Assembly: GCA_026874595.1 (NCBI GenBank) | Contig: CM049307.1 | Span: forward strand, 29,920,362-29,984,361 | Direction: 5' to 3' | Origin: Sipunculus nudus | Lineage: Eukaryota; Annelida; Sipuncula; Golfingiida; Sipunculidae | Length of the DNA: 64,000 bases | In this document: piece after piece, positions 1 through 64,000 of the stretch | Layout of the letters: each line of letters opens with the position of its first letter | Numbering within the stretch: the stretch's first letter is position 1 | Made by a program: the position numbers and the translations under genes | Notes under the pieces: model-generated | Seen by the model: only the letters and a program-made list of their open reading frames with translations | Database searches by the model: none | What the model was told of the DNA's origin: nothing

Positions 1-345
1 TATTTTTAATTTTTTATTGGCTCAGTAGAATGGGGAAAAAAATGATTTGCTTTGTTTCTCCATCTTTCTGTCTGTTTTAAATATTTAATGTTCATGAATA
101 AACTTTTTAAAAAAAAAAAAAGCACTGTTGAATTAAATTTCATATCCTGTATGTATATGCAAGGGTGTTGTAACTCTCACCATCCCCTTCTTAATCCCAC
201 TGAGGCTTTGCTCCTTGGCACTGTGAACAATAGTTCTACGGCTATAGCATAATAATTAAATAATTTAATAATTAAAGAAAATATCTGCAGAGAGACAGAG
301 GCGTTGTAACTCTGATTATAACACAACAAACCCCCCCCCCCCCCA
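1..345 (-). repeat. Dispersed repeat, inverted partner of 14125-14440
   Basis: Read on the opposite strand this segment matches 14125-14440 almost throughout, including the poly-C/poly-G edge, the motif around 'GTTGTAACTCT' and the 'CTGTCTGTTTTAAATATTTAATGTTCATG' region (positions 70-98). A more diverged third copy lies at 3525-3770. It has no coding content. The short open frames here are chance. Confidence 0.75.
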
Positions 346-619
346 ATCAAGTCATTGCACCTGTGGAGTGGGGACGTTATGGCAACTGTATACATATCAT
401 AAAACTGATAAAAAAGGTTTACTAAATAAATTGGATCTCATCAGACAAATCTGTAAACTGTTGAACTGTCAACAGCTTATCAAAAATGTAACCAATGGAA
501 AGGCATGGTCAGATCTCAAATATTATTTGCAACATTTTCTTCAATCATATAAACCAACCATGGCCCAAATTACCTCTTCCTCTCAATCTTTATCTACATT
601 TCATCAAATTTTTAATATT

Positions 620-955
620 TTAACCTTCTAGGTGGTTCAGTAATGTTGACCATTTGTCCATAGGTACCTATGTACATGCCAGAAATAATGTCAATATTGT
701 GTAATATGTAGATGTGAGGGTCATCAAAATAATGTACCTTGTCAAGACCGATCTTGTCAAGATACCATGTCATACAGTCACAAATTCATAAATCCCCTCA
801 TGAGCATAGTTAATCATAACCTTGTATCTGTCAAATTGAAAGCTTGCAGTTTTCCATACACTATAGATCCTTCAACAAATAGCCTTATCATCATTATACC
901 ACTGCTTAGTATACTTTCATTGCATTCATATTTGCCCAAATAAATTGTTTTTTTC
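620..955 (-). repeat. Partial family A repeat
   Basis: This is the reverse complement of 53750-54060, which is the left part of the complete family A element at 53535-56776. Shared landmarks are the 'CATTTGTCCATAGGTACC' stretch and the 'GTCAAATTGAAAGCTTGCAG' stretch. It ends at a C9 run just before the 180-bp tandem array. Confidence 0.75.
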
Positions 956-964
956 GACCCCCCC

Positions 965-1840
965 CCCATATTTTTCATGAAATTTTCTATGTTCAGGTGC
1001 CGTAAAACGGTCAAAAGTAGGTCAACCGGGATGAAACGCGTACTTGATCTGTAACTGGTCTATATCTGCCCACACACCAAAAATCAGGCCAATATCTGCA
1101 GCCATTGCGAAAAAAATTCCGTACATGTGTATCTGTCATGAAATTTCATATTTTTCATGAAATTTTCTATGTTCAGGAGCCGTAAAACGGTCAAAAGAAG
1201 GTCAACCGGGATGAAACTCGAACTAGATCTGTAACTGGTCTATATCTGCCCACACACCAAAAATCAGGCCAATATCTGCAGGCATTGCGAAAAAAAGTCC
1301 GTACATGTGTATCTGTCATGAAATTTCATATTTTTCATGAAATTTTCTAAGGAGCCGTAAATGGTCAAAAGTAGGTCAAAGGGGAGGAAACTCGAACTCG
1401 ATCTGTAACTGGTCAATATCTGCATACACACCAAAAATCAGGCCAATATCTGCAGGCATTGCGAAAAAAAGTCTGTACATGTGTATTTGTCATGAAAATT
1501 TCTATTTTTCATGAAATTTTCTAAGTTAAGAAGCCGTAAAACGGTCAAACGTAAGTCAACGGGGAGGAAACGCGATCTCGATCTGTAACTGGTCAATATC
1601 TGCATACGCACCCAAAATCAGGCCAATATCTGCAAGCATTGCGAAAAAAAGTCCGTACATGTGTATTTGTCATGAAAATTTCTATTTATCATGAAATTTT
1701 CTAAGTTAAGGAGCCGTAAAACGGTCAAAAGTAGGTCAAACGGGATGAAACGCGAACTCGATCTGTAACTGGTCATTATCTCCCCACACACCAAAAATCT
1801 GGCCAAAATCTGCAGGCATTGCGAAAAAAAGTCTGTACAA
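965..1840. repeat. Tandem array, five copies of about 180 bp
   Basis: The landmark 'CATGAAATTTTCTA' recurs near 976, 1156, 1336, 1510 and 1690, giving spacings of 180, 180, 174 and 180. Each unit also holds 'CCGTAAAACGGTCAAA' and 'CAATATCTGCAGGCATTGCG'. The first three copies are closest to each other. The ORFs across it are not conserved coding units. Confidence 0.9.
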
Positions 1841-1844
1841 CTGT

Positions 1845-1925
1845 TTGATTTCGGAAGGACGGAATGATGGACATGGGTAAAACTATATGCCCCGGCCACT
1901 TTGTGGCAGGGGCATAAAAATTTCA
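1845..1925. repeat. Short inverted repeat capping the 180-bp array
   Basis: After the last array unit comes 'TTTCGGAAGGACGGAATGATGGAC' (split at 1850-1873), then a hairpin-forming 'TATGCCCC...GGGGCATA' around 1889-1916. It probably marks the end of a nonautonomous element whose body is the tandem array. Confidence 0.5.
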
Positions 1926-1929
1926 AGAT

Positions 1930-3150
1930 TTTCAATACAGGAAATTAAAATTTAATACATTCACTGCTTCTGGTAGGTAGATATAAATAGCCAGTTTTTC
2001 AAAATTAAAATGTTTGCTCTCAATCACTTTGTAACATATTACATACATTTGTATCTAATAAAGCAGCTTCATATAACAACATTTATTACATTCATGGAAG
2101 AAAAGATTAAATGACTAATGAACTGTATGTGTAATAAACTGCATCATACAGTACTTTAGCAATGTGTTATTTATGAAATACTCTATGTTAGTATAACATG
2201 CCACTGAAATGTACATGGCTGACTAATGCAAAACCTAAATATAGGATTATATCCCATCTGGACTGAGGTTTGTGTAATCAATTTTCACTCACTTTCTGAG
2301 AAAACTTACACCAGTTCAAACAGCTGATAGCCTGATACTTCATGCTTTTTTAACATATTTTTTCTCTTTTCAATAAAATAAATACAGGATAAATAAATGA
2401 CCTCACAGTGGATAAGAGTGCCCATCATACAAGCCATAAAATAAATATAATTACCTTTAATATGCTTCTCCTGGATGCAGTCACATGACCATCATATAAC
2501 TTTAAATTACTGAGTAATATAATCGCGCTCATAACCTTATAGTAGTTGGTACAACATATCATTTTCTTAAATAGTGAATAACTTCTATTTTACTTAAGTA
2601 GATAATTAAAATAGACAGGTGGCGCCACCAGTTTCTGGAACATGACAACCCTATCCATGATCTTCCATCAACTTGATTTTGGGATCAATCCATGCAAGAT
2701 TTCTTGAGATATTTAAGAATTTGTGTGATTTTCCCCAAAATTGGACCTATTCAAGGTCAAGGACATTCTCCTAGTAAAGGTCATTACCTCATTTTAAATA
2801 GGCGTCGTCCTCTCACCCATATCTATACATATACCAAGTTTGGTAAAGATCCGTAAAATATTTTTTTAAGTTATCGCGCCAACAAGATTTATATGCGGCG
2901 GGACCGGTATGTTAACATAGTATCCCCCGACTTTGTCTGGGGATACAAATATAAAAGAAATCTGTCCATTAGTTTTTGACTTATAATGCTCACAATACTG
3001 TCAAGTGGCCATGCATTTTGGGGTATTAAAAGGCACAAAAACAAGTAAAGAATAATAGATGGTGCTCGACTTTGTCTGGGGATACAATTATATAGGAAAA
3101 TCTAATACTTACAATAGGTTTCTTACGATAAAATAAAATTCTCAATGAAC
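1930..3150. other. AT-rich intergenic DNA with repeat fragments
   Basis: No gene was recognised. A GGTGGCGCCACC palindrome lies at about 2618. A hairpin 'GTATCCCCC...GGGGATAC' lies near 2920-2946, and the second half of it recurs near 3066-3086. A family A head (ACAAGGGACC, near 3155) follows. Confidence 0.5.
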
Positions 3151-3524
3151 ATCAACAAGGGACCAATGGTTCACCGTGCTCAGCTGATGTTGACCTTGAA
3201 GGTAAAATCACAAATAATAACAAATTCAGAAAAAAAAGACTATGAGGAATGGGCCATGGTTGATATGATTGGTTTGAACTGATGAGTAAGGAATTGTTAC
3301 GAAATAATATTATGTGATCTGACAATGTGTTTTCTGATTGAATCGGGTGAGCAGTTCAAAACATAAGATCTATACTATGACAATGATCACTGAATGGCAC
3401 TTTGATTAATTGTTGATATGTACAGCAGTTGACACATACCTACAGTAAGATCCTCACTTTTTTATTATACAATGTTATTTTCAATTTTATAAATTTTACA
3501 CAGTTCCAAATACAACTAGTGTCC

Positions 3525-3770
3525 CCACTGCAAAGGTGCAAGGGCTCAATAGCGGGGGGGGGGGGGGGGGGGGGGGGGGGTTCAGGGGAGGGGTGGGAGG
3601 CTACAACCCCTCTTCATATACATATAGGATTTGAAATTTAATTCATCTTTGCTTACAAATAAAAAAGAATTGATTCATAATTATGAAATATCATTAATAA
3701 ACAGAGAGACCCAGATGGACAAACAAATTACTTTATTTCCCATTCTGCTAAGGCAAAAAAAATGAACAAA
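3525..3770 (+). repeat. Third copy of the 14125-14440 repeat, with a 27-nt poly-G run
   Basis: It has the same layout as 14125-14440: a poly-G run (3554-3580), a stretch reading 'TTACAACNCCT', then 'AATTTAATTCA', then 'CAGACNGANNGACAAA'. It is more diverged than the other pair. Confidence 0.6.
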
Positions 3771-3844
3771 TCTTTGCATTAGGATTGGAACTGCGGCATT
3801 TTTCCGAAGATTTATAAAATTCTTCAGAAAAAGCACCAAATCCT

Positions 3845-4100
3845 GAATCTTTGAATTTCTGCCATAGATTCCGCACTTTTCCACGGATTTCTGCCATAGA
3901 TTCCGCACTTTTCCGCGGATTTCTGCTGCAGTTTCCGCACTTTTCCGCTGATTTCTACTGCAGTTTCCGCACTTTTTCGCTGATTTCTGGTGCAGTTTCC
4001 ACGCTTTTCCGCGGATTTCTGCCACAGTTTCCGCACTTTTCCGACAATTTCTTCTGCACTTTTCCACAGATTTCTTCTACAGTTTCAACAGATGTTTTCC
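3845..4100. repeat. Minisatellite of about 33 bp
   Basis: About seven units of 'GATTTCTGCNNCAGTTTCCG / CACTTTTCCG' follow each other, degrading toward 4100. Because 33 is a multiple of three, frames stay open on both strands and encode an 11-residue periodic peptide. That is a by-product of the period and not evidence for a gene. The GC content is higher than in the flanks. Confidence 0.85.
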
Positions 4101-4104
4101 TGCA

Positions 4105-4940
4105 GCTTCCCCACTCTTTCGTGAAGGTTTCCTTTGGTAAATGAATTTCTGTGGCTATATTTTTCTGAAATTGTAAAAAATTATAATTTTCTGAATAAAC
4201 ATAACAATCAGCTATATTTTGAGAATGTTGCCTTCCTTTTCTTCTTAAATATTAGAGTATTGCCACAGCTGCATCTGCTTATATGTGTAATAAATGAAAA
4301 ACACTAAATGAAGTAAACTGATTATTTATTGAAAAAAATTATAATAAATATTTTTTAGTTTTGTTTTCTTCACAATGGCTTCAATCAGTCACTCAACTTG
4401 TGTCTCATATTTGCTTTGGTTGACCTATCAAATATCCTGGTGATTTTATCTGGAAAGAAAAAAAATTATTTAGTGATAATGCAAGAAACATCATATTGTG
4501 TAATTTTTTTAAAACCTCTTTCATAGTAAAATAAGTATTTTTTTCAGACATGGAATTTTTCTATAAGATCTTTAAATACCACAACTTTAAAATTGCAAGA
4601 AAGTCAATTTAGTGTAAACTGCAAATTAATCAGAAACACTGAAGATTTTCTACTGACAAACAGTGCATTATATTTTATATGTGTCTTTCTCCAAGATTTG
4701 CTGATAATTCCAACTCTTAAGGCAACATTAAATAACACTTTAAAAATTCCTGCACACATAAAACTTCAAAATATCATAAATAATGAATAAATATGGATGC
4801 ATGTGGTTTGTAAACAATTTAAAAAATATTCTTTTTAGGCCATAACAACAAATGCCCCAATTAAATACATAACAGTGGTGTCATATATTGCAAGAAAATG
4901 CATATCGCTGATCTAATTAATTAGAAAGATGTATCCTATT
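4105..4940. other. AT-rich stretch, nothing recognised
   Basis: No coding, RNA or repeat signal that I could support was seen here. Confidence 0.4.
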
Positions 4941-4945
4941 CAGAA

Positions 4946-7018
4946 ACAAGTGACCTATGGGTCATGATGCTCAGCCGACTAACATGTTGACAATATGTCC
5001 TTGCACAGGCAACTAATTAAGATAATGTCCAGCCTTTCCTGAGTAATCTGGCAATTTGTGTGTATTTTGCATTATTTCTGGGGTGCTAAAACATACCCCA
5101 AAACTCTGGGAATATAGGTCACAGTGACCGAATTTCAGTTTCTGGGGAGAACTTTTGAGGAACTCTCAGGATGTCAAGTAAGAAGTTTCTGGGCCAAATG
5201 GTTATGATTTGTGCCCTACTTTGGTATCAAATTTTCAATCATTCTGAGGGGTGCTTAGAAGCACCATAGCTCAAAAAATATGGGTAACGGAGACCTAATT
5301 TCACGTTTCTAAGGAGACTTCTCATGGACCTCCCTGGATTTAAAGTAAGAAGATTCAAGGTCCAATGGTTATGATTTGTGCCCTGCTTTGGCTCAAAAAC
5401 AGAGATAAAAATAATAAAAAAATTTAAAATAATAATGGTGGCGCCATCAGTCTGCAGAAACTAATGTAACATTCCATGACAAATATCCATAACAATATCC
5501 ATAACAAATTTTTCATTGTTCGGGGGGGGGGGGGGGGGGTATACTTCGGAGCCCCATAGCTTAATCAATATGGGTAACAGAGACCTAATTCCTGGTTTCC
5601 ATGGAGACTTTTCATGGACCTCTCTGGATGTATTGTTAGAAGATTCCAGGTCCAGCGGTTACGATTTGTGCCCTGTTAACAGATGACCACATCTTTAAAG
5701 GTCTCAAAAACAGAGAAAAAATAGTAAAAAATAAATAAAATACAGGTGGTGCCACCATTCTGCAGAAACTGATGAAACAGTCCATGATCAATATCCATGT
5801 AAAGAATTCTGGTGAACAATGCATTAGTTGTTCAGACACTTGAGCTTTTGTATAAAATTTTTCATTATTATGGGGGGGGGGGGGTACTTTGGAGCCCCAT
5901 AGCTTGTAGAATATGGGTAACAGAGACCTAATTCCAGGTTTCCAAGGAGACTTTTCAAGGACCTCTCAGGATGTAAAGTAAGAAGATTCCAGGTCCAGCT
6001 GATACGATTTGTGCCCTATTAACAGATGACCACATCTTTAAAAGGTCTTGAAAATCGAGAAAAAAATCACAAAAAATTAAAAGAATACAGGTGGCTCCAC
6101 CAGTCTGCAGAAACTGATGAAACACTCCATGATCAATATCCATGCAATAAATCATGGTGATCAATGCATTAGTTGTTCAGATACTTGAGCTTTTGTATCA
6201 AATTTTTCATTATTCTGGGGAGGGGGTACTTTGGAGCCCCATAGCTTGAAGAATATGGGTAACAGAGACCTAATTCCAGGTTTCCAGAGAGACTTTTCAT
6301 GGACCTCTCTGGATGTAAAGTTAGAAGATTCCAGGTCCAGCGCTTACAATTTGTGCCCTGTTAACAGATGACCACATCTTTAAAGGTCTCAAAAACAGAG
6401 AAAAAAAATAGTAAAAAATTTTAAAAAAATAAAGGTGGCACCATCAGTCTGCAGAAACTGATGAAACATTCCATGACAAACATCCACATAAAGAATCATG
6501 GTGATCAATGCATAAGTTGTTCAGATACTTGAGCTTTTGTGTCAAATTTTTCATTTTTCTCAGGGGGGGGGGGGGGTACTTTGGAGCCCCATAGCTTGAA
6601 AAATATGAGTAACACAGACCTAATTCCAGGTTTCAATGAAGACTTTTCATGGACCTCTCAGGTGGCGCCACCAGACTGCAGAAACTGATGAAACACTCCA
6701 TGATCAATATTTGTGCATAGAATCATGGTGATCAATGCATTAGTTGTTCAGATACTTGAGCTTTTGTATCAAATTTTTCATTATTCTGGGGGGTACTTGA
6801 CAGCCCCATAGCTTGAAGAATATGGGTAACAGAGACCTAATTCCAGGTTTCCAAGGAAATCTTCATAAACCTCTCTGGATGTAAAGTTAGAAGATTCCAG
6901 GTCCAGCGGTTAGGATTTGTGCCTGGTTAAGGGACGAACGGACAGACAAACAGACGGACAGACGACAGACAAAGAGTGATTGCTAAAGCTCAGATGACTT
7001 ACCATCAGCTGAGCTAAT
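4946..7018 (+). mobile_element. Family A nonautonomous element with tandem core
   Basis: The head 'ACAAGTGACCTATGGGTCA' followed by 'GCTCAGC' (4946) and the tail 'CTCAGATGACTTACCATCAG CTGAGC' (near 6990-7015) match the ends of the complete copies at 36646-38515 and 53535-56776. The core is a tandem array. 'CCCCATAGCTTGAAGAATATGGGTAAC' (about 27 nt) recurs near 5266, 5551, 5894, 6234, 6586 and 6803. Most units are 340-350 bp and carry a poly-G run and a GGTGGCGCCACC-like palindrome. A CAGACGGACAGACGAC minisatellite precedes the tail. No transposase is encoded, so it presumably depends on another element for movement. Confidence 0.7.
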
Positions 7019-7354
7019 AAAAAGCATATTTTGGTTCTAAATAGAAAGATGTTTACCATATTAAAGCTATTAAAGGATATTTCAGAATACCAGTTCAGTC
7101 TGTTGAATGACATCACCAAATTTTCAATAACAATACTTTTATGGTTAAAAAATGTATTTTATAATAAGTAAGGATGAGGCATGATGATTCTCAAAATATA
7201 CTTGAGGAAATACCCAGTGTTATAGGCCATCTAAGTCCATACACATATAAACAGTACCCATTAGTGCGCATCCTCAGACAAGTATATTAACAAGATAGTT
7301 GGCATATTCTGTTCACATATTTTGAATTCAAATAAAATAGGTGGATTTGCTTAC

Positions 7355-7560
7355 ATGAGTTGTGTTCTCTTCTTTCCTCCTGACTTTTAACCACTCCATT
7401 TGAACTGACTCTGCATTTATGCACTGTAAGCATCTTGACACACTGCTTCCTGTAACCTGAGATGCTGGGGGCTGGCCTTGCAAGGTCAAGATGGCTGGAT
7501 GACAGTACTTGACAATGACATAGTACAGATACAGCTGGCATCTACCCAGGGTGCATGTAA
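7355..7560 (-). CDS. Possible exon, unrecognised
   Basis: A minus-strand frame is open with less AT-biased composition than its surroundings. It is Cys-containing and ends at a reasonable donor (CAT|GTAAGC, exon end at 7355). A start codon in frame lies at 7576. I do not recognise the protein and see no adjoining exon. A second frame is also open over most of it, so chance or an old repeat is quite possible. Confidence 0.15.
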
Positions 7561-7756
7561 ATGCCTTGTAATACATGGATCTTTTAGTACATTATATATA
7601 ATTAATACCTATTCATTTTAATGAGCTGTTTTTCAGTTCCAAGGGGAGCTGGTGAACACTTAATCTCATGTTAAATCAAGACACTTGAATAACATTCGTC
7701 AGAGAGAAATATATATGTGATACATGTATCTTTCAAAATTTTTTTTATCCAGCTTC

Positions 7757-7758
<2 letters not shown>

Positions 7759-7795
<37 letters not shown>
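7759..7795. repeat. (TA)n microsatellite
   Basis: This is an uninterrupted TA run. A short GT tract follows near 7816. Confidence 0.9.
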
Positions 7796-7799
<4 letters not shown>

Positions 7800-8029
7800 T
7801 ATGAGTGTGTTCATATGTGTGTGTGTGTGGGAAAATTACATAATGAAAAAATTATTAATACACAATACCTCTATCACAAAACTGATTTGAATAGGAAATA
7901 TTTTTCTATATTTGTATTCTTGATGCTTTTCTAAACATATTGGTATGTTGGATGCCATATCTCTATAAAGAATGAAGTATATTATATTTTTTTTATAGTT
8001 TTTAACATATAGCTGGACTTGGCATTTTT

Positions 8030-8330
8030 CCCTTCAGTCCCAGTACATCTCCATGTCCAAGTAAAATTTCTATGTCCAGAAAGCCTTTTCACAGCCAAAA
8101 ATTTTCTAAGTCCCAAAATTTTGTGGAAATACGCGGAAATTTGCAGCACTTTTGGAAAAATGTGGATTTTCTTCCGCACTTATCCGAACAGTTCGGAAAA
8201 AATCTTCGGAAATCTTCCGCAAATGTATGAAATCCATGGAAAATTGCGGAAATCCATGGAATTCCGAAGTTTTCCACGGAAATCCGTGGAAATTTAATTG
8301 ACATACAGAAATTTTTCGGAAAATCTACAG
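8030..8330. repeat. Degenerate CCGC/GCGGAAAT-rich repeat
   Basis: Repeated words such as TTCGGAAAA, TTGCGGAAATCC and CCATGGAAAT resemble the 33-bp minisatellite at 3845-4100 in reversed orientation, but without a clean period. ORFs on both strands overlap here and look like low-complexity artefacts. Confidence 0.4.
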
Positions 8331-8647
8331 CCGGGAGGTCTAGGGATACATTTAACAGGAAATTCTTCAGGCCATCATCCCCACACAATAGATGATGACT
8401 ACTGATGCTTAATAAATTACAACATACACCTTAAGACTGACTTAAAATATTTTGTGGCTAAGAGGAAACAATGAATAGCAGCTGTGACTGGCCATTATGG
8501 AATATCAAGGGACTATTTTGCTAAACAAATCAGCACCAATGCAAACCCTAAAAACTTATGTGAACAAATTTGACGATCAATGCAGTTTAAGCTGATTCAG
8601 CCTACCTTCCCAAATTTACAGGGACATGAAACCCTAGATAAAAGACC

Positions 8648-9405
8648 ATGGTTAGGTCCCGGAAGGACATGAAACCCTATAATGCTGGTCAATACCGCGA
8701 GACGGATGCCATGCAGAACTTCCGTCAGGGACCCACAAAGTCCTCAGAGGATTTCAAAGCGAGGCTGCAGGCATTCAAAACAGATAGCAGTCATTCAGAT
8801 TCTATAACCCATACAGTATATCATGAACCAGAACTTTCTGGTCTTAAAAAGAGACATTCTCCTGAGCATAAGCAGATATTTTAGGTACAAGAGAAGATGA
8901 GCTCACTGCTGCACCCCTTTCACCTCAAAACAAATTAAAAAAGTTTTGGACAATGACGGTACGTCAAAAATTTTCAAAAACATTCCAGTGTTTGGATTCA
9001 CAAAGTCATAAGATTTTATCTAAGGCCAAAAAAAATAAAAGGTGTTGTTCTCAGGCACCGCCCGCGTCAATTTTTAACCCCCGCATCAAAAATTTTTATT
9101 TTGATTTTTATCTTTCAAGTAGTTAAATAATACAATTTATGTAGTGCCTTTACCTGTTTAGCAAAAAAATTTGTTATTTTCATATTTTTCACCGATCATA
9201 TGACATTTTATCAGAGCATTCAAAAAAAGGTAAAAAATAAAATACCGCCCGCCCGCACCGATTTCTGAAAAAAGTGCCTGAGAACCATACCTTATTTTTT
9301 TTTGGCCTAAGTAAATAGGGTTTTACATCTCCTAAAAATAGACCAAGCAGTTTTGGAACCTTCACATCAAAGGAAACTATCTCAACACAATGCAAAGTTT
9401 TGTGA
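8648..9405 (+). pseudogene. Frameshifted coding-like remnant of an unrecognised gene, split by a MITE
   Basis: Four consecutive segments read as plausible, fairly polar protein in changing frames: 8648-8884 from an ATG, 8872-8940 in a second frame, 8940-9011 in a third frame (ending in TAA), and 9319-9405 after the MITE. The third segment ends in a 'PVFGFT' peptide and the fourth begins with 'GFTSP', which suggests the MITE at 9021-9310 landed in once-continuous sequence. The shift near 8940 sits in an A-run, typical of pseudogene decay. Codon composition is richer in GC than the flanks. A plausible splice acceptor (TTTACAG) lies at 8621, so exons of a decayed gene are also possible. I do not recognise the family. 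Confidence 0.4.
9021..9310. mobile_element. MITE with about 35-bp terminal inverted repeats
   Basis: The left end AGGCCAAAAAAAATAAAAGG and the right end, reversed, start with the same words and continue into 'TTCTCAGGC' facing 'GCCTGAGAA'. The flanks read TA on both sides, which fits a TA target duplication of the Tc1/mariner type but is too short to prove it. It is about 290 bp, has no coding capacity, and interrupts the coding-like remnant around it. A related, right-truncated copy lies near 22090. Confidence 0.8.
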
Positions 9406-9409
9406 TTTG

Positions 9410-10155
9410 ACTTACAGAGGCTATAATTTACACAATTCAGGTATCACATCAATTAAAGACACTTAAACTTTTTGTATTGCAAACACAGCTGTTTATGATA
9501 TTATTAAACCATGAATTCAATTAAAGTAGACAACATCTTTGTGGGTAAGGAACTGAAGATATATTAATTATGATGTTTCAATAAACATTATAGCTATAAA
9601 ATTACAAGGAAATCTGTAACCTTCATCCAGACTGATTTATAAAGAAGTGGTTAAAACTTACAGTCTAAAACCCAATGGTAAAAAAGCATATAGGAGATGA
9701 TAATTGAGAGACATTTTTACTAGATATATATTTCTATTACCTCAGTGATTTTATAGTGGTAAAGCTTCCATGGTTTAAGGGTATATTACTTTTGTTCACT
9801 TAATATGAATGAGTAAAGCTCAGCTGGTATTTAATAATGCATGCATGTATATATTTAATATTACACATGTAATTATCACAGTTAAGTTGAAAATGTTGAT
9901 ATTTAGTTAAGTAGATGTCTCAGAACTGTTACATATTCTAAAACTGTGATTAATTATGATAGTTGGTTTAGGTGTAGTTGATGTCAACTTGCATGCCTGA
10001 AGAATAAATGAAACCCAAGAGGCACATTACATTTATTGGTAAGCTTTTTTTGCTCGCTAAAATATTTTAAATGATCTTGTTCATTTTGTGTTTTGTGCCC
10101 TGAAAAATACTTCTGGAATAAAGGTTGACAGTATTATCTGATTTAAGATGATAAA
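9410..10155. other. AT-rich stretch, nothing recognised
   Basis: No gene or clear repeat was seen. Confidence 0.4.
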
Positions 10156-10159
10156 AATC

Positions 10160-10545
10160 AAGCTAGGCTATAATTAGATTAGGATTCTAATCTAGACTGG
10201 CCCAGTTTTAAGATCAGTCCACCACAGGATTATAATCTTGACAGACCCAGTTTAAAATTCTTATCTGGGGTGGCCCAGTCAACCACAGGATTGTGAACTT
10301 GATCAAAATTCAAATCTGGGCCGGCCCAGTTTAAAATCAGTCGAGACCAGATTCAAATCCTGAAGTCTTCACCACAGGATTGTAATATGGACTGGCCCAG
10401 ATTTAAATTTTAATCTGGGCTGGCCCAGTTTAAAACTGGTCTGACCCAGATTAGAATTTTGATCTGGACCAGCCCAGATCAAAATTTTGATTTGGGCTGG
10501 CCAAGTTTTAAATTGGGCCAGATTCTAATCTGGGCCTAGACATAT
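10160..10545. repeat. Degenerate ATCTGGGCTGGCCCAGTTTA repeat
   Basis: The words GGCCCAG, CTGGCC and AATCTGGGC alternate in both orientations, so the stretch is rich in nested palindromes. Related words with 'GATCTGGCCTAGACCAG' make up 13300-13500 and 49280-49400. Confidence 0.75.
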
Positions 10546-10549
10546 AATG

Positions 10550-12625
10550 TGAAATAATACTCATGGATTTGCTAGCATATTTAACACACACAACATATAG
10601 TTATGCCAAGAACAATCTAACCATAAACTTATTCTAAAAAGATACTATGTTGCATTTATTGAAAAGATGACTACAGTAGATATAAGCTATTACCCTGGGG
10701 TTAATTAAAGGGGAAAACTCCTGTTCTGTCTATTAATAACACAATATCCAAAATGATGGTACCGCACTGGCTGGCCTCGAATAACTTATACTAAATTGCA
10801 ATATTGAAGCCAAGGGACGGAAGGCACAACATCAATACTGCCCAATTCAGAAGGACCAATGGCCATTACCCACAATTCATTGGGCCATGTAATCACAAGA
10901 ATTGTCAGAGGACTATTGCGTCAGCTGACTGATTACCAGTAAAACTGGTCAAATCGATTCACTCCCCCTTCGCCAATAGAGGTTTTGGGCAAACAAGCAC
11001 AGGAGGTATGATGAATTACATTCCTATCTCCCACTGACTGAGCACTGGGGTATTTTTAGGATGAAGTAAATTAAATATTTGATATAATTTCACAACATTC
11101 TCACTGTTGGGTTACCTTTTAACAAGCTCTCTAATAAATCACCTTTCATTGTCACATTCCAGTCTACAGATAGATTATTATTTTATCACATTTATCACAC
11201 TGTTCTAGGTTAAGTTCTGATGAACTCGTAATAAATAACCCTTTGTTGTCACATTGCAACATACAGATATAACCATCCTTCAATAGTGACCTAAATTACC
11301 ATGTTCTGTGAAAGCTCTGCAATGTGACAGCGCTTTGTTGCCTATTGTCCAAACAAAATGATATTTTGAAGCCACTTTGAATTAAAATATTTGGGTTGTG
11401 AATCCACAGATATTTAATATTAATGTCAAGTTCTAAGGCCCTAGCACCACTTTCCCTTCTCACCATGTTATGTGTACTTTGACATTTGCAATTTAGTAAA
11501 CAAAAAAAATGCATTAATTATATTCTTTTGTCCTCCTAATCCTCTTGCTGTATTACTTTTCTTATATATCACCTTAAAATACAGCTTAATAAAACCTTCA
11601 CCTACAGGAGACAAATGTCTAGCATTAGTGGGTGGAAGGTTAATGAACTAAGTAAAATTAAACTGAGTTTGTAAATAATGTAGCTTTATGCAGAGGAATA
11701 TATTTTTTTTATTTAATCATTTATCCCTCGGTATAACCACAACTTTTAACAATGAGTTCAAGTGTACAGAAAAAAACACATACTGAACCACAACATAAAA
11801 TCAAGTACATTAATAAATACACAAATGTCTATAAATCTCTCTAGACTTCAACTATTAAAATTAATGGAGATCATTTGCTTTGTTCTTAGTTAAATCAGGA
11901 AAGCAGTTTGTGTCTGTGTTGTGGCTGCTGATTGATGATTAAATATTCACCCTACAATGTAGAAACCAATCAAGATTTTCAAAGTTTTGAAGGAGCTTAT
12001 TGGAATTTCAACTACCTTTTTCTACATTCAGTAAAGAAATATTACATTTTGAAGCTTGGCCGACAAATCACTGGCTGTAATATAAAGTGACTAACTGTGG
12101 AATACCTTAATTAATCCTGCCATCGATCCATGCACCGGGTGCTCAGTCCTCCATCAAATGAGTGCAACTTTGTGTAAATTGATCAGTTTACTATACAGCA
12201 AATTATGTCCTTGACTCAAAATGCCCACTATTATACTGGAGACAGGGTATGGACTGGGGAGCAATTGAGCGCTTTACTGATTTTTATTACAGATGGAGAC
12301 CAAACATCTGCTCGATTCAATGAACATGCGCCCAAGATAACTTACATGTAGGCCTGACAAGGAACTATTTATGCGAAGGACCGAGTATAATTTTAAATAT
12401 ACAAAAGTAACTATGGCATCAATGATAGCAGTATATTTAAATTAAAAACAGCTTATTGAACACATAATCCATTAAATCATCCTGATTTTACAACATTTAA
12501 CTCTTAAAAGTATGCAGCAAGTATATTACATAAAATACAAAGATAAAACCGAAAATTCCGGAATTTCAATTTGATTAAAAATGGAAAATGAATATGTATA
12601 AAACGGGAAAAACGGGGCTCTACGT
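10550..12625. other. AT-rich intergenic DNA
   Basis: No gene was recognised. Near 11135-11310 the words 'TNACATTNCA' and 'ACAGATA' recur loosely at about 115-bp spacing, perhaps an old duplication. Confidence 0.35.
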
Positions 12626-12629
12626 ATAT

Positions 12630-12840
12630 TTTAAGCTCAGCTGACTCTAAAACATTTGAGCCATAGCAATGGCCCTTTGTCTGTCTGTCTGTCCAGCTAC
12701 CTGCCTGTCTTGATTTCTGTTAAAGTGACAAAACCATTTTAGTTTCCAACCTGAAATTTTGCATACAGATCGTTAGAGGCAACAATATTACCATACCTGA
12801 AACTAAGTCATGATGACCTCTGGACCCTTTGAGAAATGGA
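12630..12840 (-). mobile_element. Family A tail, fragment
   Basis: 'TTTTAAGCTCAGCTGACT' followed by a CTGTCTGTCTGTC tract is the reversed tail and minisatellite of family A. The interior is too diverged to follow. Confidence 0.45.
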
Positions 12841-13231
12841 GAGGGGGTGCTGTTTACACTGAATATCTTTGTTTATTGTAGAATATGCTTAAAAACTAAA
12901 TCATCAATGTTGCACAAATTTGGAATTAAGTCAGTATTGGGTACTGTTTTGAGAACTCGTGGGCTTGGAAATAATGTATCTGGTAAGCAGCAGGACAGAT
13001 TTTCATATGATTAATATGTTAACTGTTGAATGTAGAGTGGTGTATTTCCAGAATATATAACTTAATTTAATTTCGATTTAAGTGTGAACCAGAAAATGTT
13101 TGCAAATAATGTAATTCATTAAGTTATTGGAAATATATTTTAAATTCCCCTTTAAATTTTGTGCTTCTTTAACCATGGCACATTTTTGTGCTGTTTCCCT
13201 GACAGGTGTCGGTAAATCAACATACAGCGCC

Positions 13232-13252
13232 GGGGGGGGGGGGGGGGGGGGG
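13232..13252 (+). repeat. Poly-G run of 21
   Basis: This is an uninterrupted G run at the left edge of the degenerate CTGGCC repeat. Confidence 0.9.
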
Positions 13253-13299
13253 ACATTCTGAGTTCAATCTGGTCAGAGATTTTATTTTGAGAGGATAAA

Positions 13300-13500
13300 T
13301 TTTGATCTGGCCTAGTGCAGATCCCAATCGCAGTCTGGCCTGGTCCAGTTTAGAACTGGCCTATACCAGATCCCAATCATGATCTGGCCTAGACCAGATC
13401 CCAATCATGTTCTAGCCTATAGACCAGATTCCAATCGAGATCTGGCCTAGGCCAGTTCTAAAATGTACTGGATTAAGATCTGGCCTGTGACATATATATA
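13300..13500. repeat. Degenerate GATCTGGCCTAGACCAG repeat
   Basis: About six units of 'GATCTGGCCTANNCCAG ATC' occur, each containing the palindrome CTGGCC(TA)GNCCAG. It is the same family as 49280-49400, which also ends in CTGTGA(TA)n. Confidence 0.75.
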
Positions 13501-13509
13501 GGGTTTTTA

Positions 13510-14120
13510 TTCTTATGTAACCACTTGCAGTCAGCTTTGTGAGAATAAATTTTATAGTTTTGAACTGGCTTTCCTTCAAATTTATCCTTGGTCCATTAAA
13601 GGAGATCACAGAGGCTGTACTTTAAAACAAACTTATGAAGCTAATACCTAAATAAAACTGGCGGTCCATCAAAGGGGAACACAGACATTAATAGGAATTG
13701 CAAATTCAAATTTTAATCCTGGTATCTGTAATCTTTACCTAAGCTATTTTTTACCTGATGACTTACAGCCGTACATGTAGAAATTTTAATTGTGTAAGCA
13801 TCGAATATGTGAGATATCCCTATTATAACCATCATATACTGACTGCCATGTTTCTTTGTCATGGATAAGGTTTCAGTTTTTCAAGGTAAGAAGAGAGGAT
13901 CAATGGAGAGGAGAATGAAGTGACCGTGTAAATCCTCAATCAACTTGACCCCAAGTTGACCAGCCATCAAATTGATCACAGTTAGTGGAAATCCACAATG
14001 GACAGTGATCTAACAAGGGGCTCCAGGAGATACCCCCACTTGACCTGGCTTATTAATTGATTAGATTATGTAGATGTCTGCTGGTCTTTCCTGATGGAGC
14101 CAGCTCACTCTCAGCATCTC
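13510..14120. other. Intergenic, nothing firm
   Basis: An ATG-led nonapeptide followed by a donor-like GTAAGAAG occurs at 13862-13890, but no matching downstream exon was seen. Confidence 0.3.
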
Positions 14121-14124
14121 TCAG

Positions 14125-14440
14125 GGGGGGTTGTTTTGTTATGATCAGAGTTACAATGCCTCTGTCTCTCTGTAGATATTTTCTTTAATTATTAAATTTT
14201 ATGCCATAGCCATAGAACTATTGTTCACAGTGCCAAGGAGCAAAGCCTCAGTGGGATGAAGAAGGGGATGGTGAGAGTTACAACACCCTTGCATATACAA
14301 ACAGGATATGAAATTTAATTCAACAGTGCTTATAAAAAAAAAAGTTTATTCATGAACATTAAATATTTAAAACAGACAGAAAGATGGAGAAACAAAGCAA
14401 ATAATTTTTTTCCCCATTCTACTGAGCCAAGTAAAACTTA
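14125..14440 (+). repeat. Dispersed repeat, inverted partner of 1-345
   Basis: See 1-345. The two copies run in opposite directions about 14 kb apart and agree over most of their length. Confidence 0.8.
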
Positions 14441-14519
14441 ACAATATTTGCATTTATTCCTTTTTTTCATTACATAATTTTAATCCAAGTTTCCGAATGT
14501 TACTATAAATTTACAGTAT

Positions 14520-14638
14520 AACATACATGTGATTGTGAATATTTCAGTTGATTCACATTTCTAAATTGCATCAACATTTATAGCTAATGTATCTAGTTTA
14601 TAGTACCTGTCAACAGAATGGGATGGAGGGAGGCAATT

Positions 14639-14669
<31 letters not shown>

Positions 14670-14870
14670 AAGAAAGACGGAGAAAGAAAGAGAAAAAGCA
14701 GAGGAGAGAGAGAGAGAAAGAGAGACCTAGACTGCCAGAGAGAGAGAGAAAGAGAGGCTCTCTGGTAATTACTGCCTGACCCAGCCTGACCAAGACACTC
14801 ACAGTGGCAGTAGGTCAGACCTGAAGGTGTTATGTAACTGCCCAGTACACTGCATTTATACTGATCTGAT
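14520..14870 (-). repeat. Dispersed repeat with internal (GA)n, inverted partner of 40920-41165
   Basis: Both copies share 'CTAAATTGCATCAACATTTA', 'CAACAGAATGGG' and 'ATTACTGCCTGA', with a GA/CT microsatellite at the same internal place. The open frames (Ser/Leu-rich, SLSLSLS) are the microsatellite translated. Confidence 0.8.
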
Positions 14871-14874
14871 GTAA

Positions 14875-15635
14875 ACAATGAAGACATGGTACCTGGAAAC
14901 TTGAATAAAATCTACAGTTTTTGATCAATTGGTTTCAAATTTCAGATTTTAACAGATGAAATGTTGTGTACATGCTGTGAAAATTAAATCCACAGCACTA
15001 ACAGGAAAAATTTGAATATTTATATTTTTTTAAATGGTATCAGGAAAAAAAGAAAAGTATTCTCAGCTATAAAACTAATAACTGTGTTAAAATTAATCCA
15101 AGGATCAAAACAACCAATATATCATACCAGGAGCAAACTGGAGTTGGGAATGTTTAATTTTATTAACTGAAATAAAGGACCAGTAATATAAATTTTGATT
15201 ATTTAGCCAGTATCATGTAACAACTGATACAACCATGAGTTATAAGTCAAACAAATTAAAATCTTTAATGAGCACTTGTCTGAGTAATATTTTAAATTTT
15301 TGACATATTTATTTATTATTTTAATTTTGTAATAAAAATAAACCAACAAGTTAAACACCTGGAAAAGACCTGGAAATTTAGATTTATTTAATATAATCAA
15401 CTGCATCCTTGTCTATCATTATCTTGCTTCATATAATCCCTAATGGTAAACAACAATTTATTTTAATTATTTATTTTTCATTTTTATGGTTGAAATGAAA
15501 AAGAACCAATGGTGACTGCATGTTGTCATTTGAAATACAATTTTGGCCATCCATGGAAGATCCATAAATGATCAGTAATTGCAAGGTAATCCCCTGTAAC
15601 TCATTAACTATAAATTCCTTTTCCATTTATTTTTT
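14875..15635. other. AT-rich stretch, nothing recognised
   Basis: No supportable gene was found. Scattered similarity to family A units is possible from about 14900. Confidence 0.3.
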
Positions 15636-15639
15636 TAAG

Positions 15640-17258
15640 TTCTTATCATAAACCAAGAATTAAAAAAAAAAGTTTATTGTTATGTTTATGGCCTAAACAA
15701 ATACTAGTGGAGGGGGTTGGACAGTTAGATCCAGTTGAAGCCACCCAAGAGCTGGCTGGCTGCAGAGTGCCTCGCTTCAAGCAAGCATAATTGGCCTGAA
15801 AGGTCAATGTGGGGACATAAAAGAGGGGCTTCAGTACAGCCAAGGTGTGATATGGTCTAATAAAAACTTTCATAAAAGCTAGTTTTTGACCAATTCCTTT
15901 TATAACTTCAGAATTAAGAAGCTAAAATCCTTACTTGTGCAAGATTTAAAAATTAAATCAACAGTGCTCACAGGGAAAAAACATGCCATGGCCAAAGTTG
16001 GGCAAAATTTAAGGTACTGATTTTATATTTATGCTAATAACTTATAAATTTGAAAAATTCAGAACTAATTTTGGGAATACAATTGAATCTTGATTAAATA
16101 ATGTTATGTCCCTGGCAAAAAATGTCTACCTTCAGCAATTTTCATGTTAAGAGAGTAAATATATTTCTTGATTTTTACAAAGTGCATTATGTTTGGGCCT
16201 TGAACTTAAAACAATTACACAATACTGACATCATTTCTGGCATATGCATGGCAAATGTATAGAAAAATATGTATATCATATATGATCAAAGTCAGATCAG
16301 TGGTTTTGATATTAGGCAATCTTAAAGTGTAACAATGGGGTTTTAATGGAAAAATGAAGTTTTTTCTTAATATCTCAAAGGAATGCAGTCCTAGTGACCA
16401 AACGTTTAGTATGGTAGAGGATTTGGGGGACATCAAAATTTAAGGAACTTAGAGCTGAAGCTGGGGAGCTGAGCTCTAGTAAACTGCATAACACTAGCTT
16501 GGTGTAAACAATATATGACATGGTGCATTAAAACTTGAATAAAATCTACAGTTTTTGATCAACTGGTTTCAAATTTTTTGTTTTAACAGTTGAAATGGTA
16601 ACAAAAACATGCTTTGAAAATTAAATCCACAGCAGTTACAGGAAAAAAACATGCCATGGTCAAACTTGGGCAAAATTTAAGGTACCAATTTTATATTTTT
16701 GCCAATATTTAAAAAAATTTAACAGATTTTGACCTAATTTTTGGTATACAATTAAATTTTGATTATTTAAAGTAGTATTACTGAAAAAAATTCCTATCTT
16801 TAACACTTTTGGTCTTAAGTGACAAAATATCTTTCCTCATTTCTTTACAAAGTCCATTATGTTTGGGCCCATAACTTTTTTAAATTAAATAATACTGACT
16901 TAATTTCTGGCATGTACATAGGAACCATATAGAGGAATATTTATGGTAAAAATGAAGAAAACCAGATGAGTGGTTTTGATATTAGGCAGTCCTGAAGTGT
17001 GAAAATAGATTTCTAATAAAAAATTGAGGTTTTTCCTTAATATCTCAAAGGAACGAAGTCATATTGACCCAATTTTCGGCATGGTAGGAGATTTTGGGGA
17101 CATCTAACTGTATGCCCAATTTCAGATTCGTAGGTCCAATGGTGTCGAAACGTGCCAGTCTTACGGACGGACATCCAGACGGACGGACAGACAGACGGAC
17201 AGACGACGGACAATGGACCATGACTATAGCTCAGATGACTTAAAGTCAGCTGAGCTAA
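15640..17258 (+). mobile_element. Family A element, left part degraded
   Basis: Two diverged tandem units (about 15890-16440 and 16540-17110) share 'ACAGGGAAAAAACATGCCATGG', 'GGGCAAAATTTAAGGTAC', 'TTAATATCTCAAAGGAA' and related landmarks. They match 55440-55950 and 56070-56620. A GACGGACGGACAGACAGACGG tract (split at 17164-17212) and the tail 'AGCTCAGATGACTTAAAGTC AGCTGAGC' close it. No head sequence was found. Confidence 0.7.
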
Positions 17259-17264
17259 TGAATC

Positions 17265-18025
17265 AAAACTGTTCATTAAAAACTTTCTGATTATAGGTTA
17301 GCAAACCAACTAATGCTTCTAAAGGTATAATACCTCCTAGTAGAGGAAATATTTTATCAAGTTACAGACATACAACAGGCCATCTTGTCACAGTGACAGT
17401 CATGCAGGTAATTCTGTAGCATTTTGTTTCCATTTACAAAAACAATGTGTACACTCATTATGAAAAGCAGTCTTGTTCGTAACTGTCATGTTCCCAACAA
17501 ATTTGGGCCAGAAAACCAGTGCTGCCACCTTGTGAATATAATACTACTTATTTAAACTGAACATGTCTGAACTGGTACAAGTTTAAACTTTCTAAATATA
17601 AAAAGAGACACCATTTTCTATCAACATATTGTAATGGTTAGCATAATTTGGGTCAAAATGAATATCTTTCTTCTAAACACTTAAGAACACAAGATTACTT
17701 GTACTGGTTCAGTAATAAATTAAACTGTGAATATTTGAACATGATATGCAGGAGAAAGTGGAATGGTGCTAGGTGAACTATTTCAATGGCAATTTATTGT
17801 ACAGGAACATACTTCACTTGCCATCAACCTAAATAAATTGGTCATACTGACCCATTTATGAGAAAGCAATCCAATCAGGCCTGCCAAAAGTAAATGACTG
17901 CAAAAAGAGCAAGTGCACTGGAAAAAGAGCTGCCTTCTTTGAAATAAAGAGTGAAAAAGAGTAAAATAAGCGACTATGCCCAATTTTTTTTATTACAGAG
18001 TGAATAAAGATGTGCTTCATATACT
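17265..18025. other. Intergenic, nothing firm
   Basis: No gene was recognised. The minus-strand frame at 17783-17983 is hydrophobic and Cys-containing but has no supporting context. Confidence 0.3.
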
Positions 18026-18029
18026 GCAT

Positions 18030-18031
<2 letters not shown>

Positions 18032-18083
<52 letters not shown>
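18032..18083. repeat. (TA)n microsatellite
   Basis: TA is repeated about 25 times. Confidence 0.95.
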
Positions 18084-18086
<3 letters not shown>

Positions 18087-18098
18087 AAAGTCAGAAAC

Positions 18099-18205
18099 CT
18101 GCATGGTACACATGCCCCTGCATGGAAATAAAGACATTTTCCACATTTTGTGAAACACGCTGGACATTTGCACACACAAATATTGCACAATGTCCCATTC
18201 TTCTT
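18099..18205 (-). CDS. Possible Cys-rich exon
   Basis: One minus-strand frame encodes a short peptide with ten cysteines spaced like a zinc-binding or disulfide-rich module (pattern CxxCxCxCxxCxxxCxxC, then C and CxxC). It is bounded upstream by AG (TTAG|AAGAAG) and downstream by CAG|GTTTCT, a weak donor. Other frames are also open over part of it. I do not recognise the family. If real it would belong to the gene suggested by the promoter-like cluster near 19.9 kb. Confidence 0.2.
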
Positions 18206-18653
18206 CTAACTAGGTTGTTATATGAGAAAAATAAAAAATATGAGAACTCTTTTGACTGAAAAAAAGGGAAAAATTGTCCTGATAAAACAAAAAGAGTGAA
18301 AGAGTAATAAGTATCATTTTCAGTATATCCTAAAAAAGTGACTCTTTTAAAATAGTTATTTGACAGGTAGACCAATATTCTTTTGTTCATAACATTTGTG
18401 AAACCAAAAAAAAATGAAACTTTAAGCATTTCATGCATTGGAAAAAGCTAATTTCTCCACTGTAATATATGCCTTGTACATGTGAAGTTGTTTAATGTGT
18501 GACACCGAATGACCCAAAGGCAGTCCAGTTGGCAGATCTATGACCAAAATGTTTGTCCTCAATGCCATGTAAATATACCAGCACTTGTTCACGTCAGACT
18601 CAATGACTGCCAGTGGACCAATCTGATGCATCAAGAATAAAATTACTACTGAC

Positions 18654-18743
18654 CTGTTGTTTTCATCCAGCTGAGACCACCATACTGATTCTCCCTTTCT
18701 TCCCTTCATGGTTGTGTTTTTCAATCTCACATTACCATTTAGC
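18654..18743 (-). CDS. Possible internal exon
   Basis: This is a 90-nt open minus-strand stretch between an acceptor (ACATATAG|GC) and a good donor (AACAG|GTCAGT). It encodes a basic peptide ending in 'VWWSQLDENN'. The frame also runs on past the donor to 18431, which weakens the exon reading. Its entry phase does not fit directly to the candidate first exon at 19784-19816, so an intermediate exon would be needed. Confidence 0.2.
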
Positions 18744-19583
18744 CTATATGTAAAATCAAGGAATTATCATAAGTGATTTTGTGCATAAAAAAAAATTCAA
18801 CATGTTTGCATAGCAAATTCTAAAACAATTCCTGTAGTTGGCACAACAAATGAAACTTTAACTCTGTTTTATTTGAAATGGGTTAATAACTGAAATGAGA
18901 TAAAGTATGGAGCCCGGGTCCCCTGGTGTGTAATTTTCAGCCTTGCACCAAGGCCAAATTTATATTTAAACAGCTTGATGACGTTCAATGTGATGAAACA
19001 CAAGTGCTGGTTATATTTTCAAAGAAAGGTACTCAAGAGATTTTTGTTTGTTTTTGTTTTTAAATACTGAGGCGTTGTTTTCTTTCAGGCTAAAACCCAA
19101 TATTTGGTTTTCATAATTCAAATTAAATTATGTATAGTCAACAAATGATAAGCTAAAACTCCAACATGGACTTTCATTAGTCCAAGCTGAACATACAAAA
19201 CAAATTTCAAGGTAATCCATGCAATCTTTATTTAGAATATATATACACAATGTTAGAAAATGTCTGAAGAAGTTTTTTTGTGAAAAAATTACCAACAAAC
19301 AGATAACAAGAATAAATTATTGCCAATTGGTTATATGTTTATCTTCATGATTATTACTAATAATCATCCACAGAATGCTCCATTTTCACTTCACCTTTTT
19401 CAATATTTATAATGAATGAACACAAATTCTTTTATAGAGGGCATGCATAATCATGTTCAACATGATAAAAAATCAATAGCAAAAGAACAAAACTTCATTA
19501 CTACAAGAGCCATGGGTGTGGAATTACGAAAACTTGTAAATTAAAAAAAAAATTGCAAGGACTTCTTGGATCTAGTCCAGATT

Positions 19584-19679
19584 TGGACTGTTCGGGGCAT
19601 ATTTATAATCTGATCTATGTGCACACCATAGGCACAGACTATCAGTTTATCAGTACTAGAGTAGGCCCCGAACAGTCCA
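19584..19679. repeat. Inverted repeat, 15-bp perfect arms
   Basis: TGGACTGTTCGGGGC (19584-19598) faces its exact complement at 19665-19679, with 66 bp between. It may be the end pair of a short foldback element. Confidence 0.7.
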
Positions 19680-19783
19680 GTTCTACACTATCTTGGATCA
19701 TGATCTGATATTTTGTTCTGCATTTTTTCTTGAATATACCGTGAGCTTTAAAGCATGTTTTGGTAAAGTTGTCCATTTCTCAC

Positions 19784-19816
19784 CTCATTTTGTAGCTCTC
19801 TGCAACAACTGACCAT
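19784..19816 (-). CDS. Possible first coding exon
   Basis: On the minus strand an ATG (19816-19814) opens 11 codons ending at a strong donor GAG|GTGAGA. It lies about 90-150 bp downstream of clustered ETS, E2F and CCAAT motifs, as expected for a first exon. A longer overlapping frame from about 19893 ends in a stop just before the donor. There is no protein-level support. Confidence 0.2.
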
Positions 19817-19904
19817 CACTGATCAGATTCTGTGTTCCCTGGTATTCTGCAATCATGAGACTAGACACGACATTTTGACATCGATACATGTTCACTCTCT
19901 CATG

Positions 19905-19970
19905 TCCCGCCAAAACGTTCTCCGGAAGGAGTCGGTTTCGTGAACATTCACTGTAATGGGCCAATCAATG
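19905..19970 (-). promoter_or_regulatory. Promoter-like cluster: E2F, ETS and CCAAT motifs
   Basis: Within 66 bp lie TCCCGCCAAAA (19905-19915, a perfect E2F-type word), CCGGAAG (19922-19928, ETS core) and GGGCCAAT (around 19958-19965). This combination is typical of animal replication and cell-cycle promoters. The surroundings are AT-rich and no other site in the window holds all three. Direction is not certain; the minus strand is favoured by the start codon and donor at 19784-19816. Confidence 0.35.
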
Positions 19971-20356
19971 CATCCAGGTGACTTTTTTGTGGAAAAGACA
20001 GTATGTGACCAATTAAACTGAGCACCCCAGCTGAGTGAGGACAGCACTATATAACAATCAATTTAACTATCAATAGCTTGTTATAAAGATAACCCCGTGA
20101 TATTATACATTGCATATATGTGAATCGCTGCATATGGACGATTTTATGACACAAAATGCATAGTTGAGTAAATACAGGATTTCAGGGCTCAAATTTAACG
20201 ATTTCCACCGGACACAAATATACCGAAACAATATATTGTACTGTACCAACTTTGTATATTGTACAGTGCTGTACCAATTAGGCCTATACATGCACCATGG
20301 GACCCATACTCCATACTCATATCATTTATGAACGAACCATAATCATCCGAAACCAG

Positions 20357-20387
20357 CCCCCCCCCCCCCCCCCCGGGGGGGGGGGGG
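20357..20387. repeat. C18 run directly followed by a G13 run
   Basis: The abutting poly-C and poly-G runs form a homopolymer palindrome. It may be real or a collapsed or mis-joined assembly of a poly-G tract. Confidence 0.85.
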
Positions 20388-20399
20388 AGGCGTTACATT

Positions 20400-20526
20400 T
20401 TACCGGAGCCCAGAGGGCCAAAGGGGGGCCCGGACAGCACAGAAATTCCCTATATATAGGACCCAATAACGTGTCTGATAATGTAGCGGTCTCATTCAGG
20501 TTTATTTTAGCTTTTATGAATTATAC

Positions 20527-20573
<47 letters not shown>

Positions 20574-21260
20574 TGTATATAGGAGTGCTTAAGAGGGCCC
20601 GGAACACAAAAAAATGCTCGATATGTGAAAGCCTTGTTTGACATTTAAGAAGCATATATATTATAGGCCTATATATGAAGTATTTGATCGGGAGTTATAC
20701 CGTTCGGAGTGGTCTATATAAGGGCCCTGGCCGGAGAGGAATTTCCTATATAGGGCCCAATAAAATGCTTGAAAATGCAGAAGTCATATTCAGTTTTTAA
20801 TTTACTTCAAATACTCGAAAATCGGTAACCTCTTACTGCTTTTCTTGTATACCTACATATATAGGCTAGAGCTTTTCACCAGGAGGGGTCAACGGGGCCC
20901 GGCTCGTGCATTGAGTCGCCTTGGGCCAAGTTAAATCTTGTTAATACGGAACTTTGCTGTTTTCTTGAGTTTTACTTTATATAATTTCAATTAGATGTAA
21001 AAGGAGGGGTCTATGGGGCTCAGACCCAGGTGGTGTTTCCAAGGACACAAAATATAGGCTTAATTGATTACGTCTCATTTGTCTTAAATGGTATTAGCCA
21101 GTTTATATAGGTTTCAATGCGGGGGTAGGCCTACAAAGGGCCTTGGTGGGTCAGGAGGTTTTTGCGCCCATTAAAATGCTTGAAAATGCAGAAATTCTGC
21201 AGTGTTGAGAAACGGTGGTTACTGATATATCAAAATGGCCAGTTAAATATAACAGGCTGG
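20400..21260. repeat. Degenerate tandem repeat of about 250-300 bp with 'TATATAGGGCCC'
   Basis: The block 'AATTTCCTATATAGGGCCCA' followed by 'ATAAAATGCTTGAAAATGCA' recurs, more or less intact, near 20440, 20740 and 21160, with related GGGCCCGG words near 20425, 20600, 20900 and 21140. A (TA)n(TGTA)n tract sits at 20525-20578. Confidence 0.55.
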
Positions 21261-21264
21261 TATT

Positions 21265-22085
21265 TAGTACGACACACATCCATGGAAGAAAATAACCCAG
21301 ATTAATATTTGCTTTCATCCTAAGGCGCCGCGCGGGAGGACAGTGGAAAGTGTTTTGTTTGGTTCCGGAAGTCTGTTAGTCTTTTTTAATTTAAATATAT
21401 TCTATTGCTCTTCCTCAAACTCCAACATGAATATCACATTTATGTCGTAGTTTAGTTGATTTCGGTAAATTAATGTGTCTGTGAACATATTTATTCAAGG
21501 GACCACATTTATATATTGATGCACCCTGAATATAAAACGTTTCATTAGAGAGGACCCTTTTATTTTTAATTTATATGGGCTCCTTTTCATTTTGTTCATA
21601 ATTCCCGTGTCCCTATATATATGCATGCATGCTGCATATAATGTCGACCATCAAATTCTTATGAACCCCTTAAAGCTTCTTGTTATTGTGACAGGTATGA
21701 ATACGTTTGAGATGCCAAATATTAATCTCAGACAAGCAAATATAGGCCTGGTCTTATTTATTTTAACACTTTTTTTCATACATGGTGAATGTCTTTATAA
21801 AAAGTAAACAAAAGTTAATGGTATGCTTTGACCTGTTTTATGGAACATGATGCATCCGGATGAAAACAATGAAACATTGTATATAAAAAGAAACAAGATT
21901 TTCACAGAATCACATTATATAGTCATCGAAGTAATTTCCACTGTCGATCTAACACTGTCATTTGTTACTATATCTATTGAATGTCAAACTGTTGCTGCAT
22001 GCTATACCAAAGATATGAACATCTAATTAGATGCGGCCGCACGTGGTGACCAATCAAAGTATTTAACTGCTTCTTGTTGTCATGC
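21265..22085. other. Intergenic, nothing firm
   Basis: A short GC-rich spot (GGCGCCGCGCGGGAGG near 21325, TTCCGGAAG near 21363) stands out from AT-rich DNA, but no transcript structure was seen beside it. Confidence 0.3.
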
Positions 22086-22089
22086 ATGT

Positions 22090-22400
22090 TAGGCCAAAAA
22101 AATAAAATAAAAGGTATGGTTCTCGAGCCCCGCCCGCGTAATTATCAAACCCACGCATCAAAAAAGATTATTTTGATTTTCATTAGAAACTAATCAATTT
22201 TGAGCTCCAGCCGCCCGGACATTTCTTTCAATGAGACAAAATCATACAGTTTTGATAAATTTCCTTTTTTATGTAGTGCTTTTAGTTTTTTAGCAAAATA
22301 AATCTATTATTATCATGCTTGTCCCTTATCATTTGACATTTTATCGAAACATACAAAAAAAGTAAAAAAAAAAAAAAAAAAAAAACCCCGCCCATGCAGT
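22090..22400. mobile_element. Truncated copy of the 9021-9310 MITE
   Basis: It begins TTAGGCCAAAAAAATAAAAT and shares 'GGTTCTCNNGCNCCGCCCGCGT', 'ATTATTTTGATTTT' and 'CATTTGACATTTTATC' with 9021-9310. The right inverted repeat is missing after a long A-run. There is an insertion of about 50 bp near 22190. Confidence 0.65.
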
Positions 22401-22404
22401 GTTA

Positions 22405-23205
22405 CATGTAACTTCTTGTACGGTTTTCATTGATGTTACGGGGTGCCTTCTTAATTTGTTTTGATTACAATTTTTTCTGGTTTCTTTCTTGAGTGAACAA
22501 GTTAAACAGGCCTAATTTGTCATCTGAATGTGAGTAATGTGACTTAAATATGTCGAGCATTCTCGTGTTTTCATAAGACCTCCGTATGACTTTTCTTTTC
22601 AATTTATCATGATGGATATGTGAAGTATATGAACGAGGATATAAATAGCCCTGAAGTGCAGAAGAAAACAATAAAGCGGTTGAATGCATCCCTCTCCTAC
22701 AGTCCATTTTTTACTACCGCTTCAACAGAACAGACAGCTTCTGGCTTTAACCGAATGCAGAGTTGATAAAATGTGTATAAGGATTGGGTTTAAATAACGA
22801 GTGAAAAGGGGAGGGGCCCGGAAACCTTTTTTGTGCCGACTCAAAAAAATTCTCTCGGAGGCCTTGTACAAAACGTTACCCTAACGGACCCCTTTAATCG
22901 ATGAATCCGACAAGCAATAAACAACTGTCCGTGCATTAATTCTTGTCCGAAATGGAATTGGTCATTCTAGTCGTGCATGTTCATTTTAGCAATAAAACGA
23001 ACTCATTCGGTTCTAAATTAGAACATGCGAAGCGGATTTTTTTTCTTTTTTTTTTTTTGGTCAATTTCAAGTGAGCCATTTAAAGTGATAAACTCATAGC
23101 TGAGAAGAGGATAGATCATATAATAAAAGTTATCATTCTGAGTAGGTCCAGACGTGTCCAATCTAATTCTGTATCCAGACAATTTAAAAAAAAAAAATCT
23201 TAAAA
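22405..23205. other. Intergenic, nothing firm
   Basis: No gene was recognised. Confidence 0.3.
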
Positions 23206-23210
23206 TTATT

Positions 23211-23420
23211 TATCGATACTGGCAATTTTATCAGCCACGATTTTAGGTAAATGCAATTCTATTTATATTTTATCAACCACAATTAAAGGTAAATTCAATT
23301 CTACTTATATTTTATCACCCATGATTATTGTTATATTCAATGCTATTTATATTTTATCAGCCATGATTATAGGTACATGTATATTCAAATCTATTTATAT
23401 TTTTTCACCCACGATTATAA
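23211..23420. repeat. Tandem repeat, four units of about 55 bp
   Basis: 'TATATTTTATCANCCANGATTATAGGTA' (about 28 nt) recurs at about 23232, 23272, 23318 and 23362. It adjoins the left inverted arm of the element at 23443-26194. A single 'CTATTATAGGTAAATTCAAT' lies beyond the right arm near 26225, suggesting the array belongs to the element's ends. Confidence 0.65.
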
Positions 23421-23442
23421 TGCAGCGGATAGTTTTAAAAAA

Positions 23443-23567
23443 CTTTCAAATGGTGATACAAGTACCAAATTTGGCACAAAGACTTCTAAGATATAACTCT
23501 TTTGAAAAAGTACGCGGGCCACTTCCAATTCAAGATGGCTGCCAATTTATTTCAAGATAGCCGCTAT
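23443..23567 (+). repeat. Left inverted arm
   Basis: It pairs with 26073-26194; see the element entry. Confidence 0.8.
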
Positions 23568-23757
23568 GCGAACATATAGGATATCTACCACAGAATCTCA
23601 CCACTTTGATCAATTTGGATGATCTTGTTGTCTAAAAGAAGGTTTTTGACTACGAGAAAGCTAAATATTCAATTCTTTACTGCCTCCATTTTGATTTATT
23701 GCTTGCTTAACTTAGCTATATACATCAGCAAAATTCAATTCAATCAGTCCATAAAGG

Positions 23758-25800
23758 TTAGTCATGCTTGTCACCCAGATGAATTTGAACTTGACCTAAC
23801 TCACATTTGCAGCAACATATTTTTGTACAGGAAAGACAGAATCGGTAGCATTTGCACCTTCCATTGCATTCCAACTTACATACACACTTAGTCAGCTGTT
23901 GGCAACTATCTGCAATAGGTGGAAATGTTTTCCAGACACCCTCCATGTATTCCCACTCTTTGTCCATCCCCAGTCAGCAGGATTCTGTGTTTCTGGTTGG
24001 CGTAGTGTTGCTTGACTCCATATGCACCCTGCTTGATAGGCAGCACGCTTTGCATGCTGAAGTAGTGCTGCCCTCGTCGGAGGAATTGCGTCATAAGATC
24101 TCTGCAAACGAGCAAACATGTACAACCTGGCATTATCAGCTGTAACTGTACTGGACCTGTCATACATTGTCACCACAAATTTCTCCAGGACCTCAAGAAT
24201 ATCATCATCTACTGTTGGTTGGTACCGGCTATGCTTTGCAAACACACCAGAAGATGTCTCAACTTTGCAATGCTGATTTCTCTCCGTTGCTGCGGACGAC
24301 TTACACAATTTCGCAACCAGTAAAGGCATGAATGAATGTATCCCTTTGCTTTTTTGCGGTCCTATGGAGTGGTGCAGGTCATGTACAGGAAATATCTCAG
24401 GTTTAACCCTTGGCCAAAGGCTATCCACAACTGCAGCAGACCAGTTTCTTGAAGAAGAGGCAGAACACTGATTGCTATGAGGAGGACATCTGTGTCAGTG
24501 GCCTTCACTATCAAGATCTCGCTTCCCTACTCCATGGTGCAATCCCATCCAAGCTGAGCGTGTTGTTGCTGGCAGCATCTTGTTCTTTGGTCACAATCAC
24601 CAAGTTGGGTGTAGACATCATTGCAATCTTGTCAGCAAGGAACGGGAACAGCTCAGTTTTGTTGTCACTGTCTCGCAGGAAGTTCCGCCAGTTTGAGGGG
24701 ATTTTGCCCTTGCTTGTAAATCTACGTCTTACTCCACGTCCACGCTTTGACCTGGTTTCAACGTTGAGAATCGATGGCTGGTAGACATCAAACACTATGT
24801 CTGTTCTTTTGTTCTTGGTGAAGTATGCTTTTACTGTGGGGAGCACATCCAACATGGCGTAGTCTTCGAAAGTATTCGAGTTTCGTGGTGACAGGGTGTT
24901 CACCAGTGCAGAACCTTCAATGATGATTGTATCAGCCTCTGGTTCCACAACAGGTATTTTAACTTAACTCTCATGGATGGCTGCAAGCAGGGGACCTATG
25001 ACTGGTATTGAGGTTCCCGCCATCACTCAAGGCAGCAGGGAACTGATGATTCTCATGGCAAAAGAACAACTGTAGGTCACATTCTCTGCTCTGGCATGAG
25101 ATGAACAACTTGGAGAAGAGCAGGCAGTCCGTCTTCAGCACTTGCTGCTTTGAAGCATCAGCAGAGGCTGGTTCCTGTTTGAAGAAGTGCACCCTGTTCT
25201 GCTTGACTGGATCATAGAAGACGGTCACTTCCTCATTTTGCAGGCCCTCCGTGAACTGCTGGAAACAAGTGCTGCCCCTATTCAGGGGGCGGATCCAGGA
25301 TTGAGGAAAAAGGGGGGAGGTCCAACCCAGGAGGACTAATGAGAATCTTAAAAAAAGGTCATCACGTCTGGAAAAGGGGGGGTCCAGGCAGCAAAATTAA
25401 AACCCCTTAAAAAAGGTTGCTTCGGGTAAAAAAAAAAAAAGGGGGGGGGGGGGCCGACCCCCCCCCCCCTCCCCTGGATCCGCTTCTGCTATTCTAATGT
25501 GTGTTAAGCAGTTCTATTGCACTGGGATGAGCAAAGGATTACCCCGCTCTTTCAAAACTTGGGTAAGCTTCTTGACTTTCTAAAAGAAAATCCTTTGGGG
25601 TTGTGTAAGTGTAACATTGATGTTATGCTAACCTCAGCTTCAGGGCTTCTCTTCTTGGAGGTATTGTGCGCTGACCAGGTAACATTTACTGCCCCATCTG
25701 TTTCTTTAGTCACACTGACTTTCTCCAGCCACTCATACTCCAGTGCCAGTTGTGGTCCTAACAGAGTGGTGCCGGGATTTATAACATCATGCTTGCATCA
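23758..25800 (-). pseudogene. Decayed multicopy invertebrate gene with EADT/DTD/HAFTGC motifs and Cys-rich tail
   Basis: Read on the minus strand, pieces follow in order. 25800-25500: 'VNVTWSAHNTSKK', then a stretch ending at a stop. 25285-24971: 'VTVFYDPVKQNRVHF' and 'LFSKLFISCQ'. 24948-24511: 'VFDVYQPSILN', 'RGRGVRRR' and 'LPSNWRNFLRD'-like segments. About 24510-24370: 'ATDTDVLLIAI' and 'LWIAFGQG'. Near 24335: 'IHAFTGCE'. 24290-23970: 'FVVTMYDRSS', 'PPTRAALLQHAKRAAYQAG' and 'WGW'. 23967-23758: a Cys-rich CXC-like tail. At least four frameshifts plus stops, and a MITE at 25285-25493, break it. From memory this order matches a widespread, uncharacterised multicopy protein family of cnidarians, molluscs and insects. 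The acidic motifs look like those of FEN/PIN nucleases, which is inference. Confidence 0.6.
25285..25493. mobile_element. MITE with GCGGATCCAGG ends
   Basis: The left end 'GGGGGCGGATCCAGG' and the right end 'CCCCTGGATCCGCTTC' are inverted. The interior is A- and G-rich with G13 and C12 runs. It sits inside the pseudogene at 23758-25800, so it inserted later. A similar single end ('AGTGGATCCAGAGGGGGTCC') occurs at 46329. Confidence 0.7.
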
Positions 25801-26072
25801 CCATTTCCACTTTTTCCAGTATCCCACCTCACTAATATTTCTATAGTCTATATAAACAGGCATGCTAACTATATTGAGTAATATTAGTGGATTTTTAAAC
25901 TAAGGCCAAAATAAGGCAAAAGCAAGCTTCTGAGGGATTTCAAAGTGCCAGATTTCAAAGAGCCAGATTTGGAATCTACATGGTGAAAAATGTGTACTGT
26001 GATACCAGTATCATCCATATTTGGCAAGTCTGTGGATATTTTTTTACAAAACGTAATATTTATGTACACGAT

Positions 26073-26194
26073 ATAGCGGCCATCTTGAAAATCGGCAACC
26101 GTCTTGAATTTCAAGTGGCCCGTGTACTTTTTTAGAAGAGTAATGTCTAAGAAGTACCCGTGCCAAATGTGGTGCTTGTATCACCATTTGAAAG
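26073..26194 (-). repeat. Right inverted arm
   Basis: It pairs with 23443-23567; see the element entry. Confidence 0.8.
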
Positions 26195-26259
26195 ATTTCT
26201 CTGAAATATTATGTTATCTTCTGCACTATTATAGGTAAATTCAATTTACCTTTATTTAA

Positions 26260-27162
26260 TAAGCCAGGACTTTTTTTTTTATTTCAAAAACGTTTTGTGA
26301 ATACAACACAACATGTGTCGTTACTTTAAGATTACGCTTTCGCATATTTACATACCGGTTGTTAAAGTCGGCATTTTTTTTTCATTTTTTTTGCGTATCA
26401 TTTACATATTTTATTAATTGCCCATCGGTAATTTTTTTTAATGTGTCGCGCGCCTTTATTTATTTATTTTGTATTTGTTTAATTTGCCAATCCTTTGTAT
26501 TTGTTCCACTAATTCATCGTCATTATTACAGGTTCTTCTTCTCATCCACATGAAGAAAGAAGAACAAATCGTCATTTGCATGACTCTATAGACAATACCT
26601 GAGATTCATTCACCTAAGTCAGCAAGCCGGAAGCAGAAGAAAAAGTTCATGTACAGTGGGCAATACCATCTGACTTTCAACAGGAGTGAAAGTAGGCGCC
26701 ATAACCTTGCTAGTTAACATGTAATCCCTCCCGGTGTGCGTCTCTACAGGCAGTGGAGAGTAAGAGAAATGTTTTACATATACATGTATAACTAATTTCA
26801 TTGACTTTTAATGATTGTTCTTGCCTTAAGTTTAAAATGAACATATTTGACCTACTGTATAAAACGATCAAGTTAGCGCATCTTGATGACATGTTTTTTT
26901 TCTAAGTATTTTCTATCTGGATCACAAGTATTGTTGACAAAAATAATGATAAATTTCGTAATTCAACAACTTCCCTTCCAAAAACAGACCAACAATTAAA
27001 ATTGGAAGGGGCAGGCGAGGAACAGTCCAGTGGGGTGCAGATCTGTGCGGTGCTGCCATCTATCTCCTACTTCCCTAACCAGTTTGCAGATTTGACAGCT
27101 GCTGAGGAAGACAGCTGACACACCAGGCAATATTACCATCGCTGGCCGAGTTATTCTCGAAG
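26260..27162 (+). promoter_or_regulatory. Region upstream of DCTN5, includes its presumed promoter and 5' UTR
   Basis: AT-rich to about 26560, then more balanced. An ATTTGCAT octamer occurs at about 26573. GC content rises from about 27005 to the start codon, as expected for a 5' UTR. The transcription start cannot be placed from sequence alone. An unspliced upstream exon cannot be excluded. Confidence 0.35.
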
Positions 27163-30100
27163 ATGGAGCAGTCGGACAAGTTTTACCTGAAGGCAGAATA
27201 TATAGAAACTGTGAGTTGACGTTCGTGTTGTGACTGTTTATAGGTTTGCCACTGCAACGCCCGAAAATCATCAGTTAGAGCAGTGAGTTGGGCGATAATA
27301 GATGTATTTGACTAGAATCCCAGTGCAATGTTTCACTGAGTAGACAGCCAAAAAAAATATTCAGACTTGAACTCAGGTTCCAAATGACTTAGACTCTAAG
27401 AGAGTTGACTTGGACTCAAACCTCTAGGACTTGGACTCGAGTGGCCTGGACTCAGACTTGCACTCAGACTTGGCTGGTGTGGACATGACTACATCACTGC
27501 TAAATACTTGGGTGAGAGGGGTAATGATTACCAGTAATTGTACTAATTTGTAGCCTTACAGATTTTGTGTAATCTTGGGCAAATATTTTAAACCATCTGA
27601 TTGTTATACTAGTATAAATAGCATCTGTATTTGATGATGAGGTCTCTGTGTCCTGTACAAATACATTTGTAAATTAGGTGAGAGGGGTAATGATTACCAG
27701 TAATTGTACTAATTTGTAGCCTTATGGATTTTGTGTAATCTTAGGCAAATATTTTAAACCATCTGATTGTAATACTAGTATAAATAGCATCTGTATTTGA
27801 TGATGAGGTCTCTGTGTCCTGTACAAATACATTTGTAAATTAGGTGAGAGGGGTAATGATTACCAGTAATTGTACTAATTTGTAGCCTATAGATTTTGTG
27901 TAATCTTGGGCAAATATTTTAAACCATCTGATTAATAACTCTGATTTGATTTACATAATATGTAGATAATCTCACGGATGACCTCTTGTTTTTCATCTGC
28001 AGGCCTCTGGGAATAAAGTTAGTCGCCAGTCAGTGCTCTGTGGTAGTCAGAATATTGTCCTTAATGGCAAGGTGAGTCAAAAGAATGATGGGAGTCATTC
28101 ATCTTATTTTGTTTTAAAAACTGAACAAGGATTGAGCACTCGGAGGATTCATTGTAATACTAGTATAAAAAGCATCTGTATTTGATGGTGAGGTCTCTGT
28201 ATCCTGTACAAGTTCATTTGTAAATTTTGGACTGTTTTCTTTGGCAAATTATTGAGTAATATTCTCTGCTTGTATGTAACATTTTACTTGGGGAAGGTAT
28301 TATTTTCAAGATAATTATCCTGTGTGAATATCACAAAAAAAAAGGAAAAAAGTCAACTACAGTAAAAATTGTTTATAATGTGTAAAACTTTTGTGAAAGG
28401 TCTTGTCATGTTTTATATACTTTCAGTCTGATAATTTATTTACATCATTCTTACACTGTTTTAGACTGTCATCATGAGGGACTGCATCATTCGTGGAGAT
28501 CTTGCAAATGTCCGTGTAGGTCGTAACTGTATCATTAGTGAGAGGACCATTATTAGACCACCTTTCAAGAAGTTTAGCAAAGGGTATGTCCTGTTCTGTC
28601 CTGAGATTCCCATAAAATGAAGTAAAACTAAACATTTAAACCATTTTATCTTATATATGGTAGACATATTTTGCAGGTTATATATAAATGGTGGAAAATA
28701 AATGATTGAGATGTAGTTAAACTTTCCTTGGTTGTAAGATGATTATTAATACAGGCTGTTCTCTTGAAGGTAATATAGTTTTGTAAGGCTACACCTATGC
28801 TAGTTTATAATTGTTGTAGAAATTTAACACTTTTGTATTGCAGGACTAATTATTTGATGAAGCCTTTTGCAAGTATGTGTACTATATTTCAGGGTTGCAT
28901 TTTTCCCGCTGCACATTGGGGACCATGTTATAATAGAGGAGGACTCCATCATCAATGCTGCACAAATAGGGTCTTATGTTCATGTGGGCAAGAACTGTGT
29001 CATTGTAAGTACTTATTGACCTGTATACAGTATCTTCTGTTTGCATTGAATAATGAGACGACACAATACTACCCATGTGTCTTTAAAATAAATATGAAGA
29101 AATGTAATGTTTAAAGCAAAGAATTATGTGAAAACAACAGTTTTATGAAAATATTTTCTTTATTCACAGATTAACTGATCATAAAGATGTTATGTATTGT
29201 AATCATTAGGTTGATCATGTAGAAATCATTGGTCTTCTGTTCTACATTCAGCAAGGATCTGGGTAAGTGGTTCCTTACAGGGAATCAATTTTAATCACAT
29301 ATAACAATTCTTCATTGTTGACTTGCTTTCTGTATTTCAGTGTTCACTTGCTTTCTATGTTCTATTGTTCACTTGCTGTGTTTCATCCCAGATACTGGTT
29401 TGTTCCCACAGGGTCGCCGCTGTATTCTGAAAGACTGTTGTGCGATCGCTGATAATACAGTGCTGCCACCTGAGACTGTGGTCCCACCCTTTACACTGTT
29501 CTCAGGATCTCCAGGTAATGCTACAATTATTGGATGTATCTGAGCCATCGTAACTACTTAAGTAGGTGTATTTGAATGAAATCATATTTCCCACGTCTGT
29601 CTAAATGTTTAATTGTAAGTCTATGTTAATAGCATAGCCTAAAAGTCAAATAGAAATTTCATTTGAATTATGTTAAAAGATGGGCCTTCAGATAAGGGAA
29701 AAGCATTTGAAATGTTGTGTATGAATGCAGGACCATTTTTTGTTTATGTTTCCATTCTAAAAATACACACAGGTGTTGATATCTAGTGCGAGAATGTGAT
29801 TTTATAAAAGAGAAACTGTTGAGGAAAAGAACCTTGTTGAGGAAAGACCAGGTGTGATTTATATACTTGATGCATTAATGAAAGAAATATTGGAATGGGA
29901 GGATAATGTTTTCTACAAGTATATTGATTATTTGTTCATTTAGTTTGATAAGAATGAAAGAAAATAGGTTTGATTAATAAATATTAGTACAATAATATAT
30001 ACTGTATGGTATATGTATCATTATTTGTTGCATCAGTGTGGATGCTCAAGCATTGTAAGGTATAATATTTATCTGTTTCAGGACACTTCACAGGGGATCT

Positions 30101-30173
30101 ACCAGAGTGTACACAGGATCTGATGATTGACGTCACTAGGAACTACTACCAGCATTTCAAGCCAGAAACATAA
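27163..30173 (+). CDS. DCTN5: Dynactin subunit 5 (p25), six exons
   Basis: Exons are 27163-27210, 28003-28071, 28465-28583, 28893-29004, 29412-29514 and 30082-30173, all with GT-AG introns and consistent phases. They total 543 nt, or 180 residues plus TAA, against about 182 in vertebrates. The product is the p25 subunit of the dynactin pointed-end complex, a left-handed beta-helix protein that helps dynein-dynactin bind early endosomal cargo. Landmarks in order are '[18 protein letters not shown]', 'NIVLNGKT', '[16 protein letters not shown]', '[20 protein letters not shown]', '[20 protein letters not shown]', '[15 protein letters not shown]' and '[13 protein letters not shown]'. These hexapeptide-repeat turns are those of DCTN5. 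The start was chosen because exon 1 leads straight into the conserved 'YIET' with the family's usual short N terminus. No disruption was seen, and this is the only clearly functional gene in the window. Confidence 0.97.
27350..27490. repeat. Degenerate GACTTGGACTC repeat in DCTN5 intron 1
   Basis: The words ACTTGGACTC, GGACTCGAG and CAGACTTG repeat irregularly. This style is typical of the ends of hAT-type MITEs. The related GAGTACTCGAGTCC words make up the element at 49502-49892. Confidence 0.6.
27511..27935 (+). repeat. 166-bp tandem repeat in DCTN5 intron 1, with a displaced piece in intron 2
   Basis: 'GGTGAGAGGGGTAATGATTA' starts units at 27511, 27677 and 27843; the first two units are nearly identical and the third breaks off near 27930. 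The missing second half ('AATACTAGTATAAAAAGCAT' to 'CCTGTACAA') reappears at about 28155-28220, on the far side of exon 2. So the array once spanned, or was split by, the exon 2 region. Confidence 0.9.
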
Positions 30174-31143
30174 GGATACAGCCCTGTCATAGAAAGACAT
30201 TGACCATTAACAAGCTTATGTAAAGAATTCTCTAATAGGGACATTCTTGGCCATCAGCCAACCCTGCCCCACTTGTACCCCTTCATTGTCAAATAGTGCA
30301 TTAAATATTAGAAATCCAGCAGTCTTCATGTTGACCCAACCTGTCTGTTCAGGTTCCTTTACAGTTTGAGTTAAATGGTACGATGAATGCCAAGTTGAAG
30401 GGTTTGGTTACAAGTATGTAAATCAAGTTTTCAATTATATGCAGGGTTGAGGTGCAAGTCGTCATGTATGGGCTACTGTAGCTTTAAATGGTTAGATTAG
30501 CCATGCATAAATAAATATGCAAACTATAACCAACAGGTGTTTGTACTGCAGGTCATTTTAATGAAGAAAGTCCTTCATATTACTAGCCATGTCAACACAA
30601 CACCAGTGGATACTTCCTTTCCATTTATAACGGGCTATTTCGTCACAGCTCCCAACAATACCACAGTAGTTCAAGTAGATGCTTTATTTTTATGTCACCT
30701 ACCATCTTGACTATTTGTGGTTAATGTACATTTTATTTAACCCATTACATAGATATGCAGGCTTTGGTGAAAGCATGTGTGGTGAAATATATGAAATGTT
30801 AATGTTTCTGTGACTTGATGGATAAGTTATCTAAGGAAGATACACGGGGTTTCCCTGGTTACTATGGTTTTCCATATGTGTATGACTAGGCAGGGTGTAT
30901 GTCAACAGTATTTTCGTGAAAGAGTTCCATATTTTATGCTATCCATTATTATTGTTGTTATTATTTTGATTATTTATTCAAAAGCAGGGCCTATCAATCA
31001 GTTTTACGGGATGCTTATGGAAGACAAAACATGCTCTCACACACCTACATACGTGTTCTTATGAATATCAAAATTGCTCTAACAAATTGAAACTTTCCAT
31101 TCTTTTGATGTAGAATAATGTATGCATATATTTATTCAATAAA
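30174..31143 (+). other. DCTN5: DCTN5 3' UTR and polyadenylation signal
   Basis: The first clear AATAAA in a suitable context downstream of the stop is at 31138-31143, followed by a T-rich stretch. Other weaker signals exist (AATAAATA near 30510), so the exact end is uncertain. Confidence 0.5.
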
Positions 31144-31603
31144 TGTACCATCACATGTACCTTCTTTTGCTGTCATTTTCACTTCTATATGTACAAGGTA
31201 TTGATATTTATGAACCTGATGCCAATGCCAAACTGAAGTTGTATCTGTATTTTTTAGGTTTATATGACAGTGCCATCCACAGAAAATAGAACTAACAACT
31301 AAAATAACATAAAATGTATCTGTGGCAGGATCTGTCTATTGTTGCAAGTATTCATCACCAAAATTATTTTTCATTTAAAACACATTGGTAAGCACAATTT
31401 GCATCAATCCTTCTACAAAATAAATGCAAAATAGTTGAATTTGCCAGAAAAAAATCTCAAAAACAGTAGTTTTTGAAAGGATTCTTTTAAGCACCATTAT
31501 AAATAAGTAAAGTCAGTTTGGTCCTATTGTAGATTTTGTTTGAAACCATCTGAAAACAAGTCAATCGCAGTTGTTGACAGATGGGAGTAAAATTAAATTT
31601 ATT

Positions 31604-31640
31604 AACAAGGGACCCATGGGTCACTGTGTTCAGCTGAAGT
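31604..31640 (+). repeat. Family A head, isolated
   Basis: ACAAGGGACCCATGGGTCAC followed by TGTTCAGCTGA matches the family A heads at 4946 and 53535. The sequence after it continues with a degraded copy of the 3525-3770 type repeat near 31860-32020. Confidence 0.65.
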
Positions 31641-32132
31641 TGATCTTCTAAGTAACAATATAAAACAATATCAAATGGAGATAAGGAGTGATGGTACAGG
31701 TAATATAGGTTATGGGTGGTTGATATGTTTGAGGATTATTGTGATAATATTGTGTGTACTGACCATGTGTTTCTTACTGTTAAAACGGAAGCATGAAGGA
31801 TGTTAGTGAATATAAATCTGTAATTACTAGATATAAGTGTATATCTAGTACTTAGGTGCAAGGACTATATGGGAGGGGTGGATGGGTGGAAGAATGATCA
31901 CAGTTTGGTACCATGCATATACATACAGATTTGTAGAAATAGTTCAACAGTGCTCAAAGGAGCACAAGTAGAGTACAATTATTAAATATTTGAACCAATT
32001 TTATTTTCATATTACTGAGGCAGAAAATCTTGAACAGATGTTCAGATAACATCCTGATATATCTATATATATTTCCTTAAGTTAGTAAATGTTAATATAG
32101 ATACATTTATATTATAAAAGTTATAATTGCAT

Positions 32133-35100
32133 TTTTTAGAGAACCTGTGAGCTTATGCGATTGTGTGTCGTCGTGCGTCGTGCGTCTTCTGTACGTTAAC
32201 CATAGCTATCTCAAAAACGGCAGGAGCTAGCATCACCAAATATTTTGCAAATAATCAGTCATCCAAAAAACTATATCGGATTTTGTTTATTTTTTTCCTA
32301 ACTGCATTTTCTTAGATTTTATAGGGAAAAAGCTACAAAAGCTTTAAAAATCTTCTTCTCTGAAACTGTCCAGCAAAATTGTCCAATATTTCACAGAAAT
32401 GATCCCTGGAACAATCTTTCACAAGTTTGTTCGAATGGTTCCAGTTCGGAGATTTTTGGCAGAGTTACAGGAGGTTGAACTTTGTTAACTGTGCAAAAAA
32501 GCATATTAAAATTTAAATCTCAGAAACGACTGGAGCTATCATCACCAAATTTTATGCCAATGTTGGTCACTTAGGTCATATCTGAAATTGAGGTATTGGT
32601 GGCGCCACCTGCATCGGCTTTTATTGTACGGGGTCATTAGTGCCTGTATCGCATTGAGGGCTACAAAAAACTTCTTCTCTGAAACCATATGGCCAAAATG
32701 TTTAATATCGCACAGAAATGATCCTAGGGTAGTGCTTTCTGAAGTTTGTCCAAATGGTCTCTTTTCAGTGACTTTTGGCTAAGTTATGGGAAGCTGAATA
32801 TAGTCATATGCCATAACAGCCCATTTTAGCTCAGTGGCTACAAAGATCTTCTTCTCAAAAACTACTGGGCCAAATTCTTAAATCTCACACATTAATTATC
32901 CTCAGATGTTGATAATTCAAGTTTGTTCAAATGGTTTTGGTTCAGTGCATTTTGGCTGAGTTACGGGAAGCTGAACTTAGCCAGTTTGCTGTATCTTCCT
33001 ATAAGAGTTATAAACTTGTGAAACGTTTTTCGACTGATGCCACTGAAGCCAGTTTGTTAAATATTTTACAAGAATAATCCCTTCAATAATTCTTATAATA
33101 ATTGTCATTTATGGTTCCACATGAATGATTTTTGGCTGAATTAATGAGATTGAATTGAGTCATTTTACCATATATGTTAGCTGTGTGATGCTGTTACATC
33201 TAGCCTGGCACCAGTTTATCAGCATCCATTACATCATGCCATTAGACATTTAGATTTCAGGTTATATTTGGTTAATATTGACAAAGTTTTTTTAAAAGCT
33301 TTTAAAAAATTTAGATTTATGATTTAAGTTATTCATCATACCAGGCAATGTTACAATCATGGCTATTTAGCTCTCTGTGACTATATAAACTGTACGTGGA
33401 TTATAAATTATTGGTATCCCTACTAAACTTAATTAAAAAAATTGCCATCAATGATATATATCTGTATTTTAATTTTGCATTTAGTATGCATCCGTAATAA
33501 TTTTACATATATTCATGATTTCTTTTTTTATAAAAAGTCAGCTGAAAAGCATTTTGTATTGGGAAAATAAATTTCAAAGTTATTTTAAATAGGGACCACT
33601 TTCGTGTACAGATGGCAGCACTTGGTTTACCATTGGCAGATTGCAAGTGCCTTGATGTTGGCCATTAGCCAAGATGATGTCAGCTCTATAAATAGTTTTG
33701 CCACAGTGCCAGGATTGGAAGAAGTGCAGCCAGGTATAGAGCAAGAGTTCACTCAGTGCACTAGCTGCATTCTATTTATAGCTTTGGCAGACTGCTCACT
33801 GCATCATATTTGGCACCAAAGTTCAGCCTGAATCTATTTATAGCTTTGGCAGACTGCCAACTGTGTCAGATTATGCAACAGGTCAAGAGCTCACTCAGTG
33901 CAGCCAGGTCAAAAGTCCACTCAGTCCAGCCAGGTGCAGGTCAAGAGTTCACTCAGTGCAGTAGCTTGAGGCAGCAATTTGTCACAGGTCACTCGGGGGC
34001 AACTGCCCTACTCACCTAAGCCTTGTCAGCCCAGTGCATCAAACTCTTGGGAAGTTCTATGTAATGGACTGATACCTGTCTATGCGTCTTTGATGGTATT
34101 CTCATTTACAAGACAGGTGGTGCCACCTACATTGACTTTTGCAGTGTATGCGCCTGCTTATTTCTACAGAGGAATTTGATACTTCAGCCTATAATTGGGT
34201 ATGTTTATACATATCGGGTAGCTTTATAGTGTACAAGACTGGTGGCGCCACCAACAATAATTTTAGCACAGTGTATATCCCTGCTTATTTCACAGGAGGG
34301 GTTTGACATATCAGTCTGAGATTGGGCATATGTATATATTTCTTCGTTGTATATAAGACTGGTGGTGCCAGCTACAATCATTGTATCTGCCAAAACAGAG
34401 TTTTCCGGATACTATGTTTTCAGTCAGACGCCGACCCTGCCGCCATTGCCGCAAAAGTTTCCAGAGAACTCCTCCATAACCACTGGGCAGAAATTTTTAA
34501 AATCCGGAATTATGATCGGTCAAATGTGAACTGCTGCGCCCTCATTTTAGGTTGACCTCTGACCTTTCCTGTCTGCCCAGCGCCCATTTGTGCGTCTGTT
34601 TCCACACATAAACCCACATATCTTCGGAACCGTTTGACTGATAAGGCTAAAGATTTTCACAAATGTAGCCCTTGGAAAGCTTTATAACATACACTAAAAA
34701 TTGTGGCCCCACCTGCAACCATTTTTGCACAGCGTCCATCTGTTCATCTGCCTTGGGATAAAATCACCCATATCTCTGCATTGGTTGGACTTATCCACCT
34801 GATCTTTTACAGGTTTATACATCCTTGACAGCTTTCTTGATTGTATGACAGGCGGTGCCGCCTACATTCACGTTTAAGCTGCAGACATCCAAGCTCATAT
34901 CCTGGGAACATTTGACCAGTTGGGCCAAAAGTTTGCATGTGTATAGATCTCACATAGCTCTTTATCATACGCAAAACTGGTGGTGCCACCTGCAATCATT
35001 TTTGCACAGCATCCGTCTGTTTGTTTGCCGTGGGATAAAATCAATCATATCTCGGCAGTGGTTTGACACATCTGCCTAAAATTTTGCAGGTTTATACATC

Positions 35101-35767
35101 TTGGATAGCTTTCTGGATTTTGTGGCAGGTGGCGCCACCTACATTTATGTATACGCTGCAGACATTGAGGCTTATATCTCAGGACTTGTTTGACATATCC
35201 CCCTGAAATTTTGCATGTGTATAGATCTCACATAGCAGTAAGCTCTTAATCATACACAATATTGGTAGCGCCACCTGCCACCATTTTTGAACAGCAACCG
35301 TCTGTTTTTCTTCCGTGGGCTAAAATCACTCCTATCTCAGTAGTGGTTTGACTTATCTGCCTGAAATTTTGCATGTTTATACATCTTGGACAGCTTTCTG
35401 GATTTTGTGGTAGGTGGCGCAACCTACATACACATTTCGGCTGCAGACATCCAGCCTATTATGCAACACACCTCACTCTATTTCCCCTTGCCACTAAATC
35501 CATGCCTCACTTTACCTTTCCTACTGATTTTGGCGGATACACATATTCACTTGTTGACTACCAATATTCTAGTTTCTGTGTTATGTGCACCCATGCCAGA
35601 ATTGCAGCAGTGATGTTAGTTTAATTGTTTCTTGTTCTAAGTGTTTAGTACTTGCATTGTTCATATACATGTTACACATGTTCTTGAAAAGTAATGGTCC
35701 AGCATTGAAGCATTATACCTGGTGTAATCTCATTGCACAGGTTCGCATTAGGCCTGTAGGCCTTGTT
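32133..35767 (+). mobile_element. Family B element with tandem core, full-length copy
   Basis: The left end 'TTTTTTAGAGAACCTGTGAG' is followed by a CGTCGTGCGTC tract and then by loose repeats of 'TCTCAGAAACGNCTGGAGCT' and 'TTTTGGCTGAGTTACGG'. The unit 'TTTATAGCTTTGGCAGACTG' recurs near 33776 and 33838. The tandem core is at 34110-35460. The right end 'GCACAGGTTCGCATTAGGCC' continues TGTAGGCCTTGTT and is shared exactly with 44010-44044. No protein is encoded. The architecture (unique ends around a tandem core) resembles nonautonomous elements known in bivalves, such as the pearl type. Confidence 0.65.
34110..35460 (+). repeat. Diverged GGTGGCGCCACC tandem core, copy 1
   Basis: GGTGGCGCCACC or one-mismatch versions occur near 34118, 34242, 34362, 34851, 34979, 35129, 35264 and 35413, mostly 125-150 bp apart. 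The order is more irregular than in copy 2 (41895-43780), so this copy is older or never homogenised. Confidence 0.8.
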
Positions 35768-35769
35768 AG

Positions 35770-36640
35770 TTGGATTACAATTGTAAATTGTGCTAATATT
35801 TATAGCGAATTTGGTTATGAATATCACATTATGCAGACTAGTGTATAATTATTGTAGAGCTATATCATTTAAATTTGCAAAACAATAAATATATGAAAAA
35901 AAAAATCCATTTGAAACAGATTATACTATTGTAAATAGTGCCTATATATTATCACATTATGCCTATTGAGTGGTATAATTATATGGAATAGCATTAAGTA
36001 AATATTTAAATATAGGCCATATTTGGTTGACATAATTGTATTTAATCCTTGAGGTCTCAGTGAAAGTAAAAGTATAAGATTTTGGTCATATTATAGGTTG
36101 GGTATACAAACGATTTATGATAATTATATTTTGATCAAATGATTGAAATGAAAATTAAATTCTTAAAAAGTGCTACATTACCATCACATGCAATCTTCTA
36201 GATTATTCCTTGAATTACTATTTCAAAATTGTTTTGTACACAGGAGTGGAAATAGCTGTACAATTGTAAGAATCAGTTCGAACCATAACAATAATTTCAA
36301 TACACTTGGTGTTTTTTTTTGGGGGGGGGGAGGGGGGACATGAGAATAACTGTACACCTATCACAGCAGAAGTGCTTGACCAGTATTCCATCACCAATAA
36401 AGTTACCCAGGTAGTGCTGTTGTGACCTTAAGTAAGAAGTCCTGGACCTTGCACGACAATGAGCCCAATACAATGGGCCCCTAAAAAATAAAATAACTAG
36501 CCTAATTTTTGAGCTTCTATTATCAAATTTCAGCATTGAACAGATTTATTAATTATGTGTACCTGCTGCAAAGAAAAAAAAAGCTGTTGTACTTACAGGA
36601 AAAATATACCATGGACAAATTTGGTTAAAATTTAAGGTAC
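35770..36640. other. AT-rich intergenic DNA
   Basis: No gene was recognised. A G10 run lies at 36321-36330. Confidence 0.35.
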
Positions 36641-36645
36641 TGATT

Positions 36646-38515
36646 TTTAGCTCAGCTGACTATAAGTCATCTGAGCTAGAGTCGTGGTTCTTGGTACGTC
36701 GTCCGTCCGTCCGTTAACAGGGCACGTTTCGAAACCGTTGGACCTACGAATCTGAAATTCGGCATACTGTTAGATGTCCCAAAAATCTCCTACCATACCG
36801 AAAATTGGGTCACTAATGGACTTCGTTCCTTCAAGATATTAGGGAAAAACCTCCGTTTTCCATAAAAAGCCATTATAACACTTCAAGATTCCCTAATATC
36901 AAAACCACTGATCTGTTTTTGATCATATTTAGTATTCATATTCTTCCATACATTTTCTGTTAACATACAAAAAATTAGGTCAGTATTATTTATTGTTTTG
37001 AAGTTATGGGCCCAAATATAATGCAATTTTTAAAAAATCAGGAAACATATTTACTCACATCACATGAGAATTGCTGAAGCTGGAGACTTTTTTCTGGGAT
37101 ATAACTTTATTAAATCAAGATTCAATTGTTAACCCAAAATTAGATCTGATCTTTGCAAATTTTTTAAGTTATAAGCATAAATAAAAAATCAGTACCTTAA
37201 ATTTTGTACAACTTTGGCTACGGCACGTTTTTCCCTGTAAGCACTGTTGATTTAATTTTCAGAGCATATATACAAAAGGATTTAATATTTTAAAATCTGA
37301 AATTTCAAAGGAATTGATTGAAAAGAGTAGCTTTTAATCAGGTTCTCATACAACATGTCAAGTGTTGTTTACATCGGGCCCACCTAGTAGTACAGCCTTC
37401 ACTTGTATTATGTACCCCTCTCCTGGCACCTTGCCTTGGCTCAGCTTGGCCACTACCAGCAGGCTTCCCCTCTGCCCTGCAACCCCCCCCCCCCTCACTG
37501 CCCCAGCTGGTGCATAAACTAGATCAATGTTATAATTTTCTGTATTTGATATATTCTTATTTTAGGCTATGCTACATTTCAGATTTTGTATTGTACCACC
37601 AGGGTTACAATGATTAAAGTGCACATTTAATTGTGTCCACAAAGTGGTTTATTGCTATATATGAAAGTGTGGATGTTCATCAGATAAGTAATTCTTTACT
37701 TCAGAAGAGTAAAACTTCACCAGGTGTGAAATTGACTATTAATTCCAGTAAATAATTATAGCTGAGATAGTAATTAGCACAATGATGTTGTTTGTCCCTC
37801 ATTCAACTAACAGTGTGCATACTTTATTTGAAAAGATGTTTTATTTAATCAAATTTACTGAATCTTTTATTTCGGTGAATAAAAGCATGTACTGAAAACT
37901 CCAATGTACAAAACTTTTTGATAGTGATTCAAGGAATAATCTTGAAGATGCTATGTTATGGATTTATTTTCTTTTAAATTCAGTTAAACTTGTGATTTAA
38001 AAATAATAAAATATATGTTTATGCATAATATGACCCGATATGAGCTACACTCTGGATAAGTTATGATTACAACTTAGAATTATGATTTTTCAGATTTTTA
38101 TTATTACAAATTTATAAAACTTGTAAATAAAAAAAAGGATCTGATAAACTATTAATGGAAAAAGAGGATATGCTAAAAATAGGCTTAAATATAAACTTAA
38201 GTGCATTATTCCCTTGAAAGTAAAATAAAGGTATTAGTCCGTTCTGTCCACTTGCCTGTCCATCTGTTAATTTTTCATATGCATCACAGTATCTCAAAAC
38301 TTTTACTGTTTTTCTTCATGACAGTCTTGTCAGAGTATTAGTTTTGCAATCATATATTTAGAACTTTATTATAACCAAGTGAGGGCCCCTTTCCTCTCAG
38401 CTTCTTATATATGCTTGTAAATATGAAAAACATTACAATAGAATATTTTGCATGTTTTGCATTTGCAAAAATTTCAAACTTCAGCTGTGCGCCTTGACCC
38501 ATGGGTCGCTTGTTT
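36646..38515 (-). mobile_element. Family A element, complete copy
   Basis: In reverse: the tail 'TTAGCTCAGCTGACTATAAG' lies at 36648, then a CGTCCGTCCGTCC tract. One unit (36720-37310) matches 55440-55950. A C12 run is at 37483. A block at 37620-38410 matches 54215-55120 reversed. The head 'GACCCATGGGTC' with 'CAGCTG' lies near 38482-38512. Pieces appear in the same order as in 53535-56776 but with the second tandem unit and the 53750-54060 block absent. Confidence 0.75.
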
Positions 38516-38519
38516 ATAT

Positions 38520-40915
38520 TTCTGATTCTTTTGTTTGCCGAAAAAAGACTATTTATTATCCCCGTTTTTTTATAAAACAATAAAACTCCATCACCTTGTG
38601 TATCTGGTCAGTATATCCGAGAACTGGCGACATACAAAATTGTGAGACAATCAGTGAAGCCGATGCTTAGGAGCTCATCTCCTGTATACACTAATTCAAA
38701 CGAATCACTTAATTTTGTCCACATTAGTGAAATTCTGAAGGACTGATTGGGCCATATATTTGCATGGTTTTTGTCACTCAAATATCTGTTTCCGTGCAAA
38801 GTGTGCAAGTTTATGTCCAAGCAGATTGGTAAAGAAATCCCTCTATTTGCACTTTCAAACGGCCGGAAGGAGATTAAAAAAGGACCAGCCACGAAATTAA
38901 GTCCGAGTCCAAGTCATCGGAGCTAAAAGAAATAAAACCAGTTTATATGAATGAATCATTCATTTGTTGCCTTTCAGTTGGTATACCTTTTTTTTTATCT
39001 TATTAATGATTTTAACTGGGACGCTTCTGGGAACAGATGACATGTCATGTAAATAAACAAAGACAAAGCAGATTATCATCTGATTAATTTAATTTTCTTC
39101 ATCAATTAGTCTCAACCTTTCATCTTGTAAAAAAGGTGATTTTAATACCAACTGTCTGGCCTGTGTCTAACTCTATTCTAATTTATTCTAATTCTATTCC
39201 ATATGCTTACCTACACTTTTATTTAAAAAATCGAAATTTGATATTTTAAATTTGATAAACTAAGTCAAACTGAAGTAAAACATAAAAATAAGATTTTTTT
39301 TCAGTGGAAAATCACACTTTACGTTTTGCTGTTCAGTCGGACACAATACAAAATTAACACAAAATACTAACATTTACATTAAATAGAATAATATTTAATA
39401 AGCTTTCAAGAACAATTTCGAGATTAAAATGATGTAACAATTTAACTTTAGCCAGACATTTAACTAGAATTTTGAAAAGGGGTTTAACAAACTAAACCAG
39501 AAAGAGAAGCCATATATTTATTTTTACAATAAATCAAAATGTCCTTGCTGTCCTGCCGGCTTAAATAAAGACGTGTACCTCCAACATGTGCATGTTTTAA
39601 GTTCAAACGCATTATGTTGTAAGTTGTACATCCAAAATGATATGACACCATTTTACTGGATTTTGTCTATCATATTTTATGTTAATTTTTAACATTATTT
39701 TTTGCAATATGACAGTAAAACTTGTCTGTGCCGTTTGCGTGTTTAACGGACTGCTATGCCGCCGGCTTCAATAATGAAGTTTTTGTACATTCTACTTATC
39801 CAAAGAATTTAAATTAAATTAAGAAAAGCTTAAATGCACTTTGTTTTTGGCTATAAATGGCAATGTGATTGTCCAGCAATTTTTTTTTGAAGACTTAATT
39901 CATTAAAATACAAATTTTATGCAAAATTTCATGACAGCTGTAAATTTCCATACTAATTTTCAATTTTTTAATTTCAAATAAAAATTCAGGGTTTATTTAA
40001 ATTATTAAATTAAATTGGATTTGATCGAATTTAGAAAATTAATATTAATCAATCACGCCGTTCAGTGGTATACACTCACCAGATTTCTGATGTGTTTCAG
40101 CCCAAAAAGCCAATGAAATACTCAAAATATAAACATTATTTATTTAATCCAATAAACTACTTATAATAAACATAATTTGATAGTTAGGAGTAAATATGCC
40201 TGTTCATACCCAAAGCAACAGTTACGTTTTAAAATTATATGCCTTTTGGTAGTTATATTTATGTTTATATTTTATTTCATATTAAAATTCAAATTGAAAG
40301 TAAAAAAAATAAAATTTGTAACTTCATTTTAGTCGAATTAAAGTAACACAAACGAATTGCCACATGCTGTTCATATGGAAGGTATACATCAAAGTTTTAC
40401 TCGGCTGAAGAAAATGATGTATACCCTTATAATAAACAAATAATCACTTATTTAATTACTTTAAGTAGCTTAAAATTGTAAACATGCAGGCTTGAAATAT
40501 GCTGAATGACAAAATTACATTTAATTTCATTTGGTTCATCAAATTGATCATAAAGACTAATCCTGCCTCTTATATCCCTAATAACGGTAAGGTTTTAAAA
40601 AAAATATATGCCTTTTATTTTTTAAACTTTTAGATTAAAAATTTGAAGGTTAAAATTTTGAAATGAATTTAAATTAATTTAATTGATTCTGCTCAACAAA
40701 ATTAGGTAAAGTGGTAGCTATGATTGAATTGAGCAGTAAATACTCTCCACATAACAATTTCATAGAGTGAACCCTTGACATTAACCCATATATTTTCAAA
40801 AAGTTATGTACCAAGGTTAGTTTATAAGATGCCTATTTCAAGCCTTTTGGACACTTTTCAAGTGGGGTTATGTTTGAAATAGGATCTCCATGAATCACTT
40901 TAACAGAAAATGACA
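38520..40915. other. Very AT-rich intergenic DNA
   Basis: No gene, tandem array or element end was seen. It is the longest stretch here without obvious repeats. Confidence 0.4.
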
Positions 40916-40919
40916 TGAA

Positions 40920-41045
40920 ACCTAATTATGACGGGGAGTGCAGTAAACTCGAAATTAAGGGCCTGTTTGGGAATTGGCCCCAGGACTATCCTGTCCTACT
41001 GCCCTTGTGTCTTGGTCAGGCTGGTTCAGGCAGTAATTTCAAGAG

Positions 41046-41081
<36 letters not shown>

Positions 41082-41165
41082 GCCACCCTTTCTCACTCCA
41101 CCCCATTCTGTTGATAGGTACTTTAAACCTGATTAATTGGCTATAAATGTTGATGCAATTTAGAA
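40920..41165 (+). repeat. Dispersed repeat with (CT)n, inverted partner of 14520-14870
   Basis: The (CT)n tract lies at 41047-41078, with shared flanks as described for 14520-14870. A (CA)n tract follows at about 41188-41213. Confidence 0.8.
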
Positions 41166-41183
41166 ATGTGAATCAACTGAAAT

Positions 41184-41219
<36 letters not shown>

Positions 41220-41630
41220 CACACTAAAATTAAAATCTCAGAAACGGCTAGAGCTATAATGACCAAATTTTATACAAATGTTTGTGATATCTGATTTTGA
41301 GGTATTGGTGGCGCCACCTACATTGATGTGATTTTTACAAGCGAAAATGTTATTTTAAACTCTTCTAGCTTATACACTGATTTATGATGAAACTGTTCAG
41401 CTAATTGGTTTAAACTTTACAAGAATTATTCTATGGTAGGGTTCTGCCAGTTTTATAAGAATCGATTGGGTAAATACAGTTTTAAAAAAGCATTGTAGCC
41501 AATTGAAAAAAGGCTTTCTGTATTGGAAAACAGATTTGACTTCATGCAGCCAAGTCAAGAGATCACTCAGTACAAACAGGTGGGGTCCAGACATCACCAT
41601 GGCAACTGACCTGGCTCGGGGGGGGTGGGG

Positions 41631-41680
41631 GTCTAGACAATGTGTCTAGACGTCTAGACACAGCGTCTAGACGTCTGGAC
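41631..41680. repeat. Cluster of GTCTAGAC palindromes
   Basis: The 8-bp palindrome GTCTAGAC or a close form occurs about five times in 50 bp, next to a G-rich run (41617-41630). No counterpart was found in family B copy 1. Confidence 0.8.
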
Positions 41681-41894
41681 ACAATGTTTACATGCAGAAT
41701 TCCCAGATTATTGGAACTATATCTTTCAACTGTTTGAAAAAACTTGGTTTGCATTTTAAGCGAAACGGGTTTATCATCAGGTCATATGTGAACTGCTGCG
41801 CTATCATTTTTGGTTGACCTCTGACCTTTCCTTGCTGCCCAGTGTCCATTTGTGCGTCTGTTTCCACACAGAGCTCTTCATCATAGGCAAAACT

Positions 41895-43780
41895 GGTGGT
41901 GCCACCTGCAACCATTTATGCACAGCGTCCATCTGTTCATCTGCCTTAGGTTAAAATCACTCATATCTCAGCAGTGGTTTGACTTTTCCACTTGAAATTT
42001 TGCAGGTATTTTACATCCTGGACAGCTTTCTCGATTTTATGACAGGTGGCGCCACCTACATTCATGTTTACTTTGCAGACATCCAAGCTCATATCTCGGG
42101 AACCGTTTGACCGATTGGGCCAAAATTTTGCTTGTTTATAGATCGCACATAGCTCTTCATCATAGGCAAAACTGGTGGCGCCACCTGCAACCATTTATGC
42201 ACAGCGTCCATCTGTTCATCTGCCTTTGGATAATATCACTCATATCTCAGCAGTGGTTTGACTTATCCACCTGAAATTTTGCAGATATATACATCCTGGA
42301 CAGCTTTCTCGATTTATGACAAGTGGCGCCACCTACATTCACGTTTACTCTGCAGACACCCAAGCTCATATATCGGGAACCATTTGACTGATTGGGCAAA
42401 AAGTTTGCATGTGTATAATTCTCACATAGCTCTTCATCATAGGCAAAACTGGTGGTGCCACCTGCAACCATTTATGCCCAGCATCCATCTGTTCATCTGC
42501 CGTGGGATACAATCACTCATATCTCAGCAGTGGTTTGACTTATCCACCTAAAATTTTGCAGGTTTATACATCCTTGACAGCTTTCTCGATTTTATGACAG
42601 GTGGCGCCACCTACATTCACATTTACTCTGCAGACATCCAAGCTCATATCTAGGGAACCGTTTGACCAATTAGGCCAAAATTTTGCATGTGTATAGATCT
42701 CACATAGCTCTTCATCATAGGCAAAACTGGTGGTGCCACCTGCAACCATTTATGCACAGCGTCCATCTGTTCATCTGCCTTAGGTTAAAATCACTCATAT
42801 CTCAGCAGTGGTTTGACTTTTCCACTTGAAATTTTGCAGGTATTTTACATCCTGGACAGCTTTCTCGATTTTATGACAGGTGGCGCCACCTACATTCATG
42901 TTTACTCTGCAGACATCCAAGCTCATATCTCGGGAACCGTTTGACCGATTGGGCCAAAATTTTGCTTGTTTATAGATCGCACATAGCTCTTCATCATAGG
43001 CAAAACTGGTGGCGCCACCTGCAACCATTTGTGCACAGCGTCCATCTGTTCATCTGCCTTTGGATAATATCACTCATATCTCAGCAGTGGTTTGACTTAT
43101 CCACCTGAAATTTTGCAGATATATACATCCTGGACAGCTTTCTCTTTTTATGACAAGTGGCGCCACCTACATTCACGTTTGCTCTGCAGACACCCAAGCT
43201 CATATATCGGGAACCATTTGACTGATTAGGCAAAAAGTTTGCATGTGTATAATTCTCACATAGCTCTTCATCATTGGCAAAACTGGTGGTGCCACCTGCA
43301 ACCATTTATGCCCAGCATCCATCTGTTCATCTGCCGTGGGATACAATCACTCATATCTCAGCAGTGGTTTGACTTATCCACCTGAAATTTTGCAGATATA
43401 TACATCCTGGACAGCTTTCTCGATTTATGACAAGTGGCGCCACCTACATTCACGTTTACTCTGCAGACACCAAAGCTCATATATCGGGAACCATTTGACT
43501 GATTAGGCAAAAAGTTTGCATGTGTATAATTCTCACATAGCTCTTCATTATAGGCAAAACTGGTGGCGCCACCTGCAACCACTTATGCACAGCATCCATC
43601 TGTTGATCTGCCTTGGGATAATATCACTCATATCTCGGCAGTGGTTTAACTTATCCATCTGAAATTTTGCAGGTTTATACATCCTGGACAATTTTCTCGA
43701 TTTTATGACAGGTGGCACCACCTACATTCACGTTTAAGCTGCAGACATCCATGCTAATATGCAACACACCACGCTCTATT
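41895..43780 (+). repeat. Higher-order satellite-like array (278-bp dimers in 834-bp trimers)
   Basis: GGTGGNGCCACCTGCAACC marks unit starts at 41895, 42174, 42451, 42729, 43008, 43285 and 43562, with spacing 277-279. Each unit contains a second GGTGGCGCCACC about 150 bp in, and the two halves are themselves diverged copies of each other (both hold 'TCATATCTC' then 'GTTTGAC' then 'AAATTTTGCA'). Units 1 and 4, 2 and 5, 3 and 6 share private variants (for example CCTTAGGTTAAAATC in 1 and 4; CTTTGGATAATATC in 2 and 5; CGTGGGATACAATC in 3 and 6). The second half of unit 6 looks like unit 2/5, a sign of gene conversion. The 61-77 residue minus-strand ORFs end in every unit because 278 is not a multiple of three. 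Confidence 0.95.
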
Positions 43781-44045
43781 CCCCTTGCCACTTAATCCAT
43801 GCCTCACTTCACTGTCCCAGTCTGATTTATGCGGATACACATAGTGGCTTGTCGACTACCCATATTCTGGTTTTAAAATTTTCTAGTTCGAAACTTGCAG
43901 GTCAGAAAGGTCCATTTTGCTGAAATCATAATGACTAAGGTAGATATGCAGGACTTAGGAGGATCAATATTAAATTTTAAAAATAAACCTCCATTCATAC
44001 TCCTAAACTTTGCACAGGTTCGCATTAGGCCTGTAGGCCTTGTTT

Positions 44046-44990
44046 CAATATTGGAGTAGTTTTTCTGGTTTGCATTAAACTTTCTTGAGAAATAAAAAAA
44101 TTGGATGATCTATGCCATCATTGCCTTCCTGTAACAACACAGCACCAGCAGCAGCATCACTAGCATCTACAGCTAACTTAAAAGGTACAGAAAAGTCTGG
44201 AGCTGCTAAAACTGTTGAACTTTGCAGAATTGCTTTCAAATTCTGAAATGCATTTTCACACTGAACATTCCATACAAAGTTTTGTTTCTTCTTTAACAAA
44301 TTAGTCAAAGGTTCAGCTATAGCAGAAAAATTTGGACAAAACTTCCTGTAGTATCCAACCATACCAAGAAAACGCATTATTTGCTTTTTGTTTTCTGGTC
44401 TAGGAAATGCAAAAATAGCATTTATCTTAGCATCAAAAGGTTTTACCTGACCCTGCCCTACAATATGACCCAAAAATGTTACCTGTGCATGACAAAACTC
44501 AGATTTTACAAAGTTGAGGGTCAGACGTGCTTCACTGAGTCTTTCGAAGAGGTCGCGAAGAATTTGCAGATGTTTCTCTCAGGTGTCGCTGTACACGATG
44601 AGGTCATCAATATATGCGTCGCAGCCCTGAATGTCCTTGACAACCATATGGATGAAGCGCTGGAACGTGGCTGGCGAGTTCTTCATGCCAAACGGCATAA
44701 CTTTATACTGGTACAGTCCTTGCAGCGTCACAAATGCGGACACTTTCTTCGCTCGTTCTGTCAGCGGAACTTGCCAGAATCCTTTTAGCAAGTCAAACGT
44801 GGAGACATATCTGGAGCTACCGACTCTATCAATACAATCATCGATCCTCGGAATCGGAAACGTGTCAGTCTTGGTGATAGTTCAGTTTTCGATAATCTGT
44901 GCACATACGGTAAATTCCATCAGGTTTTGGCACAAGAATACATGGTGAACTCCAGTTACTGTTACTAGGTTCAATAAAATCATTGTCCAG
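44046..44990 (-). pseudogene. Gypsy-type LTR retrotransposon pol remnant (RT to RNase H)
   Basis: Minus-strand order: RT fingers ('KPDG', 'CTDYRKL') near 44930-44880, a frameshift near 44880, then 'FDLLKGFWQVPL', 'MPFGMKNSPATFQR', and the catalytic 'YIDD' near 44600. Then an in-frame stop at about 44579, the connection segment ('FLGHIVGQG'), the RNase H tether ('FLGMVGYYRKFCPNFS') and the RNase H start ('LAVDASDAAAGAVLLQ'). A last shift lies before 44075. It stops at 44045, where family B begins. It is a dead copy. The gag and LTR at 47690-49266 are on the same strand and in the expected order, so they may be the same element, split by later insertions. Confidence 0.9.
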
Positions 44991-44994
44991 CAAA

Positions 44995-45675
44995 TATTGA
45001 ATCTCAAAATATACTTATTTCTTATGGTTTTTCAAATATATTAGCATATGATAAGCTAAGAGGAAAAGACCCTGCTAAAATGAAACCCTGTAAATAATAG
45101 AATAATGGACATGAGCCCAAATATAATAACAAACATTAATTTATTAACTGAAATAAAATGCTGTGAAAAATTCAAATGAGCACAAACAATATTTAAACAG
45201 CATGTTCAAACAAGCCAATTGGGTATATATCGCATTTGAACTGTGTATTAAATCAAACTTATTGCATGAAAACATATTATATATATGAAAGGATACATTT
45301 CATAAACAAAAAAATGTGTGAATGTAATTAAGTTTTCAATAGTTAAATATATGGCCATATGAGCTAAAAGTCAATCCCTTGAAAGTTTGCCCAATATGCC
45401 TTATTAACTAATTTTAACAGTTTTATTCATATCAAAGCCCAGCCATCTTCACTAAATTTTTATTTATTGAATCTTGTAAATTGATTTGTTTTGGCCAAAA
45501 GGCCTATCCAGTCATAAAAGAACAGTCTGGCAAACCAAATAGTGAAAACTAGATATAATTGGGCCATGGTCCTCAGAGGGCCTTGCAGTGGGAAATGGTG
45601 TATTTAGATGGTTCTTGAAAACAGTAGTAAGAAAAGCTTATGAAAAATTGGTGTTGTTTAGGTGTGAAGAACAGA
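44995..45675. other. AT-rich filler between element pieces
   Basis: Nothing was recognised. Confidence 0.3.
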
Positions 45676-45679
45676 CTAA

Positions 45680-46220
45680 GTCTCTGTAATCCAATAGGTC
45701 AAGAGCCCTTATACGTACTTATCATTCCCGTGAATATGGGAAATCTGAAGCATGTTGATGTTGAGATATCGCGCTCAAAAGAAAATCAGCGATTTGGCTG
45801 TGGTCATCATAATGGAATTCCGACAGTTCTGTAATTCAATAGGTCTGGAGCCCTCATATGTAACAATCATCCCTGTGAATTTGGGGAAAACTGAAGCATT
45901 TTGTTGTTGAGATATTGGGGCGCTAAAGGAAAATCAACGATTGGGCTGTAGTGGCCATATTAGAATTCAGACAGATTTGTAATTCAGTAGGTCTTGAGCC
46001 CTCATATGTACCAATCATCCCTGCGAATTTGGGAAAGCTGAAATATGTTGTTATTGTTGAGTTGTCGTGCGCGAAAGAATATCAGCGATTGGGCTGTGGC
46101 AGCCATATTGAAATTCCGACAGGTCTGTAATTCAATTGGTCTGAAGCCCTCAAATGTACCAAAGGTGAAGTATGTTGTTGTTGAGTTAATTGAGTAATTG
46201 ACTCGGCTATCGTTAAACGT
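45680..46220 (+). repeat. Tandem repeat, four units of about 145 bp
   Basis: 'CTGTAATTCAATAGGTCTGG' and the following 'AGCCCTCATATGTANCAATC' recur from about 45685, 45830, 45977 and 46122, each ending near 'GGCTGTNGNNGCCATATT' and 'GAATTCNGACAG'. The last unit is cut short. Confidence 0.85.
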
Positions 46221-46290
46221 ACAAATATTCAGTCTGCATGGGCATTGGCTGGTATATTTCGGTGATAAGCGGCCTGCAAAATGGTGATCA

Positions 46291-46322
<32 letters not shown>
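46291..46322. repeat. (GC)n(AC)n alternating purine-pyrimidine tract
   Basis: A short GCGCGC run continues into CACACA. A duplex of this type can adopt Z-form DNA. Confidence 0.85.
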
Positions 46323-46324
46323 TC

Positions 46325-46945
46325 ACCAGAAGTGGATCCAGAGGGGGTCCAGGGGCTGCTTTGTATTCGCCACCGTCTTTCTCTAATGCTTTTAGGCCGA
46401 TTCCTGCCCCCTAGACCCCCTTTTTGCGGACCTGAGGATATTTTATTTAGGTTTTAGTTGGGAGTCATAAGATTGATATGTTCTCCAATCCATTAAGGCT
46501 TACCAATAATAATTTGAAATAAGATTATTATTTTCCTAAAACTCTGTATTACAAAATGCCAATTTTGGTTTAAATACTAGTTCTGCCAAAATGATGACGG
46601 AAACCTATTTCGGTCCTGTTGGCAGAAACTTATTATTGCCATGACAGAAACCAGCAATGGCAGAAACTTGCAAACCCTGATATTATGTCATCTACATAGG
46701 GCTTTTCATTTATTTTTTTCTGCTAATCCGTTAATACAAAGTATTTTTGTGCTAGGTCTAGGCCTAATACATATATTTAAAGCTAGCTATTATGATAGAT
46801 TATATCGCCTTGTACCCCGCATGGTACTCCAAACTAATTTATGAAATATTATTTCTTAATCATATGCATAAGCTGAATAACTACTATATAAACTTGTGCT
46901 TGTCCGGGCACTGGGATAGAAAACGCTCAGTAACATAAATCATGT
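46325..46945. other. Intergenic with a MITE-like end
   Basis: At 46329-46430 'GTGGATCCAGAGGGGGTCC' and, inverted, 'GACCCCC' resemble the ends of the MITE at 25285. The rest is AT-rich with nothing recognised. Confidence 0.35.
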
Positions 46946-46949
46946 AATA

Positions 46950-47690
46950 TCCACCAAAGCAATAAAGGTCTCGCCTGGTGCCACTGTCTCTGTTAGTGGT
47001 TTAACAAGAGCCCATACGCCGGGTAGAGGTTTAGTTGTAGCTAAGGAAAACATCATGCATGCCTTACCTGCAGGATTGATGATGCATCCATCGCTCCAGG
47101 AAGAAGATTTTTCTTCAGGAGGAAAACACAGATTTATTGTTTCTATACAGAAATTATCTTGTGATCATGTAATCATTCCTAGTAAAACAATTCTTTGTGA
47201 TTTACAGGAAGCCAGCGTTGTTCCACCATCAGTACCTGCTTCAGACGCTGTAGATAATTTCCTCGATTCATTCAAGTTTAGCAGTGACATTTCACCAACT
47301 GAAATTGAACAGCTGCAAAGCTTGTTAATCAAATGGAAACATATTTTCTCTTTCAGCGATACTGATTTGGGGCGCACCAGTGTGGTAAAACATGAAATCA
47401 AATTAACCAATTATGAACCTTTCAGAGAAAGATACAGGCGCATTCCACCACAAATGTTTCATGAGGTAAAAGAACATCTTCGAGATATGCTGAAAGCCAA
47501 AGTCATCAAGGAGAGCAATAGTCCTTTTGCAAGTCCTGTGGTCCTTGTGCGTAAACCAGATAACTCTTTGAGATTTTGTGTTGATTAAAGGAAATTGAAC
47601 AACCGTACCATTAGAGATGCTCACACTCTGCCCGAATGGATGATACATTGGACTCTTTAATAGGTAGTCAGTATTTTATATTGATTAACC
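46950..47690 (+). pseudogene. Second Gypsy-type pol remnant, opposite strand
   Basis: It is open from about 46950 through 47588 ('GRGLVVAKENIMHALPAG', 'KHEIKLTNYEPFRERYRRIP', 'FASPVVLVRKPD') and covers the linker after protease and the RT fingers. The stop replacing Tyr in the DYRKLN motif is at 47586-47588. After it 'RKLNNRTIRDAHTLP' continues, with a further shift near 47635. At about 47690 it abuts the minus-strand gag. Its RT-finger sequence differs clearly from that of 44046-44990, although both cover this domain, so two families are present. Confidence 0.88.
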
Positions 47691-48360
47691 ATTGACCTGG
47701 TCATAGTCAGCAGCGGCTTCTACTGAAAGCTCTGTATAAACTTCTCTGGTCTTGCCAGTCAATACACTTTGTAATAGCATAGCCCAATTTTCCTAAGGCC
47801 ATTTTAAATTTGCAGCTACCTTCTCAAAGTGTAAGATATTTATCAACCTCTTTTTCTTGAAAAGGCGGGACAAGTCTAATGTGTTTAGTAACATCAAACT
47901 CTGAGTTGGGGCAGCATGTAGACCATGTTCTAGTTTAAGTCTTTCTATATAACTCAAGTCGTTTTAACTCAATTTCTTTTCTTTTTCTAGTCTTTCTCTT
48001 TCTTTCCTTTGTTTTTCTTTTTCTAATTCTAACTGTTTTAACCTTTCATGTCCTTCCCTCTCTTCTCTTTGTTTTTCTAATTCTAACTGCTAGCTCATGT
48101 TGCATTTCTTACTTGTTTAATTCTAACTGCATAGCAAGCTGTCAGTTTTTTTTTATGTTTCCACTTCTCTCTCTTCAATTAAACCTTTGCTAACTAGATC
48201 TTGCATGATTTTAGCAATGATATCAGGCTTTCTCACAGCTTTTTTCACACCTAGCCCCAAGTGTTGTCCAAAACACAACAACTGATCTTTTGTCAACTGT
48301 TCAAGTTGATCAGGGTCGGGATCTTCAACAAAGGCCTAAAGTTTTAAACTTACCATGTTA
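47690..48360 (-). pseudogene. Gypsy-type gag remnant
   Basis: Minus-strand pieces: an N-terminal segment with 'LTKDQL' and 'HLGLGVKKAVRKPDI' (48330-48180), then a Lys/Glu-rich coiled coil ('KEKQRKERERLEKEK', about 48070-47980), then 'HFEKVAANLKWP' and 'VLTGKTREVYTELS' (47830-47700). That order is known for gag of vertebrate and invertebrate Gypsy elements related to the SCAN domain. Several stops and shifts break it. It ends against the + strand pol remnant. Confidence 0.75.
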
Positions 48361-48468
48361 AGATGTTAAAACAATAACAAAACACCACTGAGATCAATCT
48401 TGTAAACAATGTATTGCAAACAATGTGTCTAGGTCAAGGCCTAATAAATGTTCTAAACTATTAAGCAT

Positions 48469-48484
48469 CCCGAACGAGCCCCCA
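48469..48484 (-). promoter_or_regulatory. Primer-binding site, tRNA-Pro type
   Basis: The minus strand reads TGGGGGCTCGTTCGGG, one base off the classical tRNA-Pro primer-binding word, five bases after the LTR end at 48490. Confidence 0.75.
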
Positions 48485-48489
48485 TTTTA

Positions 48490-49266
48490 TGTTACGGAAC
48501 CTAATAATAACAATCACGTAATCATGATCAGCACAAATTTTGTTACGGAGATAAAAAAAAATCAGATTCTGTAACACTAGACATCGTAAAATGTCTAGGG
48601 GAATGAATAAAGAAGCCAGTGGTTTTTTGTTAACAAATAATTATAATTTATTCTTAGAACAATCCTAACATTACAATACACTAAATCAATACAATTACAC
48701 AGTCTAACAATAAAATGTACAGTACCAGAGTGTCCGGATTCTAGGATTTGATTTCTGGATACCACCACTGTCAAAGCTGAACAAGAGTCCTTTAACATAA
48801 ATAATCCACGTAAATAGTAATAATCCAAAGGCAAACTTGAGACAGTCCGTATTAAATCTGTATAAAATCCGTTGAATATCTGACACCACTGCAATTATCG
48901 GAAAAAGGTCCCAAAACTGACGAGAAAGTAACACTCTTAGTGCTCGCTGGTATTTCCCTTTCTGCCGGCTCTAAACACAGCCCCTTATTTATAGCTTCTC
49001 ACCCGAAAATTCTAGAAATGGAAAATTCCCGAAGAGCAATACACACGCACATGAACAGACCCGAAACATCTAGAACAAAGTATGCGGTGTCTCTACGCTC
49101 CAGCCCCACACGCGAGCCAGCGCCCAACAAGCGAGGTTCCCATAAAAACGAGCTATGCCTGCGCCACACGAATCAGAATGTCAACAGACACATGTAACAC
49201 TCCTGCGCATCATAAAACAGATACCTGTAACACTCCTGCGCAAAGTAAAATAGACACCTGTAACAA
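48490..49266 (-). repeat. Gypsy-type 5' LTR (about 777 bp)
   Basis: On the minus strand it begins TGTTACAGG (49266) and ends CCGTAACA (48490), with TG...CA ends. It contains a TATA box (CTATAAATAA, about 48985-48994) and an AATAAA signal at about 48647-48652, and is followed at once by a tRNA-Pro type primer site and gag. TGTTACAG-like words repeat inside both ends ('TGTTACGGAGA' at 48541; 'TGTAACACTCCTGCGC' at 49192 and 49227). The partner 3' LTR was not found. Confidence 0.75.
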
Positions 49267-49279
49267 TATGTCGAGGCCA

Positions 49280-49394
49280 AGATTAGAATCTGGTCCAATT
49301 TTTAAAACTGGGCAAGCCCAGATTGGCCTAGCCCAAATCCCAATCGAGATCTGGCCTAGGCCAGTTCAAACTGGACTGGATTCAGATCTGGCCT

Positions 49395-49400
<6 letters not shown>
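49280..49400. repeat. GATCTGGCCTAGGCCAG repeat
   Basis: It is the same family as 13300-13500 and 10160-10545, running into the (TA)n tract. Confidence 0.7.

Positions 49401-49463
<63 letters not shown>
49399..49463. repeat. (TA)n microsatellite
   Basis: TA is repeated about 32 times. Confidence 0.95.
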
Positions 49464-49466
<3 letters not shown>

Positions 49467-49501
49467 TAGCCATGCTGGTTCATTGTTTTACAGATGGAAA
49501 G

Positions 49502-49892
49502 TAGGGCTGAAAAGAGTACTCGAGTCCGGGTAATACTTACCGAGTACTCGAGTCCAAAATTTGGACTCGAGTACTCTTGTATGTACATGCATATATGTAT
49601 ATTACTACAAATTTTTGGACAGTCTGTAGGATTATTTATCCATTGTCCTAGCCTGGCGTAGTGCTCTAAACATATGCTAGTCAAATTAACCGAGGTCTTG
49701 TTATGACATATATCTATTCCTTCGTTGCGATAAAGTTAAGCCGTCACCAAGTCAAATTTATGCATATTTTGCATCGGTAACAGATGTTCGTTTTATCTTC
49801 ACAGCGTTGCCATGGTAACGAGTACTCGAGTCCGAGTCGGGTAATGCCTATCGGGTACTCGAGTCCAAAATTTTGTACCCGTTTCAGCCCTA
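49502..49892. mobile_element. hAT-type MITE with 8-bp target duplication
   Basis: The ends TAGGGCTGAAA and its complement (TTTCAGCCCTA) close a 391-bp element. ATGGAAAG occurs at 49494-49501 and again at 49893-49900, an exact 8-bp target duplication as made by hAT transposases. Inside are several GAGTACTCGAGTCC words in both orientations near each end and a perfect RFX-type X-box palindrome GTTGCCATGGTAAC at 49806-49819. No ORF of note. Confidence 0.9.
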
Positions 49893-49977
49893 ATGGAAAG
49901 GGTATACACAGAAAAGTGGATCACTGCCCGTGGTTCACTGCCCACTGGCAGTGAACCACTTTTCTGTGTATACCCTT

Positions 49978-49982
<5 letters not shown>
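49893..49982. repeat. 90-bp hairpin, 36-bp arms
   Basis: 49893-49928 and 49947-49982 are reverse complements with one mismatch. The loop is 18 bp. The left arm begins with the right target duplication of the hAT MITE. A (TC)n tract follows at once. Confidence 0.95.

Positions 49983-50043
<61 letters not shown>
49983..50043. repeat. (TC)n(TA)n microsatellite
   Basis: A TC run continues into a TA run. Confidence 0.9.
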
Positions 50044-50045
<2 letters not shown>

Positions 50046-50299
50046 ACGTTATATTTTATTTTTTAATTGTTGGATATATTTCGAAATGAGATAAATAATT
50101 TTATTCCGATGTAATTTTCATCCCCGAAATAAGTAGTTCCCGGCCTAATGAATAAAGGTTTAAAAACTTATTAATATGCCTGACGATGAAAGTACTTAAA
50201 AATGTTAAACATTTGTGTTAGAGATGAATGGACACGTATGGTGACGCCTGATTAAACCAAAACCACTATTCTCATACAAGGTAATTCAGACTGGCTAGA

Positions 50300-50545
50300 G
50301 ACGTCGTGGAAGTTAGTGCAAGTGAACTGAATCGGAATTTGGACGTTTGCTAGGGTAACAACAACAACTCGCGTTAATGACGTACAATTTCAGGTATCAC
50401 GACGGGTGTTAGCGACACACGGTGAACAGCCTGCCATTTTGCAGGAGTGCGACAGATCTAACGCATGCGCAGTTAAACCGTGTGTCAATAAGCTAAACCT
50501 TGACACACAGGGTTTTCAATTAGGGCGACCGTCTAAGTTGCAGTG
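50300..50545. promoter_or_regulatory. CpG-dense island with NRF1-like, CRE-like and X-box-like words
   Basis: In AT-rich surroundings this stretch is rich in CpG and contains AACGCATGCGCAGTT (near 50459, NRF1-like), AATGACGTAC (near 50376, CRE-like) and a partial X-box (CTAGGGTAACAAC, near 50349). GTGTGTC/GACACAC words pair around 50415-50505. It may be a promoter or simply a young GC-rich repeat. No neighbouring coding exon was found. Confidence 0.25.
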
Positions 50546-50645
50546 TAAACTGTAAACAAATGTGCTATAACAGTATAATACCATAAAAGTATCAAAACTC
50601 ATTCTGGGTTTTAACACCAAATTTAATTTCGTGGAGATTTACATT

Positions 50646-51065
50646 TAAAACCCGGACCCCACGGGTCCCCGTATCCCGGACCCCAACATAAATCTATAAT
50701 ACTTAAAACTCCCATGCACGGTAATCTGTCGAGGTATTTGAGTAGAAAAGTATCTACAGACGTATGTAATAATGTTTGGTTTAAACCATAAAAACAAGTG
50801 TTTAGTAACATAATTTGACAATTAACTCTGACGGACCCTGACGCACGGATCTGACGGAACCCACGGATCGCTCACATTTGAACTTCACATTCAGGCATAA
50901 CACCCATGTGATTTTATTATTTTTTTTGTATTCTTAAATCTTTCACCGGATCGGTAATTTTAAAAGTTTAGGGACTTTGCTCTGTCCTTATACCAGTATG
51001 GAAAATGTGGAAATTGATGTTAGGGGTCCGGGATCCGAGGGGTCCAGCTTTTACACACTGCCTGC
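50646..51065. mobile_element. Possible MITE with CCCGGACCCC inverted ends
   Basis: 50646-50695 (TAAAACCCGGACCCCACGGG, then CCCGGACCCCAACAT) is imperfectly complementary to 51015-51065 (ATGTTAGGGGTCCGGGATCC, then GGGGTCCAG). The interior has further GACGGACCC words near 50831. It is about 420 bp without coding content. Confidence 0.5.
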
Positions 51066-51069
51066 ACTT

Positions 51070-52215
51070 TTACCCATTATTTTAATATGGTAGATTTCAT
51101 TAACACCCATTATATTGTTCTTCAAATAGTCACAAATAATGCACAATAACCAAATATCGAGTGAAAACACTTTTCAAAACTGCTCACATCGCGCAGGGTT
51201 GAACAGCCTAAAGCTTATTGAGACCGCTGTGTAGAAGGGATATTGAGACTAAGAACATGTATTTTTTTTCCTTTCCATTATATTTCCCTAGCTCAGATAT
51301 AATACATACCTTGACATTTTTTCGATGATATATCACACAGAAGCCTGGTATTTTGACTTAACAGGACAAAATATTGATAGCGATATTATAGCCCGATTTA
51401 GTCTGACACAATATTATTAGGCCCTGCCATATATTGAGTCCGATAGCTATATAGTGAGAGTTTCTACAATAGAAGCCTCAGACTACACACCACCCAATGC
51501 CCTTGTAACCAGTGTCAACAGGTGTTTATTACCCCGTGCCAGCGTGTCACTCTTCAGAGCTGGGTCCATTAAAACAAAATGTAACAAAATTTTAGCTGTC
51601 AATCTCTCGAGTAAGGGAGGCTAATAGTGAAGTAATCAAGTGCGCCTATTGGACTATTCTTCTCTGTCAATACTAAACTCGCTGACATGTCTCTGGAAAA
51701 AGGTCAGTAAATATTTAAAAATGATGATCCAAATTTAACTTAAGTTGCTATCGAAACCATGCAACACATACTTATTGGTGTTAAATCGTTTAATCCTGTG
51801 TCTTGTTGTTAGGCAGTAAACAGGTAGTCAAAGGAAATGCAACGGATCCGTTGCATCTTCCGTGGCTTATTTGCAGTTCTTCAAAAAGGGGTCAAAATAG
51901 GGTCCGACTGCTTCATAGGGTATTATTAACACACAATCAAGGTTATAATTCTATTAGAATGAGTTTGATGATTTATTTTGATTCCCAATATGGGGGTAAT
52001 ATTGCAAGAGTAGGTCCTGATACAATTTAAGGGCCAGTTCTTAAGATCCAGTATGAAGCATTAATAAAACTTAGATGTCCTAAATAAGGGCTTCCAATGA
52101 AAAAATTAATTTTGTATCCATCAATAATAATTGGGGCATTTTTGTGTTTGTTTACAAGATAAACAAGATCTAATGTCCTTCCTACAAAAGTTCTATGAGC
52201 TGTTCTTCAGTATTT
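51070..52215. other. Intergenic, nothing firm
   Basis: An open frame at 51803-52030 encodes an unrecognised 75-residue peptide with no supporting context. Confidence 0.3.
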
Positions 52216-52221
52216 TTAATT

Positions 52222-52622
52222 TTTCGCCAACTCCGTCACAACTTCGCAATAATGCCATCTACAACCATCTAGTGGAACAAATCGAGTGGCCAATCAGGTC
52301 CTTTGTTGAAACATGGGACTTCATATTTAAGAATCATGGCTTCAATCCAGATTTTTGATTTTTCTCAGTGAAAAAAAGTTGATAAAAAGTTAAGTAGCTT
52401 AAAAAACTCATCAACTCTGTTACGTCATTTATAAAAAAGTAACCATGGAAACCTATAAATATCGATGAACGGAGAGAGGCATCGTAAATCTATTCGAAAT
52501 GATATATTTGTTTGAAATCGATCATGTCCAATATGGCCGCCCATTAGGTAAAATTTAAAAATTAATCAGCTCCGTTACCATCAACTCCGTTACGATTTTA
52601 TGGTAACGGAGTTGACGGATCA
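52222..52622. mobile_element. Possible MITE with CAACTCCGTTAC ends, copy 1
   Basis: CAACTCCGTCACAAC lies at about 52228 and GGTAACGGAGTTGACGG at about 52608. The words recur inside (near 52410 and 52568), and the perfect 13-bp pair TCAACTCCGTTAC / GTAACGGAGTTGA lies close together at about 52580-52614. A second similar pair bounds 58028-58412. Boundaries are tentative. Confidence 0.4.
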
Positions 52623-52629
52623 CCAAACA

Positions 52630-53145
52630 TTTTTTCTTTGAAAAGTCCAACCAGTAATAAAGTATTCCTGATGAAAGGATTTATATATAAGCACATATAC
52701 TGGAGAGATGGGGAAAAATCCATTGACCACGTGGGAGTATAATCCCTTTTAATGCGTTTATCTTGGTCTGGAAAATACTGATGCTCTTTGAAAAAAGCTA
52801 ATTTTGGTAGTTAAAGAGTAAGGTAGTAAGTCCAAACGATCCAGTCCATTTATTTAAATGTCATTAAAATTTGAATTAAATTTAATTTTTTTTAATTACA
52901 CGTTTGTTTTACTTAATTTTTACATGGCACACATTTGTTCAAATATTTAACAAAACCAAATATCATACACAGCAAAACGTGTGATAAATGTAATATTATA
53001 ATCTAAACTTGAATCGCAGGATCTGGGTTTGATTTTTTAATGATAAACTTAAAATCACAATCTTTGTAAATAATTTTGCAACAGTGGTATATATTTTGTG
53101 TTACTGTGTGGGGCATGGTTGTTAGAATATAAATCAAATGTGCAT
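52630..53145. other. AT-rich stretch, nothing recognised
   Basis: Nothing was supportable here. Confidence 0.35.
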
Positions 53146-53148
53146 GAT

Positions 53149-53370
53149 GGGGCGAGCTGATTTAAAGAATTTTCTTGGCGGGGATTGATGCAGGCTGACA
53201 TTATACCTGATTAGATCTTTTATGTAGCGGTTTAAGCGCGATTTTATATAGAAAACTTATTAATCTAATGAGCAGGTTGGGGCGAGTTGATTCAAAGAAT
53301 TTACTGAGCGTGGATGCGGATCGGCATCAACTTATAAGTTATGTAGTGGTTTAAGTGCGATTTGATACAG
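53149..53370. repeat. Tandem duplication, period about 130 bp
   Basis: 'GGGGCGAGCTGATTTAAAGA' (53149) recurs as GGGGCGAGTTGATTCAAAGA (53279). Both units continue to 'TATGTAGNGGTTTAAGNGCG' and 'ATTTNATANAGAAAAC'. Confidence 0.85.
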
Positions 53371-53534
53371 AAAACATAGAATATATTCAATGTATTCAAC
53401 GTATATAGAAATTGGTCTTAATATATTGTGATACACAGTGAAATGGAGCAAATGTATCAGCATAGTGCAACGCAGCAGGGGACAATAAACTAATGCTGAA
53501 CGTGCATGTCACTTCAATCAAAAGTTAATAACAA

Positions 53535-56500
53535 ACAAGGGACCCATGGGTCACGGCGCTCAGCTGATCGTGATTGGACTATAAATGTTTCTCCACTGTG
53601 ATACTATATCGAGTCGATAAAGCTTATGAATATCATGGACATGTTGGGCTATTATAAAGGAATGTAATGTAATATGTGAGTAAATGATAAATGAAATTAT
53701 CTGACTGATGGATTAACAGAGTAAAATATAGTGTTTTTTTTTTTTAAAATATTTAGGAGGGGTTGAAAATTGTGATATATATTTGAGCAAATATGAATGC
53801 AATGACAGCAGTAATAAGCAGTAGTAAAATGATGGTAAGGCGATTTGTTGAAGGATCTAAAGTGTATGGTAGTCTGCCAGCTTTCAATTTGACAGATATG
53901 ATGTTATGATTAACTATGCTGATGAAGTGATTTATGAATTTGTGACTGTATGATACAATATCTCTTTAGTCTTGACAAGGTACATTATTGTGATGCCTAC
54001 TATATCTACATATTACACAATATTGACATAATTTCTGGCATGTACATAGGTACCTATGGACGAATAGTTATACAAAATATTAAAGTATGAATATATCTGA
54101 TTCATCTTGTTCTTGCTTACTGAGGCTGACTTTGGGATGGGGTTCGGAGAAGGGAAAAGTGAGGGCAGCACGAAGGTGGATGTAGAAATATTCTATTGTA
54201 ATGTTTTTCATTTATATAAGAATATGAAAAGCTAAGAGGAAAGGGGCCCTCCTACTTGGTTAGAGTAAAGATCTAAATATATGATTGCAAACTAATACTC
54301 TGACAAGACTGTCAACAGTAAAAGTTTTGAGATACTGTGATGTATATGAAAATTTACAGATGGAAAGGCAAGTGGACAGAATGGACTAATACCTTTATTT
54401 CACTTTCAAGAGAATAATGCATTTAAGTTTATATATAAGCCTATTTTTTAGCATATCCACTTTTTCCATTAAGAAGTTTTTATCTGAATCATTTTTTTTT
54501 ATTTACAGGTTTTATAAATTTTTAATAAAAAAAACTGAAAATATAAGTTAAAATATTAGAATTGTTGCAAAAGTTGCAATCATTATATATACAGAGTAAA
54601 AAAGTGAAACTATAAGTTAAAATATTAGAATTGTTGCAAAAGTTGCAATCATTATATATCGAGAGTGTAGCTCATATTGGGTCATATTATGCATACACAT
54701 ATATTTTATTATTTTTAAATCATAAATGTTTAAACTGAATTTAAAAGAAAATAATGCCACAACATGGCATCTACAAGAATATTCCTTGAATCACTATTAA
54801 AAAGTTTTGCACATTGGAGTTTTCAGTACATGCTTAATTTTATTCACCAAAATAAAATAAAAGATTCAGTAAATTTGATAAAATAAAACATCTTTTCAAA
54901 TAAATACACACTGTTGGTTGAATGAGGGACAAACAATATCATTGTGCTAATTACTATCCCAGTTTTAATTTATTACTGGAATTAATAGTCAATTTCACAC
55001 CTGGTGAAGTTTTTACTCTTCTGAAGTAAGGAATTACTTATCTGATGAACATCCACACTTTCATAGCAATACACCACTTTGTGGACACAATTAAATGTAC
55101 ACTTTAATCATTGTAACCCTGGTGGTACAATACAATCTAAAATGTAGCATAGCGTAGAATAAGAATGAATCAAATACAGAAAATAATAACATTCATCTAG
55201 TTTATGCACAGTCGGGGGGGGGGGGGGGGGGGGAGTGCAGGGCAGAGGGGAAGCCTGCTGGTAGTGGCCAAACTGACCCAAGGTAAGTTGCCTGGGGTGG
55301 GTTACATAATGCAAGTGAAGGCTGTACTACTAGGTGGGCTTGATGTAAACAACACTTGACAAGGTGTATGAAAATATGAATGAAAGATATTCTTTCCAAT
55401 CAATTTCTTTGAAATTTCAGATTTTAAAAGATTAAATCCTTATGTATATATGCTGGGAAAATTTTTCAACAGTGCTTACAGGGAAAACACGTGCCATTGC
55501 CAAATTTGGACAAAATTTAAGGTATTGATTTTTTATGCTAATAACTTGAAAAATTTGCAAAATTCAGATCTAATTTTTGGTAAACAATTGAATCTGGATT
55601 AAATAAAGTTATATTCGTGAAGAAAAAGTCTCTAGGTTCAGCAATTCTCATGTTAGGTGAGTAAATATATTTCCTGATTTTTTAAAAATTGCATTATATT
55701 TTGGCCCATAACTTCAAAATAATACCCAATACTGACCTAATTTTTGGTATCTTCATAGAAAATGTATGAAAGAATGTGAATACTAAATATGATCAAAAAC
55801 AGATGAGTTGTTTTGATATTAGGCAGCCTTGAAGTGTGACAATGCCTTTTTTTTATGGAAAACGGAGGTTTTCCCTTAATATCTCGAAGGAACGAAGTCC
55901 TAATGACCCAATTTTTGGTATGGTAGGAGATTTTGGGGACATCTAACATTATGCCAACAGCCTGGGGAGCATAGAGATGTGCACTGAATGACCTACAGTC
56001 ATCAAAGGGGACTGCTTGACAATGTAAGGGAATACAAGAGCCTAAAAAAATTCAATAACTAGCCTAATTTTGCAGCTTTTATTTTTTTTTTCAGATTTTA
56101 ACAGATTAAATCCTTATGTGTACATGCTGTGAAAATTAAATCCAAAGTACTTACAGGAAAAAAACGTGCCGTGGCCAAAGTTGGGCAAAATTTAAGGTAC
56201 CAGTTTTATATTTTTGCCAATATATAATAAAAATTTAACAGATTTTGATCTAATTTTTGGTATACAAGTAAATTTTGATTAATTAAAGTTGTATTACTGA
56301 AAAAAAGTCCCTACCTTTAACACTTTTGGTCTTAAGTGACCAAATATCTTTCCTGATTTTTTTACAAAGTCCATTATGGTTTGGCCCATAACTTTTTTAA
56401 ATTAAATAATACTGACTTAATTTCTGGCATGTACATAAAAACTATATAGTGTAATATTTATGGTAAATATGAAGAAAACCAGATGAGTGGTTTTAATATA

Positions 56501-56776
56501 AGGCAGTCCTGAAGTGTAAAAATAGATTTCTAATAAAAAATTGAGGTTTTTCCTTAATATCTCGAGGGAACAAAGTCCTATTGACCCAACTTTCGGCATG
56601 GTAAGATATTTTGGGGACATCTAACTGTATCCCGAATTTCAGATTCGTAGGTCCAATGGTGTCGAAACGTGCCGGACAGACGGACGGACGGACGGACGGA
56701 CAGACAGACGGACGTACGGACGACGGACAATGGACCACGACTATAGCTCAGATGACTTATAGTCAGCTGAGCTAAA
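53535..56776 (+). mobile_element. Family A element, longest complete copy
   Basis: The head ACAAGGGACCCATGGGTCAC with GCTCAGCTGA is at 53535-53567. The tail 'AGCTCAGATGACTTATAGTC AGCTGAGC' ends at about 56774. In order: a block shared with 620-955 (53750-54060), a block shared with 36646-38515 (54215-55350, with a G20 run at 55214), two diverged tandem units (55440-55950 and 56070-56620), and a GACGGACGGACGG tract (56675-56725). It is about 3.2 kb with no coding capacity. Head and tail both contain GCTCAGCTGA or its complement, a very short inverted-end feature. Confidence 0.75.
54543..54659 (+). repeat. Near-perfect 49-bp direct repeat, period about 69
   Basis: 'TATAAGTTAAAATATTAGAA' through 'TTGCAATCATTATATAT' is present twice without visible change. 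This is a recent local duplication inside family A. Confidence 0.9.
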
Positions 56777-56974
56777 AAATGACCCATAACTGTTACACAG
56801 AGGAAAAAAATATAAAATAATACACGTATATAATTATACTATTGCAGCTGCCATTGCTTTAAATACATTTTACGTAGCCAATGAGTCTTTGAGAGGTTAA
56901 TTATCCCTTGTTCATAATACGATATGTTGATGAAACTAAATCCTTAAATTCATCTGTTTAGCTTAAAACTTAGT

Positions 56975-57095
56975 AGAGCCGTCCGGACCGCTCCGGACGA
57001 GGGATAAGCGGTCCGGTATTTTGTGTTATTGGTCCGGTCCGGTCCAGCACAAAGTTATGGACCGGACCGGTCCAGGCGGTCCGCACCTCTAGTTT
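56975..57095. mobile_element. Small MITE of CCGGTCC words with TAGAG...CTCTA ends
   Basis: TAGAGCCGTCCGGACCG at the left and its approximate complement (CGGTCCGCACCTCTA) at the right close about 115 bp of GGTCCGGT/ACCGGACC palindromes. The end form suggests a hAT-type MITE. No target duplication was found. Confidence 0.6.
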
Positions 57096-57099
57096 GTTT

Positions 57100-58020
57100 A
57101 TGAGCTTTTAACTGAAATTCATTGGCTTTACAGGCTAATCACCATGGCTAAGACTGCGAAAGAACGAATGAGAGTATATGGACATTATTATTTTTCTGTT
57201 TGATAAATCTCATGAAGTCTTGGGCATTTATATATGTTAGAATGTCCCAATAACCTAAACATATACAAAAGGAGAAAGTTGTGTGTTGTGTATTTCGTTC
57301 AGACCTCGTGCGTTTAGAATCGACTGTTCTACACCTGACAGCTTTTAGAGTAACACGAAGGTTGATTTTAGTATTGCATTGACCATACAAGGACATTACG
57401 ACTTCTTAATAAAACACGAAGTCTTTTGCTATCAAATTAGTTTTGGAACATATTACGGACTGTGTATATATATTTTTTTAGTGCGAGGAGGCCCTTTTTA
57501 CTAAGCATTTACGTTTCAATCCAACTATTGGTATCCGTTTACTTTAATATTTGCGTGTTTTGAATATTTCTGAAATTAATGGTAATGTTTTAATAGTTAA
57601 GATTATACTAGCGTTTAATGCCAGTTGCATATATAGCACAGCTCCATATTTTATAAGGTTACAACTCTTTATTGTTGCAATATCTCCTGGATTAAGATAA
57701 TTTTGGCATTTCTTATAACTTTCACTAGTATGTTTTGCCATTAAAGGAGAAATGTTTTATTGAATTTAAAATGAAATTGTTAAATACTAAGTATGTAAGC
57801 ATTTAGCAAGTTCTTTCTTGCAACAAGCCCGAATGGCGTTGTTCAAATGTAGCAGTTTACAATAAATGACTTTATGTGTTTAACATTAACGTTATGTTGT
57901 TAAACTTTCATTTACCTTTGATGGTAACTTGTGTGGATCCATTTTAGCATGATACAACATATAGTAATCTGTTTACTTTTTTGTTCAAATGTGTTAAAAG
58001 GCGAGGTAAGGATATTTTTA
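57100..58020. other. AT-rich intergenic DNA
   Basis: No gene was recognised. Confidence 0.35.
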
Positions 58021-58027
58021 TAATTTA

Positions 58028-58412
58028 GTGCGTTATCAACTCCGTTACGCTCCAGTAAGCACAAAACTTTAGCCCAAAACTATTTTCGATAGTTTTCATC
58101 CATACTTTGCCGCAGTTTACGTTACAATGTATTGTCAAATGATGGATAATTTGTAGAAGATCGGTAATATAGATCTTACCTGTCTCTTTTAGCAAGTTTT
58201 CTTCATTGCACTTTATGGGTCCAACTTTTGTGTGCACTGTCACCTTATCACAGAGCATTAATAAAAATGAAGGAAATAATTTCCATATCAAATTCCAGTG
58301 TTAATGATGATGGTGTGCCATAATTTTGTGAAATCAAATCTACATTCATTCTCCTTTTTTTAACTACATTATTTTGTGATTTTTTAAATAAACAGTTTTA
58401 ACGGAGTTGACT
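58028..58412. mobile_element. Possible MITE with CAACTCCGTTA ends, copy 2
   Basis: TATCAACTCCGTTACG (58031) and TTTTAACGGAGTTGAC (about 58396) are inverted, with about 385 bp between outer ends, close in size to 52222-52622. The minus-strand ORF across it looks incidental. Confidence 0.45.
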
Positions 58413-58414
58413 TG

Positions 58415-58620
58415 CTGACTGACGAGTTTTATTCTTCTATTGTTAAAAAAAATGTGTATGGAGAAAAGTGCGCTGCAGATGGTAGATTCTGACCTTTCAT
58501 TTATCCCGCTTGAAAAAGAAAGGAGAAAAAGGAATTCAGCAACAATTTTTCTCCTCTGTTTATGAACCCCAAATTGACCCCTATTTGAAGAATTCTTATC
58601 TTAGTGACTATATATAAACA

Positions 58621-58660
<40 letters not shown>

Positions 58661-60145
58661 TATTCTTATCTTAATGACTACATGTTTGTGTTTTTTTGTT
58701 TGTTTGTTTGTGAATATAAAAATAAAATAAACACGTAAATAAATATATATTATATTCATATATATACACACATATAATATATATATATTGTTTATTTATT
58801 CATAAACAAAAGGAAATATTATAAATATGACGTAATATATATATATATATAAATAAAAATGATTATATAATTATTATAAAAGTGTGTGTGTTTGTGTGTG
58901 TGTTTATGTGATATATTCATTTCAATTGTGGTACTCACGACATAAATTATTTTATTATATACATATTATAGGTACACATAATATATCATATGATATTTTA
59001 AACATTTTATTTATTTTTTAATAATATTATGTTTATAATCATATAAATCATATATATAGTAAATATATATAATTTATAAATACTACACATTTATTATTTT
59101 AACATGTATTATTTTAATAGAAAATAGCAGACCATATAAATATATAAATACACCGGGCAAACACATCTGAGCATAGAAAAAAATTACGTCATAGCTCTGC
59201 CTAGCCCTTATAATTTCTTTTTTTGTTAAACTAATTTAATTTTAATTGTGCGAGCTCATAGTTTTATTTATTTCTTAGATAAGGATCAGAACATTAAATT
59301 TTTATTACATTGGATTGATATCGATTTAACCGGTACAGCTTTATTAATGGTATTATAAACGTTATTTTTAGTAGTATTAGGCCTTGCAGAAGTTTAAAGT
59401 ATATAAAATAATGAAGACAATATGTAATTTAAAATTAACAATTGTATGATTATGTATATATATAATAATATTAATCGGCATCATAATTATAGCCTATTAT
59501 AATTATCATTATTATAAATTATCATTAATTATCATTAATTATTATCATGATTATTATTATTATTATACTCATTTGAGTTTCTAGTATAATCTAACATACA
59601 AACAACGCATTAATATTATATTTATAATGATCAAGCTCATGTACTTCTAATCCAGGTCAACGTACATAGGGGCCTAACTGTTGGTTTGTTTATGTTACGT
59701 CATTTAGCACAATCCCAGTATCAATATGGGCGTAGTTCGTGTGAGACCGGAATCTCGTCTCATGAGCCATAAATAAGGAAACATTTTGATAAATTGTATC
59801 TTAAAGTTATAAGCTGTCTCTTTAATTTATCTGACAGCAGGCTCAAGCATATAGAATCGCCGTCTTCTTTGAAAAACTGGCCATACCACGTTAAGTTGGG
59901 TTCGCATGACGTTTGTTGTCATCAGACTGTACCCGAAAAGTAGTTCCCAAACGGCCTTTTCTTCCTCCATTCAATAGATATGAAACGAGACTTTCTTTCC
60001 CTTTTCCGTGCAAGGCCAGAACAAATGTACATATATAAACATCGTTTCCTCACACTCATTGACAGGGGTTTGGAAGATTGATCTTAAACACACTTCTTAC
60101 TGCTTAGAGAGTGGATTTCTTTACTTTACAGGGATAACTTTTCAA
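58415..60145. other. AT-rich DNA with many (TA)n tracts
   Basis: TA microsatellites lie at 58624-58659, 58741-58791 and 58833-58851, with GTGT and TATT/ATTA-rich runs to 59580. No gene was recognised. Confidence 0.5.
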
Positions 60146-60149
60146 TCGC

Positions 60150-61494
60150 CTAAGACCTGCAAAATGCATCGCTTATGCTGACGATACCACCATCTATTGT
60201 CATGGCCTACCATATCTGTGGTGCAGCAAACCTTACAGCAAGCATTAAATGCTGCTTGCAGCTGGTTCGATGCTAACAAGTTAACCATAAATATTAACAA
60301 ATCTACTGTCATGTTACTGGGTACCAAAATCGTGTAAATAACCATGACCTTTGTATCACTGCTAATGACATACAGTTCCAGGAATCAACGGAAACCAAAC
60401 TATTAGGTGAAACTATTGATGCTAATTTATCATGGTTCTCACATGAAACTACCCTATGTAAAAAGTTGTCACCATACTTAGTAAAAAGTTGTCACCATAC
60501 TTAGCACTGTTACACCGCCTTAGTAAAGTACTATCCATAAATACATTAATAACAGTCTATAATACCATGATTCAGCCACATATCAACTATGCCATAAGTG
60601 TATGGGGCAAAACGAAAACCTCAATTTGCAACAGAAAACTGCATGCAAAAAAAAAATCAAAATGGTGCTGCACGTATTGTAACCAGCTGCTATGATTATG
60701 AAATTCCAAGCGCCACTCTGATACAACAGCTACAATGGCTAACAGTCTCTAAACGTTGTGAGTATTTCATATGTATCCTGATGCATAAATATGTCAATCA
60801 AATGAATATCCATAATCCAAAACAGTTCATATGGGTCAGTGATACACATGATCATTCTACCAGATCCGCTAAAAGTGGCCTTCTGTTACTGCCAAAACGG
60901 AAAAAAAGAATTCTTCAAAAATAGCTTCTTATACAGAGGCCCTTCGGTATGGAATACCTTATCATACGAGAACAGGTCTATAAAATCTTTAAATGCTTTT
61001 GAACAAAAGACCAAAGCGTTTCTTTTAAAGTCTTAGTATTACAACCTAAAGACAATGTTATTTCCTAACATGCATTGTCAATACCTGTTTTTATTGTATG
61101 GATTCTTTTATAACTGCGTCTATACTAGTTTTTACGATTATAGTGCATTTTACTCGTTTTCTTACATACATTGCCCATTGAATGTATTACATAATTTTAT
61201 ACACGACTATGTTGTTCACGCATAAAGTGAATTTTACCTATTGTAGCGTTTAAAGTATTGTTGCATATCATGACTGACTTACTTGTCATGTATAAAATAT
61301 TTATGTACATGTATCTTTGATGATTCATATATTGTGTAGCATATGCATACTGTGTATTTTATAATCTTTGTACCAGGTTTTATTATATCATGTTTTAAGG
61401 TTACAGGGCCCTGTAGAAGAACAGACTATATTACTGAACAGGCTACCCTGTATAATATATTGAAATAAATGAATAAATAAATAAAACAGGAGAA
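60150..61494 (+). pseudogene. LINE 3' end: reverse transcriptase C-terminal part and tail
   Basis: Order: 'YADDTTIY' (RT catalytic box, near 60175), 'AACSWFDANKLTIN' and 'KSTVMLLGTK' to about 60335, then shifted frames with 'ITVYNTMIQPHINYAISVWG' (about 60550-60610), 'GAARIVTSC' and 'LQWLTVSKRCEYF' (60670-60770), and 'FLYRGPSVWNTLS' to a stop at 61036. These are the standard RT thumb and C-terminal segments of ORF2 in CR1/L2/Jockey-like LINEs. The 3' UTR runs to an AATAAATGAATAAATAAATA tail at 61463-61488, the microsatellite-like end such elements use. Frameshifts at about 60336-60490, 60650 (A-run) and 60900 show it is dead. It is 5'-truncated, as is usual for LINE insertions. Confidence 0.88.
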
Positions 61495-61499
61495 ACGTG

Positions 61500-61985
61500 T
61501 GTTATCACGTGACACCGTAATGCACAGAATGATACAGAAACTATTTGCGCGATATTAAATAGCATCAGTTCAGCTAAGGATGTGCGTTGTTACATAAGAA
61601 AAACTCCATAAAAGGGTAATCGAAAGGTACTAGCTTATTGTTACCTCGTTCCCGACCCTGTGGGCTTTATGGGAGACTATGAAACAAGGTAAATACAAAA
61701 GACGAGACTTCTTCACGTCTTCCCACAGCAACGAAAATGGCGAAACGCGCGGAGTAACACGTGTTGCTGCAGATCACATGGTAGGACAAAATATAAACCA
61801 CTAAGGTACACAGCTAAAGTAAAGTACAGATAAAGGGCCCACTACAGATGAACAATTAATCTAAAATACGAATACTTAAGGAGGATCAAAATCAAGCCCT
61901 CAGACAGTTCACAAAGGAGGGACTATATCGTCGATAAAGAGAACACGAAACTGATTGTGTAGACTGGTTACTGATGAAACTGAAA
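61500..61985. other. Intergenic, nothing firm
   Basis: CpG-containing patches occur near 61550 and 61740 without exon signals. Confidence 0.3.
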
Positions 61986-61989
61986 CTAT

Positions 61990-62770
61990 TCAGCATTCAG
62001 TGTTATAGTTGTCACCAATATAGGCATGTTGCAAGGGATTTTCCATTTCGTCTCACAGGATTTACCCCAGCAAGTTAAAAGTTACAATGCTCCCAACACG
62101 CCACAATCGTTTCCGGTTAACCTGTCATATCCGTGAAGTGTTACAATTTCGCCACCCTGTTCTTGGATGCCAACAGGTCCCAAACAAGGATATACCCAGG
62201 GCGCGCCTCAGTTCAATGTAAATCGGCCTTCTTGGTCAACCCGGCCTGTCCACCGCCAGGAGGAACCACAAATATTAGGAAAGAGCACCACCCAGAGATT
62301 TCGAAGGTAGAGGCTCAGTCAGATGGGCTTGCAAAATAGATCATGGAAAAGACCATAGAAAACAGGCAGGAAGTTACAGTTAAGATGGCAGGTGTTTCGG
62401 TTAGGTGTCTTGTTTATTCTGATCCCAGGTTTCTACTGTGAGCGAAAGTTTCTTTGAGGACCATTTAAAACACTTGGTAGAGTAGGAACAGTGGATTGGT
62501 TGAGCTGAAAGGCGGCGAATGGTTTAGAGGTTCCGTAGACCGGGCTGATAGTCACCGATGTGGAAGTCGAAGGTGAAAGTGTCCAAGACGTTGGAATATT
62601 GGTCGTCAAGGACACACCACATACAAAGGAGAAACGCACTGCCTTGCCTAGGGTGCTGGGAACAAACATAATGAACAAGCTCATCACCTTCAAGGTCAAG
62701 ATGAATGTGAATCAGGACAGAGTTGATGTCGAACAGCCTCATAAGTCTGGTTTTGTTTGTATCGTGGGGA
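61990..62770 (+). pseudogene. Third Gypsy-type remnant: gag zinc knuckle to protease
   Basis: A CCHC-like knuckle 'CYSCHQYRHVARD' (about 62001-62040) has lost its last Cys. Then a Gln/Pro-containing linker with ORF 62133-62339, then the protease region with 'VTVKMAGVSVRCLV' (62380), a shift and 'SQVSTVSESFFEDHL' (about 62425). Next, 'DVEVEGESVQDVGILVVKDT' (62560-62620) and 'LPRVLGTNIMNKL'. This is the gag/protease boundary of Gypsy-type elements. Multiple shifts and stops mean it is not functional. It is cut off at 62771 by a hAT-like end. Confidence 0.8.
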
Positions 62771-62771
62771 T

Positions 62772-62960
62772 CAGAGTTGGGTCCAAAAGTACTCGTACTC
62801 CTAATACTCGTACTCGTGAGTACTATTTAGAGTACTCGGTACTCGTACTTGAGTACTTTCTTCAAATGACCAAAGTACTCGTACTTGTACTCAAATACTT
62901 TGAAAGTCATAAAAAACGAGTACTTTTACGTGTACATTTGAGTACCTCAAGTACATATAA
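62772..62960. mobile_element. hAT-like MITE fragment of AGTACTCGTACT words
   Basis: It begins CAGAGTTGGGTCCAAAAGTA, a hAT-style end, and continues in irregular GTACTCGTACT/AGTACTTGAGTA words. The right end was not found, so it is incomplete or very diverged. It interrupts the Gypsy protease remnant. Confidence 0.6.
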
Positions 62961-62964
62961 TAAT

Positions 62965-63560
62965 AATATTATTTATAAAAATTTATACAGAAATAATAAC
63001 TACCTCCATCCACCCATACATATGTTCATACATACATACGTATATGAAATAAACTTTACAATCGTGTTTAGCTGGTTTAGATTAAAGGGTAAAGTAATGA
63101 AAACTAATCAAGAGGTGATAGCTGTATTGTGTAGGGTTTCACTGAGTAGTTCACTTCAAGTTTATAGTCACCCCGTTGTGTGATATGATTAACTCCTCTG
63201 TGAGTAGTATATAGTTTGCATTCTGCATGGCTTTGATTACCTGTTTCAAACAAGATTGTGACAGCACACAATGGATTTGGCAGGTGTGTTGTTTGGGCAG
63301 ATTGCTCAGCAGGAGTAAATTAAAGTTCAGATGAGTACCCTACAAGAGTGGTGGTCATTTGACATTTTATTCAGTTGTCACCTGTCATTCAGTGAATATG
63401 GATCTAGGTATTCAAGATCACACCCGCTCACTTGTTTTGGATCACTTCACAAAGTTGTCACCTTCCGCTGATAGAACATCTCAAGCAAAGTGCAACCACC
63501 GCCACCAACTATTTAAGACTGGTGCTCCCAACACAACCTCAAACTAAAGAAAACATCTGA
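62965..63560. other. Intergenic, nothing firm
   Basis: No gene was recognised. Confidence 0.3.
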
Positions 63561-63564
63561 AGGT

Positions 63565-63925
63565 AATGTTTGTACTAAATGTTATCTACTCTTGTCAATC
63601 ATTCTGTCTCTGTCTCTCTGTCTCTCTGTCTCTCTCTCTTTGTAAGTATAAAATTAACATTGGTATGAAATTGGTATGACTAAACTCGGTAACAAAAACA
63701 GTCTGTAGCACTAGATGTATATTATACTGTATTCTTGTTAATCATTCTCTCTCTTTCTCTGTCTGTCTGTCGATCTCTCTCTCTCAGTAAGTATATAATT
63801 AACACTTAACAATTAACAATTAACAATTGGTCAGTAACACGAACAGTCTTTAACATTAGATGTTATGTACTCTTGTCAATCCTTATCTCTCTCTCTCTCT
63901 CTCTCTCAGTAAGCATAATTAACAC
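63565..63925. repeat. Tandem repeat of about 140 bp with (TC)n cores
   Basis: 'GTACTCTTGTCAATC' or close versions start units near 63585, 63729 and 63868. Each continues to a TCTCTCTGTCTC tract, 'AGTAAGTATA' and 'AATTAACA'. Confidence 0.8.
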
Positions 63926-63929
63926 ATAA

Positions 63930-64000
63930 CTAGAATACGGGTATTCGACAAGCGACTACGTGTATCCGCCTAAATCAGAGTGGAACGGGTGAAGTGAGGC
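63930..64000 (-). mobile_element. Family B tail fragment at window edge
   Basis: In reverse, 'GCCTCACTTCAC' then 'GCGGATACAC' then 'GCTTGTCGA' then 'TATTC' matches 43800-43870. The element continues beyond the window on the right. Its last part (GCATTAGGCCTGTAGGCC) is missing on the left. Confidence 0.7.

Follow-up and report, generated by a model that had tools for sequence, protein, structure and literature searches.

The window analysed here is a 64,000-nucleotide stretch of the Sipunculus nudus genome, and within it two inverted arms surround a single decayed gene. The locus raises the question of whether the arms are the ends of a DNA transposon and, if so, which part in transposition the encoded protein, suspected in the initial annotation to be a FEN/PIN-like nuclease, could have played.

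The arms span 110 nt in the window and are 84% complementary without gaps. The gapped alignment of 23439-23567 with 26198-26073 scored 149, as against a maximum of 63.5 in 284 pairs of random window segments. The arms first described are therefore real, but they form only the inner part of longer terminal inverted repeats, and the bounds given to them (23443-26194) were short by 25 and 34 bp. The outer ends lie at 23418 and 26228, which gives an element of 2,811 bp. The left terminal inverted repeat occupies 23418-23567 on the plus strand (terminus TAATGCAGCGGAT; family form TAGTGCAGCAGAT) and the right one 26073-26228 on the minus strand (terminus ATCTTCTGCACTA); the inverted ends of the window-type element read TAGTnnAGCAGAT. 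The true terminus TAGTGCAGCAGAT was found by lining up the outer arm edges across genomic copies.

These copies came from a search of the S. nudus genome (1.43 Gb, 153 contigs) with the DNA of 23443-26194 as query. With 40 of the 2,907 first-look candidates scored, we observed at least 149 matching pieces, spread over 15 contigs, and at many genomic places a left-end piece and a right-end piece lay near each other. Twenty places were fetched, and six of them (L020, L021, L023, L024, L025 and L028), which had no second full end in the fetched stretch, were left out of the count of target site duplications (TSDs). With the terminus TAGTGCAGCAGAT allowed up to 4 differences, an exact 3-bp TSD was present in 14 of the 15 two-ended copies, window included, the miss being L012. 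Left flanks mispaired with the right flanks of other copies matched in only 8 of 210 cases. The duplicated triplets were TAA, CGG, ATA, TTT, TAT, CAT, TAA, CAT, AAA, GCT, AGT, CAT, ATG and TTA. By the flank comparison of two-ended copies, the unstranded TSD copies of the window element are the TTA triplets at 23415-23417 and 26229-26231.

The flanks of the window element also preserve its empty site. An unstranded 42-bp tandem array (23225-23417) is broken by the insertion and is back in register from ∼26229. When the two flanks were joined with one TTA, the array was restored in register, and 43 of 51 aligned columns agreed with the undisturbed units. This score was reached by 3 of 2,000 random window segments, and these three may fall inside the array itself. 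With terminal inverted repeats and 3-bp target duplications, the feature is a terminal-inverted-repeat DNA transposon, and the proposal that the arms are transposon ends is borne out by the duplications together with the restored array. The window copy alone, with its diverged arms and without an intact gene, could also suggest arms that arose by chance, or a copied host gene enclosed by a local inverted duplication. Chance was rejected on the arm score, and a host gene on the number and spread of the matching pieces over 15 contigs; as the TSDs and the restored array also speak against a local duplication, we consider such an origin practically negligible.

The 15 two-ended copies of the window family range from 0.9 to 7.8 kb. 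Five of them (L009, L010, L011, L012 and L022) are 7.3-7.8 kb long, and their gene region, on the same strand as the window remnant, runs from a Cys/His-rich start through a middle region and a linker to a FEN-like module and a Cys tail. The gene of all five is itself broken by stops or frameshifts. The Cys/His-rich part was observed only in the window family; in the two families described below it would fall outside the fetched stretch. At the short extreme, L019 (908 bp), L026 (1,240 bp), L027 (1,848 bp) and L018 (2,070 bp) have both ends and 3-bp duplications, and are internally deleted, non-autonomous offshoots of the window family.

A protein search with the nuclease part of L009 gave at least 108 matches genome-wide at identities of 28-100%, 97 of the 532 candidates having been scored. 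Long copies across families measure 6.2-7.8 kb and have one long gene. In family A, where the pairs compared were 96-99% identical, the frame of L042 runs open across the fetched stretch for 904 aa, and in family B that of L044 does so for 913 aa. Both families terminate in the same kind of terminus as the window family. Searching for the right end of family A, we found 10 places, of which 7 had both inverted ends and 3 a partial match without a partner. The end search for family B gave 8 places. Six had both ends; at C13:66943449 and C2:79320896 just one end was seen, and the C2 place adjoins a match from the search with the nuclease part of L009. Exact 3-bp TSDs were present at 7 of 7 family A places (6 of them independent; one with its first base changed) and at 5 of 6 family B places. 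The two family A copies at C13:15237459-15243615 and C13:15834932-15841087, ∼0.6 Mb apart, have common flanks and were therefore counted as one insertion; one of them probably stems from a regional duplication rather than a separate insertion. It had been foreseen that intact members without inverted ends at most loci would speak against the transposon idea. Instead, both ends accompanied the open-framed families at most of their places, this comparison covering families A and B among members that range down to ∼30% identity. The dN/dS values within family A (0.32-0.39) suit recent activity under constraint; the value was 0.56 for L067/L068, undefined for L044/L050 (dS 0) and not computable between families.

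For the FEN-like module we prepared a 12-row alignment with rows of 30-97% identity. L047 (two stops) and the near-copies L038, L039 and L040 were left out of it, and the rows of L045, L049, L052 and L058 were truncated at stops. About six lineages are represented, so that the residue counts are not independent. Acidic residues were found at D27 in all 9 rows with letters there, at D70 in 11 of 11 and at E158, E159, D185, D187 and D244 in 12 of 12; D161 was present in 11 rows and replaced by E in the remaining one. In FEN1 and EXO1 the motifs follow one another as iD, VFD, EA(E/D), DxD and G(S/C)D, at similar spacing. The ordered acidic residues of the module agree with this active-site order of the FEN/XPG nucleases.

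Profile comparison pointed in the same direction. hhalign against manually entered FEN1 plus EXO1 sequences aligned 190 columns with an E-value of 0.0072 and a probability of only 5%, in a register that sets four motif blocks opposite each other, VFD, EAE, DMD and the GSD block facing VWD, EEAD, DTD and the GCD block. A control with the middle-region alignment gave 28 columns (E 0.14). When the scoring was repeated in a script, none of 150 column shuffles came up to the score, but 2 of 150 ten-column block shuffles did. We regard this likeness of profiles as suggestive, not strong.

The AlphaFold2 model made from the 12-row alignment had a mean pLDDT of 76.1 and a pTM of 0.78. Its predicted order is strand 23-27, helix 43-59, strand 64-68, helix 110-125, strand 132-137, helix 160-173, strand 178-183, helix 186-198 and strand 203-208, followed by further helices. 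D27, D70 and D185/D187 are placed at or right after strand ends and E159/D161 at the start of helix 160-173, while D244 follows a helix, in a loop (244-248) modelled with low confidence, as is the Cys tail (381-421). Such placement of acidic residues is expected in a PIN/FEN fold, and the strand and helix order of the predicted model suits this fold. The suggested FEN/PIN link thus gains from the ordered acidic series, the weak profile match and the predicted model alike.

The module has no name in the collections that we searched. No Pfam family scored above the cut-off for the window pieces, the longer copies or the 12 alignment rows, and a genome search with XPG_I at E up to 10 gave 11 matches, 0 of which fell on the element places compared. 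No relative was confirmed in PHROGs or in the phage, viral-contig and genome-contig collections. Sequence matches in the PDB to designed TIM barrels (best 0.037) and to YacP (best 0.37) were not accepted as real, and a literature search with the family motif strings returned no match.

The window copy itself retains a minus-strand gene remnant, as annotated, split over several frames. Relative to the L009 query, the end of the FEN-like module with the Cys-rich tail is at 23800-23934 (residues 368-412), the C-terminal part of the module at 23937-24392 (residues 210-366), a differently framed piece that carries the acidic motif DTDVLLIAI at 24329-24535 (residues 162-232) and the N-terminal part (IIIEGSALV ... 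IVFDVYQ) at 24523-24936 (residues 11-148), all on the minus strand. The linker between the middle part and the nuclease follows at 24992-25282 (minus; query J residues 38-134). It is interrupted at 25282-25488 by an unstranded insert absent from L009, which has short inverted ends GCGGATCCAGG as well as C/G runs and is probably a small non-autonomous element. Beyond the insert, a linker-coding match (25489-25605, minus) corresponds to positions 2073-2116 and 2160-2235 of the L009 element. The sole middle-region (probable DDE) piece found is at 25606-25782 (minus; query DDE residues 1-51), and it is bounded on both sides by deletion junctions relative to L009 (2235/3189 and 3360/7208), positions 2235-3189 and 3360-7208 of the L009 element being missing from the window copy.

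Regarding the motif order first read from the sequence, DTDVLLIAI (frame piece 24362-24526), HAFTGCE (∼24310-24335) and the Cys tail (within 23758-23973) follow one another as stated, but the EADT that had been placed ahead of them is not the conserved acidic motif of the family. It belongs to EPEADTIIIEG at ∼24940, directly ahead of the module's first strand. In relatives the conserved motif is HEEADTR; the window copy has lost it, EEAD segment included, and shows PWSREARS in that frame. Two further acidic sites are changed, D27 to E (IIIEG) and D244 to E (HAFTGCE), and frameshifts, stops, large deletions and the one insert add to the damage. We concluded from the sequence that the window copy is dead and cannot encode an active transposon protein.

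The initial annotation had also considered that the mobilising enzyme might be a nuclease unlike DDE transposases. This part was not upheld: the nuclease module is the C-terminal part of a long protein, the middle of which is DUF6589-like. The middle region gave no Pfam match above the cut-off, and the likeness came from a genome search with DUF6589 (PF20231). Among its 64 matches, 3 were, by eye, at FEN-family places, two of these being below the cut-off; 61 were away from FEN-family places, and the matches of the closest relatives were below the cut-off. DUF6589 positions 276-410 weakly matched the middle region of the family A copies at C13:15.24 Mb and C11:72.06 Mb with E-values of 0.18 and 0.66. 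The match above the cut-off (C3:52481001-52481558, E 5.4e-4) shares its strand with a FEN-family match (C3:52479444-52480391) and lies ∼610 bp upstream of it. We read these places as one putative gene type with a DUF6589-like core, and the DUF6589-like middle is probably a DDE transposase core. A literature search on the term DUF6589 found no paper. Elsewhere on C3, at 42848257-42849636, a 554-aa open frame matches DUF6589 with an E-value of 3e-37; no FEN-family match was there among the matches listed, and this may be a related element without the nuclease.

As the FEN-like module sits at the C-terminal end of the gene, it might be passenger cargo of an unrelated transposon, with no part in transposition. 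We consider this improbable. In two divergent families the module and the middle part are read in a single open frame (904 and 913 aa), the acidic residues of the module persist across rows that share between 30% and 97% identity, and in family A (7 places) and family B (6 places) the gene comes with both inverted ends. Most likely, the protein is a transposase, in which the DDE core would make the joined ends and the FEN-like module would cut the second strand or trim branched intermediates. In more detail, the Cys/His-rich part of the protein would bind the element ends, and the DUF6589-like core would cut and join the 3' ends at a stagger of 3 nt. The FEN-like module would release the element by cutting the opposite (5') strand or an intermediate with a branch or flap. 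In a narrower and more doubtful form of this proposal, which we offer tentatively, two different metal-dependent nucleases would share the steps of transposition within one polypeptide, the DUF6589-like DDE core joining the 3' ends and the FEN-like module, as a structure-specific nuclease, making the second cut in the 5' strand. If true, this would be a two-nuclease cut-and-paste route, unlike those of other eukaryotic transposons, which use a hairpin or a single active site.

Other repeats are also present in the window. A reverse transcriptase/RNase H remnant lies at 44078-44578 on the minus strand (Pfam RT_RNaseH_2, E 1.8e-16), and a plus-strand frame at 46920-47585 resembles the start of a retrotransposon reverse transcriptase, with no Pfam match at E 0.01. 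Related tandem arrays at 41867-43760 and 34688-35453 have units of ∼277 and 285 bp that are ∼80% alike. Repeats of up to 1.4 kb with 74-88% identity, partly inverted, at 36644-38448, 54186-56794 and 15873-17273 probably represent another transposable element.

In this genome, then, a multicopy protein family without a Pfam name travels on DNA transposons, and where other invertebrates have 'uncharacterised' genes with such motifs, these too probably encode transposon proteins. The closely similar open-framed copies of families A and B, with their defined ends, make the role of a flap-type nuclease in transposition directly testable.

The remaining question is to which superfamily the element belongs. 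Academ elements have a nuclease of the XPG type. CACTA/EnSpm and PIF/Harbinger have ∼3-bp target duplications; CACTA/EnSpm termini begin CACTA or CACTG, and the target triplet of PIF/Harbinger is TWA. Both candidates were rejected, the first as the termini here begin TAGT and the second as the triplets also include CGG, CAT, GCT and others beyond TWA. The termini differ between families (TAGTGCAG, TAGTCCAG and TAGTCAAG). In the available text of PMC10045372, AcademX has duplications of 3 or 4 bp and AcademH of 9 or 10, the size being tied to the nuclease and helicase encoded. The element has terminal inverted repeats and a TSD within the AcademX range. We estimate with a probability of roughly 0.8 that the window element is the dead remnant, shortened by internal deletions, of a terminal-inverted-repeat DNA transposon for which an Academ-like placement (AcademX lineage) fits best. 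The name follows TSD size, inverted ends and a probable nuclease, and it was set by descriptions, not by a reference Academ sequence. As the assignment is by description and the other superfamilies also have ∼3-bp duplications, one of these or an unnamed superfamily could be the true one; the TAGT termini, their differences between families, the triplets beyond TWA and the nuclease with 3 or 4 bp duplications reported for AcademX in the part of PMC10045372 seen make this unlikely. The accessible parts of PMC5753468, PMC9783078, PMC10799480 and PMC9004415 gave no description of the Academ nuclease, nor was anything on the nuclease found in the portions seen of the literature on Academ with XPG.

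The combination of a probable DDE transposase with a nuclease that resembles flap nucleases appears to be already named as the Academ type. On the portions of the sources available, the likeness to Academ/AcademX comprises inverted ends, 3-bp duplications and, probably, an element-encoded nuclease (PMC10045372) as well as long elements (PMC10294476). The excerpt of PMC10294476 describes an Academ amplification specific to bivalves, with 100 curated elements; the copies here, at 6.2-7.8 kb, differ from the bivalve consensus mean of 5,565 bp given there. With FEN1, EXO1 and XPG the module shares the acidic order iDG, VFD, EAD, DxD and GCD and a Gly-rich stretch after it, but it has extra C-terminal helices and a Cys tail, lies inside a transposon protein and has no Pfam XPG match in the parts scanned and at the element places compared. 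An accessory nuclease beside a DDE transposase is also described, in the part of PMC9587614 seen, for the Kolobok lineages KolobokE, KolobokD and KolobokP, which resemble our element in this arrangement but differ in having other nuclease folds and in belonging to another superfamily.
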